DNA of 64,000 nt, taken from Pseudomonas cavernae. GTDB taxonomy: Bacteria; Pseudomonadota; Gammaproteobacteria; Pseudomonadales; Pseudomonadaceae. Both the position numbers and the translations under genes were made by a program. Shown here in pieces: positions 1 through 64,000 of this stretch; position 1 is the first letter of the stretch; each line of letters begins with the position of its first letter. The notes beneath the pieces were generated by a model. That model saw nothing but the letters and a program-made list of their open reading frames with translations. It did not search any database and had not been told where the DNA came from. The stretch spans positions 2,914,001-2,978,000 of the forward strand of contig NZ_CP032419.1 in assembly GCF_003595175.1 (NCBI RefSeq). Direction: 5' to 3'.

Positions 1-1
1 C

Positions 2-328
2 TACCTGATCTCGCTGTTTCGCTACGATCCGGCCGCGGCCTTTGCCCAGCTGCGTATCCCGGCACTGATCGTCCAGGGCAGTCACGATATCCAGATCGGG
101 GTGAAGGATGCGCAGGCGCTGAAAGCCGCCAAACCGGACGCCGAGCTGCTGCTGATCGACGGCATGAACCATGTGCTGCGCATCGTGCCGGACGATGTGC
201 GGCGGCAGTTGGCCTCCTATAACGACCCGCAGCTACCCCTGGCGCGGCAGCTCAGCGAGGGGGTCATCGAATTTATCCACCGCAATGGCACAGTGGCAGT
301 ATCCAGTTCCGGCAAAGCCGGCCGATAA
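2..328 (+). CDS. Alpha/beta hydrolase, C-terminal part (5' end outside window)
   Basis: The open frame enters from the left edge and ends at a TAA at 326-328, so only about the last 108 residues are seen. The visible part reads like the C-terminal half of an alpha/beta-hydrolase: a strand followed by the acid-loop pattern IPALIVQGSHDIQI, then DGMNHVL, where the His is the expected catalytic-triad base. The nucleophile elbow lies upstream of the window. From memory, the PAO1 equivalent is PA1680, next to the same neighbours. The substrate cannot be told from this fragment. Confidence 0.8.
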   Translation, partial: YLISLFRYDPAAAFAQLRIPALIVQGSHDIQIGVKDAQALKAAKPDAELLLIDGMNHVLRIVPDDVRRQLASYNDPQLPLARQLSEGVIEFIHRNGTVAVSSSGKAGR

Positions 329-368
329 TCCGGGCATTACCTGGCATCAGCGTACCAGGACGCTGCCC

Positions 369-1154
369 ATGACCGACACCACACCCCCACAAACCGGGGC
401 CGAGGCCACCGCCCAGGCCAACCAACCCCATCCCTGGGCCGAGCTCGGCCCGGAGCAATTCCATCTGCTGCGCCTGGCGCCGCTGGCGACCGACCGGTAC
501 ACCGGCATGCGGCCGCTGCGCTTCGTTGAGCTGGGCCGAATGGAGCGCCACAGCCCAATGCAGAGCCTGTTGCGCCTGAGCATTCATCTGCCCGGCCAGC
601 GTCTGCGCCGCGAGCAGAATGTGCTGGAGGTGTGGGCCGATCATCGCAGCAAGGAAGTGCGCTTCGGCGCCGATAGCGGCCTGCATCTGGAGCCGCTCAA
701 CCGTGGCCTCGGGCGCTTCTTGCTGGCGCAAGGCATCGCCTGGGCCAAGCAGCGCTGGGCGCACTACCGGGTGGAAGGTGGCGCGCTAGGGATCAAGGAT
801 GCGCTCAGCGACGATGCGCGCGCCCGTCGCGACCACTTCCTGCGCACCCAGGGCTTCGAGGTCGGCTATCAGGATGCCCTGCAGCTCAAGGCGCAATACA
901 GCGCCGACCGAGTCAATGCGCTGCACAGCGACTGGCACAAGGACAAGGTACAGATCGTCGGCCTGCTGGACGCCGCCGCCATGCTCGAACAGGCCGATCA
1001 CAACCTGCAGGAGCAGGAGACGAAGATCCGCAAGCTGGAAGAGCGCATCACGGTATTCAAGCGCGAGGACGGCACGCTGCGCTTCACCATCACCTGCCTG
1101 GTGGCGTTCGCCGTGTTCCAGGCCGGCCTGCTGATCTGGATCGCAACCCGCTAA
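369..1154 (+). CDS. Conserved hypothetical protein with C-terminal coiled coil and membrane anchor
   Basis: A 261-residue protein. The frame stays open further upstream, but the ATG at 369 (MTDTTPPQ) follows the end of the hydrolase gene and gives a sensible N-terminus. The body is soluble with no motif I recognise. Near the C-terminus a heptad-like stretch (LQEQETKIRKLEERI) leads into one hydrophobic helix of about 20 residues ending in IATR, so it is probably a tail-anchored inner-membrane protein facing the cytoplasm. It sits between the hydrolase and prmB as PA1679 does in PAO1 (from memory). Function unknown. Confidence 0.75.
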   Translation: MTDTTPPQTGAEATAQANQPHPWAELGPEQFHLLRLAPLATDRYTGMRPLRFVELGRMERHSPMQSLLRLSIHLPGQRLRREQNVLEVWADHRSKEVRFGADSGLHLEPLNRGLGRFLLAQGIAWAKQRWAHYRVEGGALGIKDALSDDARARRDHFLRTQGFEVGYQDALQLKAQYSADRVNALHSDWHKDKVQIVGLLDAAAMLEQADHNLQEQETKIRKLEERITVFKREDGTLRFTITCLVAFAVFQAGLLIWIATR

Positions 1155-1164
1155 GTCATAAACC

Positions 1165-1240
1165 GTAGGTTGGGTTGAGACGCGCAGCGGCGATACCCAA
1201 GGGCGGAGTTTTGGCTATCGCGGCACTCAACCCAAGCTAC
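1165..1240. repeat. Intergenic inverted repeat, GTAGGTTGGGTTGAG family
   Basis: The left arm GTAGGTTGGGTTGAG and right arm CTCAACCCAAGCTAC bracket GCGATACCCAA-like inner sequence. The element fills the gap between two convergent genes and may act as a two-way terminator. Related copies lie at 9731-9806 and 12947-13017. Confidence 0.7.
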
Positions 1241-1243
1241 GCA

Positions 1244-2164
1244 TCAGCCCTTCACCCGCGACTGGAACAGCGCCTGGTGTTCGCGGCACTGCGCGGCGGC
1301 GAGCAGGAACACGCCGTGACCGCCGTGCTCGAACTCCAGCCAGGTGAAATCCACTTCCGGATACAGCGCCTCGACATGCACCTGACTGTTGCCCACCTCG
1401 ACGATCAGCAGCCCCTGCTCGGTCAGATGGTCGGCGGCCTCGGCCAGCATGCGCCGCACCAGGTCCAGACCGTCGTTACCGCAAGCCAGACCGAGCTCCG
1501 GCTCATGCTGATATTCGGCGGGCATGTCGGCGAAGTCTTCGGCATCGACATAGGGCGGATTGGAGACGATCAGATCGAAGCGCTGTCCCGGCAGGCCGGC
1601 GAAGCCATCGCCCTGCACGGTGTAGACGCGCTCTTCCAGTTCATGCCGCTCGATGTTCTGGAAGGCGACTTCCAGGGCCTCGAAAGACAGGTCGGCGAGC
1701 ACCACCTCGGCCTGCGGGAATTGGTAGGCGCAGGCGATGCCGATGCAGCCAGAGCCGGTGCAGAGGTCGAGAATGCGCGCCGGCTCGTGCGGCAGCCAAG
1801 GCGCGAAGTGACGCTGAATCAGCTCGGCTATCGGCGAACGCGGGATCAGCACACGCGGGTCGACCACGAACGACAACCCACAGAACCACGCCTCGCCCAG
1901 CAGGTAGGCGGTCGGCACACGCTCCTCGATGCGTTGCTTGAGCAGCGCCTGAACATGCTCGCGCTCGTCATCCTCGAGGCGGCAGTCGAGGTAGCTGTCG
2001 GCCATTTCCCAGGGCAAATGCAGGGCACCGAGCACCAGCTGGCGCGCCTCGTCCCAGGCATTGTCGGTGCCGTGGCCGAAGAACAGGCCTTCGGCATGAA
2101 AGCGGCTGACGGCCCAGCGAATATGGTCGCGCAGGGTGCGCAATTGCGACGAGGAAACGGTCAC
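1244..2164 (-). CDS. prmB: 50S ribosomal protein L3 N5-glutamine methyltransferase PrmB
   Basis: A 306-residue class I SAM-dependent methyltransferase that methylates a glutamine of ribosomal protein L3 in the cytoplasm. The N-terminal helical region (about 1-100) is the substrate-recognition domain of the PrmB/PrmC family. The catalytic domain has the SAM motif [14 protein letters not shown] (about 137-150) and the diagnostic glutamine-binding motif SNPPYVD (about 206-212). PrmB rather than PrmC is favoured by the length, the extended N-terminus and the neighbourhood: an Smr-family gene lies nearby, as in other gammaproteobacteria. It is convergent with the upstream hypothetical gene and divergent from the isochorismatase-like gene. 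Confidence 0.93.
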
Positions 2165-2315
2165 GGCGGCATCTCCAGATAACAGGCGCGCATTCTAGAG
2201 CCTGGGGGAAAACTCCGCGAGGGCGGAGAGAATTGCCCGGTAAACGGTTTAGAGGTTCACAGCGTCGACGCGGGGAGTGACAATGGTGGCATTGCGCGTA
2301 TGTCAGGAGTCCGCC

Positions 2316-2909
2316 ATGTCTCAGCCCCAAACCCTACTTCAGCTTACTGGCCGCAGTTACGCGCCGGCCAGCCTGCAGCATGCCTGCCTGATCATCATCG
2401 ATGCCCAGGAGGAATACCGCAGCGGCATGCTGCCACTGCCGGGTTTGGATGCGGCAGTCGGCGAGATCACCCGCCTGCTGGCCGCCGCCCGCGCCGCCGG
2501 TACGCCAGTCATCCACGTCCGCCACCTCGGCGTGCCAGGTGGCTTTCTCGACCCCCAGGGCCCGCGCGGACGCTTTCTGCCCGAACTGGTGCCGCATCCG
2601 GGCGAGCTGATCGTCGAGAAGCGCCTGCCCAATGCCTTCGCCGGCACCGAACTGCATGACCGCCTGCAAGCCCTCGGTCGTCTCGACCTGATCATCTGCG
2701 GCTTCATGACCCATTCCAGCATCAGCACCACCGTACGCGCCTGTAAGGACTATGGTTACCGCTGCACCCTGGTCGATACTGCCTGTGCCACCCGCGACCT
2801 GCCTTGCGGCGACGGCGTGATTAGCGCCACCGAACTGCATCGCGCGGAAATGGCAGCCCTGGCCGACAACTTCGCCGCGCTGGTACCGCACGCCGCTGCA
2901 CTGATTTGA
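2316..2909 (+). CDS. Isochorismatase/cysteine-hydrolase family protein with Ser in place of the catalytic Cys
   Basis: A 197-residue single-domain protein. An upstream GTG at 2277 is also in frame, but AGGAG at 2305-2309 lies six bases before the ATG at 2316, which decides the start. The family fold is clear: Asp29 in LIIIDAQEEY, Lys102 in VEKRLPNAFAG, and the usual cis-peptide/nucleophile region CGFMTHSSISTT (128-139). In active cysteine hydrolases this last region reads GxxTxxCV; here the Cys position is Ser135. Either the nucleophile is serine or the protein is not a classical amidohydrolase. It matches the PA1677 position in PAO1 (from memory). Substrate unknown. Confidence 0.85.
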   Translation: MSQPQTLLQLTGRSYAPASLQHACLIIIDAQEEYRSGMLPLPGLDAAVGEITRLLAAARAAGTPVIHVRHLGVPGGFLDPQGPRGRFLPELVPHPGELIVEKRLPNAFAGTELHDRLQALGRLDLIICGFMTHSSISTTVRACKDYGYRCTLVDTACATRDLPCGDGVISATELHRAEMAALADNFAALVPHAAALI

Positions 2910-3030
2910 GCCGCGCTGGCTGCAGAGCCATAGCGCTTTTCCACCGGGAAGCCGGTCTAACCAGCGCAGCTGGCCGGAACCTCACCGCCTGAGGCCGGTC
3001 ATACCGCCGATAACCTTTGAGGAAGTCGGA

Positions 3031-3351
3031 ATGAAATTATCCGGTGGGTTCAATGCCCGTCGCTTGCGCCAACGTGGCCCGAGCATCTGGCGTTGGCGCT
3101 TTGGCGCGGCACTGGCCGCCCTGTTCGCCACCCTCGGTGTGCTGCTCGCCATGGCCGGGGCCGCCACCCTGCTCGGCCGCCCGCCGGCCCTCGGCTCGCT
3201 CAACGCCACGCCCGGCGCCGCCATCACCCTGCTCATCGTCGGCTTACTGCTGCTGTGGATCGGCGTGCTGGCCTGGCGTAAATGCCGGCGGCGCCTGCGC
3301 AACAGCAATGACCTAAGCATCGCCCCGCACCTGATGAAGAAGCGCGACTGA
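3031..3351 (+). CDS. Small two-helix inner-membrane protein, unknown function
   Basis: A 106-residue protein with a good ribosome site (GAGGA about nine bases before the ATG). A basic N-terminus (residues 1-20, rich in Arg) is followed by two hydrophobic segments, about 23-47 and 62-83, and a basic tail (RKCRRRLR), so both termini are predicted in the cytoplasm. Other frames over this stretch are also open, as is usual in GC-rich DNA, but only this one has a ribosome site and membrane-protein character. It sits between the isochorismatase-like gene and the Smr gene. No family recognised. Confidence 0.6.
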   Translation: MKLSGGFNARRLRQRGPSIWRWRFGAALAALFATLGVLLAMAGAATLLGRPPALGSLNATPGAAITLLIVGLLLLWIGVLAWRKCRRRLRNSNDLSIAPHLMKKRD

Positions 3352-3400
3352 CGCACGCCCCCCATCAAGGGTTAAACTAGCGGGCCTTCGCGGAGGCCCC

Positions 3401-3958
3401 ATGCAAGACGACGACTTTTCCCTGTTTCATGCCGAACTGCGTGGCGTCAAGCCGATCAAGCACGACCGCGCCGATGTCGGCAAACCCAAGGCCGACCGCA
3501 ACCGGATCACCACCCTGCGCCAGGCGGCAACTACCCGCGTGGATGCAGTGAAGGTCGACGGCCTGTCCGATCAGTTCGTCATCGACGTCGGCCCCGAGGA
3601 CGAACTGCACTGGGCCCGCGATGGCGTGCAGGAAGGCCAGATGCGCAAGCTCAAGCTGGGCCAGATCGGCTTCGAGGGCAGCCTCGACCTGCATGGCATG
3701 ACGGTGGAGAAGGCCCGCGACACCCTCTGGGAGTTCCTCGCCGAGGCCTGCAAGCTGGAGGTGCGCTGCGTGCGGGTCACCCACGGCAAGGCAGTGCGCA
3801 AGGACGGCAAGCGGCCAATGCTGAAAAGCCACGTCAACACCTGGCTACGCCAGCACCCCCAGGTGCTCGGCTTCACCTCCTGCCTGGCCAAGCACGGCGG
3901 CACCGGCTCGCTCTATGTGATGCTCAAACGCACCATGCTCGACGGCCGTGACGAGTAA
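3401..3958 (+). CDS. Smr-domain protein (SmrA/SmrB-like)
   Basis: A 185-residue protein with a disordered, basic N-terminal half and a C-terminal Smr domain (about 95-180). The domain signatures are visible: SLDLHGMTVEKA (HG of the DLHG motif), VRVTHGKAVRKDG (the THGK loop) and the final KHGGTGSLYVMLKR strand. Smr domains bind nucleic acid and some cleave RNA; E. coli SmrB cleaves mRNA on collided ribosomes. The N-terminus and the HGGTGSLYVMLKR ending look more like E. coli SmrA, whereas the DLHG histidine is as in SmrB, so I give no symbol. A GGAGG ribosome site lies just upstream. Confidence 0.85.
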   Translation: MQDDDFSLFHAELRGVKPIKHDRADVGKPKADRNRITTLRQAATTRVDAVKVDGLSDQFVIDVGPEDELHWARDGVQEGQMRKLKLGQIGFEGSLDLHGMTVEKARDTLWEFLAEACKLEVRCVRVTHGKAVRKDGKRPMLKSHVNTWLRQHPQVLGFTSCLAKHGGTGSLYVMLKRTMLDGRDE

Positions 3959-3973
3959 CCCATCACTAGCACT

Positions 3974-4173
3974 TAGAGCCTGCCTCGGAGCTGCTGCGCG
4001 TCGGCGATGCTGCGCTAAAAACAGCCTCGGAAAGCGGCTTGCCGCTAACGCGCTTCAGCGCGACCCGAAGGGCGAGTGAAACGAGTCATGCTCATTTACA
4101 GCTCGTAAACTCCGCTTCCTCGGCTGTTTTTGCCTTGTCTCGCTCTAGCTCGCGATATCCGAGACAGGCTCTA
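3974..4173. repeat. 200-bp nested inverted-repeat element (MITE-like)
   Basis: The outer arms TAGAGCCTGCCTCGGA (3974-3989) and TCCGAGACAGGCTCTA (4158-4173) match at 15 of 16 positions when paired. Inside them AAAAACAGCC (4017-4026) pairs with GGCTGTTTTT (4122-4131). No reading frame is evident. It fills most of the gap between the Smr gene and folE, so the RNA would fold into a long stem. Confidence 0.6.
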
Positions 4174-4295
4174 TAGGCACTGAAATCGCTCAGAACGGCC
4201 GAAAAACCCGGCCATTCTGGCGGCGCCCACCCTTGCCAGCCGAGCTGTCGCGCCCTACCCTGCGCCTTTGTGTAAGAACCCCCACAGGAAGATCC

Positions 4296-4841
4296 ATGTC
4301 CCTGGAACAGAACTACACCGCGATTCTCGGCCTGGTCGGCGAGAACGCTTCCCGCGAGGGCCTGCTCGACACGCCCAAGCGCGCCGCCAAAGCCATGCAG
4401 TACCTCTGCCGCGGCTATCAGCAGACCCTGGAAGAAGTCACCAACGGGGCGCTGTTCAGCTCCGACAACAGCGAAATGGTGCTGGTGAAGCACATCGAGC
4501 TGTACTCGCTGTGCGAGCACCATCTGCTGCCGTTCATCGGCAAGGCCCACGTTGCCTACATCCCCAACGGCAAGGTGCTCGGCCTGTCCAAGGTCGCGCG
4601 GATCGTCGACATGTACGCGCGTCGCCTGCAGATCCAGGAAAACCTCAGCCGCCAGATCGCCGAGGCCGTACAGCAGGTCACCGGCGCGCTCGGCGTGGCC
4701 GTGGTCATCGAAGCCCAGCATATGTGCATGATGATGCGCGGGGTGGAGAAGCAGAACTCATCGATGGTCACCTCGGTGATGCTCGGTGAGTTCCGCGAAA
4801 ACGCCGCCACCCGCAGCGAATTCCTCAGCCTGATTCGCTAA
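4296..4841 (+). CDS. folE: GTP cyclohydrolase I (type 1), FolE
   Basis: A 181-residue enzyme that converts GTP to 7,8-dihydroneopterin triphosphate, the first step of tetrahydrofolate and related pterin synthesis, as a cytosolic homodecamer. The frame is open upstream, but AGGAA at 4285-4289 before the ATG at 4296 and the usual N-terminus ([10 protein letters not shown]) fix the start. Diagnostic sequences: [21 protein letters not shown], where Cys and His bind zinc, and [12 protein letters not shown] with the second zinc Cys. This is the paralogue called FolE2 in P. aeruginosa (PA1674, from memory). A strong terminator follows at once. Confidence 0.95.
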
Positions 4842-4852
4842 CGCGGCGCTGC

Positions 4853-4888
4853 AACGAAAAAACCGGCCTCTGAGCCGGTTTTTTCGTT
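4853..4888 (+). terminator. Intrinsic terminator after folE
   Basis: AACGAAAAAACCGGC (4853-4867) pairs perfectly with 4874-4888 around a 6-base loop. The T-run lies in the 3' arm for the plus strand and, by symmetry, also for the minus strand, so it may serve both folE and the convergent GFA gene. Confidence 0.9.
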
Positions 4889-5239
4889 TCAGTGGTTGCG
4901 CCCGTCGTAGCGCGTTATCTCGTAAGCACCGAGATCGACGCCCTCCAGGCACCTCACGTTGATCGCCGTCATCGGCGTGCCGTCCGGTGCGGATGCCTCA
5001 CTGAACGGCGAGCAGCCGCAAACATCGCAGAAATGATGGGCGATCTTGCGGGTATTGAAGCGATAGGTCGGCAATTCGTCAGCCTTTGGCGACTTCAGTT
5101 CGAACTTGTCGCGCCCGACGAACCAGAGCAGGCCGCCCCGCTTGCTGCACAGCGAACAGTTGCAGTCCAGCAGCTTGTCGATGTCGCCGGTGACGCTGAA
5201 GGAAATCTTGCCGCAGTGGCAACCGCCTTGATAGCGCAT
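4889..5239 (-). CDS. GFA (CENP-V-type) zinc-binding family protein
   Basis: A 116-residue protein of the GFA family (glutathione-dependent formaldehyde-activating enzyme-like). The zinc ligand pattern is plain: GGCHCGKISF (residues 6-15), CNCSLCSKRG (26-35) and HHFCDVCGCSPF (68-79), with the usual RYDGRNH end. Members are small beta-fold proteins that bind structural zinc and, in a few cases, S-hydroxymethyl-glutathione adducts; most lack a proven reaction. It is convergent with folE and shares the terminator region. The actual substrate is unknown. Confidence 0.88.
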   Translation of the reverse strand: MRYQGGCHCGKISFSVTGDIDKLLDCNCSLCSKRGGLLWFVGRDKFELKSPKADELPTYRFNTRKIAHHFCDVCGCSPFSEASAPDGTPMTAINVRCLEGVDLGAYEITRYDGRNH

Positions 5240-5315
5240 GGTCTTGCCCTCGCAGTGTGCCTGTGGGATCGAACCACAACACTAATCCAGGCCAGGGCGG
5301 CTAGCTAATCGCGGG

Positions 5316-5346
5316 CAGAAAAAACCGGCCAGCGGCCGGTTTTCTG
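5316..5346. terminator. Hairpin with flanking A/T runs upstream of GFA gene
   Basis: AAAACCGGCC (5321-5330) pairs with GGCCGGTTTT (5334-5343) around a 3-base loop and has T-runs on both strands. It lies upstream of the GFA gene and downstream of the minus-strand GST gene, so it most likely ends GST transcription. Confidence 0.65.
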
Positions 5347-5350
5347 TCCT

Positions 5351-5419
5351 GCAGGAGCGAATTTATTCGCGAACCTGGAGCTCCGCGCGACCCTCATCGC
5401 GAATGAATTCGCTCCTACA
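5351..5419. repeat. REP-like palindrome (GGAGCGAATT family)
   Basis: AGGAGCGAATTTATTCGCGA near the left end is mirrored by TCGCGAATGAATTCGCTCCT at the right end. This is the common Pseudomonas REP pair arrangement. A second copy is at 53367-53440. Confidence 0.8.
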
Positions 5420-5455
5420 CAGCATTGCGCCAGCGGCGAGCTTTGGGTCAATGGC

Positions 5456-6058
5456 TCAGCCGAGCATTGCCACATGCCGCGGATGGCTGGCTACCCGCGT
5501 GAGCCAGGCCTGGATAGCCGGATAGGCGCCGAGGTCGAAGCCGCCCTCATGCGCCACGTGGGTATAGGCGTACAGGGCGATGTCGGCGATGGTGTAGCTG
5601 TCACCGACCAGATAGGGCGTGCTCTTGAGCTGCTGCTCCATCACCCGCAGGGCCTTGTGGCCGCGCGCATGGCAGACCTCGTACTCGGCACGGCGCGCTT
5701 CCGGCAGGCCCTCGTAGAGCTGGATGAAGCGCGCCACCGCGACATAGGGTTCATGGCTGTACTGCTCGAAGAACTGCCACTGCAACACCTGGGTGCGCAG
5801 GCGTGGCTCGGTGGGCAGAAACTCGCTGCCGTCGGCGAGGAAATTGAGGATGGCATTCGATTCCCACACGCAACTGCCGTCTTCCAGCTGCAGCACCGGA
5901 ATCTTGCCGTTGGGGTTCATCGCGAGAAATTTCGCGGTCTGGGTCTCGCCCTTCTGGATATCGACCGGCACCCACTTCGACTCTTTGCCGAGCAGGTGCA
6001 GCATCAGCTTGACCTTGTAGCAGTTGCCGGAACGGTAATCGCCGTAGACCTTGTACAT
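5456..6058 (-). CDS. Glutathione S-transferase family protein
   Basis: A 200-residue protein with both GST domains. The N-terminal thioredoxin-like domain (1-80) has YRSGNCYKVKLMLHLLG, the conserved cis-Pro loop GKIPVLQLEDG and the glutathione-contacting WESNAIL. The all-helical C-terminal domain (90-200) carries the N-capping-box region YTIADIALYAYTHVA. The Ser/Cys near residues 10-13 is the likely thiol-activating position, as in beta- and theta-like bacterial GSTs. It is 12 bases downstream of the aminotransferase on the same strand and probably co-transcribed with it, under the MarR regulator's operators. Substrate unknown. Confidence 0.9.
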   Translation of the reverse strand: MYKVYGDYRSGNCYKVKLMLHLLGKESKWVPVDIQKGETQTAKFLAMNPNGKIPVLQLEDGSCVWESNAILNFLADGSEFLPTEPRLRTQVLQWQFFEQYSHEPYVAVARFIQLYEGLPEARRAEYEVCHARGHKALRVMEQQLKSTPYLVGDSYTIADIALYAYTHVAHEGGFDLGAYPAIQAWLTRVASHPRHVAMLG

Positions 6059-6070
6059 CGTAACCTCCTG

Positions 6071-7237
6071 TTAGGCCGCTGCGCTGGCTTGCGCCTGGCG
6101 GATCACGCTGGCCAGGCGTTGCAAACCCTCGCTCAGACGCTCCGGTGCCACGTGACTGAAGTTCAAACGCAGATAGCCGGGGTTCTGCTCCGGATGGGTG
6201 AAGAACGGCTCGCCGGGCATGAACGCGACATTCTGCGCCAAGGCCGGCTGCAGCAGTGTACGGGTATCCAGCGGCTGCTTGAGGGTCAGCCAGAAGAACA
6301 GCCCGCCCTGCGGGATGTTCCAGTCCGCCAGCTCGCCGAAATGCTCTTCCAGCGCCACCTGCATGGCGTCGCGGCGCAGGCGGTAGAAGTCGCGCAGCTC
6401 GGCCAGGTGGTCGCGATACTGCTGGCTGCCCAGCCACTGCAACGCCTGCCACTGGCCGATGCGGTTGGTGTGCAGGTCGGCCGACTGCTTGAGGCGCAGG
6501 AAATGCGGGAACAGATCCGGCGTGGCAATCAGGAAGCCCACGCGCAGGCCCGGCAGCAGGGTCTTGGAGACCGTGCCGGTGTAGACCCAGCTGGCCTTCT
6601 GCAGGCGGCTGACGATCGGTGCGGCACGGCCTTCGTCGAACACCAGCTCGCGATAGGGCTCGTCCTCGATCAGGGTGACGCCGAACTCGTCGAGCAAGGC
6701 CGCCACCGCCTCGCGCTTGGCCTCGCTGTAGCGCACGCCGGACGGGTTCTGGAAAGTCGGGATCAGGTAGGCGAAGGCCGGTTTGTGGTTTTCCAGGCGC
6801 TGCTGCAGTGCCGCCAGCTCGGGGCCGTCGGCCTCCTGTGGCACGGTGATGCAGTCGGCGCCGAACAGCTGGAAGGCCTGCAGCGCGGCCAGGTAGGTCG
6901 GCGCTTCCAGCAGCACCTCGGTGCCCGGATCGATGAACAGCTTGGAGGCCAGGTCGAGGGTCTGCTGCGAGCCGCTGACGATCAGCACCTGGCTGGCCTC
7001 GCAGGCAATGCCCAACGCCCGCGCTTCGGCGGCGATGGCCTCGCGCAACTCCGGTTCTCCCTCGCTCATGCCGTACTGGCCCATGCTGGCCGGCATGTCC
7101 GCCCACTCCACCTTCGGCAGCATCGGCTCGGCCGGCAGTCCGCCGGCGAACGACATGACTTCCGGGCGCTGCGCCGCAGCGAGGATTTCACGGATCAGGG
7201 AGCTTTTCAGGCGGGCGATGCGTTCAGAGAAGGCCAT
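6071..7237 (-). CDS. PLP-dependent class I/II aminotransferase (2-aminoadipate/LysN-like)
   Basis: A 388-residue fold-type I aminotransferase. Seen in order: MSFAGGLPAEPMLP at the N-terminus (substrate loop), VSGSQQTLDLASKLFIDPGTEV (cofactor phosphate region), IPTFQNPSGVRYS (Asn-Pro pair at the PLP ring), EDEPYREL (Asp and Tyr near the pyridine nitrogen), TVSKTLLPGLRVGF with the Schiff-base Lys, and NPGYLRLNFS with the carboxylate-binding Arg. This set is typical of the aminoadipate/kynurenine/valine-pyruvate group without a fused GntR domain. It is divergent from the MarR gene, with paired palindromes between them, so it is probably that regulator's target. The exact amino acid substrate cannot be read from sequence. 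Confidence 0.9.
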   Translation of the reverse strand: MAFSERIARLKSSLIREILAAAQRPEVMSFAGGLPAEPMLPKVEWADMPASMGQYGMSEGEPELREAIAAEARALGIACEASQVLIVSGSQQTLDLASKLFIDPGTEVLLEAPTYLAALQAFQLFGADCITVPQEADGPELAALQQRLENHKPAFAYLIPTFQNPSGVRYSEAKREAVAALLDEFGVTLIEDEPYRELVFDEGRAAPIVSRLQKASWVYTGTVSKTLLPGLRVGFLIATPDLFPHFLRLKQSADLHTNRIGQWQALQWLGSQQYRDHLAELRDFYRLRRDAMQVALEEHFGELADWNIPQGGLFFWLTLKQPLDTRTLLQPALAQNVAFMPGEPFFTHPEQNPGYLRLNFSHVAPERLSEGLQRLASVIRQAQASAAA

Positions 7238-7269
7238 GGGTCACCGGTAGCGAAGGCAGGGAAAAATAA

Positions 7270-7326
7270 GTCAAACTGGTTGACCGAAACTACGATGCCG
7301 TCGGCAGATACGTCAATATGCTTGAC
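7270..7326. promoter_or_regulatory. Paired MarR-type operator palindromes (GTCAA-N5-TTGAC x2)
   Basis: Two identical half-site pairs, GTCAA-N5-TTGAC, lie at 7270-7284 and 7312-7326. Their centres are 42 bp apart (about four helical turns), in the gap between the divergent aminotransferase and MarR genes. The second one contains the ATG of the MarR gene within its spacer. This is what a dimeric autoregulator bound on one face of the DNA would need. Confidence 0.75.
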
Positions 7327-7776
7327 CTGAAAAACTCGACCACTCAGCAGCTCGCCCTGGAAGCGTTTTTCTTCGGCTACCAGGCGTTTACCACCAAGCC
7401 GGACGAGATGCTGGCGCGCCGCGGGCTGAGCCGGGTGCACCATCGCATCCTGTTTTTCATCGCCCGCTATCCGGGCCTGAACATGAAACAGCTACTCGCC
7501 GCCCTCGGCGTCAGCAAGCAGGCGCTGAACACGCCGCTGCGCCAGTTGATGGAAATGCATCTGGTCGAGAGCGTGACCGCCGCGGACGACAAGCGCAAAC
7601 GCCTGCTCGGCCTGACCGCCGAGGGCGCCAAGCTGGAAACCGCGCTGCGCCATGAGCAGGCCAAGTTGCTCCAGCGGGTGTTCGCCGAGACCGGCGAAGC
7701 CGCGGCCAACGGCTGGCTGGCGGTCAATCAGGCGCTGGGCAAGACTCGTCTGCCGGGTAGCGACGCGGAAGATTGA
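7318..7776 (+). CDS. MarR-family transcriptional regulator
   Basis: A 152-residue winged-helix regulator. Helix-turn-helix: LNMKQLLAALGVSKQALNTPLRQLMEMHLV (about 59-88), then the wing DDKRKRLLGLTAEG with the usual Arg residues and the LTxxG ending. The first ATG is used because the next upstream in-frame codons run into a stop at 7267-7269 and the next internal Met would cut the dimerisation helix. No convincing ribosome site precedes it, and the ATG sits inside an operator palindrome, so the message may be leaderless or nearly so. It probably represses itself and the divergent aminotransferase-GST pair; the LysE and BenE genes downstream may respond too. Confidence 0.9.
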   Translation: MLDLKNSTTQQLALEAFFFGYQAFTTKPDEMLARRGLSRVHHRILFFIARYPGLNMKQLLAALGVSKQALNTPLRQLMEMHLVESVTAADDKRKRLLGLTAEGAKLETALRHEQAKLLQRVFAETGEAAANGWLAVNQALGKTRLPGSDAED

Positions 7777-7901
7777 GGCGGAACACTTCGCCATCCTTAG
7801 CAAGATCCGCACAACTGTATCGCCATTTGCGCCCCTCGCTGTACCGCGACGCCGGGCGCCACCGCGCATAGGCTGGGTCCTCGTCACCCGAGAGTCCCGC
7901 C

Positions 7902-8507
7902 ATGAGCCCCGAACTGCTGCTCGCCTTCGTCCTCTTCGCCTTCGTCACTTCGGTGACGCCGGGGCCCAACAACATGATGCTGCTCGCCTCCGGGGTGAAC
8001 TTCGGGGTGCGCCGCAGCCTGCCGCACATGCTTGGCATCAGCCTGGGCTTCATGGTGCTGGTCATCGCCGTCGGCCTCGGCCTGGGCGAGCTGTTCCGCC
8101 TCTACCCGCCGCTGTATGCCGCATTGCGCTACATAGGCGCGGCTTATCTGCTCTACCTGGCCTGGAAGATTTCCCATGCGGGTGCACCGCAGGGCAACGA
8201 CGGCAGCAACGCCAAGCCCTTCACCCTCCTGCAGGCCGCCGCCTTCCAGTGGGTCAATCCCAAGGCCTGGATCATGGCCATTGGCGCCATCACCACCTAC
8301 ACCCCGCAGGAAAATTTCCTGGTCAACGTGGTGCTGATCGCCGCCCTGTTCGCCCTGGTCAACTGCCCGAGCGTCGGCCTGTGGACCGTTGCCGGCAGCT
8401 TCCTGCGCCGCTGGTTGGACAACCCGCGCGTGCTGCGTCTGTTCAATGTTGGCATGGCCCTGCTGCTGGTGGCCTCGCTCTACCCTATCCTCACCGATTT
8501 CCACTGA
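7902..8507 (+). CDS. LysE/RhtB-family amino-acid exporter
   Basis: A 201-residue inner-membrane protein with about six hydrophobic helices. The family signature SVTPGPNNMMLLASGVNFG lies at about 17-35, and the second conserved region QAAAFQWVNPKAWIMAIG at about 111-128. Members export amino acids or related small compounds. The length is normal for RhtB-type members. It is followed 21 bases later by benE, so the two are probably co-transcribed. It is close to an aminotransferase and a MarR regulator, which would fit relief of amino-acid or analogue stress, but that is inference. Confidence 0.9.
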   Translation: MSPELLLAFVLFAFVTSVTPGPNNMMLLASGVNFGVRRSLPHMLGISLGFMVLVIAVGLGLGELFRLYPPLYAALRYIGAAYLLYLAWKISHAGAPQGNDGSNAKPFTLLQAAAFQWVNPKAWIMAIGAITTYTPQENFLVNVVLIAALFALVNCPSVGLWTVAGSFLRRWLDNPRVLRLFNVGMALLLVASLYPILTDFH

Positions 8508-8528
8508 TCGCACTGACAAGGACGCCCG

Positions 8529-9719
8529 ATGACCGAGGTCACCCAAGCCCCGCTGCGCCCACTTGCCGATACTTCGCCTTCGGCGGTGGTCGCCGGTTTC
8601 ATCGCCATGCTCACCGGCTACACCAGTTCGCTGGTGCTGATGTTCCAGGCCGGCCAGGCCGCCGGGCTGAGCACTGGGCAGATTTCCTCGTGGATCTGGG
8701 CGCTGTCGATCGGCATGGCGATCTGCACCATCGGCCTGTCGCTGCGCTATCGCACCCCGGTCACCGTGGCCTGGTCGACCCCCGGAGCGGCTCTGCTGAT
8801 CACCAGCCTCGGCGGCGTCAGCTATCCCGAGGCGATCGGCGCCTATATCACTTGCGCGCTGCTGGTCATCGTCTGCGGCCTGACCGGCAGCTTCGAGCGC
8901 CTGGTGCGCCGCCTGCCCGCTTCGCTGGCCGCCGCCTTGCTGGCCGGGATCCTGTTCAAGATCGGCAGCGAGATCTTCGTCGCCGCCCAGCATCGCCTCG
9001 GCCTGGTGCTGGCCATGCTGTTCGGCTATCTGCTGTTCAAGCGCAGCCAGCCGCGCTACGCGGTGCTCGCCGCCCTGCTGATCGGCACGGCGGTGGCCGG
9101 CGCCCAGGGTCTGCTGGACTTCAGCGGCTTCCACCTGCAGGTGGCGACGCCGGTGTGGACCACGCCGAGCTTCTCCCTGGCCGCCACCATCAGCATCGGC
9201 ATTCCGCTGTTCGTGGTGGCGATGACCTCGCAGAACATGCCCGGCATCGCCGTGCTGCGCGCCGACGGCTATCGGGTGCCGGCCTCGCCGCTGATCAGCG
9301 TGACCGGCATCGGTTCGCTGCTGCTGGCGCCGTTCGGCTCCCATGGCATCAACCTGGCGGCGATCAGTGCGGCGATCTGCACCGGCCCGCACGCCCACGA
9401 GGACAAGAGCAAGCGCTACACCGCCGCGCTCTGGTGCGGGGTTTCCTACGGCATCGCCGGGATCTTCGGCGCCACCCTGGCGGCGCTGTTCGCCGCCCTG
9501 CCCAAGGAGCTGGTGCTGTCGATCGCCGCGCTGGCGCTGTTCGGTTCGATCATCAACGGTCTGACCAACGCCATGAGTGAGCCTAAGGAACGCGAGGCGG
9601 CGCTGATCACCTTCATGGTCACCGCCTCGGGGCTGACGCTGTTCTCCATCGGTTCGGCGTTCTGGGGCATAGTCGCCGGCGTGCTGACCCTGCTGATCCT
9701 CAACTGGCGGACGGACTGA
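8529..9719 (+). CDS. Benzoate/H+ symporter BenE family protein
   Basis: A 396-residue polytopic inner-membrane protein with 11-12 hydrophobic helices. Family marks: AGFIAMLTGYTSSLVLMFQA near the N-terminus, the helix-break TPVTVAWSTPGAALL, the central SQNMPGIAVLRADGY and FGSHGINLAAISAAICTG. BenE proteins were named for benzoate uptake with protons and are distant relatives of NCS2/SulP transporters. No ben or cat genes are near, so the real substrate here may differ. It lies 21 bases after the LysE gene. Confidence 0.9.
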   Translation: MTEVTQAPLRPLADTSPSAVVAGFIAMLTGYTSSLVLMFQAGQAAGLSTGQISSWIWALSIGMAICTIGLSLRYRTPVTVAWSTPGAALLITSLGGVSYPEAIGAYITCALLVIVCGLTGSFERLVRRLPASLAAALLAGILFKIGSEIFVAAQHRLGLVLAMLFGYLLFKRSQPRYAVLAALLIGTAVAGAQGLLDFSGFHLQVATPVWTTPSFSLAATISIGIPLFVVAMTSQNMPGIAVLRADGYRVPASPLISVTGIGSLLLAPFGSHGINLAAISAAICTGPHAHEDKSKRYTAALWCGVSYGIAGIFGATLAALFAALPKELVLSIAALALFGSIINGLTNAMSEPKEREAALITFMVTASGLTLFSIGSAFWGIVAGVLTLLILNWRTD

Positions 9720-9730
9720 CTCGGCTGCTT

Positions 9731-9806
9731 GTTGGGTATCGCTGCGCTCAACGCCAACCTACACCATGGATCAACGTAGGTTGGCGCTGGGCTTGCGAAG
9801 CCCAAC
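9731..9806. repeat. Intergenic inverted repeat, GTAGGTTGG family
   Basis: CGCCAACCTAC (9752-9762) pairs with GTAGGTTGGCG (9776-9786), and the outer parts GTTGGGTATCGCTGCG and GGCTTGCGAAGCCCAAC extend the stem. Same family as 1165-1240. Confidence 0.65.
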
Positions 9807-9828
9807 ATTCACGCCCAGCAAAAACAAT

Positions 9829-9850
9829 AAAGGCGCCTCTCGGCGCCTTT
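9829..9850 (-). terminator. Terminator of the BASS symporter gene
   Basis: AAAGGCGCC (9829-9837) pairs with GGCGCCTTT (9842-9850) around a 4-base loop. On the minus strand it is followed by ATTGTTTTT. It lies just past the minus-strand stop. Confidence 0.85.
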
Positions 9851-9855
9851 GCTGC

Positions 9856-10740
9856 TCAAGCCTCGGCGGCCAACTCCCTGCCGTGCGCGCGATTGACCCA
9901 CCAGCCGAAGCCGGCGGCGGTGAAGAACATGATCAGGCTGTAGATCGCCGCCGGAATCGCCATGGTCGGGTTGTTCAGCAGCATCGGGCTCAGCGCCAGG
10001 GCGATGGCCAGGGTGCCGTTGTGGATGCCGATCTCCATGCCGATCGCCACCGCCTGACGCTGCGACAGGTTGAGCAGGCGCGGCACGCAGTAGCCTACCG
10101 CGAGGCTGACTAGGTTGAAGCACAGCGCCGCCGCCCCGACCAGCGGGGCGTACTCGACGAAGGTCGCCCAGTCCTTGACCACCGCCATCAGGATGATGAT
10201 CGCCAGGAACAGCGCGGAAATGATCTTCACCGGTTTCTGCATGCGCTCGGCGAAGGCCGGGAAGCGGCTGCGTATCCACATGCCGATCGCCACCGGCCCG
10301 AGCACCACGGCGAACACCTGCACGACCTTGGCGAACTGCAGCGGAATGGCCTGGTCGCCGCTCATGAAGTGCGCCAGCGACAGGTTGACGATCAGCGGCA
10401 TGGTGAGGATGGCGATCACCGAATTCACCGCCGTCAGGGTGATGTTCAGCGCCACATCGCCGTGCGCCAGGTGGCTATAGAGGTTGGCCGTGGTGCCGCC
10501 CGGCGAGGCCGCCAGTAGCATCAGCCCCACCGCCAGCGCGGCCTCGAGCTGGAAGCCCTTGGCGATGAAGAAGCAGGCCAGCGGCAGCAGTAGAAGCTGG
10601 CAGCCGAGGCCGATCAGTACCGGTTTGGGGAATTTGACCACGCGGGCGAAGTCCGCCAGGGTCAGCGACAACCCCAGGCCGAGCATGATGATGCCCAGCG
10701 CGAGGGGGAGAAATACGGTATTCAGCAGGCTTGCGGTCAT
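9856..10740 (-). CDS. Bile acid:sodium symporter (BASS) family transporter
   Basis: A 294-residue inner-membrane protein with about nine hydrophobic helices. Conserved family parts are visible: LGLGLSLTLADFARVVKFPKPVLIG near the N-terminus, LLAASPGGTTANLYSHLAHGDVALNITLTAVNS (sodium/substrate crossover region) and GMEIGIHNGTLAIALA in the second repeat. Bacterial members carry organic anions such as pantoate, taurocholate or 2-keto acids with sodium; the substrate is not predictable here. It is transcribed alone, away from the SDR gene, and has its own terminator. Confidence 0.9.
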   Translation of the reverse strand: MTASLLNTVFLPLALGIIMLGLGLSLTLADFARVVKFPKPVLIGLGCQLLLLPLACFFIAKGFQLEAALAVGLMLLAASPGGTTANLYSHLAHGDVALNITLTAVNSVIAILTMPLIVNLSLAHFMSGDQAIPLQFAKVVQVFAVVLGPVAIGMWIRSRFPAFAERMQKPVKIISALFLAIIILMAVVKDWATFVEYAPLVGAAALCFNLVSLAVGYCVPRLLNLSQRQAVAIGMEIGIHNGTLAIALALSPMLLNNPTMAIPAAIYSLIMFFTAAGFGWWVNRAHGRELAAEA

Positions 10741-10849
10741 TGTTATTGTTCTCTTCTTCTATGAATAGGCCTGCCTGGATTCTGCGCAAGCGCTCAAGCT
10801 TGCGGTAGTGGCCTGGCGCGCCAGAATCCGGCTACGCTTGTAACAGAAT

Positions 10850-10881
10850 GCAAAAAGGCGCCGGGTGGCGCCTTTTCTTGC
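10850..10881 (-). terminator. Terminator of the SDR gene
   Basis: AAAAGGCGCC pairs with GGCGCCTTTT around GGGT. On the minus strand the stem is followed by a T-run. The stop of the SDR gene lies four bases before it. Confidence 0.85.
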
Positions 10882-10884
10882 ACC

Positions 10885-11646
10885 TCAGATCGCCGTCGAC
10901 CCTCCATCCACTGCCAGGGCCTGGCCGGTGGTGAAACTCGCACCGTCGCAGCACAAATAGAGCACCGCCGCGGCGATTTCCTCGACCTTGCCGACCCGCC
11001 CGACCGGGTGCATGGCGGCGGCGAACTCGGCTTTCTTCGGATCGGCCTGGTAGGCGCGGCGGAACATGTCGGTGTCGATCACCGCCGGGCATACGGCGTT
11101 GACGCGGATTTTCTTCTTCGCGTATTCGATCGCCGCCGACTTGGTCAGGCCGATCACCGCATGCTTGGAGGCCGCGTAGATGCTCATCTTCGGCGCCGCG
11201 CCGAGGCCGGCCACCGACGCGGTGTTGACGATCGCGCCACCGCCCTGGGCCAGCAGCAGCGGGATCTGGTGCTTCATGCACAGCCACACGCCCTTGACGT
11301 TGACGCCCATGATGGCGTCGAACTCGGCTTCGCTGCCCTCGGTCAGCTTGCCCTTCTCAATCTCGATCCCGGCGTTGTTGAAGGCGTAGTCCAGACGACC
11401 GTAGGCGGCGATCACCCGCTCCATCAGCGCCTTGACCTCGGCCTCCTTGGTGACGTCGCAGCGGATGAAGGTCGCCTCGCCGCCGCCGGCGCGAATCTGC
11501 TCAACCGTGGCTTCGCCGCCCGCGGCATCGAAGTCGGCCACCGCCACCTTAAGCCCTTCGGCGGCGAAAGCCAGCGCGGTGGCGCGGCCGATACCGGCAG
11601 CTGCGCCGGTGACCAGGGCTACCTGGCCGGAAAAGGTCATGCTCAT
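10885..11646 (-). CDS. SDR-family NAD(P)-dependent oxidoreductase
   Basis: A 253-residue classical short-chain dehydrogenase/reductase. Cofactor motif VTGAAAGIGRATALAFA (13-29); Asp after the second strand (VADFDAAG), which favours NAD(H) over NADP(H); NNAG at about 90-93; catalytic Ser in NTASVAG, then YAASKHAV with the Tyr-xxx-Lys pair; and the C-terminal FTTGQALAVDGG. Length and motifs are those of glucose-1-dehydrogenase/3-ketoacyl reductase-like members. It is divergent from the NADPH oxidoreductase gene with a palindrome between them. Substrate unknown. Confidence 0.9.
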   Translation of the reverse strand: MSMTFSGQVALVTGAAAGIGRATALAFAAEGLKVAVADFDAAGGEATVEQIRAGGGEATFIRCDVTKEAEVKALMERVIAAYGRLDYAFNNAGIEIEKGKLTEGSEAEFDAIMGVNVKGVWLCMKHQIPLLLAQGGGAIVNTASVAGLGAAPKMSIYAASKHAVIGLTKSAAIEYAKKKIRVNAVCPAVIDTDMFRRAYQADPKKAEFAAAMHPVGRVGKVEEIAAAVLYLCCDGASFTTGQALAVDGGSTAI

Positions 11647-11751
11647 GGGTAAATCCTCTGCGCGAGTGGGAAAGCGACGCTCAGTCTAGTCAGCGAGCCG
11701 CTCGGTCTGGCAGCACTATCAAGGGTCGCGCTAAGGCCTTATCCAGCAAAT

Positions 11752-11777
11752 TGATTAAGCCACTCGGGGCTTAATCA
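11752..11777. promoter_or_regulatory. Candidate operator palindrome between divergent oxidoreductase genes
   Basis: TGATTAAGCC (11752-11761) and GGCTTAATCA (11768-11777) form a perfect 10-6-10 inverted repeat in the 231-bp gap between the SDR and the NADPH oxidoreductase genes. No T-run follows, so a dimeric regulator site is more likely than a terminator. The regulator is not in the window next to it. Confidence 0.5.
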
Positions 11778-11877
11778 GCAGAATGGATAGTTCACCATTC
11801 CGCTGCCTGGCGAAAACTTGCCGGATCGAGCGCCGGGGACTATCAACAAGGCTTCAATGACCAATGAGTGTCCCGCC

Positions 11878-12882
11878 ATGCCTGCTCAACTCAACCGCCA
11901 GTTCCTGCTCGCCCAACGCCCGGTCGGCCTGCCCGGCCGTGACACCTTCAGCTATGTGGAAAGCGCGATGGCTGAGGCTGGCCCTGGCCAGATCCTGGTG
12001 AAGAACGAATACCTGTCGCTCGACCCGGCCATGCGCGGCTGGATGAACGACGCCAAGTCCTACATCCCGCCGGTCGGTCTCGGCGAGGTGATGCGCGCGC
12101 TCGGTGTCGGCAAGGTGATCGCCTCGCAGAACCCGAACTTCGCCGTCGGCGACTACGTCAACGGCGCGCTCGGCGTGCAGGACTACTTCCTCGGCGAACC
12201 GAAGGGCTTCTACAAGGTCGACCCCAGCCGCGCGCCGCTGCCGCTGTACCTGTCGGCGCTGGGCATGACCGGGATGACCGCCTACTTCGCCCTGCTGGAC
12301 GTCGGCGCACCTAAGGCCGGCGATACCGTGGTGATTTCCGGCGCCGCCGGCGCGGTCGGCAGCATCGCCGGGCAGATCGCCAAGATCAAAGGCTGCCGCG
12401 TGATCGGCATCGCCGGTGGCAAGGAGAAATGCCAGTTCCTCATCGACGAACTCGGCTTCGACGGCGCCATCGACTACAAGAGCGAGGACCTACACGCCGG
12501 CCTCAAGCGCGAATGCCCGAAAGGTGTGGATGTGTATTTCGACAACGTCGGCGGCGACATCCTCGACGCCGTGCTGACCCGTCTGGCGCCCAAGGCGCGG
12601 GTGGTGATCTGCGGCGCGATCAGCCAGTACAACAACAAGGAAGCGGTCAAAGGCCCGGCCAACTACCTGTCGCTGCTGGTCAACCGCGCACGCATGGAGG
12701 GCTTCGTGGTGATGGACTACGCCGCGCAGTTCGCCGATGCGGCCAAGGAAATGGGTGGCTGGATGGCCCAGGGCAAGCTGAAGAGCAAGGAAGACATAGT
12801 CGAAGGCCTGCAAACCTTCCCGGAAACCCTGCTCAAGCTGTTCAGTGGCGAGAACTTCGGCAAGCTGGTGCTGAAGGTTTAA
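11878..12882 (+). CDS. NADPH-dependent zinc-free MDR oxidoreductase (CurA/PTGR-like)
   Basis: A 334-residue medium-chain reductase of the leukotriene B4 dehydrogenase/curcumin-reductase group, which reduces the C=C bond of enones and 2-alkenals. Marks: LSLDPAMRGWMNDAKSYIPP (substrate loop), VNGALGVQDYF, LGMTGMTAYFALLDVG, the nucleotide-binding ISGAAGAVGSIAGQIAK, and YFDNVGGDILDAVL. No structural-zinc cysteine cluster is present. In-frame ATGs at 11818, 11857 and 11878 compete; 11878 (MPAQLNRQF) fits the family N-terminus best, but no start has a strong ribosome site. Divergent from the SDR gene. Confidence 0.88.
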   Translation: MPAQLNRQFLLAQRPVGLPGRDTFSYVESAMAEAGPGQILVKNEYLSLDPAMRGWMNDAKSYIPPVGLGEVMRALGVGKVIASQNPNFAVGDYVNGALGVQDYFLGEPKGFYKVDPSRAPLPLYLSALGMTGMTAYFALLDVGAPKAGDTVVISGAAGAVGSIAGQIAKIKGCRVIGIAGGKEKCQFLIDELGFDGAIDYKSEDLHAGLKRECPKGVDVYFDNVGGDILDAVLTRLAPKARVVICGAISQYNNKEAVKGPANYLSLLVNRARMEGFVVMDYAAQFADAAKEMGGWMAQGKLKSKEDIVEGLQTFPETLLKLFSGENFGKLVLKV

Positions 12883-12910
12883 GCATCCAGACCGACACGG
12901 ATGCCCGCTT

Positions 12911-13096
12911 CGTAGCCCGGATGAAATCCGGGCTACGAACTGCTTTGTAGGATGGGTTGAGCCTGCGATACCCATCGAACCGCCATGATGGGTATCGCTG
13001 CGCTCAACCCATCCTACGGACTCGGTCCCCGCCTTCGCGGGGATGACGGTGGGGGCAGAACGCTTCCCTTAACCTCGTCATTCCCGCGAACGTGGG
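12911..13096. repeat. Cluster of three palindromic intergenic repeats
   Basis: First, CGTAGCCCGGAT with its mirror image (12911-12937). Second, GTAGGATGGGTTGAG with its mirror (12947-13017), family of 1165-1240. Third, CCCCGCCTTCGCGGGGATGACG (13027-13048) facing CGTCATTCCCGCG (13076-13088). The 339-bp gap between the oxidoreductase and pyrF holds these and no gene. Confidence 0.75.
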
Positions 13097-13195
13097 ACCG
13101 CGGCTTTATCGCGGAACAGCGCTTGCGCTGGCCCGAAGGGGAATAATCCAGAGAGCCAGCAGAACTGCGGGTTGCACACGCCCTACAGAAAAAGT

Positions 13196-13218
13196 TTCGG
13201 CCCCTGAACGGGGCCGAA
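13196..13218. terminator. Terminator of pyrF
   Basis: TTCGGCCCC (13196-13204) pairs with GGGGCCGAA (13210-13218) around TGAAC. Runs of A and T flank both sides, so it can work in both directions. It is four bases past the pyrF stop. Confidence 0.85.
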
Positions 13219-13221
13219 TTT

Positions 13222-13920
13222 TTACGCCAGCTCGGCGACCACCGCCGCCAAGGCCTGAGCCGGGTCGGCGGCCTGGGCGATCGGCCGCCCGATCACCAGG
13301 TAATCCGAGCCGGCTTCCAGCGCCTCGCGCGGAGTGAGGATGCGGCGCTGGTCGTCCTGGGCGCTACCGGCCGGGCGGATGCCCGGGGTCACCAGTTGCA
13401 GAGCCGGATGCGCGGCCTTGAGCGCCACGGCTTCCTGGGCCGAGCAGACCAGGCCGTCCATGCCGGCTTTCTCGGCCAGCGCGGCGAGGCGCAGCACCTG
13501 TGCTTGCGGCTCCATATCCAGACCGATGCCGGCCAGGTCCTCGCGCTCCATGCTGGTCAGCACGGTCACGCCGATCAGCAGCGGTTTCGGCCCACTCAGC
13601 TTGTCCAGGGTTTCGCGGCAGGCCGCCATCATGCGCAGGCCGCCGGAGCAGTGCACATTGACCATCCACACGCCCAGCTCGGCGGCGGCCTTGACCGCCA
13701 TCGCCGTGGTGTTGGGGATGTCGTGGAATTTCAGGTCGAGAAACACCTCGAAGCCCTGCCCCTGCAAGGCCTCGACTATGCCCGGGCCGCAACGGGTGAA
13801 CAGTTCCTTGCCGACCTTGACCCGGCACAGCTTGGGGTCGAGCCGGGCGGCCAGCTGCAACGCGGCTTCGCGGGAGGGGAAATCCAGGGCGACGATGATG
13901 GGAGTCTGGCAGACGGACAT
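13222..13920 (-). CDS. pyrF: Orotidine 5'-phosphate decarboxylase PyrF
   Basis: A 232-residue TIM-barrel enzyme that decarboxylates OMP to UMP, the last step of de novo pyrimidine synthesis. Active-site sequences: [10 protein letters not shown] (8-17), VKVGKELFT with a catalytic-array Lys, and the signature [11 protein letters not shown] with the Asp-x-Lys-xx-Asp array. The phosphate loop is VTPGIRP and IGRPIAQA. The frame runs 43 codons further upstream, but the ATG at 13920 gives the family N-terminus ([13 protein letters not shown]). It is the only gene between repeat-rich gaps and is transcribed alone. Confidence 0.96.
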
Positions 13921-14009
13921 GGCTGGGCTCTCGGCAAGGCGGAATCGGCGCGCATTGTAGCGGAACCCACCTCCAGCTGTTGACCCGATGATCAACCGCG
14001 CGGCACGAC

Positions 14010-14053
14010 CGAAAAGAAAAAACGGTGTGCGACGCGACTCGTCGCACACCGTT
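14010..14053 (-). terminator. Terminator of the smaller RTX peroxidase gene
   Basis: A 14-bp perfect stem, 14021-14034 with 14040-14053 (arm AACGGTGTGCGACG), has a 5-base loop. On the minus strand it is followed by TTTTCTTTTC. The stem resembles that of the larger peroxidase gene at 37636-37669 (shared CGGTGTG arm). Confidence 0.9.
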
Positions 14054-14089
14054 CCAGGACGCTCACAGCCTCCGCTGTGACCGCGCGCT

Positions 14090-17000
14090 TCAGACCAACT
14101 GGAAGTCCGCGACAGTCACATTGGCGGCGCTCACCCCCACCAGGCGAATGCTGTCTCCGCCGATGGTGATCAGCGTATCGGCCACATCGGCGGCGATGCT
14201 CACGTTGCTGGCGAAGGTCACGGCAGTGAAGCCATAGCTGGCGACATTGAGCAGGTCCTGACCACCGCCGGCGACGGCATCGAAGCCGATGATCATGTCC
14301 TGGCCGAAGCCGGCACCGAACACGAAGATGTCGTTGCCGCTGTCGGCCAGCATGATGTCGTTGCCGGCACCGCCGGTGACGCTATCGTTGCCGGCGCCGC
14401 CATCGAGCATGTCGTCGCCGTCGCCGCCATCGAGCGCATCATTGTTGGCCCCGCCGGCGAGTTCATCGTTGCCGGCCCCGCCCACCAACAGGTCATCGCC
14501 GGTGCCGCCATCCAGGGCATCATCGCCGGTTCCACCGAGCAGAGTATCCACGCCCGTACCGCCATTCAGGCTGTCATTGCCCGCGCCGCCGTCCAGGCTG
14601 TCGTTGCCGGTGCCGCCGTTCAGGCTGTCGTCACCTGCCCCTCCGAGCATGTTGTTGGCCAGCGTGTTGCCGACGGCGACGGTGGCGCCGCCGAGCTGCA
14701 CGAAGTTTTCCAGGTTGGCGGCCAGGGTGTAGCTGGCGCTGGTCGAATACACGGTATCGCTGCCGGCACCGGCCGCTTCGACCAGCACATCGGTGGCGAC
14801 GTCGATGTAGTAGCTGTCATCGCCGGCGCCGCCGACCAGGCGGTCGTTGCCCAAGCCACCGTCGAGCACATCGTTGCCGGCCCCGCCGGTGAGGGTGTTG
14901 GCCAGGGCATTGCCGATGCCGGTGAAATTGCCGCTGCCGACATAGGTCAGATTCTCGACGTCAGCCGTCAAAGCGTAGAGGCCCAAGGTGGTCTGCACCG
15001 TGTCGGTCCCCTCACCCACCGCTTCGCTGACCAGATCGCCGGCATCGTCCACCACATAGCTGTCGTTACCGGCGCCACCGGTCAAGGTGTCGGCTCCGGT
15101 GCCGCCATTGAGGGTGTCGTTACCCGCGCCGCCGAGCAGGGTATCGGCACCGTCACCGCCGAGCAGCGTGTCGTTGCCGATGCCGCCGTCGAGCAGGTCG
15201 TCGCCGGCCAGGCCGTTGAGCACGTCATTGCCGCCATTGCCGAAGGCGATGTCGTCACCGGCAGTCAGCACCGGGCCGTTGGCCGCCGCGGTGCCGTTGT
15301 ACAGATCACCCACCACCGCCGTTGGCGTCGAAACCAGGGTTTCCTCGTAGCCGCCATCGTCGGTGTAGCTGAGCACCACCCGCAACTGCTGGCCAACCTG
15401 CGCCTGGGTCGGGATGAACAGGTTGTCGTTGGCACCGGCGATGTCGACCCACACCCCGGCGGCCAACACCTGCCACTGGTAGTTGAAGGTCGAGAAGAAA
15501 GTGCCGTTCGCATCGAGGAAGTTCGGCGAAACGAACAGCGGCTGGCCTTCGGTCGGCCTCAGGTCATCGATGTCCACCGTGCCTTCCGGCGCCCGGTTGA
15601 TCAGCCACATGAACTGATCGGCGAACTGCAGCATCTCGATATTCAGCAGCCGATCCGTACCATCGGAGAACACCGCGCCCTCGCCCACGGCATTGGTCGG
15701 GTCGACCGTCACATGCTGCACCGTCCAGCTGCCGTCGGCGTTCTCGAACACGCTGTAGTTGGCGCGCGCATCCCAATACAGCGCGGTATCGATATCGCTT
15801 TCCTGGTTGCCGTTGAGCACCTCGCGCACGATCTTCAGCTGCCCGGGGTTGATCTGCCGGTTCATCATCTGCGCCTGCAACTCGGTCATGTTCTCCGCCG
15901 CGTGCTCGACACCCAGGGCATCGGTCCAGCTGATGCGCACGTTGAGCCAGGAATCGCCGTCGATGATGTCGTCGCCGCCACGGCCCATGATGGTGTCGCT
16001 GCCGCCGCCGCCGAGAATGATGTTGCCGGCGTTGTAGACCACGGCATTCGGGTCGGCCTGGGCCTCGCCACCGACTATGGCCTGCAGCCCGCTGATGCGG
16101 TCGACCCCCGCCTGGGTCAGCTCGTGGTTGAGCAGGGTCAGCAGCTCGGCCTCCAGTTCCGGATCGTTGCTGCGGTTGTCGCCGAGCAGCACGTCATCGA
16201 ACTTCCAACCGGACAGGCCCTCGACCTGATCGAAGCGGTCGCGCAGGATGTCCGCCTGCTCGGTGGTGAAGATCGGAATGTTCAGGTCGGTATTGGCCGC
16301 CAGCGGGTCGTTCTTGTGGATCGCCCAGTCGAAGCCGAACATGCCTTCGTTGCGCTGGATGCCCAGGCCCTGGACCATGATGTCGTCGCCGGACTCGCCG
16401 TCGTAGTCGGTGTCGTTGCCGTTGCCGTCGAGCACGTCGTGGCCGATGATCGGGCTGTTGAAGAACAGCTCGGAGTTGTCGCCGGCCAGGGTATCGAAGC
16501 CCTCGCCGCCCTCCATCCAGTCATCGCCCTCGTTGCCGAGCAGGAAGTCGACACCGCCGCCGCCGCGAATGAAGTCGTCGCCGCGGCCGCCGAACACCTC
16601 CTTGCCATCCGGCCCGGCGAGCACGAAGTCGCTGCCGTCGCCGGCGAAGATCAGGGTCAGGCCATTGCCGGCATGGATCACGTCGTTGCCGCCGTCGCCA
16701 TGGATCAGAGCCGTGGCGCCGATATCGGTGCCGGCGTCGGTGATCAGGTCGTCGCCCTCGCCGCCATGGATGATGTCGACGCCGAAGCCGCCTTCCAGCG
16801 TGTCGTTGCCGCCATCGCCCCACAGGGTGTCGTCGCCGTCGCCGCCGATCAGCGTGTCGTTCTCCGCCGAACCGCCGAGCACGGTGTGCTCGCCACCGCG
16901 GAACTGCAGCAGGTCGGTGTCGCCGTCACCGTCGAGGTCCTGGCGCACCACCTTGGAACTCAGCGCCTGACGGATCGGGTCATCCCAGGTCGGATCGGCG

Positions 17001-20000
17001 CCGATCTGCCGCTGGGTTTCGATCTCGAGAATATGATCGACGTTGGCGAACAACAGCCCAGGCAGGTGCGAGGAGTTCGGGTCGCCGAGGTCGGTGTTGC
17101 GCATCACCAGATTGGAGAAGGAGTTGGCCTCCAGTTCGTTGAGCAGGTTGGTGCCCTGCACGCGGCTCAGGTAATAGAAGCGGTCGCCGTTCTGCAGGTT
17201 CTCGATCTGCATCTCGAAGACGAAGTTGAAGGTCGAGCCGAGCATGCCGCCGAACGGCATCTTCTGCTCGGCCAGACCGCCGATCCAGAAGTCGATGCTG
17301 TTCAAGCCACTGTTGGCCGCGCTCCAGGTACCAGTGCTGTTGAGGAAGGCCTCACGGTCGGCCGGCGCGCCGGCGCCGCCCATCACCAGCAGGGTGGCGG
17401 CGGCACGTTTCGCTTCCAGGGTGTCGGCGTCAAGGATGCTCTGGTGCTTGCCATAGGCGGCGATGAAGTTGATCACCGAGGCCGGGTTCTTGATGTTCAT
17501 GGCGAAGTCGACCCAGCTCGCATAGGGCTTGAGCTGGCTGTCGCCGGTCAACTCGAAGAACTGCTCACGCGCCGCATTCAGCGACGGCACCCCGGTATCC
17601 CGGGCCCGCGCGATGTTGATCGCCGCCAGGTCGAGCGGCAGCCCGACGAGGTTATTGCGCAGCGCCTCGGTGACGAATTCGTCGATCTCGTTGCCGACCT
17701 GCCGCGTCATGCCACGGATGATCGCCCCGGCCGCCTCCTCGGCAGTCACCCCGCTGGCGGCGAATTCCAGGGGGTTGAGGAAGGCCTCGATCAGGCCGAT
17801 CTGGTTGTTGGCGCCTATGGTCCCCGTCTCGAGGTCCATGCCGATGCGGTCCACGGTTTCGCGCAGCATCGAGTGACCGAAGCGGTACACCACGTGGGCG
17901 AACTCGGCAAAGATCGCCGGGTCGATGTCGGCGGTGTTGGAGAACACGAAGGGGTCGATGTTCGGCTGCACGGTGCGGGCGAACTCCTCGAACACCATGT
18001 GCTGGTACTGCATTTCGTTGACGAAGCGCGCGGCCTGGAACAGCCGTTCGCCATCCCACACCAGCGCGGCGATATCGAGCGGATCGGTAGGCACTGCGCC
18101 GACATCCACCAGCAGCCATTCGTTGAGGAAGGCCAGGTCGCCGGAGTCGAGGATGGTCTGCTTGTTGGCGTCGACCAGGCGGTTGTGCTCGGAGTGGAAC
18201 ACATGGTGCACGGCGGTCAGGCCGATGTTCTCGTTGCCGCGCCCGTCGCCGGTGATGTAGTGGGAGTCGAGCAGCTCATTGTCGTACTCCAGGTTATTGC
18301 CGCGGTTGTCCACCAGCACAGCATTGCCGGCCAGCGTGTCGCCATCGGCCGCCAACGAACCGTCGGCATTGAACACCGGTTTGGCGGTGTGGGCGATATC
18401 ATCGAGGAAGGCGTGGCCGGTGCGGATCGCCAACTGGGTGCTGATCGGCGCGTCCGGATTACCTTCGACCACGGCGATGCCATTCGGGTGATCGGCATCG
18501 ACCGGCACCCGTACATACAACTGTGGGTAGCCGTTGTCGCCACGGATGAACTCGCCATAGGGGTCGACCAACAGCATCGGCACATTGGTGACGTCGTAGT
18601 CGGCCAGGTCGATGCCCAACACATCGCGGGCCTGCGCCTTGATGTCAGCCCAGGTGGCCAGGCCGCCATTCTGGCCGTCGAGCATGTGACCGGTGGCCAT
18701 GGGCTTGCCGTCGACCAGCACGTATTCGCGCAGGAAGGTCTGATGCGAGCCGTTGGAGGTGTAGGTCTGGTTCTGGTCGATGAACGGCGTGGTCTGGTTG
18801 ACATGCTCGTGCACGTCGTCGGGGGTGCCCAGCTGGCCATCCGGCCCCGCCTGGTTGGTGGCGCGGGTCAGCACCATGAAGTTGGTCGGGCTGCCGGGGA
18901 CGTACAGCGGGTCGTCCGGCAGCAGCGGGATGAGCACGGTGCCGCTGCCGCCCTTGTTGACCAGGTCCAGGCCGTGGTCGAAGAACTGGCCGAACAGGGT
19001 CATCCACGAGTTGAACGGCGCGGTCAGGCCCTCATCGGCCGAGACGTTGGGGATCACCACGCTGTCGTTTTCCACGCTGAGACCGGCATTGCTCAGCAGG
19101 GTATCGAGTTGCGTTTGCGCAGCATCGGCGGCAGCCGCAGCGTCCTCGCTGGCGGCAACCAGTTCAGCGTGCCCAGTCTGAGCAGTGGCAAGCACGGCGG
19201 CGGCGGCATCGGCCACATCGGCGGCGGCAGTTGCGGTTGCGCGGGCCTCTTCAGCCGGTAGTTTGAGCGCGTCCGCCTCGGCCTTGGCGCTGTTGAAGGT
19301 GGTAACCGCCGCAGTAAGTTGGGCCAGCGCGGCGGCCCACGCCGCGGTATCGGCCGGATCGGTCGCCACCAGTGTCGAACTGGCCGCCACGACCGCGCCA
19401 TTGGCCGTGGCAACCTCGCCCAGCGCCACACCATAGTTCAGCTCGGCCTGATCGGCGAGCGTGTCGGCATCGGTCGCCGCCAGAGCCTTGGCAGCGTAAT
19501 CGGCCTGCAGCGTTGCGAGGCTCGTCCCGCTGTTAGTCACAGCCTCGGCGGCCTGCTGCGCAGCGGCCGCGGCAGCATCGGCCGATTTGTTGGCCTCATA
19601 GGCTGCGATGATCTGACTGGCCATCTCGGTCGAATTGCTGACCCCGGCGGCTTCAAGCGCGGCAATGATCGCAGCCGGGTTGTTCAGCGACTGGTCGACA
19701 ATCAGGTTGCTGATGGTGCGTGGCTGCGAGTCGAAGACGAAGCCGTTAGTCTGCAAATAGCTGCTGAGCGGAGTCGCTGGCGCCGGCCCCGGACCATCCG
19801 GGTCGAAGCCTTCGGCGGTGTTGAACGCAGGATCGAGCAGACGTCGCATCAGCTGATCGGCCGAGCCATACAGCTCCTGCCCCGGCACCAGACTGTTGAG
19901 CGTCCCATCGACCGTACGCAAACCCTCCGGTAGTAGCGGGCTCTCCACCATGGTGCGCAGAAACGCCGATTGCTCAGCCAATGTGGCGTTCGGATTGGCC

Positions 20001-20086
20001 GCCAGAAAGGCCGCATGGGCCTCGGCAATCTCGATTTGTTTGAGGATGTACTGCAGATCCGCTTTGTTGACTGTTAAGGTAGCCAT
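14090..20086 (-). CDS. RTX-type secreted haem peroxidase with alanine-rich coiled-coil insertion
   Basis: A 1998-residue protein. The start is the ATG at 20086 ([10 protein letters not shown]), set by GAGGA just upstream. Residues 1-150: N-terminal part of the bacterial animal-type peroxidase. 160-335: Ala/Asp/Glu-rich helical insertion. 345-1010: peroxidase core with the distal site [12 protein letters not shown] (Asp370, His371), HSEHNRL (631-637) and the proximal site YRFGHSM (His738). A calcium motif of the PERCAL type, [11 protein letters not shown], is at 414-424. 1065-1245: RTX nonapeptides. About 1498-1592: Ig-like domain. 1609-1930: more RTX repeats. The C-terminus ends in a type I secretion-type tail (VADFQLV). 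It has no N-terminal signal peptide. Export is presumably by the T1SS at 48.9-53.3 kb. A relative is P. putida PP_2561 (PepA). Role inferred: extracellular peroxide-dependent oxidation. Confidence 0.92.
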
Positions 20087-20194
20087 TGTCGTTTTCCTCG
20101 TTGCAAAGCGCGGTGAGAAAACCACATGCAGCCGAACCCGCTGCAACAACGTGGCTAATGCGTTGCCGCTAATCGAATGATGTTTTTTCGGATA

Positions 20195-20269
20195 AAGGGG
20201 CTACCGCACGCCAGGCGCTAGCTGGAGCGTTTTCACTTCAGATAGAAGTGGCAGGGAATGCAGCCCCTT
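20195..20269 (-). promoter_or_regulatory. Structured leader of the smaller peroxidase mRNA with ops-like GCGGTAGC
   Basis: Inside the long leader, AAGGGGCT (20195-20202) pairs with AGCCCCTT (20262-20269), enclosing a CACTTC/GAAGTG hairpin (20234-20250). On the coding (minus) strand the octamer GCGGTAGC (20207-20200) matches the core of the RfaH ops element. Leader hairpins are seen; control by an RfaH-type factor is inference. Confidence 0.35.
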
Positions 20270-20455
20270 CGATACCAGCAGCAGGTCGCACGACCTGAAC
20301 TGCCGTCAGGCTGCTGGGGGGCCATGCAGTTGGACCGATGACGGGCCCCCGAGGTCGGGAGCGGTAGTGACGCTGTCCATGAGCTTTCTCCTGGCGGCCA
20401 CGCTGGGAAAGAACCGTTCTTCCGGTCCAGGCCTGGTCAGCCGTTACACGCCTCC

Positions 20456-20484
20456 ACTAAAGGCGCGCGCCATCACACTGTCAA
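20456..20484 (-). promoter_or_regulatory. Putative sigma-70 promoter of the smaller RTX peroxidase gene
   Basis: Read on the minus strand: TTGACA (20484-20479), a 17-base spacer, then TTTAGT (20461-20456), preceded by an AT-rich stretch. The start codon is about 360 bases downstream. The same -35, spacer length and -10 occur upstream of the larger peroxidase gene (48576-48604). The remainder of the gap 20087-21001 shows no gene; the open frame at 20367-20648 has no ribosome site or protein-like sequence. Confidence 0.6.
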
Positions 20485-21001
20485 GCAAACGACGATTTAT
20501 CAAAAAAACCAAATTACAAACGCAACTTACTGATATCTATCATTTTTACAAAAAATCTAAGACCAAAGTCCGATATCTAGAATGCACTTCTCACGCCTGT
20601 TTCAAAATATTTCAAGACGGAAAAAGTGTGCGAGTTGAGCTGGCTTAATGATTCCGGACACCCTTGAAGGCCGGCAATCTACCGTCCAACAGCGAGGTGT
20701 TACCGCCCCCTGAAAATGAGCAGAAAAGCGGCTTTGCGAATTACGAGGCGAGCATGACGATGGGGCTTATGGAGCGGTTACCCTCGGCCGTGGGAGTCGC
20801 TGCGGCTTAGTGGGTTCAGCTTTCGGCAGCCCTGCCGCAGATACTGCGACAGAGACACTGACCGGAAGGGCAAACAGAGGGGAGGAAAAATGCGTTCTAC
20901 GCAGGGGGAGACTTCTTGTCATTTATGCTCTTAGAGCAACACTTCCTAAAACCGCAGAATCTAACTTAGCCGCCCCTCCTCTTTGCCAAACTTGCCAAGG
21001 A

Positions 21002-23008
21002 TCAGGGTTCGATCCGGCGCTGCTGATGTATCCAGTCGACGATCTCCCCTTCCGGGGTATAGCCGTTGACCGTCTCGCGCAGCAACTGACGCACTTTAGC
21101 GTAGTCGTCCTGCTCAACGGCCTCGAGCAATGCCGCCAACACTGCCTTGAGAGCCTCCCAGGCTAGATGCTCCTCATTGGCCCGCATGATCATCGGGTGA
21201 TCAGTTGGGCTGACGTTATCGCCGATCAGCAATTCCTCATACAGCTTCTCGCCAGGACGCAAGCCGCTGAACTCGATGGCGATATCCCCGTGAGGATTCT
21301 TCTCCGAACGCACACTGAGGCCGGAAAGATGGATCATCTTTTCCGCCAGCTCGAGAATCTTCACTGGCTGGGCCATATCCAACACGAACACATCGCCGCC
21401 CTGCCCCATCGAGCCGGCTTGAATCACCAACTGAGCAGCCTCGGGAATGGTCATGAAGTAACGGGTGATATTCGGATGCGTGACCGTCACCGGCCCGCCG
21501 CGACGAATTTGTGCATAGAACCGTGGGATCACTGACCCCGAGGAGCCCAGCACATTCCCGAAACGCACCATGGTGAAACGGGTCTTGTTGACCTGATGGA
21601 CGGCATCCTTGTCTGCAAACAAAACCGGACCCGATTCCCGGCTCAATGCCTGCAAAACCATTTCAGCCAGGCGCTTGGTGCTGCCCATCACGTTGGTCGG
21701 CCGCACCGCTTTGTCGGTGGAAATCAGCACGAAATGCTTAACGCCTGCCCTCACCGCAGCCTGAGCGGTGTACAGCGACCCCATGACGTTGTTCAGCATC
21801 CCCTCGGCAATGTTGTGCTCCACCATCGGTACATGCTTGTAGGCGGCCGCATGGTAGACAGTGTCCACCTGCCAGGTCCGCATAATGTCCAGCAGCCGCT
21901 CTGGATTGCGGATCGAGCCCAGGATTGGCACCAGCCGTAGCGGCAAGGACTCACGCTCGATCCTTTGCTCAAGCTCGGTATGGATGCTGTACAGATTGAA
22001 CTCGCTGTGCTCGAACAGCAGCAGCGTTGTCGGTTCACTCGCCATGATCTGGCGGCACAACTCAGAACCGATCGAGCCTCCAGCGCCAGTCACCATAATG
22101 GTCTGACCACGAATGCAACGCTCGAACAACTCCTGTTGCGGCGGAACCGCATCACGCCCGAGCAAGTCGGTGATATCCACTTCCTGGATGTCATCGACCT
22201 TCACCCGCCCGCTGGCCAGATCCATAAAGCCCGGAACACTGCGTACATGCAGCGGGAACTGTTCAAGGTGCTCTAACACCTCGCGCCGGCGCCCGCGAGA
22301 AGCCGAGGGAATTGCCAGCAATATCTCCTGCGCCCCCGTTTCCTCGATCATCTGCTTGATATGCTTGGGCTTGAACACCCGCAGTCCGGCAATTACCCGA
22401 TCGGCAATGCCGCTGTCATCATCTATGAACGCCACCGGGCGCATCGCGCGCCCCAAGCGCAAGGCCCCCACCAACTGGTTACCAGCAGCCCCAGCACCAT
22501 AGATCGCCACTTTAGGCAAACCGTCATCACGGTTCATAAAGGGCATCGGCTGGCTGACTGAAAACCAATCGCCCATAAAATACTGGCGCATTCCCAGGCG
22601 TAACCCACCGAGCATCACCAAACTCAACCACCAGTAGTTGAACACCAGTGAGCGCGGCACAGCTACTGGTGCATCGCGGTACCAATACACCGCCAGGGCG
22701 AGGAACAATGCAGACAGGGTGACGGCCTTGGCGATAGCGAGTAGCGCATCGTTACCGAAGTAGCGCATCACCGCCCGGTACATACCGAACCTCACGAACA
22801 GCGGGATAGCGATCAGTGGCGCGGCCACAAACAGCCAGAGGTGCCCTCCCCATGGATGAATCAGGTTGTCGGTGCCCAGGCGCACGACAAACGCCAACCA
22901 CAAAGCGGCCCACACAAGCGCCACATCCGTGGTCAGCTGCAACAAGCGCTTGGAACCACGCGGCAGCCGCAACAACCCTTCGCGCAACTTATCAACAGTC
23001 CTTAACAC
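21002..23008 (-). CDS. wbpM: UDP-GlcNAc 4,6-dehydratase WbpM
   Basis: A 668-residue inner-membrane-anchored dehydratase that makes UDP-4-keto-6-deoxy-N-acetylglucosamine, the precursor of QuiNAc/FucNAc in O-antigen. N-terminal membrane helices lie in about 1-150, followed by a first Rossmann-like domain (VAIYGAGAAGNQLV, about 167-180). The C-terminal SDR domain has VTGAGGSIGSELCRQI, the Ser/Thr site LISTDKAVRPTNVMGSTKR and RPGEKLYEEL. Met replaces the usual SDR Tyr before the Lys (NVMGSTK), as known for WbpM/FlaA1-type large enzymes. It is the last gene of the cluster, after wbpL, as in P. aeruginosa. Confidence 0.94.
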   Translation of the reverse strand: MLRTVDKLREGLLRLPRGSKRLLQLTTDVALVWAALWLAFVVRLGTDNLIHPWGGHLWLFVAAPLIAIPLFVRFGMYRAVMRYFGNDALLAIAKAVTLSALFLALAVYWYRDAPVAVPRSLVFNYWWLSLVMLGGLRLGMRQYFMGDWFSVSQPMPFMNRDDGLPKVAIYGAGAAGNQLVGALRLGRAMRPVAFIDDDSGIADRVIAGLRVFKPKHIKQMIEETGAQEILLAIPSASRGRRREVLEHLEQFPLHVRSVPGFMDLASGRVKVDDIQEVDITDLLGRDAVPPQQELFERCIRGQTIMVTGAGGSIGSELCRQIMASEPTTLLLFEHSEFNLYSIHTELEQRIERESLPLRLVPILGSIRNPERLLDIMRTWQVDTVYHAAAYKHVPMVEHNIAEGMLNNVMGSLYTAQAAVRAGVKHFVLISTDKAVRPTNVMGSTKRLAEMVLQALSRESGPVLFADKDAVHQVNKTRFTMVRFGNVLGSSGSVIPRFYAQIRRGGPVTVTHPNITRYFMTIPEAAQLVIQAGSMGQGGDVFVLDMAQPVKILELAEKMIHLSGLSVRSEKNPHGDIAIEFSGLRPGEKLYEELLIGDNVSPTDHPMIMRANEEHLAWEALKAVLAALLEAVEQDDYAKVRQLLRETVNGYTPEGEIVDWIHQQRRIEP

Positions 23009-23190
23009 AAGAGCGTCCTCGAAATCTTTAACAACCCAATAAGCGGATCTGCCGCAACGCAGTTAATCTTCAGCGCCAAACGCCCACCCAACCACGCATG
23101 GAATCACTGGGTAACCGGCGTTCCCTGCAGGGATATCATCCGACTCACTGTCAACATCCGCACGTAATACTCGGAAACGCACTCAACCGC

Positions 23191-23225
23191 CCCCTCTCAC
23201 CTGGAGAGGGACCTGGGGTGAGAGG
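23191..23225. repeat. Short palindromic repeat between wbpM and wbpL
   Basis: CCCCTCTCACC and GGTGAGAGG bracket CTGGAGAGGGACC. This is the common CCCTCTCxxGAGAGGG intergenic motif also found at 60368-60551 and 62681-62771. It lies just upstream of wbpM, downstream of wbpL. Confidence 0.6.
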
Positions 23226-23230
23226 CGACT

Positions 23231-24244
23231 CTACTCCCGCTCCCCAGCCTTGAACCTTATCGCCAACCACACCAATGGCAGGTAAGCCAGTAGCAATCCC
23301 ACGGCACCATCCACTCCACCTAGCCCGACCCAAAGCGCAACTGGCAGCAGCCAGAAAAGGTTCAGCACCGCCACCGCCAGCGTCACCGGCAAGTGTTTGC
23401 CAAACTGGCGCGATGCGTACTGGTAAGCATGGCTGCGGTGTGCCTCGTACACCTTATCGCCCCGCAGCAGCCTGCGAAACAGTGTCCATGTGGCATCAAC
23501 GATGAACACCCCCAGTAGAATCAACCAACACCACAGCAACTGTGGCGCCACCCAGGCGGCTTGCAGCGAGAGCACACCCAGCGCAATACCGAGAAAGCCA
23601 CTGCCGGCATCCCCCATGAAGATGCGCGCTGGCGGGAAGTTCCAGAACAGGAAGCCCGCCACCGCCACTGCCAGCGACAAGGGCGCTAGTGCGGCAGCCC
23701 CCTCGCCTAGCAACAGATAGAGCAACGCGCCGCCCAAGCACACGCAGATCGCCTCGACACTGGCAATACCATCAATGCCATCCATAAAGTTATACAGATT
23801 GAGCAGCCAGACCAGGTAAAACGCCGCCAGCGCATAACCCAACCAGCCCAGTTCCAGGTCGAAGCCGAAGATCACCAGCGACGGCAACCCCCCCAACCAG
23901 CCCAGAGCCCAACCGGCTCCGATGAAATGCGCTAACAGCCGCCAGCGCGCAGCGATATGCCCATGGTCATCGAGAAATCCCACCACGGCGATCCAGCCCC
24001 CCGCCCCTAGCAAGGCCCACATCACCGGCCATGCCAACACGCCGATTGACGCCAACAGCGGCAGTGCCGCCAGAAAGCTGAGCACAATGGCCACCCCGCC
24101 CCCGCGCGGCGTGGGTATCGAATGCGAACTGCGCCCATTGGGAATATCCATCAGGCTGCGCGCCAAGGCATAACGGCGCAAGGCACCCGTCAGAAAAAGA
24201 GAAACGCCGGCCATGGCCGGCAGCAGCCACCAAATCGTCATCAA
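23231..24244 (-). CDS. wbpL: MraY-family initiating glycosyl-1-phosphate transferase WbpL
   Basis: A 337-residue polytopic membrane enzyme with about ten helices. It transfers a HexNAc-1-phosphate (FucNAc, QuiNAc or GlcNAc) from UDP to undecaprenyl phosphate to start O-antigen units. Family marks: HSIPTPRGGGVAIVLSF (about 41-57), VVGFLDDHGHI (conserved Asp pair), NLYNFMDGIDGIA (about 150-162), ARIFMGDAGSGFLG and HRSHAYQYASR near the C-terminus. It lies directly before wbpM. The preceding gap (24245-24572) separates it from the reductase gene and shows no gene or clear signal. Confidence 0.93.
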   Translation of the reverse strand: MMTIWWLLPAMAGVSLFLTGALRRYALARSLMDIPNGRSSHSIPTPRGGGVAIVLSFLAALPLLASIGVLAWPVMWALLGAGGWIAVVGFLDDHGHIAARWRLLAHFIGAGWALGWLGGLPSLVIFGFDLELGWLGYALAAFYLVWLLNLYNFMDGIDGIASVEAICVCLGGALLYLLLGEGAAALAPLSLAVAVAGFLFWNFPPARIFMGDAGSGFLGIALGVLSLQAAWVAPQLLWCWLILLGVFIVDATWTLFRRLLRGDKVYEAHRSHAYQYASRQFGKHLPVTLAVAVLNLFWLLPVALWVGLGGVDGAVGLLLAYLPLVWLAIRFKAGERE

Positions 24245-24572
24245 AGGTCAACTTCCTGAAGCAGATAAAACAACAGCGTGCGCCGAGGATGGCGCCCCTA
24301 CAACAGTAGAGCCTGCTCACCGCAACTTCTGCACGCGCATACTCTGTAGAAGCCGCGCTCTCGCCGCGATGCGGGCCATAGACCCACACTGTAAACGACA
24401 AGTTCAGCCACCCCGACCAGCACCTGCCAGCCGAGCGTATTGGCAATACGCGCCCCACTCCAAACGCATCCCGATCGACCGGAGTCTTGAACTCAACCGT
24501 TGACAATTCGCCGCCGGCGATCAGGGCTGGGGCCTCCGGGGTTGCCTGGTCATGTTCTGCGGCGCCACATCA
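24245..24572. other. 328-bp gap with no supported gene
   Basis: Between wbpL and the reductase gene. A minus-strand frame runs through it into wbpL out of phase, but it has no family likeness or ribosome site. No strong hairpin, promoter or repeat is seen. Confidence 0.5.
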
Positions 24573-25522
24573 TTACGTGTGATGCTCCAAAAAATGCGTT
24601 GCCGTCTTGCGTAGAGCCGCATCAACGCTGACTGGCGGCGCCCAACCCAATAACTCACGTGTCTTGCTGATGTCGACCTGTAGCGAGCTGCACAATCGAC
24701 GAGATAGAGCCCTCTTCCCCAGCATCGCCGCCCCCGCTTCAAGCAGCCAACTCGGCACCGGCAACAAACGGGCCGGCTTTCCCAAGGCCACGCCCATTCT
24801 GCGTAATAACTCGGTAGTTGAGAGATCCTCACCATCACTTACCAGAAAAGTCTGGTTCGCTGCAGCAGGGTGATCGATACAGGTCACGATCAGATCAACC
24901 AGATTGTCCAAGGCAACCAGGCTACGCCGGTTATGAATAGCTCCCAGGGGCAGGGGAACACCTTTACTAACAGTTTTTATCAATCGCCCAAAGTTACCTG
25001 GAGCTTTTGGTCCATACACCAACGGCGGCCGGATAATCACTATCTCCATGCTTGTCTCCGCCGCTAACTGACGTAGCCCCAACTCAGCCTCATGCTTGGA
25101 AACAGCATAAGGCTCATTTGGGCTGGGCAAGTCATCGGCAGTGAATGGACGAGAGCTTTGATTGCCATTCACACCAATTGAACTAATAAAAATAAAGCGC
25201 TCGACTCCGGCTTGCGCTGCTTGCCGCGCAAGAGCCAGGGTTCCACTAACGTTCACACGACGAAACGCTACAAGCGGGTCATCAGCGGTTTCATTCAGTA
25301 CATGAGCCCGGGCGGCTGCATGAATAACGACCTTTACACCAACAAGTGCTTCCGACCAACTGGTATTTGCAGAAAGGTCACCGACCTGAACACAATGAAC
25401 ACCGCCAGGAAGATCAACCGACTGGCGACGCAAAGCAGCAACGGGTGAGTAGCGACCATCATTTAACAAGCGATGAATCAGTGCTTGGCCAACAAATCCC
25501 CCCCCCCAGTGACGAGGATCAT
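24573..25522 (-). CDS. WbpV/WbpK-like NAD-dependent sugar reductase/epimerase, out of frame at a G10 tract
   Basis: The natural start is the ATG at 25522, with AAAGGA upstream: it reads MILVTGGG, then the frame breaks. The minus strand carries ten Gs (25507-25498); eleven would give MILVTGGGGFVGQALIHRLL and join the long frame to make a 316-residue extended SDR. With ten, translation stops after about 14 codons; an internal TTG at 25469 would lack the cofactor loop. The remainder is intact: FISSIGVNG, YAVSKHEAE (catalytic Tyr-xxx-Lys), RPPLVYGPKAPGNF. The place beside wbpL and wbpM suggests reduction of UDP-4-keto-6-deoxy-GlcNAc to FucNAc or QuiNAc. Sequencing error, real mutation or phase variation are all possible. 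Confidence 0.8.
25498..25507 (-). repeat. Poly-G (G10) tract at codons 6-9 of the WbpV/K-like gene
   Basis: Ten consecutive C on the plus strand, within the glycine-rich cofactor loop. The count decides whether the gene is in frame: 8 or 11 on, 10 off. Confidence 0.85.
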
Positions 25523-25630
25523 TTACTTTCCTTTACTGCATAAATAAAAAAATGAACGCTGCAAATAACCACTTAAAATACCTCCGAAAAATACTCTACA
25601 CCGTGCATACCCCACTACTAGCAAGCTCCC

Positions 25631-26803
25631 TCATGAGCCTTGAGTATACTTCATGAGACCTTCGTACTCCTGAACCAATAAACGACTCAAATAGATACTA
25701 TCAAAATTTTCATACACACGCTTATATGCTTTGGTAGCCATTTCCGCTCGGATTCCTACATCGGAGGCCACCTTAACCAACGCTTGAGCTAACGCTTGAT
25801 AATCTCTTACCGGAACAAGAATTCCAGTTTCACCATTCACAACGGCGTCGGAAAGGCCGTAAATATCGGTGCCTATGGTTGGAACTCCCATTGCAGCCGC
25901 CTCGATCACAACAGTTCCGAATCCCTCTCGGTAGCTGGGCAGACATAACACATCAGCAATCGACATATACTTTTCTGGCTCGCGGGAAAAACCAACCAAA
26001 CGGACGCGCTGCTGAGCATTTTCATCAATTACGGAATCAAAACATTGTCGACCATCGACTTCGAAAGGGCCGACGAAGACTAAATGGGCATCGACCCCTT
26101 GGGCGATGACCTGATTGAATGCTTGAGCTAGCTCTCTTACTCCCTTGTCGCGAGTAATCCTGCCGACAAACAATATTAAGAAACTCGTTTCCGGTATACC
26201 AAGATCTTTCTTTAGACTCGATCTATCTTCTTCGGAATAGCGCTTGGGATTGAAACGCTGCAAATCGATACCAGCCAGAGATCCCTCTCCCAGCACAAAT
26301 ATCCTAGAGTCTTTCACTATACCATTGTCTACCAAAAATTGCTTTTGGCTAAAGCTGTCTGTATAGCAGCGAGTATTAAGTCGTCCGATTACCTTGTCAC
26401 ACCACTTGAGGATATGCTTTTTCACCCCGGACATAGTCACCCAAGGCTGCCCAGTAAATGTATGCAAGCGTACGCTTACGCCCGACATCTTACCGGCGAT
26501 CGCACACAGCAAGCCAGCCTTGGGCGTAGTTGAATGTACAATATCAAATCTTCTTTCATTAAATAGTTTGACCAATGCGTACAAGGCCTTGAGATCGCTT
26601 AGCGGGCTTATACTTCTTGATATATTGACCTCAACAAAACTCATCTCGTCGAGATCATAAGCGTCGGCACTGAGATCGTCTTCGGCACTTGAAACAACCG
26701 TAAGATCAGCACCTGACTCCTTGATAGCGTCGAGCTGCGTACGCAACTGCGTAAAAATAAAAAATTTAACCGTTGAAACTCGGGCAATACGCAAGCCATT
26801 CAT
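25631..26803 (-). CDS. Glycosyltransferase family 4 protein
   Basis: A 390-residue GT-B fold enzyme, predicted cytoplasmic at the inner membrane, that adds one sugar to the lipid-linked O-unit. The N-terminal domain binds the acceptor (FDIVHSTTPKAGLLCAIAG, LHTFTGQPWVTMSG). The C-terminal domain begins with FLILFVGRITRDKGVRELAQAF and has the nucleotide-sugar signature LPSYREGFGTVVIEAAAMG with the EX7E-type glutamates, then GETGILVP. The start MNGLRIARVST follows closely on the reductase gene (four bases between stop and start). Donor sugar unknown. Confidence 0.9.
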   Translation of the reverse strand: MNGLRIARVSTVKFFIFTQLRTQLDAIKESGADLTVVSSAEDDLSADAYDLDEMSFVEVNISRSISPLSDLKALYALVKLFNERRFDIVHSTTPKAGLLCAIAGKMSGVSVRLHTFTGQPWVTMSGVKKHILKWCDKVIGRLNTRCYTDSFSQKQFLVDNGIVKDSRIFVLGEGSLAGIDLQRFNPKRYSEEDRSSLKKDLGIPETSFLILFVGRITRDKGVRELAQAFNQVIAQGVDAHLVFVGPFEVDGRQCFDSVIDENAQQRVRLVGFSREPEKYMSIADVLCLPSYREGFGTVVIEAAAMGVPTIGTDIYGLSDAVVNGETGILVPVRDYQALAQALVKVASDVGIRAEMATKAYKRVYENFDSIYLSRLLVQEYEGLMKYTQGS

Positions 26804-26807
26804 CTAC

Positions 26808-27764
26808 TTAGCCACTCTTCTTACCAGTCGCATCCATTAGATGGCGGCAATACTGGCGCAGACCGATTTCAATACCTACTCCAGGAGAAAAACCCAGACA
26901 ACCCTCTATCTTTTCAGTCGAGTAAACCGCTCTAGTCATCAAAGCATTTATACGCCCTTCCGAAAGCGGAAAACCCGGGATTAACTTCGCAAAAAAAATT
27001 ATTGCCTTGACGATAAGAATAGGCATTATCGGGGTCCACCCCCCCCCCACTTCACTTTTCACTAACTGCACGAATGAGTACTGATCAATAACGTCGGAAA
27101 CGATGAAGTCGTTGCCAGAAGCTATCGGATTCCCCATACAACTAATAATAGCGTCAACCACATCATCGACATGAACATAATTCATCATGCATAAGCTAGG
27201 CCTTCCTATGAAGAAGAACAATTTACGCCTGATCACCTGAATCAACTGAGCCAGTGACTGATTAGACATACCGTCACCAAACACATTTGACGGTCTAATG
27301 ATAGTATAAGGAATCCCCCTGGCACGACATATATCACTCACAAGAAGATCACCTTCCGCTTTAGTGATCTCATACTCCCCCACTGGATTGAAAGGATGGC
27401 TTTCCCGAATCACCCCCGCGCCCTGAGGCCCATAAACACCAACACTACTTAGCTGAATCCAATGCGTTTTATTCTCGGTCGAAAGGGAGGACAATGCATA
27501 TTGTATTGAGTCAACATGAAGTCGACGCATCAATGATTCATTTCTTATCTCACCAGCACAATTAATTACCACGTCATAATTGGATAGATCGGGGTACGTT
27601 CTATCGACCATGTCGCCAACATGGATTTTCACTGCCGGCCCCAGAAGGCTTTTTGCACGCGCCGGGTTCCTTGTCAACAAAGAGACTTCATGACCGTCGC
27701 CAATGAGCTTACTTATTAAAGCTCTACCTATAAATCCCGCCGCCCCAAAAACAAATACCTTCAC
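26808..27764 (-). CDS. NAD-dependent sugar epimerase/reductase with internal G10 tract
   Basis: A 318-residue extended SDR, taking the GTG at 27764 (AGGTG five to six bases before) rather than the TTG 16 codons upstream. The Rossmann loop VFGAAGFIGRALI is at the extreme N-terminus; IQLSSVGVYGPQG carries the active-site Ser and YEITKAEGD the Tyr-xxx-Lys pair; then RPSNVFGDG. Its fold class matches WbpV/K-type UDP-4-keto-HexNAc reductases and GalE-like epimerases. Residues about 239-242 (VGGGW) are encoded by a ten-G run (27048-27039), in frame here. It sits between wzy and the GT4 gene. Exact reaction uncertain. Confidence 0.87.
   Translation of the reverse strand: MKVFVFGAAGFIGRALISKLIGDGHEVSLLTRNPARAKSLLGPAVKIHVGDMVDRTYPDLSNYDVVINCAGEIRNESLMRRLHVDSIQYALSSLSTENKTHWIQLSSVGVYGPQGAGVIRESHPFNPVGEYEITKAEGDLLVSDICRARGIPYTIIRPSNVFGDGMSNQSLAQLIQVIRRKLFFFIGRPSLCMMNYVHVDDVVDAIISCMGNPIASGNDFIVSDVIDQYSFVQLVKSEVGGGWTPIMPILIVKAIIFFAKLIPGFPLSEGRINALMTRAVYSTEKIEGCLGFSPGVGIEIGLRQYCRHLMDATGKKSG
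27039..27048 (-). repeat. Poly-G (G10) tract inside the second sugar epimerase gene
   Basis: Ten consecutive C on the plus strand, encoding part of SEVGGGWTP. Ten keeps the frame; nine or eleven would cut off the last quarter of the protein. Confidence 0.85.
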
Positions 27765-27835
27765 AAGCACCTCGACTTTAGCCCGCAGGTTATTCACACC
27801 TGTACAGTTCAACAGGATTAAGAACGACTACCAAA

Positions 27836-28891
27836 TTAACTTAATAAATCACTCAAAAATAAACCCCCACCCTGAGCTAGCATGGCATATACGATAACAG
27901 CGAGACAAAACACGAAAAAGCTCAGAACCCGAGGAATACACTCAAAAAAATGGGCTTGCGAAAATATTACCCCGATCAATACTGAAAAAAACAACCAGGC
28001 ATTTAATAGCAAACGATCTGAAAAGGCGCCAAAACCAAAGATGAAAAATGGGATAAGGAATAACCAGTAAATCTTGAGACAACCTTGAAATAGGGTCCGC
28101 TGTGTCACTGAAAGAAATAAACGCGACAACAAATCAAGAAACAGCCCAAGCACGCAGGAAAAAGCAGCAAAGTCTAATCTAATGCCGGCCCTATACCCTT
28201 CCATGGCACCATACTCAACTACCTTGCTGTATATATCAAAGTTGGATAGCGTTGAAAAAGCCCTAACTAATGACTCTGAAACACCAAGGGAGTAAGCGAA
28301 CGCAAGAATCAAGACAAATATAAGCACACACGAGTATGAAAAAATCAAACCTACCGCCACACCCACAAATAAAATTGAAGACGAATGAAAGCCCAACGCG
28401 ATAACAGCGCTAAAAAAGAAAAGAAAGCCATAGCGGCCACTCAAAAAACACGAATAAAAATAAATCAACGCCAAGCAAGACACCCCCTGCCTAATGACAT
28501 TAACCTGCGCAGAGAAAAAAACTGGAGAACACAGCAAAAATAATAACCCATAAATGAACAGTCCAGCATCAACATCCGATTGCTGAAAGTACGCATTAAA
28601 CTTAAATAATGAACTATAGAAAAAAAACAATGAAAGACTAGATACAAACGAAAAAAACAAGCCATGACTTAACCCAACAGCAGAAAAAAATTCTGCTGTT
28701 GCGTTATATATAACATCCAACTTATACAATGACTCCTCACCATCTAATAACTCTTGGTAAAGCTGCGAATACAGCCTCGTATCCGCCCCCACTTCAACCG
28801 GACGAAACCCTGTCGCTAAAGCGACTACAAGCAAAAGCCCCCCTATCAGAAGCACATAGACGGCATCGTCTCTGCGGGAATAAATACTCAC
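27836..28891 (-). CDS. wzy: EpsG-family O-antigen polymerase (Wzy)
   Basis: A 351-residue very hydrophobic protein with roughly ten membrane helices, AT-rich like the next genes. The early loop with GADTRLYSQLY resembles the D-x-x-x-Y region of EpsG/Wzy proteins, and Arg-containing periplasmic loops (NVIRQGVSC) fit polymerase function. Wzy proteins are too variable for certain naming, but it is the only polymerase-like gene in a cluster that has wzx and wzz, so Wzy is the natural call. It starts one base into the stop of the GT2 gene, pointing to coupled translation. Confidence 0.8.
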   Translation of the reverse strand: MSIYSRRDDAVYVLLIGGLLLVVALATGFRPVEVGADTRLYSQLYQELLDGEESLYKLDVIYNATAEFFSAVGLSHGLFFSFVSSLSLFFFYSSLFKFNAYFQQSDVDAGLFIYGLLFLLCSPVFFSAQVNVIRQGVSCLALIYFYSCFLSGRYGFLFFFSAVIALGFHSSSILFVGVAVGLIFSYSCVLIFVLILAFAYSLGVSESLVRAFSTLSNFDIYSKVVEYGAMEGYRAGIRLDFAAFSCVLGLFLDLLSRLFLSVTQRTLFQGCLKIYWLFLIPFFIFGFGAFSDRLLLNAWLFFSVLIGVIFSQAHFFECIPRVLSFFVFCLAVIVYAMLAQGGGLFLSDLLS

Positions 28892-29817
28892 TAACGGATC
28901 CTTTGCTCGGGCGCTACCGACTTTCTCATCTTGAATACATCAAACAAGAGCCATGGTCTAAAATTATAAATATTCCTGATAAGGAAAAATATGGCTTCAG
29001 TAGAGAAACCACATTTTGCTCGAAGCATAGCCAGCGAAGTAAAAAGGCAATTAGCATACAACTGCTTCCGAACACCTGGACAACTTCGATAATAATGAAA
29101 GACATCCCTAAAGTAGATGCTGTACACTTTTACACGACCTATTTTAGTAGATAAATAAGTACTCCCACTTGGGTTGCACCTATATTTCACCAGAACTTCG
29201 TCAATATAAATTGCTCGCCCATTCTGCGACAGGGAGTCCAATGCAAAAAACCACTCCGTGAAATCGCTAGAAATAGTTCTGGTTCTTCTGGAGTTGCGTC
29301 GATAAGCATAAGCACTATGCACAGTGATTGGCCCCCACAGCGCCAAATCCGACATACCAAAATGCATAAGTCCTCCCTCTTGCAGGGAAGGGGATCCCGT
29401 CTCTATTTCATAACTGCCGTCATCTGAAAAGTAGCGCGCCCTGTGAAAAACCAAATTGACGTCTGAATTTCCACGAAAAAGGTCAAACTGTTTTTGCAAC
29501 TTCCCCGGCAACATGACATCGTCACCATCTATGTGAAAAACCACATCTCCAGTTGCACTATTGTGAGCCCGAGTGTAGTTTATTGATACCCCAACATTCT
29601 TTTCACGAAGTATCAGCTTGAATTTTTCAGGCTGCTTATCTGCATACTCTTTAATGATGGACTGGGTCCTATCCACAGAACAATCATCTGAAACCAGGAT
29701 ATCGAAGCTAAAATCTGTTTTTTGCGAAAGAATACTTTCCAAACAGTCCCGTATATATTGTTCTTGATTGTAGCAAGAGACAACGACCGTAGCCGTTGAC
29801 ATATTATCTTTTGACAT
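28891..29817 (-). CDS. Glycosyltransferase family 2 protein
   Basis: A 308-residue GT-A enzyme. VVVSCYNQEQYIRDCLESIL opens the nucleotide-binding domain, ILVSDDCSVDRT has the first Asp pair, and VVFHIDGDDVMLPGKL carries the DxD-type metal site. A variable C-terminal region follows. ATGs at 29817 and 29802 both fit; the first overlaps the end of wzx by 14 bases. The donor is an unknown nucleotide sugar. It acts in the cytoplasm on the undecaprenyl-linked O-unit before flipping. Confidence 0.88.
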   Translation of the reverse strand: MSKDNMSTATVVVSCYNQEQYIRDCLESILSQKTDFSFDILVSDDCSVDRTQSIIKEYADKQPEKFKLILREKNVGVSINYTRAHNSATGDVVFHIDGDDVMLPGKLQKQFDLFRGNSDVNLVFHRARYFSDDGSYEIETGSPSLQEGGLMHFGMSDLALWGPITVHSAYAYRRNSRRTRTISSDFTEWFFALDSLSQNGRAIYIDEVLVKYRCNPSGSTYLSTKIGRVKVYSIYFRDVFHYYRSCPGVRKQLYANCLFTSLAMLRAKCGFSTEAIFFLIRNIYNFRPWLLFDVFKMRKSVAPEQRIR

Positions 29818-31051
29818 AAATTACAATTCCTGCACACGCGAGAATAAAATAGATAAAATTTGTAATTACATAGGAAACAAGCACGCCCTCAAGCCCAAAT
29901 CCTTGCTGAACAGAGAGCCACGTGGTTAATAGGAATGCGCCACCCTGAAAGAGTTCAGCCGCCAGATAAAGCTTTAACGCCGCCTTTGCAACACCAACAA
30001 AGCCGATCACATACGCCGATATTTTGAAAAAGTCACCCAGCAACTGATATTTAATCAAATCGCCCAGAGGCTCAAATTCGTGCGACAAAAGAAGACCTAT
30101 GAAAAATTCTCTTCTGATATAAAAAACTGTTGCTCCGGCCAAGAAAATGACTGAAACAAAAATCAAAAACTTTAGTACCATTCGACCTATTTCATTCTTA
30201 TTATTCTCAGCCGATATCAGGGGGACAAAATAATAGGCAAGAAAAATCGTAAAAAAACCCAAATAAGCACTAGACAACCTAATCGAAGCCTGCCAGAGCC
30301 CTGCGGCTTGATAACCATAGCTTCGAATGATCATCTCACGTACTAGCATTTCTACTAAAGGGAATGAGATGGCCCCCGCACAGACCATCAAGCTATAACT
30401 GAAGAGTTTGAGAAACCCTTTATCTTTGAAACCAGTAAAAAATATCCGCCCCCAAAATTTTGACTTTACGAACAAATAAAATGCTGGAAATACATATAAT
30501 AAATAAGAAAATACTATTGCTAAAATAGCACCCAAAAGTTTGTACTCGGCAATCAAGTACCAAGAAAAAGGAAAAGCAATAGAGTTACCTAGTATCTGTA
30601 TTTTTGCGAAGGTTTTAGTATCTCTCAGACCATTAGCAACTCCTATCACCATATTTGAGAAAGCAAATCCAAGTTGAGCGCAAGCTAGAAAAATTATTGC
30701 CGGGAAATACTCACTTGAGCCGAATACATAACTTGATATCCGCGCTGAAAACGTAGCTACAAGTAGAAAAATTAGCACAGAAACAATAAATGAATAAGTT
30801 GCCGCAGTTGAAACAAATGATAACAGAGCTCTGGGACGGTTATTATATTCGGCGACGTACTTTACTACTCCATTGATAACACCACCACCGGCGAGCAGGT
30901 ACAAAAGCGCCACGGCATTCATGAAGTTGCCGAGCTTTCCAAGGCCTTCGACCCCGAGATACATTGCAACCAGCTTGATCAAAATGAAACCAGTCACAAT
31001 TTTTGAAAGGTGCGCAACCGATGTTAGCGCTATGCTATAGATTGCCCTCAT
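29804..31051 (-). CDS. wzx: O-antigen flippase Wzx
   Basis: A 415-residue membrane protein of the MATE/PST superfamily with about 12 hydrophobic helices. It begins with a typical flippase N-terminus (AHLSKIVTGFILIKLVAMYLGVEGLGKLGNF), followed by the second-repeat region LVREMIIRSYGYQAAGLWQASIRLSSAYLGFF. Its overall pattern is like the WzxE type that works with aminodeoxysugar units, which fits the adjacent rffA. Length is normal. It moves the lipid-linked repeat unit from the cytoplasmic to the periplasmic face for Wzy. Confidence 0.88.
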   Translation of the reverse strand: MRAIYSIALTSVAHLSKIVTGFILIKLVAMYLGVEGLGKLGNFMNAVALLYLLAGGGVINGVVKYVAEYNNRPRALLSFVSTAATYSFIVSVLIFLLVATFSARISSYVFGSSEYFPAIIFLACAQLGFAFSNMVIGVANGLRDTKTFAKIQILGNSIAFPFSWYLIAEYKLLGAILAIVFSYLLYVFPAFYLFVKSKFWGRIFFTGFKDKGFLKLFSYSLMVCAGAISFPLVEMLVREMIIRSYGYQAAGLWQASIRLSSAYLGFFTIFLAYYFVPLISAENNKNEIGRMVLKFLIFVSVIFLAGATVFYIRREFFIGLLLSHEFEPLGDLIKYQLLGDFFKISAYVIGFVGVAKAALKLYLAAELFQGGAFLLTTWLSVQQGFGLEGVLVSYVITNFIYFILACAGIVIYVKR

Positions 31052-31078
31052 TGAAAGTTAACCACAGCTACTCCGAGC

Positions 31079-32206
31079 TTAAAGATAAACCGATCGAGTT
31101 ACTGAGCTGACAATCTTATCAATATCAGCCATTTCCATCCCGAACCACAGTGGAAGTCGAACAAGGCGCTCACTTTCTTTAGTGGTAAAGTTGTCAGTGC
31201 CTGAAAACACTCCAAGTTTCTTGCCTGCGCTTGACGAGTGCAATGGTACATAATGGAACACTGCCATTACCGACTCTTTGCTCATCGCCTCAAGGAACCT
31301 GGTTCTACTCTCAAGGCCTGACAGTTTCAGGTAAAACATATGCGAATTATGCTGACAATCAGAAGGAATGTGAGGAGTTTCTATCTTATCAGTGAGGGTG
31401 GAAAAAGCGCTTTTATACGCGCTCCAGGTTTTCAGGCGATTGATATTTATCTCTTCCGCGCGCTCAAGCTGGCCATAGAGATAGGCTGCTTGCAATTCTG
31501 AGGCTAAATAGCTACTACCAATATCTACCCAAGTATATTTATCGATCATGCCTCTGAAGAACTGACTACGGTTCGTGCCTTTCTCTCTAATAATTTCGGC
31601 TCTTACGACGAAGCGCTCGTCACTTATCAGTAACAGGCCACCTTCGCCACCGCTGGTGTAGTTCTTGGTTTCATGGAAGCTATAAGCCCCCATATGACCG
31701 ATGCTGCCGAGCGGGCGACCCTTGTAAGTAGCCAACATTCCTTGCGCCGCATCCTCGATGACAAACAACTGGTGCCGGTCTGCGATGGCCATGATGGTAT
31801 CCATTTCGCAGGCAACTCCGGCATAATGGACGGGCACGATCGCCTTAGTCTTAGGGGTAATAGCGGCTTCAATTAGATTTTCATCAATATTCATTGTATC
31901 AGGGCGAATATCGACAAAAACTATCTTTGCACCGCGCAGAGCAAAAGCATTGGCGGTGCTGACAAAGGTGTAACTCGGCATAATGACTTCATCGCCGGGC
32001 TGAATATCTAGCAGTATTGCAGCCATCTCCAACGCTTGAGTGCATGATGGTGTCAGTAGCGCTTTTTTACAGCCGGTTTGCTTTTCAAACCATTCCTGGC
32101 AAAGGTGTGTGTACTGACCATCACCAGACATTTTACTGCTTCGCATGGCCGCCATTACATATTTATCTTCGTTACCGGTGTATGGTGGTTTGTTGAATGC
32201 GATCAT
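31079..32206 (-). CDS. rffA: dTDP-4-amino-4,6-dideoxygalactose transaminase (RffA/WecE)
   Basis: A 375-residue sugar aminotransferase of the DegT/DnrJ/EryC1 family. It uses PLP and glutamate to convert dTDP-4-keto-6-deoxyglucose (the product of RmlB) to dTDP-4-amino-4,6-dideoxygalactose (Fuc4N). Seen: [16 protein letters not shown] at the start, as in Wec[41 protein letters not shown]; and [18 protein letters not shown] with the PLP Lys. Its ATG shares four bases with the end of the WbqC gene (ATGA overlap), so the two are translationally coupled. Confidence 0.92.
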
Positions 32207-32892
32207 CTTGTAATATATCTCATGTATCGAGGTGACGCTGTTCCACAGTTGAACAGCAAATCTAATATGCTCACGCCTTGACTGAAATCACCCCATAGCT
32301 GGGGATATTCAGTGTATCCGGCATAGTCAAACCAAGTCAGCTTTATGTTGCGCTCGCTAAAATATTTACCGTCGATATAGTCTTTAGCAGCCGGGCCAGA
32401 AATATATTCACTACCACCGGCCTGAGTACATAAATCGGCCAATCTTTCGGTCTTACCATCTATTAAGTTATAGTCCCATGAGTTACTTATTTTTGTCGTA
32501 ATTCCGAGATAATAGCAAATACCCTCAATAAAACTACGATTGAGTGCAGATAGATTCTCATGAGAAGCCTGAAGATAAAGCGGCTCCAACCACGTCGCAA
32601 TCTCTTGGAAAAATGGAGCACGACGATAATTAGCCTCTAATGTACGCCAATGCTTTTGTTGCCAACGACAATCAGGAATCGTAACTTCACGAATTCGTCT
32701 TTCAATGTTTTGACCTACCGGAATACTGATCCACTCAAGACCCTTTGGAGTTTTAATTTTATTCCGATTTCGCCAATCATTTTTGGTAAACTGCATATCA
32801 TCATAAATGATGAATTCGTCCACCGCTGCGATCATGTCAAAATAACCCTTCCATGGGATATAGTTAGACTGGAGAATTGCTATTTTCTTCAT
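32203..32892 (-). CDS. WbqC-family protein
   Basis: A 229-residue protein of the WbqC family, found in many polysaccharide clusters that make aminodeoxysugars. The family N-terminus is clear ([19 protein letters not shown]), followed by [18 protein letters not shown] and [15 protein letters not shown]. No membrane segment or signal peptide. It overlaps rffA by four bases at one end and the acyltransferase by four at the other, suggesting a single unit for making or acylating the 4-amino sugar. The biochemical reaction of the family is not settled to my knowledge; N-acylation of the amino sugar is a guess from context. Confidence 0.88.
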
Positions 32893-33548
32893 TTTATCTT
32901 TATTCCTTCTTCAAAATGAAACGCCACTTCTTTTGCCGGAATACCGATATTTTTCGAGAACGCTTTGGTGCTCGAAAGGACTAAAGAGCATGCGCCAACA
33001 AGACATTCATCAGAAATAAATAAACACTGGGCAATTGTTGAATTAAATCCCAAAAAACAATTATTACCCAAGCGCGAAAACCCACCTACAGTTGACTTTG
33101 CCGCAATGAACGAATGACTTCCAATAATTACGTCGTGACAAATATTTGAAGACGACCAGACAATATTATTGTCTCCAACTTGCACAAACGGCTCAATCTG
33201 CACCGCCTGCAAGATTGCGTTATTATCACCAATAACAGTTGTCGGATCGATCACTGCACTTTTACTAATATAATTTGGCATTCTATATTTTTTATTTTTA
33301 GCCTTCTGGTACATCGAAACCCTATTCCGCATATTTGAGTAACCAATAGCAACAAACATACTATACTGCTTAGGCGGAAAAGCGATCTCAACATCTTCAA
33401 AAGGAACAACTGGCAATCCATCTATCATAGGCTCTAGAATATAATCGCGATCCAGACAGTAAGCGACCACTTTACAATCAGCATCGCTCTCAAAATAGTG
33501 CCTCATGAGCTTTGCAAAACTTCCGCCACCATAAATTATTAACTCCAT
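32889..33548 (-). CDS. NeuD/PglD-like sugar acyltransferase (left-handed beta-helix)
   Basis: A 219-residue protein. The N-terminal PglD-type domain opens with [16 protein letters not shown] and includes [15 protein letters not shown]. The C-terminal hexapeptide-repeat part (about 95-205) has repeated [IV]G-D/x-N turns ([38 protein letters not shown]) that build a left-handed helix, with His in NICHDV as the likely catalytic base. Such enzymes acetylate the 4-amino group of UDP- or dTDP-amino sugars, fitting the Fuc4N made by RffA. It lies between the WbqC gene and rmlA. Confidence 0.87.
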
Positions 33549-33581
33549 TTAACGACCCTAATATTTAGAAGTTATTTAATC

Positions 33582-34451
33582 TTACTTTAGATTAACCAAC
33601 GATAATAAATATTTACCATAACAGTTCTTGCTCAGCGAGTGACCAATACGCTGCAGGTCTTCCTTGTTCAACCAACCATTATTGAATGCAATTTCTTCCA
33701 AGCAAGCCACCTTGTAGCCTTGGCGCTTCTCAATGGTTTCCACGAAATGGGCGGCTTCCAACAGGCTTTCGTGGGTGCCGGTGTCCAACCAGGCGAAGCC
33801 ACGGCCAAGCAGTTCGACGTTCAGGTCGCCACGTTCCAGGTAGACCTGGTTAATGCTGGTAATTTCTAACTCGCCACGAGCGGATGGTTTCACCTCTTTG
33901 GCAATTTGCACCACATCGTTGCCGTAGAAGTACAGGCCGGTGACGGCGTAATGGGATTTGGGTTTGAGCGGTTTTTCCTCGATGGAGATGGCGCGCTTGT
34001 CAGCGTCGAATTCCACCACGCCGAAGCGCTCCGGGTCCTTGACCTGGTAGCCGAACACGGTGGCGCCCTTCTCGCGGGCAGCTGCCGCACGCAGCATGGG
34101 GCTGAAGCCTTGGCCATAGAAAATATTGTCGCCCAGCACGAGGCACACGCTGTCCTGGCCGATGAACTCTTCACCAATGATAAAGGCTTGCGCTAGCCCG
34201 TCCGGACTGGGCTGCACGGCATAGCTAAGCTTAATGCCGAACTCACTGCCATCGCCCAGCAGGCGCTGGAAGCCGCCGATGTCTTCCGGGGTGCTGATCA
34301 GCAGGATGTCGCGAATCCCGGCGAGCATCAGTACCGACAGCGGGTAATAGACCATCGGCTTGTCGTAGATCGGCAACAGCTGCTTGGACACACCCTTGGT
34401 GATGGGGTATAGACGAGTGCCGGAGCCACCGGCGAGGATGATGCCTTTCAT
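33582..34451 (-). CDS. rmlA: Glucose-1-phosphate thymidylyltransferase RmlA
   Basis: A 289-residue enzyme that makes dTDP-glucose from glucose-1-phosphate and dTTP. The nucleotidyltransferase signature [20 protein letters not shown] (8-27) and [16 protein letters not shown] are exact for Rml[10 protein letters not shown] holds the metal Asp. It is followed 13 bases after rmlB on the same strand. GC content and codon use here return to the host average, unlike the AT-rich genes downstream. No rmlC or rmlD is present, so its product goes to the amino-sugar branch rather than to rhamnose within this locus. Confidence 0.96.
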
Positions 34452-34464
34452 GTGCTGCGGATCC

Positions 34465-35523
34465 TTATTCAGTAGTGCCTAGGCGTTCGCGCTGATAGCT
34501 GCCGTCCTGTACTCGGCGGCACCATTCCAGATTGTTCAGGTACCACTCGACGGTCTTACGGATACCGGATTCGAAGGTTTCCTCGGGCACCCAACCTAGT
34601 TCGTGATGGATTTTGCTGGCGTCGATGGCGTAGCGTAGGTCGTGGCCGGGGCGGTCCTGGACGTGTGTGATAAGTGAGGCGTGCGGCGCAAAAGCGGAGT
34701 CAGGGCGCAATTCATCGAGCAGGTCGCAGAGGGTATGTACCACTTCGATGTTCTGCTTCTCGTTGTGTCCGCCAATGTTGTAGGCCTCGCCGATCTGGCC
34801 TTCGGTCAGCACCTTGTATAAGGCGCGTGCGTGGTCCTCAACGTACAACCAGTCTCGTACCTGGTTGCCCTTGCCATACACCGGCAGTGGCTTGCCTTCC
34901 AGGGCGTTGAGGATCATCAGCGGAATAAGCTTTTCGGGGAAATGATAGGGGCCGTAGTTGTTCGAGCAGTTGGTGACCAGCGTGGGCAGCCCGTAGGTAC
35001 GACGCCAAGCGCGCACTAGATGGTCAGAGCTGGCCTTACTGGCTGAGTACGGCGAGCTGGGCGCGTAAGGCGTGGTTTCGGTGAACAGTTCTTCAGGGTT
35101 TTCCAGATCGCCATACACCTCGTCGGTGGAGATATGGTGAAAACGGAAGGCGGCCTTGCCGCGGTCGTCCAGGCTTTGCCAGTACTGGCGGACGACTTCC
35201 AGCAAGGTATAGGTGCCAACAATATTGGTCTCGATGAACGCCGCCGGGCCGTCGATGGAGCGGTCCACGTGGCTTTCCGCAGCCAGGTGCATCACCGCAT
35301 CCGGCCGGTACTCGCAGAACACCCGTTCGACTTCGGCACGATCGCAGATATCCACCTGCTCGAAGGCATAGCGCTCGCTGCCGTTGACTGCAGCTAGTGA
35401 TTCGAGGTTGCCGGCATAGGTCAGCTTGTCGAGATTGACCACGCTATCGCTGGTGTTGCAAATGATGTGACGAATGACGGCGGATCCAATAAAACCAGCT
35501 CCACCTGTAACTAAAATTTTCAT
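34465..35523 (-). CDS. rmlB: dTDP-glucose 4,6-dehydratase RmlB
   Basis: A 352-residue extended SDR that converts dTDP-glucose to dTDP-4-keto-6-deoxyglucose. Seen: [19 protein letters not shown] at the start, [27 protein letters not shown], the active-site STDEVYGDL (Asp-Glu pair for dehydration) and [15 protein letters not shown] (Tyr-xxx-Lys), then [15 protein letters not shown]. First sugar-synthesis gene after wzz and the decayed MBL gene. Length and motifs are fully normal. Confidence 0.96.
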
Positions 35524-35578
35524 CTACATTTTTTCTTTATCGTTGCTTGTTTATTCGGCATATCAACTGCCCCCTTAC

Positions 35579-36318
35579 CTAGCTTGGGATAACAGCATCT
35601 ACGAACCTTTTTCTGCCCTTGCACTTGCTGGACAGCATTTCGGCTAACCGTTGCTTGGCCTGAGGCTCGCCATCCACAATCCGCACGCCTGACGTCCATG
35701 CGCGCATTCGCGTAACAAAATTCACTAGGCCTTTCTGGTCCGCATGGAACGAATAGCCACCTATGGTATGGACTTGAGCCCGGATGTCATAGCGTTGTTC
35801 GTCCAGTACCACGTAACCGCCGATCGGGCCGTAGGCTTGGAACCCAGCCTGGCGTAAGAGCACATTGTGTCGCAGGTCGTGCCGCATGGCTTTCAGATAA
35901 TTGACGATTCGGCCGCTGCTGCACATTCCGTTCCCTCCAACGACGATGACCGAACGAGCGATTTTCATCTGATGGCGAACCATCTTCACATACGCTTGAT
36001 GGCTGTCGCCGGTTAACAACTGCTCGAAGCCCAGCGGGCTGCGGCCTTGTTTGACCCGCTTTAACGCCTTTTTATCCCAAAGGGTATAGGCCCGGCGTGG
36101 TCAATGCGGGCATGGGTGGCGATCAATGCCTTGACCGTATCCAGGGGAGATTCGATAGCCAGGCGATCGACGCCGGATCTGCCGTTAGCGGAGGTTTCCG
36201 TGCTCTGGAACAGACCGTAATCGATCAACAGGCTGTGCTGGGCATCAATCAGGAGTTGGCGGCAGGAGCCAATCACGCCACCCTTGGCGCTATGGTGCAG
36301 GATGCCAGAGTATGACAT
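35579..36318 (-). pseudogene. Decayed MBL-fold beta-CASP metallo-hydrolase gene
   Basis: Two pieces of one family in different frames. The N-terminal piece (36318-36061) starts MSYSGILHHSAKGGVIGSC and reaches ATHARIDHAGPIPFG, where the metal motif HxHxDH has Arg for its second His; it then hits a stop. The C-terminal piece is open from about 36060, reading KALKRVKQGRSPLGFEQLLTGDSH, to 35579 and carries VVGGNGMCSSGRIVNYL and IGGYSFHADQKGL, typical of the Ysh1/RNase J-like beta-CASP group. The middle of the metallo-lactamase domain, roughly 200 residues in full-length relatives, is missing. It was once an RNA-processing-type hydrolase next to the O-antigen genes; now non-functional. Confidence 0.82.
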
Positions 36319-36412
36319 TGAGCTAGTCCCTTTACTTCTGCTTCACTATCCACAACTCCAACTGTGGACTTTTCATCCTGATTTTTCAGGGAAAGCCCTC
36401 TTGCTGGGATGT

Positions 36413-37465
36413 TTAGGCTGCGGCTGAACGTTTTTTGAGCATCAGACGAATCAGAGCGATGAAGAGACCAAGCATGCCGCCAAGAACAGCACCGAGCGCC
36501 AGAATCAATGCCTTCTTGGGCTTGATGGGGTCATCAGGAATTTCGGTCTCACCATCCTGACGGAAGACAGCAACCTTTGCGGGATCTGCCTGCATGTTGG
36601 TGTATCGGTCGTACGCCTCCTCGAGATTACGCAGCTCGGGGATGAAGGGATCATCCGAAGTACGCCCTTCCAGCTCCTTCAGCTCTGCGCGCAGCGCCTT
36701 AGCACCGCGCATATAGGTCAGACCACCCGCCATGAATGCAGAAATTTGTTCTGCGTCTTGCCCACCGATGACAGGCGGATTCTCTAGCCCTATCGCCTCA
36801 GCCACTTTCAGCGACTCTTTGAGCTGGGTGATTCGGTCTTCTCGACGAGTCTTGGCAGCAACCCGCAAGGATTTGATGTGCTGCTGGAGGCCAGAGCCAA
36901 TCACTTCGATCTCGCGACGGGCGTTCTCCAAAACCTCATCGCGCGATTGCTTGCTCACCTCGTCTATATAGCGTTTAGCCCATTCGACAGCCAGAGCGGG
37001 GTCGTGGCTTTGCACCACCAGTGAATAACGTTCTGGCTGAACCTTATCCGGAGCCTTGATGCTGAAAGCCTTACCAAAGCGTTCGTAAAGTCGATCCTGC
37101 GATCCTTGGCGATCCTCTTCACTTAGCGAGGGCAAATAGACCGTCTTGAAGAAGCGACGGGTGGCTTCTTCTGCCTGCAGGTTACGGGTGAATACTGCAT
37201 AGACTCTATCCACTGTGAATAGCTCGAGCCCGCTCTCTCTGCGCCCCAGGTTAAGCCCTGCAATATTGCTCAACGATGGCGGCAACAAATAGGTTCGCGA
37301 CTCGTACACAGGCTTGCTAAGAAAGGCATATCCGGCAGCGCATGCGGTTGCCAGAACGGTCACCAGCACAATCAGCCACCTTTGCCTCCAGAGGTCTTGC
37401 AGAAGCTCGACCAGATCAATTTCATCATTCCTGTGCGCGTCGCGAGGGTAAGCATTATCAGTCAC
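36413..37465 (-). CDS. wzz: O-antigen chain-length determinant Wzz
   Basis: A 350-residue inner-membrane protein that sets O-antigen modal length in concert with Wzy. N-terminal helix at about 32-52 (RWLIVLVTVLATACAAGYAFL) after IDLVELLQDLWRQ; large periplasmic helical domain with a coiled region (about 170-290); C-terminal helix in the Pro-rich region DDPIKPKKALILALGAVLGGMLGLFIALI (about 315-343). Length and layout are normal. It is the first gene of the cluster in transcription order. Downstream is the decayed MBL gene and then rmlB. Confidence 0.93.
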   Translation of the reverse strand: MTDNAYPRDAHRNDEIDLVELLQDLWRQRWLIVLVTVLATACAAGYAFLSKPVYESRTYLLPPSLSNIAGLNLGRRESGLELFTVDRVYAVFTRNLQAEEATRRFFKTVYLPSLSEEDRQGSQDRLYERFGKAFSIKAPDKVQPERYSLVVQSHDPALAVEWAKRYIDEVSKQSRDEVLENARREIEVIGSGLQQHIKSLRVAAKTRREDRITQLKESLKVAEAIGLENPPVIGGQDAEQISAFMAGGLTYMRGAKALRAELKELEGRTSDDPFIPELRNLEEAYDRYTNMQADPAKVAVFRQDGETEIPDDPIKPKKALILALGAVLGGMLGLFIALIRLMLKKRSAAA

Positions 37466-37630
37466 AGTAGTTCCATCTCTATAAACTCATATGTATTGGC
37501 AACACAGCACAGCTAGCAGTCTGAAAACGCTGCATGATAGGGCAAAAACTGCTGCAGTTTGCCAAGTCACCACGACATTACAAGCCTTGACAGCTGCATG
37601 GCACCTCAGCTTCAGAGCCATCGGCGGAAT

Positions 37631-37669
37631 AAAAATGCGGTGTGGGGCGGCTAGTCGCCCCACACCGCA
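37631..37669 (-). terminator. Terminator of the larger RTX peroxidase gene
   Basis: A 14-bp perfect stem (TGCGGTGTGGGGCG at 37636-37649 with 37656-37669) has a 6-base loop and is followed on the minus strand by TTTTT. It insulates the peroxidase gene from wzz. Confidence 0.9.
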
Positions 37670-37703
37670 ATAGCTTATGCCTTGCTCCGCTTTGGTAGCC
37701 TCC

Positions 37704-40700
37704 TCATACCGCCAGGTTGAAGTCCGTCTGATCAACGGCCGCACTGCTGACACCGACAAGGCGAATAGAGTCCACCCCGATCCCAACCACCGTGTCCGCC
37801 CCGTCAGCCGTTATGCTCACGTTGGCAGCGAACGTCGCGCTGTTGATCCCCAGCCCCGCGATATTTAGCAAATCCTGCCCTCCATTTGGATTGGTGTCGA
37901 AGAAGCTTTGGATCGTATCGTTGCCGAAGCCCGCGGCAGCAAACACGAAGGTATCGTTGCCGAGGCCGCCGTTGAGCACGTCGTCGCCTGCTCCACCGGT
38001 GAGGGTGTCGTTACCCGCCCCCCCTCCGATCGTGTTGCCGAGCTCGTTGCCGGTGCCCACGAAGTTGCCGCTACCCTCGAAATACAGATGCTCGACATTG
38101 ACACCCAGTGTGTAGCTCGCGAGCGAGGTCCAGACCGAATCCGTGCCCAAACCTTCCCCCTCGGCCACCACGTCCCCGAGATCGGTGACTGCATAGGCAT
38201 CGTTGCCATCGCCACCGAACATCGTGTCGGCACCTCCGCCTCCGATGATGATGTCATGACCAGCACCACCGTTAAGTGTGTCGTTACCCGCCCACCCTAC
38301 GATCCTGTTGGAGAGCCCGTTGCCGATACCCTCGAAGTTGCCGCTACCCTCGAAATACAGATGCTCGACATTGGCACCCAGCATGTAGCTCGCGAGCGAG
38401 GTCCAGACCGAATCCGTGCCCAAACCTTCCCCCTCGGCCACCACGTCTCCGAGATCGGTGACTGCATAGGCATCGTTGCCATCGCCACCGAACATCGTGT
38501 CGGCACCTCCGCCTCCGATGATGATGTCATGACCAGCGCCACTGTTAAGTGTGTCGTTACCCGCCCACCCTACGATCCTGTTGGAGAGCCCGTTGCCGAT
38601 ACCCTCGAAGTTGCCGCTACCCTCGAAATACAGATGCTCGACATTGGCACCCAGCATGTAGCTCGCGAGCGAGGTCCAGACCGAATCCGTGCCCAAACCT
38701 TCCCCTTCGGCCACCACGTCTCCGAGATCGGTGACTGCATAGGCATCGTTGCCGGCTCCGCCGGTCATAGTGTCAGCTCCGTCGCCACCGATGATGATGT
38801 CGTTACCCGCTCCACCCACGATCTTGTTGGCGAGCGCGTTGCCGACCCCCGCGAAGTTGCCGCTACCCTCGAAATACAGATGCTCGACATTGGCACCCAG
38901 CGTGTAGCTCGCGAGCGAGGTCCAGAGCGAATCCGTGCCTTCACCGGGCAGCTCGATCACTACGTCTCCGAGATCGGTAACTGCATAGGCATCGTTGCCA
39001 TCGCCGCCGGCCATAGTATCGGCACCTGCGCCACCGATGATGATGTCGTCACCGCCCAGCCCCTGGATGTTGTCATCGAAGGCCGTACCGATGAGAGTTT
39101 CGTTCCCAGCGGTGCCGATGATTAGATCGCCGACCACCGTCGTTGGTGCGGAGAAGACCTGTTCCAGGTTGCCGGCGTTGTCGGTGAAAGTCGCGACGAC
39201 GCGCAGCTGCTGGCCGACCTGCGCCTGGGTGGGTGTGAAGGTCGGGCCTGTAGCGATGGGGGTAAAGATCGCGCCGCTACCCATTTGCCACTCATAGCTG
39301 AACCCAGCTGGAAGCCCGTCAGCGTCGGTGAACGCATTCGAAGCGGTCAGGAGCTGGCCTTCAGTCGGGCTCGTATCGCTGATCAGCACAGTTCCAACTG
39401 GCAGGGCGTTGACGGTGCCGGTGCCGAGCGGCGTGGTCGCCGCGGTCGGCGCCGAGAAGACCGTCTCGATGACCCCCTTGGCGTCCTGATAGACGGCCTT
39501 GACGCGCAGCACCAACCCATTGAGGTCCTCCGTTACCCTGAAGGTTGCACCCTCCGCGTGTACGTCTCCTAACCCAGTCGCCACGATGATGTCTTCAAAG
39601 ACGCCATCGCCGCGAACATCGGCCTGCCAGAAGAAGGCGATGGGGCCGGTGATCACACCGCCGGTAGCGGTATTGTCCGCATCAACCACGTTCGCGGCCG
39701 ACACCGTCAGCAGTTGGCCGACGGCCGGCGTGGGGTCATCGATCCTCACTGTGCCCAGCGGTTCGGCGTTCAAACCGCCGACAAGCACCTCCGACAGATC
39801 GTTGAACTGCAGCCTCTCGATGTTAGTCAGGCGGTCGGTGCCGTCGGCGCCGAGAACCAGGTTGCCATCGCCGTCGAGGAACTGGTGCGTGACGGTGATC
39901 ACGCCGTTCGCGTCAGGGAGGGAGATCACGTAGTTGGCGCGGACGTCAGAGAACACAGCGGTGTCGAAGTTGAAGCCGCCATTCCCAGCCAGGATCTCAC
40001 GGACGATGACGAGCTGGCCGGGGTTTATGGTGCCTGCGAAGATGTCCGCTTGGAGCTCGGTCATGCTGTTGGCACTGCGGATCTCGGCGCCGGTTCCATC
40101 CGCATTCGCACGCACGCTGATGCGCACGTTCAGCCACTGGTCGCCGTCGATCAGGTCGTCACCGCCATTGCCTTGAATCAGGTCGCTGCCGTTACCGCCG
40201 AGGATGAGATTGCCGGCGCTGAACGAGGTCACGGGCGCCCCTATCCTCTGGTCGAGGAACGCCTGCAGACCATTGATCAGGCCGATATTGGTCAGCACGC
40301 TGCCCGTGAAGCCGGAGGCGGCGATCGCGGCCGCGTCGGCATCATCGCCCTGCAGGATATCGCTGAACGCCGATCCCGACAGGCCTTCCACCGATTCGTA
40401 ACGGGCCAGAACCGCCCCGTTCGACGGCGGCACTGGCGTTTCATCGAAGGCACGCAGGCGCAGGTCGACGGTCGCGCCGTCTGGATCGTCCTTGAATACC
40501 GCCCAGTCGAAGCCGGAGGCGCCAATATAGCGGTCTACCGTGCCGCCGTTGCCGACCATGATGTCGTCGCCGCCTTCACCCATCATCCTGTCGGCTACAG
40601 AATCGCCGATGAAGACGTCATGGCCGATGATCGAGTCCAGCCCGCGGGTGTCGAAGTTCTCGCCGGCACTGCCATCGGCCATGCCGTGCTCGATCCAGTC

Positions 40701-43700
40701 GTCGCCTTCGTTGCCGAACAACATTTCGACCGGTTTAACGCCGAAGATGAAGTCGTTGCCCGTGCCGCCGAAGGCCTCCCCTTCATCCGCACCGTTGAGG
40801 ATGAAGTCGTTGCCGAAACCGCCGAGGATCAGGTCGATGCCGTTGCCGCCATGGATGGCGTCGTTGCCGTCGCCGCCCTGCAGGTTATCGTCGCCACCCT
40901 TGTCGGTGATGATGTCGTCGCCGGCGCCGCCGAGGATCATGTCGTTGCCGTCGCCGCCCTCGAGCCGGTCGTTACCGGCGTCGCCATACAGCGTATCGTC
41001 GCCGATGCTGGCGATGATGATGTCATTGCCGCTAGGGTTGGCGAGGTTACCTGGATTCGTGCCGCCGAGGACCACGTGGTCTTCGCCGGTGTAGCGCAGG
41101 TAGTTGGTATCGGCACCCGCCGTCGCCGGATTATCCCGAATCACCAGCGGCGTGAAGAGGCTGCCGCCGAGCGGATCGGCATTGGGAGCAACAATGTCGT
41201 CGAGCCCCTCATTAACCGGTGTAGTGGGATCGTCCCCCAGAATACCGTCCGCACCAGGCAGAACCACATCCGCGTTGAACTGCTTGCTCTGGTCGACCTC
41301 GAGGATAAAGCCCGGTGTCGAGAACACGTCACCAGGGAGGCGTGTCACATCGGTGTTGGCCATGATCAGCTTGGCGAACGAGTTGTTCTCCAACTCGGTG
41401 AGGAAGTTCAGCCCCGCGGTGCGCTCCAGGTAGTAGAAGCGGTCGCCGTTCTGCAGCTTCTCCATCTGGTTCTCGAACACGAAGTTGAAGGTCGAGCCGA
41501 GCAGGCCACCGAACGGCATCTGCCGCTCGGCGAGGCCGCCGACCCAGAGGTCGATGTCGTCGAGGCCGGTGATGGATACGTTCCTGATGTCATCGGCCGT
41601 ACCAAGGTCGCCGTCCGTGCCCGGCAACGTGACATTGGCGTAGCTGCCCGTGCTATTGAGGAAGGCGATCCGATCCGCATTATCCGCTACGAACGTCCTC
41701 TCTACGCCGCCGACGCCCCCGGCATTGATCACGGCGCTGCCACCCAGAACCAAAGCGGTGGCTATTGCGCGCTTCTCTGCGAGCGTATCGACGTCGGTGG
41801 CCAAGAGCTCAGCATGCCTGCCATAGGCCGCGATGAAATTGATCACCGAGGATTCGTGCTTCAGGTTCATCGCGAGGTCGACCCAGCTCTCGTACGGCTT
41901 GAGCTGGCTGTCGCCGGTGGCGGCGTAGAATTCCTTACGCGCCTCGTTGAGCGACGGCACGCCGGTATCGCGACCACGCATCAGGTTGATGGTCGGCAGA
42001 TCGAGCGGCAGCCCCAGGAGGTTGTTGCGTAGCGCCTCGGTGACGAACTCGTCGATCTCGTTGGCGGTCTGCCGGGTCATGCCGCGCACGATGGCGCCGG
42101 CGGCCTGATCGGCGGTCAACGCGCCATCATTATTGAACGCGACCGGGTTGAGGAAGGCCTGGATCAGGCCGATATCACTCGACACGAAGTTGGGATCGAG
42201 GCGATCCACCGTCTCGGTCAGCATCGAGTGGCCGAAGCGATACACGACATGGGCAAACTCGGCGACGATCGCCGGGTTGATCGTCGTGTCGTAGCCCTGG
42301 CCTTCGCCGAGGAATACGTCGACTTGCGGCTGGACCTTGCGGGCGAACTCCTCGAACACCAAGTGCTGGTACTGCATCTCGGTGCTAAAACGCGCGGCCT
42401 GGAACAGACGTTCACCGTTCCAATTGAGGGCGGCGATCTCTGCAGGCGTGGTCGGGAGCACAGTGATGTCGGTCAGCAGCCACTGATTGATGAAGGCGAC
42501 ATCGTTGCTGGCGATGACCACATCTTTGGTGTGCTGGACCATCCGGTTGTGCTCGGAGTGGAACACATGGTGGACCGAGGTCAGGCCGATGTTCTCGTTA
42601 CCGCGGCCATCGCCGGTGATGAAGTGGCGATCGAGCAGCTCGTTGTCATAGGTGGTTGGGTCATTGTCATCGCCAATGACGCCGTCCGCATCGGCGGTCA
42701 AGAGCGCCCCAGTCGTCGAGCTGCGTGGGTTGGCGCTATGCGCGATGTCGTCGAGGAAGGCGTGGTTGGTGCGCACGACGTTCCCGGGCACCGCCAGGCC
42801 TCCGGCGACACCTTCGACGAAGGCCGGATTTCCTCCCGTCACAAACTGGGCGAAGCCATTCGCGCCAGGGATGAACTTGCCATAGGCATCAGTCACCAGC
42901 ATCGGTAGGTTGGTAACGTCCGCGTCGGTGAGCTGGATGCCAAGCATCAAGGCCTGCGCCTTGACATTCGCCCAGGTCGGTAGACCGCCATCGGTGCCGT
43001 CGAGCAACTGGCCAGTCGCAACGGGCCGCCCGTTCGCGTCGAGCGCATACTCCCGCAGGAACACCTGGTGCGAGGAGTGCGAGGTGTAGGTCTGGTTCTG
43101 GTCGACGAAGGGCGTGGTCTGGTTGTTCTGGAAATGGACGTCGTCCGCCGTACCCAACTGCCCATCGTCACCGGCACTAACCAGCGTATTGGTGGCCCGC
43201 GTCAGCAGCATGAAGTTGGTCTGGCCGCCCGGAACGAACAGCGGATCGTCAGGTTGCAGCGGGACAAAAATCACACCGTTGCCACCTTTGTTGACGAGGT
43301 CGAGGCCGTGGTCGAAGAACTGGCCGAAGAGGGTGAACCAGCTGTTGAACCCTGCCGACAGGCCCGCGTCCGGCGCGGTGTTGGGGATAAACAGTGGCTG
43401 GCCGGCTGGGATGGCGACACCGTTGAGGTCCAGCAGAACACCGTTAGCGTCCAGGGTACCCAGCCCTGCGGCGACGAAGGCCTCCACAGCCACTGGGTTG
43501 CTGATGGTCTGATCGACGATCAGGTTGCTGATGATGCGCGGGTCCGCGTCGACGACGTCAGTGGTAGAGGCGTAGTTGGTATTGGTCAACACCCCGCCAG
43601 GAGCCGGTCCGTTCAGATCGATGGTGTCGCCGTCCTGGTCATTGCGGAACTGCTGATCCAGCAACTGCGGGAAGTCCTGATCCGCCGCGCCGAAGTCGGT

Positions 43701-46700
43701 CTGCCCCTGAACCAGGTTGTTGAACGTCCCATCCACCGTGCGCAGGCCGAACGGCAGGCGTGAGTTCGCGATAGAGCCGAGGACATTACCGTCCGGATGG
43801 TTCTCCGAGATCAGAATCTGATCGAGAATGAACTGCAGGTCGGCGCGGATCAGGTGGAGGCCACCGCCGGGGCTGACGACTGGACTCTCGGCTGGAATAG
43901 CTGGTGCGGCTGGGGGGGCGACAAAGTTTGCCACGGTGGAGTCAGAGAACACCTGCTCCAGCACGCCAGTGTCGTCCTGGTAGACGATTCTGGCGCGCAC
44001 CGCCAACCCATCGAGGTCGGGTGTGACGCGGAAGGTGTTGCCGAGCTGGGTCGCGGGGTTGCCGCCGCCGAGCGCTACGATGTCCGTGAAGACGCCTGAC
44101 GCGGGGACCAACTCGACCTGCCAGACGAAGGTGATGGGGCTTCCGGTTATCGTTCCTGTTGGATTGCTCAGGAGATCAATATTGTCTGCGTCCCTGACAC
44201 CCGCCGCCGACGCGGTCAACACGCCCGCGATTTGGCTGATGCTCAGCGCGCCTGTTGGGTCATTGTTGGCCCCGACGGACCCGAGCAGAGTTTCCGACTG
44301 ATCGGCGAACTGCAGCCGCTCGACGTTGACGAGACGGTCGACGCCGTCGTCGCCAGGAGTGACGACGCCATTTGCGTCGACCAGGCGGTGCGTGACGGTG
44401 GTCACGCCGCCCACGGTGTCCACGTCGTAGTTGGCGCGGACATCGGAGAACATCGCCGTGTCGAAGGAGTTACCAGGCGCCGTCAGGATTTCACGGACGA
44501 TGCTGAGCTGGCTGGGTTTGATCTCGCCCGACAGCATGTAGGGCACCAACTCAGTCAGGCTTTCGACGCTGGTGATGGGAGGTCGACCATCCGTAGGCGC
44601 GTGGCCAGTCACTGCGATGCGTACGTTGAGCCATTTGTCGCCGTCGATCAGGTCGTCGCCGCCTCGGCCCTCGAGGATGTCGCTGCCGCCGCCGCCGAGG
44701 ATGATGTTACCGGAGCCGAACGAGGCATTGGGCGGCAGCGCCACCACCCCTAAGGCCTGCTCAAGGAAGTCCCGCAGGCCTATGATGCGGTCGATGCCGG
44801 CAGCGTTGAGCGTGCTGTCCTGCGCATCGCCGGTGCCGATCTCGGCCGCGTCGGCATCATCGCCGCGCAGCACGTCGCTCTCCGCCGAGCCCGACAGGCC
44901 TTCCACCTGGGCGAAGCGGTCGAGGATGCCCTGGTTCGACGCCGCCACCGGCGGTTCGATCAAGTCGTTGACCAGCAGGTCTGCAGTGACACCAAGCTGA
45001 TCAGCCTCGTAGCTGGCCCAGTCGAAGCCGCCGCCGCCGCCGAAATGGTCCTCGCCGTCGGAGAAGACCATGATGTCGTCACCGCCTTCGCCGTCCGCCT
45101 CATCGAAGCCGCCGCCGGTGATAAAGACGTCATGGCCGAGGATCGTGCCGGCCTCTTGCGGGTCGAAGTTGTCGCCGCCGGCGCCATCCGAGGTGCCGAT
45201 CTCGATCCAGTCGTCGCCTTCGTTGCCGAAGGTGGGCAGGTTCATCTGCGCGCCGAGGATGAAGTCGTTGCCCTGGCCGCCGAAGGTCTCGGAAACGTCC
45301 TCGCCGGTGATGATGAAGTCACTGCCATCGCCGCCGAGGATCAGGTTGAAGCCGTTGCCGCCGTGGATGACATCGTCGCCGGCATTGCCCTTCAGGGTAT
45401 CGTCGCCGCCCATGTCGGTGATGATGTCGTCACCGGCGCCGCCTTCGATGTTGTCGTTGCCGTCGCCACCTTCGAGCCTGTCATTGCCGCCATCGCCCCA
45501 GAGCGTGTCGTCGCCCTCGCTGGCGATGAGGATGTCATCGCCGCTGGGGTTCGCGAGGTTACCTGGATTCGTGCCGCCGAGAACAACATGCTGGTCGCCG
45601 GTGTAGCGCAGGTAGTTGGTGTCGAGGCCCGCCGTAGCGGGGTTGTCGCGAATCACCAGCGGAACGAGGGCGCTGCCGCCCAGAGGATCGGAGTTGTTGG
45701 CAAGGCCGTCCGCGCCGGCAACATCGTCGCCGTTGCCCTGAATGCCGTCCAGGCCCGCTTCGTTCAGACCGGTGAACTGTTTGGTCGGGTCAACTTCGAG
45801 GATGAAGCCTGGCGTCGAGAAGATGTCGGCCGGCAGGTGGGTTGCGTTGGAGTTGAGCATCACCAGTTTGGCGAACGAGTTGTTCTCCATCTCGGTGAGG
45901 AAGTTCAGCCCGGCGAGACGGGACAGGTAGTAGAAGCGGTCGCCGTTTTGCAGCGCCTCCATCTGCGTCTCGAAGACGAAGCTGAAGGTCGAGCCGAGCA
46001 TGCCGCCGAAGGGCATGATCTTCTCGGCCAAGCCACCGACCCACAGGTCAATCAGGTTCAGGCCAGTCTCCACGCCAGTCCAGGTGCCGGTGCCGTTGAG
46101 GAAGGCCACGCTATCCGCCGGCGCGCCGGCGGTGCCGAACACGATGGCAAAAGCCGCCGCGCGCTTGCCCGCCAGCGTCGTCTCGCTGGTGATGCTGCTG
46201 TGCGTGCCATAGGCGGCGATGAAATTGACGATCGACAGTTCGTTCTTCAGGTTTTGCGCGAGGTCGACCCAACTGGTGTAGGGCTTCAGCTGGCTGTCGC
46301 TGGTCATCGCATAGAACTGTGCGCGGGCCTCGTTCAGGGTGGGCAGGCCGGTATCGCGACCACGGGCGATGTTGAGCGCGGGCAGGTCGAGCGGCAGGCC
46401 CAGCAAATTGTTGCGCAGCGCTTCGGTCACGAACTCGTCGATCTCGTTGCCCTGTTGCCGGGTCAGGCCACGCACCAGAGCACCCGCGGCAATATCGGCG
46501 TCGACGCCCGTGGGATTAAACTCCAGCGGATTGAGGAAGGCCTCGATCAGGCCGATCTCACTAGAAGCAAATTCCGGGCTCAGGCGATCGACGGTTTCCA
46601 GCAGCATCGAGTGCCCCAAGCGGTACACCGCATGGGCGAACTCGGCGACGATGGCCGGATCGATGGTGGTATCGAAGCCTTCCGGGGCCAGGAAGACATC

Positions 46701-48182
46701 GACCATCGGCTGGATCTTACGGGCGAACTCCTCGAATACCAGATGCTGATACTGCATCTCGGTGCCGAACTTGGCGGCCTGGAATAGCCGCTCGCCGTTC
46801 CACTGCAGGGCGTCGATTCCCGCTTGCGTGGTGGGTACGGCCGCCACCTCGGTGAGGAGCCACTGGTTGAGGAAGGCGAGATCGTTGGAGGCAAGGATGA
46901 CATCTTTCGTCTGCTGGACCAGCCGGTTGTGCTCGGAGTGGAATACATGGTGCACGGCGGTCAGGGCGATGTTCTCGTTGACCCGGCCGTCGCCGGCGAC
47001 GAAGTGAGCATCGAGCAGTTCGTTGTCGTAGGTGCCGGCAGCTCCATCGTCGACACCTGCGACGCCATCAGCATCCGGGGCCAGGTCCGCACCGGCGCTG
47101 TTGCGCGGATTGGCGCTATGTGCGATGTCGTCGAGGAAGGCATGCCCGGTGCGCATCGCCTGGCTGGCATCGACCGGCGGCACGCCGCCTTCAAGCAGGG
47201 TGGTGCTGTTGATCACCAGTTGCGGATAACCATTGGCGCCGGGGATGAAGTTGCCGTAGGCGTCGGTGGCCAGCAGCGGCAGGTTGAGCGCGTCGAAATC
47301 GTCCAGCAGGATACCGAGGATGTTGGCGGCCTGGGCCTTCACGTCGCCCCAGGTGGCCATCCCGCCATTGGCTCCGGTGATCAGTTTGCCGGTGGCGACC
47401 GGATCACCCGCTGCGTTCAGCACATACTCGCGCAGGAACACCTGGTGCGAGGGATGTGAGGTGTAGGTCTGATTCTGATCGACGAAGGGGGTGGTCAGGT
47501 TGACGTTGCCCGTTACGTCGTCAGCCGTGTTCAGCACACCGTCCGCTCCCGGCAGCGTAACGACGCTGGCGCGGGTCAGCACCATGAAGTTCGGTGCGCC
47601 GGGCGCTGGGTTGAACAACGGGTCATCCGGTTGCAGCGGAATGAACACGGTGCCGTTGCCGCCCTTCTGCACCAGGTCGAGACCGTGGTCGAAGAACTGG
47701 CCAAAGAAGGTGAACCAGGCGTTGAAGCCCGCCGACAAGCCCTCGTCCGGTGCGGTGTTGGGGAGCGTCAGAGTCTGGCCTGCTGGTACGGGAGCCCCGG
47801 TGGTCCCATCTGCGTTCAGCTCATGTAGAACCCCGTTGACCAGGATGCCAAAGCCTGCATCGACGTAAGCCTGCACCGCCGCTGGGTTGGTAATGGTCTG
47901 GTCGACGATCAGGTTGCTGATGGTACGCGGCTGCGGGTCAAAGACCGTACCTGCGGGGTAGAAAGGATCCGGGGTCACCAGACTCGGGAAGAGGATATCG
48001 GCGGAACCGAAGCCGTCCTGCCCCTGAAGCAGGTTGTTGAACGATCCATCGACCGTGCGCAAACCAAAGGGGACCACTGAGTTCGGCAGCAGTTCGGAAA
48101 GGGGTGTCCCGGTGGCGTTCGCTTCGGCGATGAAGATTTGCTGAAGAATGAATTCCAGGTCGGATTTGATGAAATCGGCCAT
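37704..48182 (-). CDS. Giant RTX protein with two animal-type haem peroxidase modules (PepA-like)
   Basis: A 3492-residue protein, ATG at 48182 with GAGGG upstream. Module 1 (about 1-860): distal [12 protein letters not shown] (Asp165, His166), HSEHNRL (415-421), proximal YRLGHSM (His524; Leu replaces the usual Phe), and PERCAL-type calcium motifs GADGVLNTADD (212-222) and GLDGIQGNGDD (810-820). RTX block 880-1060 and an Ig-like domain about 1307-1415 follow. Module 2 (from 1443) repeats the scheme: Asp1624/His1625, GDDGQLGTADD (1671-1681), proximal His1985, then RTX and Ig-like parts. The C-terminal region has four 82-91-residue near-identical RTX repeats and ends VDQTDFNLAV, a T1SS-type tail. 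It faces away from the T1SS genes 0.7 kb upstream. The closest known relative is P. putida PP_2561 (PepA), also two-domain. Confidence 0.93.
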   Translation of the reverse strand: MADFIKSDLEFILQQIFIAEANATGTPLSELLPNSVVPFGLRTVDGSFNNLLQGQDGFGSADILFPSLVTPDPFYPAGTVFDPQPRTISNLIVDQTITNPAAVQAYVDAGFGILVNGVLHELNADGTTGAPVPAGQTLTLPNTAPDEGLSAGFNAWFTFFGQFFDHGLDLVQKGGNGTVFIPLQPDDPLFNPAPGAPNFMVLTRASVVTLPGADGVLNTADDVTGNVNLTTPFVDQNQTYTSHPSHQVFLREYVLNAAGDPVATGKLITGANGGMATWGDVKAQAANILGILLDDFDALNLPLLATDAYGNFIPGANGYPQLVINSTTLLEGGVPPVDASQAMRTGHAFLDDIAHSANPRNSAGADLAPDADGVAGVDDGAAGTYDNELLDAHFVAGDGRVNENIALTAVHHVFHSEHNRLVQQTKDVILASNDLAFLNQWLLTEVAAVPTTQAGIDALQWNGERLFQAAKFGTEMQYQHLVFEEFARKIQPMVDVFLAPEGFDTTIDPAIVAEFAHAVYRLGHSMLLETVDRLSPEFASSEIGLIEAFLNPLEFNPTGVDADIAAGALVRGLTRQQGNEIDEFVTEALRNNLLGLPLDLPALNIARGRDTGLPTLNEARAQFYAMTSDSQLKPYTSWVDLAQNLKNELSIVNFIAAYGTHSSITSETTLAGKRAAAFAIVFGTAGAPADSVAFLNGTGTWTGVETGLNLIDLWVGGLAEKIMPFGGMLGSTFSFVFETQMEALQNGDRFYYLSRLAGLNFLTEMENNSFAKLVMLNSNATHLPADIFSTPGFILEVDPTKQFTGLNEAGLDGIQGNGDDVAGADGLANNSDPLGGSALVPLVIRDNPATAGLDTNYLRYTGDQHVVLGGTNPGNLANPSGDDILIASEGDDTLWGDGGNDRLEGGDGNDNIEGGAGDDIITDMGGDDTLKGNAGDDVIHGGNGFNLILGGDGSDFIITGEDVSETFGGQGNDFILGAQMNLPTFGNEGDDWIEIGTSDGAGGDNFDPQEAGTILGHDVFITGGGFDEADGEGGDDIMVFSDGEDHFGGGGGFDWASYEADQLGVTADLLVNDLIEPPVAASNQGILDRFAQVEGLSGSAESDVLRGDDADAAEIGTGDAQDSTLNAAGIDRIIGLRDFLEQALGVVALPPNASFGSGNIILGGGGSDILEGRGGDDLIDGDKWLNVRIAVTGHAPTDGRPPITSVESLTELVPYMLSGEIKPSQLSIVREILTAPGNSFDTAMFSDVRANYDVDTVGGVTTVTHRLVDANGVVTPGDDGVDRLVNVERLQFADQSETLLGSVGANNDPTGALSISQIAGVLTASAAGVRDADNIDLLSNPTGTITGSPITFVWQVELVPASGVFTDIVALGGGNPATQLGNTFRVTPDLDGLAVRARIVYQDDTGVLEQVFSDSTVANFVAPPAAPAIPAESPVVSPGGGLHLIRADLQFILDQILISENHPDGNVLGSIANSRLPFGLRTVDGTFNNLVQGQTDFGAADQDFPQLLDQQFRNDQDGDTIDLNGPAPGGVLTNTNYASTTDVVDADPRIISNLIVDQTISNPVAVEAFVAAGLGTLDANGVLLDLNGVAIPAGQPLFIPNTAPDAGLSAGFNSWFTLFGQFFDHGLDLVNKGGNGVIFVPLQPDDPLFVPGGQTNFMLLTRATNTLVSAGDDGQLGTADDVHFQNNQTTPFVDQNQTYTSHSSHQVFLREYALDANGRPVATGQLLDGTDGGLPTWANVKAQALMLGIQLTDADVTNLPMLVTDAYGKFIPGANGFAQFVTGGNPAFVEGVAGGLAVPGNVVRTNHAFLDDIAHSANPRSSTTGALLTADADGVIGDDNDPTTYDNELLDRHFITGDGRGNENIGLTSVHHVFHSEHNRMVQHTKDVVIASNDVAFINQWLLTDITVLPTTPAEIAALNWNGERLFQAARFSTEMQYQHLVFEEFARKVQPQVDVFLGEGQGYDTTINPAIVAEFAHVVYRFGHSMLTETVDRLDPNFVSSDIGLIQAFLNPVAFNNDGALTADQAAGAIVRGMTRQTANEIDEFVTEALRNNLLGLPLDLPTINLMRGRDTGVPSLNEARKEFYAATGDSQLKPYESWVDLAMNLKHESSVINFIAAYGRHAELLATDVDTLAEKRAIATALVLGGSAVINAGGVGGVERTFVADNADRIAFLNSTGSYANVTLPGTDGDLGTADDIRNVSITGLDDIDLWVGGLAERQMPFGGLLGSTFNFVFENQMEKLQNGDRFYYLERTAGLNFLTELENNSFAKLIMANTDVTRLPGDVFSTPGFILEVDQSKQFNADVVLPGADGILGDDPTTPVNEGLDDIVAPNADPLGGSLFTPLVIRDNPATAGADTNYLRYTGEDHVVLGGTNPGNLANPSGNDIIIASIGDDTLYGDAGNDRLEGGDGNDMILGGAGDDIITDKGGDDNLQGGDGNDAIHGGNGIDLILGGFGNDFILNGADEGEAFGGTGNDFIFGVKPVEMLFGNEGDDWIEHGMADGSAGENFDTRGLDSIIGHDVFIGDSVADRMMGEGGDDIMVGNGGTVDRYIGASGFDWAVFKDDPDGATVDLRLRAFDETPVPPSNGAVLARYESVEGLSGSAFSDILQGDDADAAAIAASGFTGSVLTNIGLINGLQAFLDQRIGAPVTSFSAGNLILGGNGSDLIQGNGGDDLIDGDQWLNVRISVRANADGTGAEIRSANSMTELQADIFAGTINPGQLVIVREILAGNGGFNFDTAVFSDVRANYVISLPDANGVITVTHQFLDGDGNLVLGADGTDRLTNIERLQFNDLSEVLVGGLNAEPLGTVRIDDPTPAVGQLLTVSAANVVDADNTATGGVITGPIAFFWQADVRGDGVFEDIIVATGLGDVHAEGATFRVTEDLNGLVLRVKAVYQDAKGVIETVFSAPTAATTPLGTGTVNALPVGTVLISDTSPTEGQLLTASNAFTDADGLPAGFSYEWQMGSGAIFTPIATGPTFTPTQAQVGQQLRVVATFTDNAGNLEQVFSAPTTVVGDLIIGTAGNETLIGTAFDDNIQGLGGDDIIIGGAGADTMAGGDGNDAYAVTDLGDVVIELPGEGTDSLWTSLASYTLGANVEHLYFEGSGNFAGVGNALANKIVGGAGNDIIIGGDGADTMTGGAGNDAYAVTDLGDVVAEGEGLGTDSVWTSLASYMLGANVEHLYFEGSGNFEGIGNGLSNRIVGWAGNDTLNSGAGHDIIIGGGGADTMFGGDGNDAYAVTDLGDVVAEGEGLGTDSVWTSLASYMLGANVEHLYFEGSGNFEGIGNGLSNRIVGWAGNDTLNGGAGHDIIIGGGGADTMFGGDGNDAYAVTDLGDVVAEGEGLGTDSVWTSLASYTLGVNVEHLYFEGSGNFVGTGNELGNTIGGGAGNDTLTGGAGDDVLNGGLGNDTFVFAAAGFGNDTIQSFFDTNPNGGQDLLNIAGLGINSATFAANVSITADGADTVVGIGVDSIRLVGVSSAAVDQTDFNLAV
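38034..39030 (-). repeat. Tandem 246/273-bp coding repeats in the larger peroxidase gene
   Basis: Four consecutive units each encode the same block (DGNDAYAVTDLGDVV, then WTSLASY, NVEHLYFEGSGNF). A shared landmark (CTACCCTCGAAATACAG on the plus strand) recurs at 38071, 38344, 38617 and 38863, giving spacings of 273, 273 and 246 bp. The middle copies are almost identical at DNA level. Confidence 0.9.
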
Positions 48183-48881
48183 TTTGTTTTCCCTCTATTT
48201 GGCTAAAACACGGTATGACAAGGCCCCTGCCGCGCCAGCGAAGGCGCGACCTGGTGAAAATTCCTGGGTTGAGTGTCCGGGGCTGAATGAGGGGCTAAAA
48301 ACGAAGGCGAAAACATCCACTCCGCACGCCATTGTTGGCGCGCGACTTCGCACGTTTATCGTTTTCTCCCCTCGCTGCGCTGGACAGCTCAGCGGGGTGG
48401 CTCAGACTTCAGGTGGCCCGTGAAAATGGGACGTGAAGAGGAACTTCTTTGAAGCCCCCCCCACCTGCTGAGAAGACAAGGAGCTGAACATGGTGCTCTC
48501 CCTCGTGGGACGTTGACCTCAGTTGCCGCCCCAAGCTAAGGGGTGGCTCACAGTGACAACCGTTGCCCTAGTGAGACTAAAGTCCGGCCAGAAAGAAGTG
48601 TCAAGATAGTGCCGATTAAGGCGACAAACGGAAAATCGAGTTTATATAGTTGTTTTTAATGTAGTTTTTATATCGACATAAATGCTCTAACACGAAAATA
48701 CCGACCAAAGCGTTTCGCTAACGTAACAATCCTCACCTACGCTGCAGCCTTAGGCAGCCAGGAAACGCATTCAGGAAGAAATGCTTGCCTGGACACTGGA
48801 ACCCGCGCCTGACAGCAGCTTGCTGAACAGTTCTCGTCTCCGGTTATGCCGTCCGTGATTCCCTGAACTCAACAGAGATGG
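48183..48881. other. 699-bp divergent control region between the larger peroxidase gene and the T1SS operon
   Basis: No gene is seen. It holds the long peroxidase leader (with an eight-C run at 48455-48462), the promoter at 48576-48604 and, beyond it, an AT-rich stretch (48640-48720) that probably contains the T1SS promoter, which I could not place exactly. Confidence 0.6.
48576..48604 (-). promoter_or_regulatory. Putative sigma-70 promoter of the larger RTX peroxidase gene
   Basis: On the minus strand: TTGACA (48604-48599), a 17-base spacer, TTTAGT (48581-48576), about 390 bases before the start codon. It is identical in both hexamers and spacing to the promoter at 20456-20484, and an AATCG five-mer lies at the same distance upstream in both. 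Confidence 0.65.
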
Positions 48882-50627
48882 ATGACCACAATGGACAAGC
48901 AGTCGACCACCCGGTCCGAGCTGGCAGATGTACTGTTCCGCCTGCGTCGTACCTTCTATTCGCTGGGGGCCTTCAGCGGTGTAATCAACCTGTTGATGCT
49001 GACGCCAGCGGTGTACATGTTGCAGGTGTACGACCGCGCGCTGGTCAGCAGTAATGTCACCACCTTAACGATGCTGACCATCCTGGTGATGGGGCTGTTC
49101 ATGTTGATGGCGCTGCTGGAGATCGTCCGCACCAAGGTGCTGATCCGGGTAGGCAATCGGCTCGACATGGACCTCAACCGGCGGATCTTCACCGCCGCGT
49201 TCGAACGCAATCTCAGCCGCTCTGGCGGCAACCCGGCACAAGCGCTGCAGGACCTGGCCCAAGTGCGTCAGTTCCTTACCGGCACGGGTCTATTCGCGTT
49301 CTTCGACGCGCCCTGGACGCCCATCTACCTGCTGGTCGCCTACCTGATTCACCCCCTGCTCGGGCTGATAACCCTGATCGGTTCTCTGATTCTGGTCGCC
49401 CTGGCTTACCTGACCGAGGCCGCCACGAAAAAGCCGCTGGCCGAGGCCAACCAGGCTTCTCAGGCGTCTGGCACCTACGCCAACAACAATCTGCGCAACG
49501 CCGAAGTGATCGAGGCCATGGGCATGCTGCCGGCAATCAGCGGCCGCTGGTTCAAAAGCCATCTGCGCATTCTGGAAATGCAAACCCTGGCCTCCGACCG
49601 GGCTGCCTATATCAGTGGCGTCGGGCGCTTCGTGCGGATCACCCTGCAATCGCTGATTCTCGGCGCCGGCGCCCTGCTGGCGATCAAGGGGGAAATCACG
49701 CCCGGGATGATGATTGCCTGCTCGATCCTCACCGGCCGCGCGCTGGGACCGGTCGAGCAGGTGATCGGCGCCTGGAAACAGTTGCTTGGCTGCCGTTCGG
49801 CCTGGGGTCGACTGAATGAAATGCTGCACGACTATCCCATTCGCCCACCGAGCATGTCGCTGGAGCGCCCTTTGGGCATGCTGTCGGTAGAGAATGCCTA
49901 TGCCGGGGCTCCGGGGACCAACACCACGATCATCCGCGGGGTAACCCTCAACCTCGCGCCCGGGGAGAGCCTCGGCGTGATTGGCCCTTCGGCCTCGGGC
50001 AAGTCCACCCTCGCCCGCTTGCTGGTCGGCGTTTGGCCGACCCAGGCCGGCAAGGTGCGCCTCGACGGCGCCGACGTGTTCACCTGGAACAAGGCCGAAC
50101 TCGGCCCCTGGCTCGGCTATCTGCCGCAGGATGTCGAGCTGTTCGAAGGCAGCATCGCCGAGAACATTGCCCGCTTCGGTGAGATCGACAGCGAGGCGGT
50201 GATCCAGGCGGCCAGGTCCGCTGGCGTTCACGAAATGATCCTGCACTTCCCTCAAGGCTATGACACCCGGCTGGGCGTCGACGGTAGCCCGCTGTCCGGC
50301 GGTCAGAAACAACGCATCGCGCTGGCCCGTGCGCTGTATGGCGAACCGGCGCTGGTGATACTCGACGAACCGAATGCCAACCTCGACGACGTCGGCGAAA
50401 AAGCCCTGGTCGATGCGCTAGCCGCACTCAAGCACCGTGGCGCCACCACCATCCTTATTTCCCATCGTCCCACCGTGCTGGGCATGGTCGACAAGGTGCT
50501 GATGCTGCGCGATGGCTGCACGCAGATGTTCGGCGCCCGCGAGGAGGTGTTCTCGGCCCTCCGCCAAGCCAATGTGATCTCTCCCGGAAGCCCGCCACCG
50601 CTGGCCTCCGTCAAAGTGCGGGAGTAA
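48882..50627 (+). CDS. Type I secretion ABC transporter, permease/ATPase (AprD/PrtD-like)
   Basis: A 581-residue half-transporter of the PrtD/HasD type, without a C39 peptidase domain. Membrane domain about 25-310 with six predicted helices. ATPase domain: Walker A GPSASGKST (368-376), Q-loop LPQDVELF (414-421), signature LSGGQ (471-475), Walker B LVILDEP (491-497) and the switch His in LISHRPT. The start at 48882 is one of three close ATGs; none has a strong ribosome site. First gene of a three-gene operon facing away from the larger RTX peroxidase, which it very likely exports together with the smaller one. Confidence 0.93.
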   Translation: MTTMDKQSTTRSELADVLFRLRRTFYSLGAFSGVINLLMLTPAVYMLQVYDRALVSSNVTTLTMLTILVMGLFMLMALLEIVRTKVLIRVGNRLDMDLNRRIFTAAFERNLSRSGGNPAQALQDLAQVRQFLTGTGLFAFFDAPWTPIYLLVAYLIHPLLGLITLIGSLILVALAYLTEAATKKPLAEANQASQASGTYANNNLRNAEVIEAMGMLPAISGRWFKSHLRILEMQTLASDRAAYISGVGRFVRITLQSLILGAGALLAIKGEITPGMMIACSILTGRALGPVEQVIGAWKQLLGCRSAWGRLNEMLHDYPIRPPSMSLERPLGMLSVENAYAGAPGTNTTIIRGVTLNLAPGESLGVIGPSASGKSTLARLLVGVWPTQAGKVRLDGADVFTWNKAELGPWLGYLPQDVELFEGSIAENIARFGEIDSEAVIQAARSAGVHEMILHFPQGYDTRLGVDGSPLSGGQKQRIALARALYGEPALVILDEPNANLDDVGEKALVDALAALKHRGATTILISHRPTVLGMVDKVLMLRDGCTQMFGAREEVFSALRQANVISPGSPPPLASVKVRE

Positions 50628-50633
50628 CCGGTC

Positions 50634-51974
50634 ATGCCAAACATCGAACGCAACGACTTGATCCTCGTCAGCCCGCAAACAGTTGTGGACATCGACGACC
50701 GCAAACCCGCGCGCTGGGGCATCTGGCTGGTCATAGCCGGCTTCGGCGGCTTTCTCCTGTGGTCCTGGCTTGCCCCCTTGGATGCGGGCGTAGTGGCCAG
50801 CGGTACCGTCAAGGTGACCAGCAATCGCAAGACCATCCAGCACCTGACGGGCGGGACCGTTGAATCCATTCTGGTGCGCGAAGGCGATGTGGTGAAGAAA
50901 GGCCAGGAACTGGTGCGTCTGGACTCGACCCGGGCGCTGGCCGAGCGGGGCGTGATCGGCGCTCAATACATCGTCAGCAAGACCGTGGAGAACCGGCTGG
51001 AAGCCGAGCGCGACGGGCGCGCCGAAGTAACGTTCGACCCCGAGCTGCTCGCCCGCTTCAAGGACGACCCGCGCCTGCGGGATGCCATCGACCTGCAGGA
51101 ACGCTTGTTCGCCACCCGCCGCGCTGGCCTCGCCGGGGAAGTCAGTATCTTGCTGGAATCCCAGTCCGCTGCGGAGGTGCAGGTCAAGGGCCTGCAACAA
51201 GTCTACGGAGCCCGCGCCTCGCAACTGAAATTCCTCCACCAGGAACTCGACGGCACCCGCACCCTCGCCGCCGAAGGCTATATCCCGCGCAACCGCATGC
51301 TCGAACTGGAGCGCAACGCCGCCGAACTGAACGCCGGCCAGGCCGAGAACATCAACAACATCGCCCGTGTGCGCAGCCAGGTCACCGAGCTGAAGCTGCG
51401 CATCCTCCAGCGCCAACACGATTACCTCAAGGAAGTGGAATCGCAGCTGACCGAGGTGCAGAAGGAAAGCACCAGCCTGGCCGACCGCCTGCGTGCGCTG
51501 GACTATGAAGTGACCCACACCTCGATCCGTTCGCCAATCGGCGGCATGGTGCAGGGACTCGGCATCGCCACCATCGGTGGGGTGATCCAACCCGGCTTCA
51601 AGATCATGGACATAGTGCCGGCCGACGAGCCATTGCAAGTCGATGCGATGATCCCGGTGCAGGCCATCGACAAGATGGTGCCCAGCCTGCCGGTGGACAT
51701 CGCCTTCCCCGCCTTCAACCATGCCCAGACCCCGAATATTCCGGGACGGGTGCTGACGGTCTCCGCCGACCGCCTGGTTGATGAGGAAAGCAAGCAGCCC
51801 TTCTACTTGGCGCAAATTGAAGTGACAGCGCAGGGCATGGACATGCTCGGCGCCAACCGAATCCGCCCGGGGATGCCGGCCACCGTGACGATCAAGACCG
51901 GCGAACGCAACCTGCTGAGCTACCTGTTCAAGCCGTTGCTGGACCGCATCGATAGTGCATTCAAGGAGCAATGA
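50634..51974 (+). CDS. HlyD/PrtE-family type I secretion adaptor
   Basis: A 446-residue membrane-fusion protein. Short cytoplasmic N-terminus, one helix at about 26-46 (WLVIAGFGGFLLWSWLAPL), the first lipoyl half-motif VASGTVKVTSNRKTIQHLTGG, a long periplasmic coiled-coil hairpin (about 110-290), the second half-motif VTHTSIRSPIGGMVQGL, and a beta-barrel domain to the C-terminus. It joins the ABC transporter to the outer-membrane channel. It starts six bases after the ATPase gene stop. Confidence 0.93.
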   Translation: MPNIERNDLILVSPQTVVDIDDRKPARWGIWLVIAGFGGFLLWSWLAPLDAGVVASGTVKVTSNRKTIQHLTGGTVESILVREGDVVKKGQELVRLDSTRALAERGVIGAQYIVSKTVENRLEAERDGRAEVTFDPELLARFKDDPRLRDAIDLQERLFATRRAGLAGEVSILLESQSAAEVQVKGLQQVYGARASQLKFLHQELDGTRTLAAEGYIPRNRMLELERNAAELNAGQAENINNIARVRSQVTELKLRILQRQHDYLKEVESQLTEVQKESTSLADRLRALDYEVTHTSIRSPIGGMVQGLGIATIGGVIQPGFKIMDIVPADEPLQVDAMIPVQAIDKMVPSLPVDIAFPAFNHAQTPNIPGRVLTVSADRLVDEESKQPFYLAQIEVTAQGMDMLGANRIRPGMPATVTIKTGERNLLSYLFKPLLDRIDSAFKEQ

Positions 51975-51975
51975 A

Positions 51976-53301
51976 ATGGATCGACGTTGCTGGCTGGCCG
52001 GCCTGACTGCAATAGCCTTTCCCGCGTCAGCCATGGATCTCAAGGAAGCCTGGGACTTGCTGCAATACCAAGGCCCGATCTACCAGGCGGCCATCCATGA
52101 AAAAGAAGCCGGGTTGGAAAACCGTGCACTCGGCAAAGCCGGTCTGCTGCCGCAGATCAACGCCACTGCGTACCAAAACAAGGTCAACGGCACGCAAGAC
52201 AGAGGTGCTGGCGACGAGGACCTCGACTACGACGCCAAGGGCGCCGCCGTCCGCCTGCGTCAACCGCTGTTCAACAAACTAAAAATGGCTGATTACCGCC
52301 AGGGCAAGCAGCGCGCCGACTACAGCGTGGCGGTGTTCGACGCCAAGAGCCAGGACGCCGCCGTCAGCCTTTCCGGGCGCTATTTCGACGTGCTGCTGGC
52401 GCGCGAGACCATCGCGCTGGCCAAAAGTAAGTTGAAGGCTTTCGAGGAACAGCTAGCCTCGGCCAAGCGCCGCTATGAGCTCGGTGAAGGCACGGTGACT
52501 GACGTCGACGAAGCCACCGCCCGGCGCGACCTGGCCCAGGCCGAACTGATCGAGGCCGAGGACAGCCTGCTGGTGGCGCGGCGCTTGCTGCAGGAATATC
52601 TCGGCGAAGTCCCCGATACGTTGGCGAGCCTGCGCACCAGCTTCCCCACTCCGCCGCTGGAGCCCGGCAACCTGCAGGACTGGCTGGTCAAGGCCCGGAC
52701 TGACAACCCTATCATCCATGCCCGCCGCTACAGCCACGCAGTGGCCGAGGAAGATGTGAACAAGGCCAAAGCCGGCCATTGGCCGACCCTGGACTTTGTC
52801 GCCGGCTACACCTCAGGAAAGAGCGAAACCCTTTCCACCCTGGATCAGCGCAACAATTACGGCTCCGTAGGTCTGGAAGTGAACGTCCCGATCTACAGCG
52901 GCGGTTATGTCAGCGCCCAGTCCCGTCAGGCGGTCGCCAACCGGGACAAGGCCCAGGAAGAGCTGAACGCTTCGCGCGAAGAAGTGATTTCCGGTACCAC
53001 CCGCGAGTTTCGTGGGGTGCAGAGCGGTGCCACACGCATCCGCGCACTGGAAAAAGCCGTCACCTCCGGCGAACGCTCGCTCGATTCGACGAAGAAGGGT
53101 TTCCTCGCCGGCACCAGCACCAACGTCGACATCCTCAATGCCGAGGAATTGCTGTACACCGCCCGGCGCGACTTGTTCGAGGCCAAGTTGCGCTACCTGA
53201 CCTCGCGTCTGCGCCTGGCCGCCGCCGTCGGCGCCCTGGGTGATGACGATATCGACCAGGCCAATGCCTACCTGGGGCCGGAACTGGCGGTCTCGGAATA
53301 A
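51976..53301 (+). CDS. TolC/PrtF-family outer-membrane channel of the T1SS
   Basis: A 441-residue protein. An ATG at 51976 follows AAGGAG (51963-51968) and the HlyD stop by one base; the frame is open seven codons further upstream but lacks a ribosome site. Signal peptide MDRRCWLAGLTAIAFPASA, then the mature start MDLKEAWDLL. Two TolC-type repeats, each with long helices (ALAKSKLKAFEEQLASAKRRYELG; EELNASREEVISGT), and strands around LRQPLFN and VGLEVNVPIYSGG. It forms the exit duct for the RTX peroxidases. Confidence 0.92.
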   Translation: MDRRCWLAGLTAIAFPASAMDLKEAWDLLQYQGPIYQAAIHEKEAGLENRALGKAGLLPQINATAYQNKVNGTQDRGAGDEDLDYDAKGAAVRLRQPLFNKLKMADYRQGKQRADYSVAVFDAKSQDAAVSLSGRYFDVLLARETIALAKSKLKAFEEQLASAKRRYELGEGTVTDVDEATARRDLAQAELIEAEDSLLVARRLLQEYLGEVPDTLASLRTSFPTPPLEPGNLQDWLVKARTDNPIIHARRYSHAVAEEDVNKAKAGHWPTLDFVAGYTSGKSETLSTLDQRNNYGSVGLEVNVPIYSGGYVSAQSRQAVANRDKAQEELNASREEVISGTTREFRGVQSGATRIRALEKAVTSGERSLDSTKKGFLAGTSTNVDILNAEELLYTARRDLFEAKLRYLTSRLRLAAAVGALGDDDIDQANAYLGPELAVSE

Positions 53302-53331
53302 TCCCCACTCCCCGCTCCCCCACCAAGGCTA

Positions 53332-53367
53332 TGCCCCAGTTACGTGTTGCATGGGGCAGTGCTTTTT
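53332..53367 (+). terminator. Probable terminator of the T1SS operon
   Basis: TGCCCCA (53332-53338) pairs with TGGGGCA (53352-53358) around a 13-base loop and is followed by GTGCTTTTT. The loop is long, so strength is uncertain. Confidence 0.45.
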
Positions 53368-53440
53368 GTAGGAGCGGATTTATCCGCGAACCCGAGATAA
53401 AGGCGGTGCCAAGCCTTTCGCGAATGAATTCGCTCCTACA
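53367..53440. repeat. REP-like palindrome, second copy
   Basis: TGTAGGAGCGGATTTATCCG at the left, and CGCGAATGAATTCGCTCCTA in inverted orientation at the right. Same family as 5351-5419. The gap 53302-53665 holds only this and the hairpin before it. Confidence 0.8.
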
Positions 53441-53665
53441 GGTTCGGAATGGGCTGATAGCCCGCCGGGCAGAGGATGCTGCGCCCAGGATTGCATCCGG
53501 GATATACGACATCTCCAACACCTAACTGGGACATAGCCAAGCCCACAACCAGCGCCTGCGGCGGACTGACAGCACGCGACGCAGGGCGTATGGTGAAGAC
53601 TCCATCGACACAAGGAACGCCGGCAGCGGCTGATCGTAGCCGCCAGCGATTCATGGAGAATGACT

Positions 53666-53833
53666 ATGCCCTGGTACGCCTGGTTGATCCTGATCCTCGC
53701 TCTCGGCTCCATCGTCGGCGGCCTGCTGGTGCTGCGCGATACGGCCAAGAAACTGCCGCTGACCGAGGAACAGCTCAAACGCATTCACGAGCGCAACATC
53801 GAGCAGGACGCCAAAGACGCAGAGGATCGTTGA
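53666..53833 (+). CDS. DUF2897-family small membrane protein
   Basis: A 55-residue protein: MPWYAWLILILALGSIVGGL begins one membrane helix, then LLVLRDTAKKLPLTEEQLKR and a charged tail (RIHERNIEQDAKDAEDR). GGAG at 53655-53658 precedes the ATG by seven bases. This matches the short DUF2897 proteins common in Pseudomonas, which have one N-terminal helix and a cytoplasmic amphipathic tail. A longer overlapping frame exists but has no membrane helix or family likeness. Function unknown. Confidence 0.8.
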   Translation: MPWYAWLILILALGSIVGGLLVLRDTAKKLPLTEEQLKRIHERNIEQDAKDAEDR

Positions 53834-53933
53834 GTTTCTGCCTGCTTCAATCCGCTGTGACAGAGCGGAGGGTGATGCCGTAAAGCGCGAAGATCGCTTA
53901 CCAGCGGCCATCGTGGCGCAGGGCATGCAGAAT

Positions 53934-53988
53934 CGTAGGGCGGGTTAGCCGAAGGCGTAACCCACCGCCCCTACGGACACTAGTGTCC
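53934..53988. repeat. Palindromic intergenic repeat (GGGTTAGCC/GGCGTAACCC family)
   Basis: CGTAGGGCGGGTTAGCC faces GGCGTAACCCACCGCCCCTACG, followed by the 14-bp palindrome GGACACTAGTGTCC (53975-53988). The same family of repeat, next to it, has been split by the IS21-like element. Confidence 0.7.
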
Positions 53989-54488
53989 AAGGCGACACCG
54001 CTGGTGGGTTACGCCGCTACGCTGGGAAATTGCACTGATCGGCACACCGAATTGCATCGGATCTGAACACCCAATTGCACCGGACTTGCACACCCGTTGC
54101 AATCTGACCACGCATTTGAAAACGGAATGACCACTTTCGCGAGCCATCCGCCCGGCTCGAAACCACCCTATATAGCGGACTGTCGTGGTGGCTAACGTGC
54201 CACATAATCGGCCTGCCAACTAAACGTTGGCAGGCCGATGCAGCCGAATGCAAGCTCGCTCGCAGCTAATGTGAGACCAGCCGCTCCGTCAGTTGCTGAT
54301 TGCCGAGCCCGGGGTGAGAACGGCGCAGCCCTGGAACAGTTGGAAGCCCTGCAGGGCCGGCTCGAACGCGAGGCACCGCAACTTTTGCCCGGCAGCACCG
54401 CCCCGCCTCCGGCGAAGGACTGATCAAGGCTGGAAAGACCCTGCATCCGGAGTACCATTGAGGTCTTCGTCAGGTGGGAGACGCGAAC

Positions 54489-54857
54489 ATGCAGGACTGC
54501 TCCACACCTCGCATCAAGGGCTTTCATGCCCACGTCTATTTCGACGCCTCCACCCTCGATCAGGCCCGCGCACTCTGCGAGGAAGCTGCGCAGCGCTTTC
54601 CGCTGAAGATGGGGCGCGTCCACGAGAAGCCCGTCGGCCCCCACCCCGACTGGAGCTGCCAGCTGGCCTTCAAGCCTGAGCTGTTCGGCGAGGTCATCCC
54701 CTGGCTGGCGCTGAATCGGAATGGCCTGACCGTGCTGGTGCACCCCATCACCGGCAGCGACCTGCGCGACCACCGCGACTACCCCATGTGGATGGGCGCG
54801 ATGCGGCCGCTGGATCTGTCTGACCTCGCGGATGGGGCGGTGGAGTACGACCTGTGA
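54489..54857 (+). CDS. DOPA 4,5-dioxygenase family protein
   Basis: A 122-residue protein of the small DOPA-4,5-dioxygenase family, related to enzymes that cleave catechols such as DOPA at an extradiol position. The conserved His sites are visible: FHAHVYFDAST (the first His pair), HPDWSCQLAF and VLVHPITGSDLRDHRDYPMWMG. GGGAG before the ATG at 54489 supports the start; an in-frame GTG five codons upstream is less likely. It is the only gene inside the IS21-like element. No betalain or catechol pathway is nearby, so the real substrate is unknown. Confidence 0.85.
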   Translation: MQDCSTPRIKGFHAHVYFDASTLDQARALCEEAAQRFPLKMGRVHEKPVGPHPDWSCQLAFKPELFGEVIPWLALNRNGLTVLVHPITGSDLRDHRDYPMWMGAMRPLDLSDLADGAVEYDL

Positions 54858-54867
54858 CGGGGGCTGC

Positions 54868-54923
54868 GGTGGGCTGAAGCCCACCCTACCGGGATTGTGC
54901 CGTAGGGTGGGCTTCAGCCCACC
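54868..54923. repeat. Palindromic repeat downstream of the DOPA-dioxygenase gene
   Basis: GGTGGGCTGAAGCCCACC plus CTAC (54868-54889) is mirrored at 54902-54923. It follows the gene by 10 bases and may act as its terminator. Confidence 0.65.
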
Positions 54924-55094
54924 AACAGGATTTGCTGTTCACTACTGATGCAACTCGGTGTGCAGGTCCAATGCAATTGAGTGTTCAGGTCGAATGCAAT
55001 CAGGCGTGCAAGTGAATGCAATTTCCCAGCTACGCGGCTAACCCACTACAAAAGCGGTGCTCGGCACGTAGCAGACCCTAACGTCCACAGATCC

Positions 55095-55718
55095 TCACTC
55101 GCCCTTGATCACCAGGTTCAAGGCCTCATCGGCCAACTGATCCAGGCTCATGGGGCCCTCGGCACGGAACCAGGTGTTGGTCCAGGACAGCGCGCCGGTG
55201 AGAAAACGCCGCAGGATGAACGGGTCGCCGTTGAAGTAGCCGGCATTCCTGGCCTCACCGAGCACATCAAGCCAGAGCTGTTCGTAGGTATCACGCAGGT
55301 TGAGGATGTAGGCCTGGCCTTCGTCCGACAGTGAGCGCCATTCGTAGACCAGCACTACCATCGCCTCGCCAGTGCCGCCGATGATCGATTGCAGCTCGCA
55401 GCGGATCAGCGCCAGTACCCGATCACGCACACTCTCGGCCAGGGCCAGCTCCGCCCGCATCATGGCCGTGTTGTAGAGGATGGTTTCCTCCATCACCGAG
55501 CGGAGGATTTCGTCCTTGCTCTTGAAGTGGTGGAAGATGCTGCCGGACTGGATGCCTACCGCGCCGGCCAAATCGCGCACCGTGGTGCGCTCGAAGCCCT
55601 TGCTGCGGAACAGGTGCGCCGCCATCTGCAACAGCTTGCCGCGCGGGCTGTCCGGGTCCGTTATCTGTCCGCCAGCCACCAGTTCGCGCATCACTGCCTG
55701 GGCTTTCTGCTCGTCCAC
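55095..55718 (-). CDS. atuR: TetR-family repressor AtuR of the acyclic terpene utilisation cluster
   Basis: A 207-residue regulator. A longer frame opens at 55853, but the GTG at 55718 with GGAG seven bases before gives the family N-terminus (VDEQKAQAVMRELVAGG). Helix-turn-helix: LLQMAAHLFRSKGFERTTVRDLAGAVGIQSGSIFHHFKSKDEIL (about 30-73). The rest is the helical ligand-binding and dimer domain. It is divergent from atuA, with two mirror-image palindromes in the gap. In P. aeruginosa, AtuR is known to repress atuA-H and to bind two 13-bp inverted repeats in the same gap. Confidence 0.92.
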   Translation of the reverse strand: MDEQKAQAVMRELVAGGQITDPDSPRGKLLQMAAHLFRSKGFERTTVRDLAGAVGIQSGSIFHHFKSKDEILRSVMEETILYNTAMMRAELALAESVRDRVLALIRCELQSIIGGTGEAMVVLVYEWRSLSDEGQAYILNLRDTYEQLWLDVLGEARNAGYFNGDPFILRRFLTGALSWTNTWFRAEGPMSLDQLADEALNLVIKGE

Positions 55719-55832
55719 TCTTGCTCTCCACTGCTGGCTGTCACTTGGGAATCCTGCGACCAGAGTGGTCCGCCACCTGGCAAATTCCGGCAAGTGCTTG
55801 TCGTTGTTGGCGAATTTATGCCTTGCCAACCA

Positions 55833-55907
55833 ACCAAGCAAGCGCTTGGCCATGCTTACGTATGGAATACCGTCTCAAGGGGGTTTTCAACCAAGCGCTT
55901 GCTTGGT
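55833..55907. promoter_or_regulatory. Two AtuR-type operators in the atuR-atuA gap
   Basis: ACCAAGCAAGCGCTTGG (55833-55849) and its exact reverse complement CCAAGCGCTTGCTTGGT (55891-55907). Each contains CCAAGC-N4-GCTTGG. Centres are 58 bp apart. They correspond in place and form to the two inverted repeats bound by AtuR in P. aeruginosa. Confidence 0.8.
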
Positions 55908-55945
55908 AATGTCGATCCACCTTCAATGTGTGACGGGCCATTCCA

Positions 55946-57733
55946 ATGATTAAAACCGTACGCATCGGTTGCGCCTCCGCCTTTTGGGGCGACACCTCTA
56001 CCGCCGCCGCCCAGCTGGTGCAAGGCGCCGAGCTGGACTATCTGGTGTTCGACTACCTGGCTGAGATCACCATGTCGATCATGGCCGGCGCGCGGATGAA
56101 GAACCCCGAGGCCGGCTACGCCACCGACTTCGTCGAAGTGTTGGCGCCGCTGCTCCAGGACATCGCCGCGAAGAGGATTCGCGTGATCAGCAACGCCGGC
56201 GGGGTCAACCCGCAGAGCTGCGCTCGAGCGCTGAGCGCCGCCTGCGAACAAGCCGGAGTTAACCTGAAGATCGCCGTGCTGCACGGCGACAACCTGCAAG
56301 CCAGGCTCGGTGAACTGGCCAAGGCCGGCACCGTGGAAATGTTCAGCGGCGCTCCGCTACCGCCGATGTGCCTGTCGGTCAACGCCTACCTGGGCGCGCC
56401 GGGCATCGTCGAGGCGCTCAAGCTGGGCGCCGACATCGTCATCACCGGTCGCGTGGTCGACAGCGCAGTGGTCAGCGCCGCGCTGGTCCACGACTTCGAC
56501 TGGGCCTGGAGCGACTACGACAAGCTCGCCCAGGCGGCGCTGGCCGGCCACATCATCGAATGCGGCGCGCAGTGCACCGGCGGCAACTTCACCGACTGGG
56601 AGTCGGTGCCGGATTACGAACACATCGGCTTCCCCATCGTCGAGGTCGAGGCAGATGGCCGCTTTATCGTGACCAAGCCGGATGGTTCCGGTGGCCTGGT
56701 CACGCCTTTCTCCGTTGGCGAGCAGATGCTCTACGAAATCGGCGACCCGCGCGCCTATCTGCTGCCGGATGTGACCTGCGACTTCACCCGCGTCACGCTC
56801 GAACAAGCCGGCCATGACCGGGTGCTGCTCAAGGGCGCCCGCGGCCTGCCGCCGACCGACCAATACAAGGTCAGCGCCACCTACCCAGACGGTTTCCGCT
56901 GCACCGCCAGCTTCGTCATGGCCGGCATCGACGCGACGAAGAAGGCCCGTCGGGTCGGTCAGGCGATCATCGGTAAAACCACGGAAATGCTCGCCGAACG
57001 CGGCTGGGGCGATTACCGCGAGGTGAGCGTCGACATCCTCGGCAGCGAGTCCACCTACGGCCCCCACGGCCGCCGCGCGGACAGCCGCGAGGTGGTGTTG
57101 CGCCTGTCCGCCCGGCACAGCAAGAAAGAAGCCCTGGTGCTGTTCTCCCGCGAGATCGCCCAGGCCGCTACCGGTATGGCGCCGGGCCTGACCGGCAGCG
57201 CCGGCGGCCGCGCGGGGGTCAGCCCGGTGATCCGCCTGTTCTCCTTCCTCAGCGACAAGAGCGCCTGTCAGCTCGAGGTCGTCCAGGGCGAGCAACGCCA
57301 GGCGGTCGCCTTGCCCGAGCTGGAAACCCTCGATCCGGCCAGCCTCGCCGAAGCCGTCGAGCCTGAAGCGCCGCAGGGTTCGGCCGACGCCAGCGTGCCG
57401 CTGGTCAAGCTGGCCGTGGCGCGTTCCGGCGACAAGGGCAACCACAGCAATATCGGCGTAATGGCCAGGAAACCCGAATACCTGCCGTGGATCGCCGCCG
57501 CGCTCTCCGTCGAGAACGTCGCCGAGTGGATGGAGCATGTGCTCGACCCACAGATCGGCCGCGTGTCGCGCTGGTATTTGCCGGGCAGCCACAGCCTCAA
57601 CTTCCTGCTGGAAAACGCCCTCGGCGGCGGCGGCATCGCCAGCCTGCGCAGCGACCCGCAGGGCAAGGCGTTCGCCCAGCAGTTGCTGGAATTCCAGGTG
57701 CCGGTGCCCAAGGCGCTGGCGGACAGCCTGTGA
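55946..57733 (+). CDS. atuA: AtuA, acyclic terpene utilisation protein (DUF1446)
   Basis: A 595-residue protein, the first gene of the atu operon. The AtuA-type DUF1446 domain fills about 1-450 ([61 protein letters not shown], TGRxA-like and [18 protein letters not shown] segments). A C-terminal domain (about 470-595) begins [19 protein letters not shown]. It is needed for growth on citronellol in P. aeruginosa, though its reaction is unknown. The start at 55946 is the only one that gives the full domain; the ribosome site is weak. Confidence 0.92.
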
Positions 57734-57750
57734 ACGAAACCAATGTGATC

Positions 57751-57843
57751 GTTCCCACGCTCCGCGTGGGCATGCAGCCAGAGACGCTCCGCGTCTCAAG
57801 GGACGCAGAGCGTCCCGGATCTGCTCCCACGCAGAGCGTGGGA
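57751..57843. repeat. Palindromic repeat in the atuA-atuB gap
   Basis: GTTCCCACGCTCCGCGTGGG at the left, the inner pair GACGCTCCGCGTC/GACGCAGAGCGTC, and CCCACGCAGAGCGTGGGAG at the right. Same family as 61762-61860. Confidence 0.75.
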
Positions 57844-57875
57844 GCCATCAGAAAGAGAGCCGAAGGACCACAACG

Positions 57876-58745
57876 ATGAGCTACGACTCCGTATTCAAAC
57901 CCGGCCTGTTCGCCGGCCAAACCATCCTGGTGACCGGTGGCGGCAGCGGTATCGGCCGCTGCACCGCCCATGAACTGGCGGCGCTCGGCGCGCACGTGGT
58001 ACTGGTCGGTCGCAAGCCGGAAAAGCTCGAAGCCACCGCCGCCGAGATCGTCGAGGACGGCGGCAGCGTCAGCTGGCAAGCCTGCGACATCCGCGAGGAA
58101 GAGCCGGTCAAGGCAATGGTCGCCGCGGTGCTGGCCGAACGCGGGCAGATCCATCATTTGGTCAACAACGCCGGCGGCCAGTACCCCGCCCCGCTCGCCT
58201 CGATCAATCAGAAGGGTTTCGAGACCGTGGTGCGCACCAACCTGGTCGGCGGTTTCCTGGTCGCCCGCGAGGTGTACAACCAGTGCATGGCCAAGCGCGG
58301 CGGCAGCATCGTCAACATGCTCGCCGACATGTGGGGCGGCATGCCCGGCATGGGCCACTCCGGCGCGGCGCGCGCGGGCATGGAGAACTTCACCAAGACC
58401 GCCGCCTTCGAATGGGGCCATTCCGGCGTGCGGGTCAACGCGGTGGCGCCCGGCTGGGTCGCCTCCAGCGGCATGGACACCTACCCGGAAGCCATGAAGC
58501 AGATGATCCGCTCGCTGAAGAACCATGTGCCGCTGCAACGCATCGCCACCGAGGCGGAGATCAGCTCGGCCATCGTCTTCCTGCTCTCGCCCGGCGCCAG
58601 CTTCATCAGCGGCAACACCATCCGCATCGACGGCGCCGCTACCCAGGGCACCCGCACCTGGCAACTGGGCAAGGCGACCAACAGCGAGTCCTACAACGGC
58701 TTCCACCGGGCCTACGCGCCCGACGTGCTGAAAGATCAGGAGTGA
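57876..58745 (+). CDS. atuB: AtuB, SDR-family dehydrogenase
   Basis: A 289-residue short-chain dehydrogenase. The cofactor loop LVTGGGSGIGRCTAHELA is at about 19-36, NNAGGQYPAPL follows at about 98-108, VNMLADMWGGMPGMGHSGAARAGMENF covers the active-site region (atypical: His or Ser replaces the standard Tyr in the usual YxxxK place), and FISGNTIRIDGA is near the C-terminus. The start at 57876 has AAGGA upstream; the frame opened upstream has none. In P. aeruginosa AtuB is part of the citronellol/geraniol pathway, and oxidation of a terpenoid alcohol or a later hydroxyacyl-CoA has been suggested. It ends five bases before atuC. Confidence 0.9.
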   Translation: MSYDSVFKPGLFAGQTILVTGGGSGIGRCTAHELAALGAHVVLVGRKPEKLEATAAEIVEDGGSVSWQACDIREEEPVKAMVAAVLAERGQIHHLVNNAGGQYPAPLASINQKGFETVVRTNLVGGFLVAREVYNQCMAKRGGSIVNMLADMWGGMPGMGHSGAARAGMENFTKTAAFEWGHSGVRVNAVAPGWVASSGMDTYPEAMKQMIRSLKNHVPLQRIATEAEISSAIVFLLSPGASFISGNTIRIDGAATQGTRTWQLGKATNSESYNGFHRAYAPDVLKDQE

Positions 58746-58749
58746 GCCG

Positions 58750-60366
58750 ATGCCGATCCTGCAATCCGAACTGGACGTCCACGGCGACACCTTCGCGCAG
58801 AACCGCGCCGCCATGCTCGCCGCCGTCGCCAGCTTCCGCGAGGTCGAGCAGAAGGTGCTGGACAAGGCCGCCGAGGCCAAGGCCCGCTTCGTCAAGCGCG
58901 GCCAGTTGCTGCCGCGCGAGCGCCTCAACCTGCTGCTCGACCCTGGCGCGCCGTTCCTCGAGCTGTGCTCGCTGGCCGGCTACAAGTTCCATGACGACAA
59001 GGACGGCACCCAAGCCGGTGGCGGCCTGATCGCCGGCATCGGCTACGTCGCCGGGGTTCGTGTGCTGGTGGTCGCCAACAACAGCGCGATCAAGGGCGGC
59101 ACCATCGCCCCGTTCGGCCTGAAGAAATCCCTGCGCCTGCAGCAGATCGCCAGCGAGAACAAACTGCCGATCATCACCCTGGCCGAGAGCGGCGGCGCCA
59201 ACCTCAACTATGCGGCGGACATCTTCGTCGAAGGCGCGCGCGGCTTCGCCAACCAGGCACGCATGTCGGCCATGGGCTTGCCGCAGATCACCGTGGTGCA
59301 CGGTTCCAGCACAGCCGGCGGGGCTTACCAGCCGGGCCTGTCGGACTACGTGGTGGTGGTGCGCGGCAAGGCCAAGATGTTCCTCGCCGGCCCGCCGCTG
59401 CTCAAGGCCGCCACCGGCGAAGTGGCCACCGACGAGCAACTGGGCGGTGCCGAGATGCATGCGCAGATCGCCGGCACCGCAGAATACCTGGCCGAGAACG
59501 ACGCCGACGGCGTGCGCATCGCCCGCTCGATCCTCGCCATGCTGCCATGGAACGCCCAGCTGCCGGCGCGCCCGCAACGGACCTGGAAGGAACCGCTGTA
59601 CCCGGCCGAGGAACTGCTCGGCGTGGTCCCGGCCGATGCCAAGAAGCCCTACGACGTCAGGGAAATACTGGCCCGTATCGCCGACGGCTCGGAGTTCCTC
59701 GACTTCAAGAACGAGTTCGACAGCCAGACCGTCTGCGGCCACCTGCAGATCGAAGGCCAGCCCTGCGGCATCATCGGCAACAACGGGCCAATCACCCCGC
59801 AAGGCGCGGTCAAGGCGGCGCAGTTCATCCAGCTCTGCGAGCAGAGCAACACGCCGATCCTGTTCTTCCACAACACCACCGGCTTCATGGTCGGCACCGA
59901 AGCGGAGCAGCTCGGCGTGATCAAGCACGGCTCCAAGCTGATCCAGGCGGTGGCCAACGCCAGCGTGCCGAAGCTGACCCTGGTGGTCGGCGGCTCCTAC
60001 GGCGCCGGCAACTATGCGATGTGCGGACGTGGCCTGGACCCGCGCTTCATCTTCGCCTGGCCGAACAGCAAGACCGCGGTGATGGGCGGCGCCCAGGCCG
60101 GCAAGGTGCTGCGCATCGTCACCGAAGAAAAGCATGCCAAGGAAGGCAAGGAAGCCGACCCGAAGATGCTCGACATGCTGGAAACCATGACCGCGCAGAA
60201 GCTCGACAGCTCGGCCACCGCGCTGTACGGCACCGCCAGCCTGTGGGACGACGGCCTGATCGACCCGCGCGACACCCGCAAGTTGCTCGGTTACCTGCTG
60301 GATATCTGTGCCGAGGCCGCGGTGCGGCCGCTGAAACAGAACACCTTCGGGGTGGCACGGCTTTAA
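58750..60366 (+). CDS. atuC: AtuC, geranyl-CoA carboxylase beta (carboxyltransferase) subunit
   Basis: A 538-residue carboxyltransferase. It takes the carboxyl group from biotin on AtuF and adds it to cis-geranyl-CoA, making isohexenylglutaconyl-CoA. N- and C-terminal crotonase-like halves: RGQLLPRERLNLLLDPGAPFLEL, LAESGGANLNYAADIFVEGARGF, HGSSTAGGAYQPGLSDYVVVV, and then the second half, FFHNTTGFMVGTEAEQLGVIKHGSKL and VVGGSYGAGNYAMCGRGLDPRF. Length is normal. AtuC and AtuF form the carboxylase that marks the Atu pathway and distinguishes it from the leucine (liu) pathway. Confidence 0.94.
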   Translation: MPILQSELDVHGDTFAQNRAAMLAAVASFREVEQKVLDKAAEAKARFVKRGQLLPRERLNLLLDPGAPFLELCSLAGYKFHDDKDGTQAGGGLIAGIGYVAGVRVLVVANNSAIKGGTIAPFGLKKSLRLQQIASENKLPIITLAESGGANLNYAADIFVEGARGFANQARMSAMGLPQITVVHGSSTAGGAYQPGLSDYVVVVRGKAKMFLAGPPLLKAATGEVATDEQLGGAEMHAQIAGTAEYLAENDADGVRIARSILAMLPWNAQLPARPQRTWKEPLYPAEELLGVVPADAKKPYDVREILARIADGSEFLDFKNEFDSQTVCGHLQIEGQPCGIIGNNGPITPQGAVKAAQFIQLCEQSNTPILFFHNTTGFMVGTEAEQLGVIKHGSKLIQAVANASVPKLTLVVGGSYGAGNYAMCGRGLDPRFIFAWPNSKTAVMGGAQAGKVLRIVTEEKHAKEGKEADPKMLDMLETMTAQKLDSSATALYGTASLWDDGLIDPRDTRKLLGYLLDICAEAAVRPLKQNTFGVARL

Positions 60367-60367
60367 C

Positions 60368-60551
60368 TCCCTCTCCCTCCGGGAGAGGGCTGGAGTGAGG
60401 GGACGACGACTCAGCCAAACACCGCCCCTCACCCCTTTCCCCTCTCCCAGAGGGAGAGGGGAAAGAATCAGAGTCGCCGGAAAGTACCCAGCTCACCGGC
60501 ACGCACCAACAAGTCCCCTCTCCCACTTGTGGGAGAGGGTTAGGGAGAGGG
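60368..60551. repeat. Cluster of CCCTCTCC/GGAGAGGG palindromes in the atuC-atuD gap
   Basis: Three hairpins: CCCTCTCCCTCCGGGAGAGGG, CCCCTCTCCCAGAGGGAGAGG and CCCTCTCCCACTTGTGGGAG followed by AGGG. They fill the 229-bp gap inside the operon. Confidence 0.75.
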
Positions 60552-60595
60552 CCGACAGCGCCCGCGAACGAACACCTTTCGAGGAGAACAACAAA

Positions 60596-61753
60596 ATGAT
60601 CTTCACCCCCGAACACGAAGCGCTGCGCAAGACCGTCCGTGATTTCGTCGCCAAGGAAATCAACCCGCACGTCGACCAGTGGGAGAAGGACGGCCGCTTC
60701 CCGATCCACGAGATCTTCAAGAAAGCCGGCGACCTCGGCCTGCTGGGCATCTCCAAGCCGGAGAAGTTCGGCGGCATGGGCCTCGACTACAGCTACTCGA
60801 TGGTCGCCACCGAGGAGTTCGGCACCATCACCTGCGGCGGCATCCCCATGGCCTTCGGCGTGCAGACCGACATGTGCACCCCGGCCCTGGCGCGCTTCGG
60901 CTCCGACGAACTGCGCGAGGAGTTCCTGCGTCCCGCCATCGCCGGCGAGTTGGTCGGCTGCATCGGCGTCTCCGAGGTCGGCGCCGGCTCCGACGTCGCC
61001 GGGCTGAAAACCAATGCGCGCAAGGACGGCGACGACTACGTGATCAACGGCAGCAAGATGTGGATCACCAACTCGCCGTCGGCCGATTTCATCTGCCTGC
61101 TGGCCAACACCTCGGACGACAAGCCGCACATCAACAAATCGCTGATCATGGTGCCGATGAACACTCCGGGCATCAGCCTCAGCCCGCACCTGGACAAGCT
61201 CGGCATGCGCAGCTCGGAGACCGCCCAGGTGTTCTTCGACAACGTGCGCGTGCCGCAGCGCAACCGCATCGGCGCGGAAGGCACCGGCTTCATGATGCAG
61301 ATGCTGCAGTTCCAGGAGGAACGCCTGTTCTGCGCGGCCAACGCGCTCAAGGGTCTGGAGCACTGCGTCGACATCACCATCGACTACTGCAAGGAACGCC
61401 ACACCTTCGGCCAGCCGCTGCTCGACAATCAGGTCATCCACTTCCGCCTGGCCGAGCTGCAGACCGAGATCGAGGCGCTGCGCGCCCTCACCTACCAGGC
61501 CACCGAGCTGTACATCAACGGCAAGGACGTCACCAAACTGGCCTCGATGGCCAAGCTCAAAGCCGGCCGCCTGGCCCGCGAGGTCACCGACTCCTGCCTG
61601 CAGTACTGGGGTGGCATGGGCTTCATGTGGGACAACCCGATCTCGCGCGCCTACCGCGACACTCGCCTGGCCTCCATCGGCGGCGGCGCCGACGAGATCA
61701 TGCTCGGCATCATCTGCAAGCTGATGGGCACCCTACCGGGCAAGAAGAAGTGA
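60596..61753 (+). CDS. atuD: AtuD, citronellyl-CoA dehydrogenase
   Basis: A 385-residue acyl-CoA dehydrogenase that oxidises citronellyl-CoA to geranyl-CoA. GAGGAG before the ATG at 60596 fixes the start; the frame is open upstream without a site. Domains: N-terminal helices (1-120), central beta domain with VGCIGVSEVGAGSDVAGLKTNA (FAD contact) and YVINGSKMWITN, and C-terminal helices with ERLFCAANALKGLEHCVD, RHTFGQPLLDNQ and QYWGGMGFMWDNPISRAYRDTRL. The catalytic Glu lies in the latter region for this subfamily. Electrons pass to ETF. Confidence 0.93.
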   Translation: MIFTPEHEALRKTVRDFVAKEINPHVDQWEKDGRFPIHEIFKKAGDLGLLGISKPEKFGGMGLDYSYSMVATEEFGTITCGGIPMAFGVQTDMCTPALARFGSDELREEFLRPAIAGELVGCIGVSEVGAGSDVAGLKTNARKDGDDYVINGSKMWITNSPSADFICLLANTSDDKPHINKSLIMVPMNTPGISLSPHLDKLGMRSSETAQVFFDNVRVPQRNRIGAEGTGFMMQMLQFQEERLFCAANALKGLEHCVDITIDYCKERHTFGQPLLDNQVIHFRLAELQTEIEALRALTYQATELYINGKDVTKLASMAKLKAGRLAREVTDSCLQYWGGMGFMWDNPISRAYRDTRLASIGGGADEIMLGIICKLMGTLPGKKK

Positions 61754-61761
61754 TACCCGAT

Positions 61762-61860
61762 GGTTCCCATGCTCCGCGTGGGAACCCATACCGGGACGCT
61801 CCGCGTCCCAACGGCGCAGGAGCGCCGCCAGAGGCATTCCCACGCTGGAGCGTGGGAACG
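61762..61860. repeat. Palindromic repeat in the atuD-atuE gap
   Basis: GGTTCCCATGCTCCGCGTGG at the left, GGGACGCTCCGCGTCCC in the middle, and TTCCCACGCTGGAGCGTGGG at the right. Same family as 57751-57843. Confidence 0.75.
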
Positions 61861-61881
61861 ATCACCGAACCGAGGCTTGCG

Positions 61882-62679
61882 ATGATGGAACTGCCCACCA
61901 CCGAAACCCTGCTGCTCGCGCTCGAAGGCGGCGTGCTGCACGTCACCCTCAACCGCCCGGACAGCCGCAACGCCATGAGCCTGGCGATGGTCCAGGAACT
62001 GCGCGCCGTGCTCGCCACCGTGGGTGGCGACCAGAGCGTGCGTGCCCTGGTGCTGCGTGGCGCCGGCGGGCACTTCTGCGCCGGTGGCGACATCAAGGAC
62101 ATGGCCGGGGCGCGCAGCAAGGGCGTCGACGCCTACCGCGAGCTCAACCGTGCCTTCGGTAGCCTGCTGGAGGAAGCCCAAGCCGCGCCACTGGTGCTGA
62201 TCGCCGTGCTGGAAGGCGCGGTACTCGGCGGCGGCTTCGGCCTGGCCTGCGTCTCCGACATCGCCATCGCCCGCCGCGATGCGAAGTTCGGCATGCCGGA
62301 AACCACCCTCGGCATCCTCCCGGCGCAGATCGCGCCCTTCGTGGCCAAGCGCATCGGCCTGACCCAGGCCCGTCGCCTGGCGCTGACCGCCGCGCGCTTC
62401 GACGGCAGCGAGGCCGAGCGCCTGGGGCTGGTGCACTTCTGCGCAGCCGACGACGCGGCCGTCGAGCAACGCCTGGCGCAGGTGCTGGAGCAGGTGCGCC
62501 AATGCGCGCCGCAGGCCAACGCGGCGACCAAGGCACTGCTGCTGGCCAGCGATAGCGAGCCGCTGGGCGCCGTGCTGGACCATGCTGCCGAACTGTTCGC
62601 CGTGGCAGTGACTGGCGAGGAAGGTGCCGAGGGCACCCTGGCGTTTGTACAGAAACGCGCGCCTAAGTGGGCCGAATGA
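61882..62679 (+). CDS. atuE: AtuE, isohexenylglutaconyl-CoA hydratase
   Basis: A 265-residue crotonase-fold enzyme that hydrates isohexenylglutaconyl-CoA to 3-hydroxy-3-isohexenylglutaryl-CoA. Oxyanion-hole regions are HFCAGGDIKDM (about 61-71) and EGAVLGGGFGLACVSDIAIA (about 112-131); FGMPETTLGILPAQ carries the conserved Glu and helix. Two adjacent ATGs (61882, 61885) follow GAGG; the first is used. Larger open frames overlap both strands but carry no domain. Order atuC-atuD-atuE-atuF is that of P. aeruginosa. Confidence 0.92.
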   Translation: MMELPTTETLLLALEGGVLHVTLNRPDSRNAMSLAMVQELRAVLATVGGDQSVRALVLRGAGGHFCAGGDIKDMAGARSKGVDAYRELNRAFGSLLEEAQAAPLVLIAVLEGAVLGGGFGLACVSDIAIARRDAKFGMPETTLGILPAQIAPFVAKRIGLTQARRLALTAARFDGSEAERLGLVHFCAADDAAVEQRLAQVLEQVRQCAPQANAATKALLLASDSEPLGAVLDHAAELFAVAVTGEEGAEGTLAFVQKRAPKWAE

Positions 62680-62680
62680 C

Positions 62681-62771
62681 TCCCCTCTCCCGTTTACGGG
62701 AGAGGGGCCGGGGGAGAGGGAGCCCGGCAACGCAACCCTCTCCCTAGCCCTCTCCCATGAATGGGAGAGGG
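62681..62771. repeat. CCCTCTCC/GGAGAGGG palindromes in the atuE-atuF gap
   Basis: CCCCTCTCCCGTTTACGGGA (continuing GAGGGG) and CCCTCTCCCATGAATGGGAG followed by AGGG. Same family as 60368-60551 and 23191-23225. Confidence 0.75.
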
Positions 62772-62812
62772 TACCGAATCGAGTGGCTTGAGAATCAGGA
62801 GTTCATAACGAC

Positions 62813-64000
62813 ATGCCCGCCTTCACCAAGATCCTGATCGCCAACCGCGGCGAGATCGCCTGCCGGGTGATCCGCACCGCGCACGAACTGGGCTACCGCA
62901 GCGTGGCGGTGTACAGCGAGGCCGATGCCGGCGCGCGCCATGTGCAGCTGGCCGACGAGGCGGTGGGCATCGGCCCGGCGCAGGTCAACCAGTCGTACCT
63001 GAAGATCGACGCCATCATCGCCGCCGCGCGCAAGACCGGCGCGGACGCCATCCACCCCGGCTACGGTTTCCTCTCCGAGAACGCCGAGTTCGCCCGCGCC
63101 TGCGAAGCGGCCGGCATCGTGTTCATCGGTCCGACCGTCGAGGCCATCCACCTGATGGGCAGCAAGCGTCTGTCGAAGATCGCCATGCTCGAGGCTGGCG
63201 TGCCGTGCATCCCCGGCTACGAAGGCGCCGCCCAGGATGACGACACCCTGACCCGCGAGGCCCAGCGCATCGGCTATCCGCTGATGATCAAGGCCAGCGC
63301 CGGCGGTGGCGGGCGCGGCATGCGTCTGGTCCATGAGGCCAGCGAACTGGCAGCTCAGCTACGCACCGCCCGCTCCGAAGCGCAGAACGCCTTCGGCTCC
63401 GGCGAACTGATCCTGGAAAAAGCCGTGATCCAGCCACGCCACGTGGAAATCCAGGTGTTCGGCGACCGCCACGGCAACCTCGTCTACCTCGGCGAGCGCG
63501 ACTGCTCGGTGCAGCGTCGCCACCAGAAGGTCATCGAGGAGGCGCCCTGCCCGGTCATGACGCCGGAGCTGCGCCAGGCCATGGGCGAGGCGGCGGTGAA
63601 GGCGGCGGGTGCGGTCAACTATGTCGGCGCCGGCACCGTGGAATTCCTCCTCGACACCAGCGGTGCCTTCTACTTCCTGGAGATGAACACCCGCCTGCAG
63701 GTCGAGCACCCGGTCACCGAGTTGATCACCGGCCAGGACCTTGTGGCCTGGCAGATCCGCGTCGCCGAAGGCCGGCCACTGCCGCTGGCGCAGGACCAGA
63801 TCGAGCTGAACGGCCACGCCATCGAAGTGCGCCTGTACGCCGAGGACAGCACCCGCAATTTCCTGCCGCAGACCGGAGAAATCCTGCGCTGGGAGCCGGC
63901 GCTGCTGGACGGCATCCGCATCGACCACGGCCTGGTCGAGGGCCAGGCGGTGACGCCGTTCTACGACCCGATGCTGGCCAAGGTCATCGCCTACGGCGCG
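62813..64000 (+). CDS. atuF: AtuF, geranyl-CoA carboxylase alpha (biotin carboxylase) subunit, 3' end outside window
   Basis: At least 396 residues, running off the right edge. The ATG at 62813 opens MPAFTKILIANRGEIACRVI, the standard biotin-carboxylase start. ATP-grasp parts follow: HPGYGFLSENAEFARACE, PLMIKASAGGGGRGMRLV (ATP loop), VFGDRHGNLVYLGERDCSVQRRHQKVIEEAP, and FYFLEMNTRLQVEHPVTELITGQDLV. The biotinyl domain with its Lys would lie beyond the window. Paired with AtuC it fixes CO2 onto geranyl-CoA. AGGAG at 62797-62801 is 11 bases before the start, a little far. Confidence 0.93.
   Translation, partial: MPAFTKILIANRGEIACRVIRTAHELGYRSVAVYSEADAGARHVQLADEAVGIGPAQVNQSYLKIDAIIAAARKTGADAIHPGYGFLSENAEFARACEAAGIVFIGPTVEAIHLMGSKRLSKIAMLEAGVPCIPGYEGAAQDDDTLTREAQRIGYPLMIKASAGGGGRGMRLVHEASELAAQLRTARSEAQNAFGSGELILEKAVIQPRHVEIQVFGDRHGNLVYLGERDCSVQRRHQKVIEEAPCPVMTPELRQAMGEAAVKAAGAVNYVGAGTVEFLLDTSGAFYFLEMNTRLQVEHPVTELITGQDLVAWQIRVAEGRPLPLAQDQIELNGHAIEVRLYAEDSTRNFLPQTGEILRWEPALLDGIRIDHGLVEGQAVTPFYDPMLAKVIAYGA

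What the first reader, a model, noticed from the sequence alone, without database searches (positions are those of the whole stretch)
25498..25507. G10 tract puts the WbpV/K-like sugar reductase gene out of frame: possible O-antigen phase switch
Seen: a natural start with a ribosome site at 25522 reads MILVTGGG and then shifts frame at a run of ten Gs; eleven (or eight) Gs would join it to a complete 316-residue extended SDR. The rest of the gene is undamaged, which argues against an old pseudogene. Known: long G-runs in surface-sugar genes switch by slippage in other bacteria. Inferred: loss of this reductase beside wbpL and wbpM would remove the sugar that starts the O-unit, so cells could alternate between smooth and rough. 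A homopolymer sequencing error is the main alternative.
Basis: partly seen in the sequence, partly recalled or inferred. Interest (0 to 1): 0.78.

Follow-up and report, generated by a model that had tools for sequence, protein, structure and literature searches.

The report
G-run frameshift in O-antigen sugar gene
In this Pseudomonas genome a run of ten Gs puts a surface-sugar gene out of frame; it may be a reversible slippage switch, but it could also be a chance mutation or a sequencing miscount, and a survey of relatives gives no sign that such runs were selected.

Summary
On the minus strand an ATG at 25522 reads 14 codons into and past a G10 run (25507-25498) and stops; the rest of an extended SDR gene stays open to 24573, in the wzz-to-wbpM O-antigen cluster of a 4.95 Mb Pseudomonas chromosome. 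These are two of four G>=10 runs in the genome. A G10 is a plausible slippage site, and homopolymer indels in O-antigen genes are documented in P. aeruginosa (wzy) and V. cholerae. Against an evolved switch: of 115 related SDR genes read, none has a run of nine or more Gs at this site (one has an in-frame G8), and G-runs in relatives' O-antigen loci are as frequent as synonymous codon shuffling predicts. No second strain or read set was available, so a homopolymer miscount is not excluded. Best reading: a slippage-prone gene caught out of frame, a candidate contingency locus of a known kind. I rate a real frameshift at about two in three. Alternation between smooth and rough is inference.

The parts
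25498..25507 (-). tract 1: run of ten G in the glycine codons of the dinucleotide-binding motif of SDR1; out of frame as assembled
25478..25522 (-). reading frame from the natural ATG: 14 codons and a stop
   Evidence: read directly
24573..25469 (-). SDR1 remainder, open frame of 298 aa (Pfam Epimerase, E 8.9e-26); WbpK/WbpV-like by position
27039..27048 (-). tract 2: second run of ten G, in frame, inside SDR2 at an EVGGGWTP motif that several SDR2 relatives keep
26808..27764 (-). SDR2, second NAD-dependent epimerase/reductase-like gene, intact
24245..24572 (-). unusual 328-base spacer between SDR1 and the wbpL-like gene; in at least three quarters of 104 loci the two genes abut or overlap within a few bases (ends extrapolated)
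23231..24241 (-). wbpL-like undecaprenyl-phosphate sugar phosphotransferase (Glycos_transf_4)
21002..23008 (-). wbpM-like nucleotide-sugar 4,6-dehydratase (Polysacc_synt_2)
25631..26803 (-). glycosyltransferase, group 1, intact, directly upstream of SDR1
27836..28891 (-). EpsG-family protein, likely O-antigen polymerase (wzy-like)
28891..29817 (-). glycosyltransferase family 2
29804..31051 (-). flippase; WzxE model matched at 243 bits, below its 325 cut-off
31079..32206 (-). WecE-like dTDP-4-amino-4,6-dideoxyhexose transaminase
32889..33548 (-). NeuD/PglB/VioB-like sugar acetyltransferase (154.5 bits, just under the 160.8 cut-off)
33582..35523 (-). rmlA-like nucleotidyltransferase (33582-34451, Pfam NTP_transferase) and rmlB-like dehydratase (34465-35523; name recalled, no family search made)
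36413..37465 (-). wzz-like O-antigen chain length protein (102 bits, below the model's cut-off), upstream end of the cluster

Best explanation
The G10 run is a real slippage-prone site that arose at the glycine codons of SDR1, and the sequenced clone carries it in an out-of-frame length. Translation then ends after 14 residues, the nucleotide-binding half-motif is never joined to the rest of the enzyme, and the 4-keto sugar made by the WbpM-like dehydratase is not reduced. WbpL would then lack its usual first sugar and the cell would make little or no O-antigen until another slip changes the length. The neighbouring SDR2 gene carries an equally long run in frame and is a second slip point in the same cluster. 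Shown: tracts, frames, neighbours, no close paralogue seen. Inferred: enzyme role, O-antigen loss, slippage, reversibility. It is a contingency-type locus in mechanism. Whether selection shaped it is not shown, and the genus survey speaks for chance.
For: Frame break exactly at the run, none further on in the gene. The 12 other cluster genes tested read open with only a terminal stop. SDR2's equally long run is in frame, so G10 calls in this assembly are not uniformly wrong. Genome rated 100% complete, one contig. 13 of the 14 closest other homologues read are full-length, 318-321 aa, with the motif (the exception, P0009, is given with a later start). A four-glycine version of the motif occurs in frame in another genome (L150). 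Only four G>=10 runs in 4.95 Mb, two of them here. Precedents: indels in homopolymers of P. aeruginosa wzy give phage resistance (PMC10714927, passages); poly-A slips in V. cholerae wbeL/manA (PMC3441752, passages).
Against: No second strain, read set or population sample was available (P0001 stands for two member sequences but only the own contig). No relative shares a run of this length at the site: 0 of 29; of 115 one has an in-frame G8. G-runs fit codon-shuffle expectation in SDR-centred loci (G>=8: 13 seen, 11.9 expected; shorter runs are below it: G>=7 28 vs 34.8, C>=7 4 vs 14.7) and in the two genes (wbpL 9 vs 8.8, SDR 3 vs 1.2). 139 of 149 genus members have a G>=10 somewhere. Homopolymers of ten Gs are hard to count (recalled).
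Confidence: 0.45

Rival explanations
1. Sequencing or assembly miscount: the strain's SDR1 tract has an in-frame length and the gene is normal.
For: Single assembly, no reads. In 115 relatives surveyed the motif is read in frame with the rest of SDR (one, L229, has an internal TGA), and the enzyme seems needed to start the O-unit (inference). Long G-runs are hard to count (recalled). The ORF is otherwise undamaged, as expected if it is functional.
Against: The other G10 in the same assembly is in frame, so a systematic undercount of G10 runs would break SDR2 instead. Two 8-base A/T runs in SDR2 and the wzy-like gene lie in unbroken frames. Genome completeness 100%.
Confidence: 0.33
2. Recent fixed loss of function, for example during laboratory culture or after phage attack, at a mutational hotspot; not a switch in any useful sense.
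For: Of 104 WbpL genes surveyed, 2 show frame breaks (L021, L134), at G-rich stretches that are not homopolymers, so O-antigen initiation genes are lost now and then or mis-sequenced. O-antigen loss gives phage resistance in P. aeruginosa. Codon-shuffle results show no selection for tracts.
Against: A change at a G10 run is in principle revertible; no second lesion is seen in the gene.
Confidence: 0.12
3. The gene is not off: RNA polymerase slips on the G10 run and a fraction of the mRNA is in frame, giving low, steady expression.
For: Poly-A11 slippage rescues a frame-broken tssM in Citrobacter rodentium (PMC4256274, abstract). [quoted passage not shown] the paper itself is not held).
Against: Slippage of RNA polymerase is best documented on A/T runs (recalled). 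The run is not conserved.
Confidence: 0.1

Closest known systems
Vibrio cholerae O1 wbeL and manA poly-A phase-variable O-antigen genes (PMC3441752, passages)
   Same: Mononucleotide run inside an O-antigen sugar gene; a one-base length change gives an early stop; two genes of one pathway carry runs.
   Different: Poly-A8/A9; the wbeL tract is conserved in all 37 O1 strains looked at there; phage selection and, for manA, reversion are shown. Here poly-G10, one genome, nothing shown experimentally.
Homopolymer indels in P. aeruginosa PAO1 wzy selected by phages (PMC10714927, passages)
   Same: Same genus, O-antigen gene, slippage-type indels, O-antigen defect.
   Different: Different gene (polymerase); treated as loss mutations, not as a switch.
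Poly-G tract in P. putida DOT-T1E flhB (Segura et al. 2004, seen only as a citation in PMC2831843)
   Same: 5' poly-G run in a Pseudomonas gene with frame change.
   Different: Flagellar export gene; its title calls it transcriptional phase variation.
Campylobacter and Neisseria poly-G contingency genes (recalled; PMC8355987 and PMC10327513 seen in search listings only)
   Same: Long G-runs in surface-sugar genes changing frame.
   Different: Those genomes hold many such genes (recalled); here four G>=10 runs in the whole genome.
WbpK/WbpV 4-keto-hexose reductases of P. aeruginosa O-antigen clusters
   Same: Extended SDR directly upstream of wbpL and wbpM (WbpK so placed in PMC6804347, passages).
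   Different: No direct sequence comparison with WbpK or WbpV was made here; frame broken as assembled; a 328-base spacer separates it from wbpL.

Membership tests
Simple-sequence contingency (phase-variable) locus | mononucleotide run of slippage-prone length inside the coding sequence | tested here: met
   G10
Simple-sequence contingency (phase-variable) locus | a length change moves the gene between an open and a truncated frame | tested here: met
   14-codon ORF against an open 298-codon remainder
Simple-sequence contingency (phase-variable) locus | tract length varies within a clone or between isolates of the species | not testable with these tools
   no second strain found; best other homologue 87% identical
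Simple-sequence contingency (phase-variable) locus | switching is reversible and frequent | not testable with these tools
   needs culture and deep sequencing
Simple-sequence contingency (phase-variable) locus | tracts in such genes exceed what composition gives (supporting, not defining) | tested here: inconclusive
   genus-wide G>=8 counts equal codon-shuffle expectation (13 vs 11.9), but the G10 in this SDR is far above the SDR expectation (0.022 runs per 115 genes); chosen after the fact
WbpK/WbpV-type UDP-4-keto sugar reductase | extended SDR / Epimerase domain | tested here: met
   PF01370 E 8.9e-26
WbpK/WbpV-type UDP-4-keto sugar reductase | next to wbpL- and wbpM-like genes | tested here: met
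WbpK/WbpV-type UDP-4-keto sugar reductase | start codon in frame with the whole catalytic domain | tested here: not met
   frame broken at the tract as assembled
WbpK/WbpV-type UDP-4-keto sugar reductase | 4-reductase activity on the WbpM product | not testable with these tools
   inferred from position only; names that sources give for homologues are e.g. 'SDR family oxidoreductase' or 'UDP-glucose 4-epimerase family protein'

The most novel reading that the evidence does not exclude
A two-tract O-antigen contingency cluster: independent slips at two G10 runs 1.5 kb apart, in two sugar-modifying SDR genes of one cluster, let a Pseudomonas population hold up to four surface states (no O-antigen, altered forms, full form). 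Two of the genome's four longest G-runs would then serve one pathway.
Probability: 0.12. Interest if true: 0.6.

Novelty: new member of a known kind. Interest (0 to 1): 0.34.

Why it matters
If length mixtures were found, it would be a tract-based O-antigen switch in a Pseudomonas, a genus for which my searches turned up one cited poly-G case (P. putida flhB). O-antigen affects sensitivity to phages and tailocins (PMC8319346, passage) and swarming (PMC6804347), so a built-in mixed population would matter for ecology. As it stands the case also shows that codon bias alone can make G-runs common in O-antigen genes, a caution for in-silico lists of phase-variable genes.

Tried and rejected
Selection for G-runs in O-antigen loci: first seemed strong (25 overlapping G8 hits in 0.744 Mb of loci against 6.6 per Mb in 37 genomes, five-fold). 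Four of the 41 genomes searched had been left out as outliers (those of L045, L065, L096, L113; no tract in their loci). With them in, the genome rate is about 29 per Mb (computed by hand), because two assemblies hold more than a thousand hits each, and the contrast disappears. One search was given 42 of the 80 loci; one (L099) was not held. Synonymous codon shuffling of 615 ORFs in 42 loci then gave 11.9 +- 3.3 G>=8 against 13 seen and 1.2 G>=10 against 2, so the excess is codon usage. Rejected as evidence for a switch.

A shared ancestral tract: rejected; 0 of 29 relatives and only L150 (in-frame G8) among the 115 relatives.

Recurrent poly-G frame breaks in wbpL: L021 and L134 are broken, but at G-rich stretches without a homopolymer; not counted as the same thing.

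Checking homopolymer accuracy through the own genome's G8 runs (21 of 22 examined): 6 of 21 lie in stop-free frames of 450 codons or more; the rest could not be judged; inconclusive.

Identity of the 328-base spacer: no Pfam match in the overlapping ORF, single copy in the genome; left open. Promoter and terminator scan of 24200-25640: no promoter-like site, one terminator-like site, no more than in shuffles; uninformative.

Alternative starts in the continuing frame: the first is TTG 25469, past the binding motif; rejected as a source of working enzyme.

Sampling: alignment A1 used the window plus 18 of the 29 relatives. In one search, 207 of 398 genomes matched (own included). One search read 116 loci: the own one, 27, 28 new ones and 60 further regions. 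57 of those 60 follow the ranking; three (G161, G126, G271) were taken out of order because or 42 had flagged a G10 or a stop, so the G10 in L228 (G161) was partly pre-selected. Without it wbpL has 8 runs of G>=8 and one G10. WbpL was found in 104 of the 116; the other 12 were dropped from the WbpL counts.

Full report
Observation. The minus strand around 25500 reads AAGGAAAG-TAA-ATG, four more codons, then ten Gs at 25507-25498. In the ATG frame this gives 14 residues and a stop at 25478. The frame that encodes the rest of the protein is open to 24573 and is listed as a 298-aa ORF from a TTG at 25469. No ATG, GTG or TTG in that frame precedes the glycine motif. So the finding is correct at its coordinates and the frame break coincides with the run. 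Intact copies of the gene exist in relatives, including one with four consecutive glycines in frame (L150).

Context. The gene lies in an O-antigen cluster on the minus strand: wzz-like (36413-37465), rmlB/rmlA-like, NeuD-like acetyltransferase, WecE-like transaminase, WzxE-like flippase, a family-2 glycosyltransferase, an EpsG-family (wzy-like) protein, SDR2, a group-1 glycosyltransferase, SDR1, wbpL-like and wbpM-like genes (a 229-aa ORF at 32203-32892 had no NCBIfam match). The transaminase and acetyltransferase suggest a 4-acetamido-4,6-dideoxyhexose in the O-unit (inference). SDR1 sits where WbpK sits in P. aeruginosa. PMC6804347 (passages) says WbpK is assumed to convert UDP-4-keto-D-QuiNAc to UDP-D-FucNAc, places it upstream of wbpL, and reports that loss of wbpL disrupts O-polysaccharide synthesis and reduces swarming. 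SDR1's role as the reductase for the first sugar is inferred from this. The own genome has five further matches to SDR1; the three listed are 25-36% identical and partial, so no obvious backup was seen.

A second tract. A whole-genome search found runs of ten or more Gs at four places in 4.95 Mb: a G14 in an intergenic stretch next to a formaldehyde-dehydrogenase-like gene, a G10 inside an insert-like stretch of an hrpA-like helicase gene (gene names recalled; ORFs), the tract of this finding, and a G10 at 27048-27039. The last lies in SDR2, in frame, in a motif (EVGGGWTP) kept by three of the four closest SDR2 relatives read (P0122, P0123, P0125; P0124 differs by one residue). SDR1 and SDR2 are 24% identical. 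Uniform placement would put two of four runs this close with a chance of about 0.004, but O-antigen genes use GGG codons freely, so the true surprise is smaller. Codon shuffling gives a G>=10 in SDR2 in 1.1% of trials and somewhere in 13 cluster frames in 9.5%. G>=10 runs are also common in the genus: 139 of 149 genomes have at least one somewhere.

Is there selection for tracts? I tested this across the genus. In 80 named loci centred on the SDR gene there are 25 runs of G>=8 in 1.47 Mb, two of them ten or longer. In 37 genomes, overlapping G8 hits run at 6.6 per Mb but at 33.6 per Mb in the SDR-centred loci (four outlier genomes left out, and the contrast vanishes if they are kept). Synonymous codon shuffling of 615 ORFs in 42 loci reproduces the number in loci: 11.9 +- 3.3 expected, 13 seen; G>=10: 1.2 expected, 2 seen; shorter runs are below expectation (G>=7 28 vs 34.8, C>=7 4 vs 14.7). 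In 116 loci read gene by gene, G>=8 runs occur in 3 of 115 related SDR genes and 9 times among 104 wbpL genes (two of them G10, in L124 and L228; L228 was partly pre-selected), each in a gene aligned in a single frame; shuffling gives 1.2 and 8.8. So such runs in this pathway look like a by-product of codon usage. The G10 in the window's SDR1 is still an outlier for that gene: 0.022 runs of G>=10 expected per 115 genes, and it needs a glycine pair in the motif that only 1 of 115 relatives has.

Frame breaks elsewhere. In all 115 relatives read, the glycine motif is in frame with the rest of SDR; one (L229, genome G271) has an internal TGA. Two of 104 wbpL genes are frame-broken (L021, L134), at G-rich but not homopolymeric stretches. 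These may be real losses or sequencing errors.

Real or artefact? The data here cannot decide. For a real frame break: SDR2's G10 is in frame, two 8-base A/T runs in SDR2 and the wzy-like gene lie in unbroken frames, the 12 other cluster genes tested are intact, and the genome is rated 100% complete. For an error: only one assembly, no reads, and the gene is otherwise conserved. I put a real out-of-frame tract at about two in three.

Mechanism. If real, replication slippage at G10 is the ordinary mechanism, with loss of the first O-unit sugar as the likely result. In the survey SDR and wbpL abut or overlap within a few bases in at least three quarters of 104 pairs (median -3, gene ends extrapolated from the queries, own pair counted), which suggests translational coupling; in the window a spacer of 328 bases separates them, the longest of the 104. 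A frame break in SDR1 may therefore leave wbpL translation intact here (inference). Transcriptional slippage is a live rival, with precedents on A11 (PMC4256274, abstract) and on a poly(G) tract in P. putida flhB (seen only as a citation in PMC2831843). [quoted passage not shown] PMC12280811 (passages and abstract start) reports bistable wbpL expression in P. syringae as phenotypic heterogeneity, a kind of variation it calls usually not associated with genetic change: another way to on/off O-antigen.

Known parallels. V. cholerae O1 wbeL (A8) and manA (A9) are the closest system (PMC3441752, passages). In P. aeruginosa, wzy loss mainly by single-base indels in homopolymers gives cross-resistance to a phage cocktail (PMC10714927, passages). 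In evolved P. aeruginosa lines, intergenic indels, mostly in homopolymers, were enriched upstream of envelope genes (PMC8115180, passages). My searches (titles and abstract starts of the listed papers) showed no paper on a poly-G O-antigen switch in Pseudomonas; the library is open-access only and the listings were capped.

Verdict. A correctly seen frame break at a G10 run, extended here by a second G10 in the same cluster, with a plausible but undemonstrated switching role. The genus survey lowers the case for an evolved switch. New member of a known kind, if real.

Noticed in passing
window 24245-24572: A 328-base spacer of unknown origin between SDR1 and the wbpL-like gene, single copy in the genome; in most surveyed pairs these genes abut or overlap.
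   Followed up: partly
window 14090-20149 and 37704-48182: Two very large heme-peroxidase proteins with RTX calcium-binding repeats (2019 and 3492 aa) flank the O-antigen cluster on both sides; an ABC transporter gene (48882-50627) lies beyond the larger one.
   Followed up: partly
window 35579-36019: A 146-aa ORF with beta-CASP/RMMBL metallo-hydrolase (RNase-like) matches between rmlB and wzz; looks truncated.
   Followed up: partly
protein P0009 (81% identical to SDR1, 5,379,113-base contig): The only one of the 14 closest other homologues read that is given with a start past the glycine motif (307 aa); another frame break or just a start choice. Its DNA was not seen.
   Followed up: no
L124 and L228 (wbpL genes): In-frame G10 runs in the wbpL-like gene of two other Pseudomonas genomes at the PRGGGVA motif; equally long slippage candidates at the O-antigen initiation step.
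   Followed up: partly
L021 and L134 (wbpL genes): wbpL-like genes with a frame break at G-rich stretches that are not homopolymers.
   Followed up: partly
L046, 7838 bases upstream of the SDR match: In-frame G10 in what looks like a wzx flippase gene of Pseudomonas sp. Ga0074129.
   Followed up: no
own genome C1:2839358-2839371: A G14 run in an intergenic stretch next to a formaldehyde-dehydrogenase-like gene, the longest G-run of the genome.
   Followed up: no
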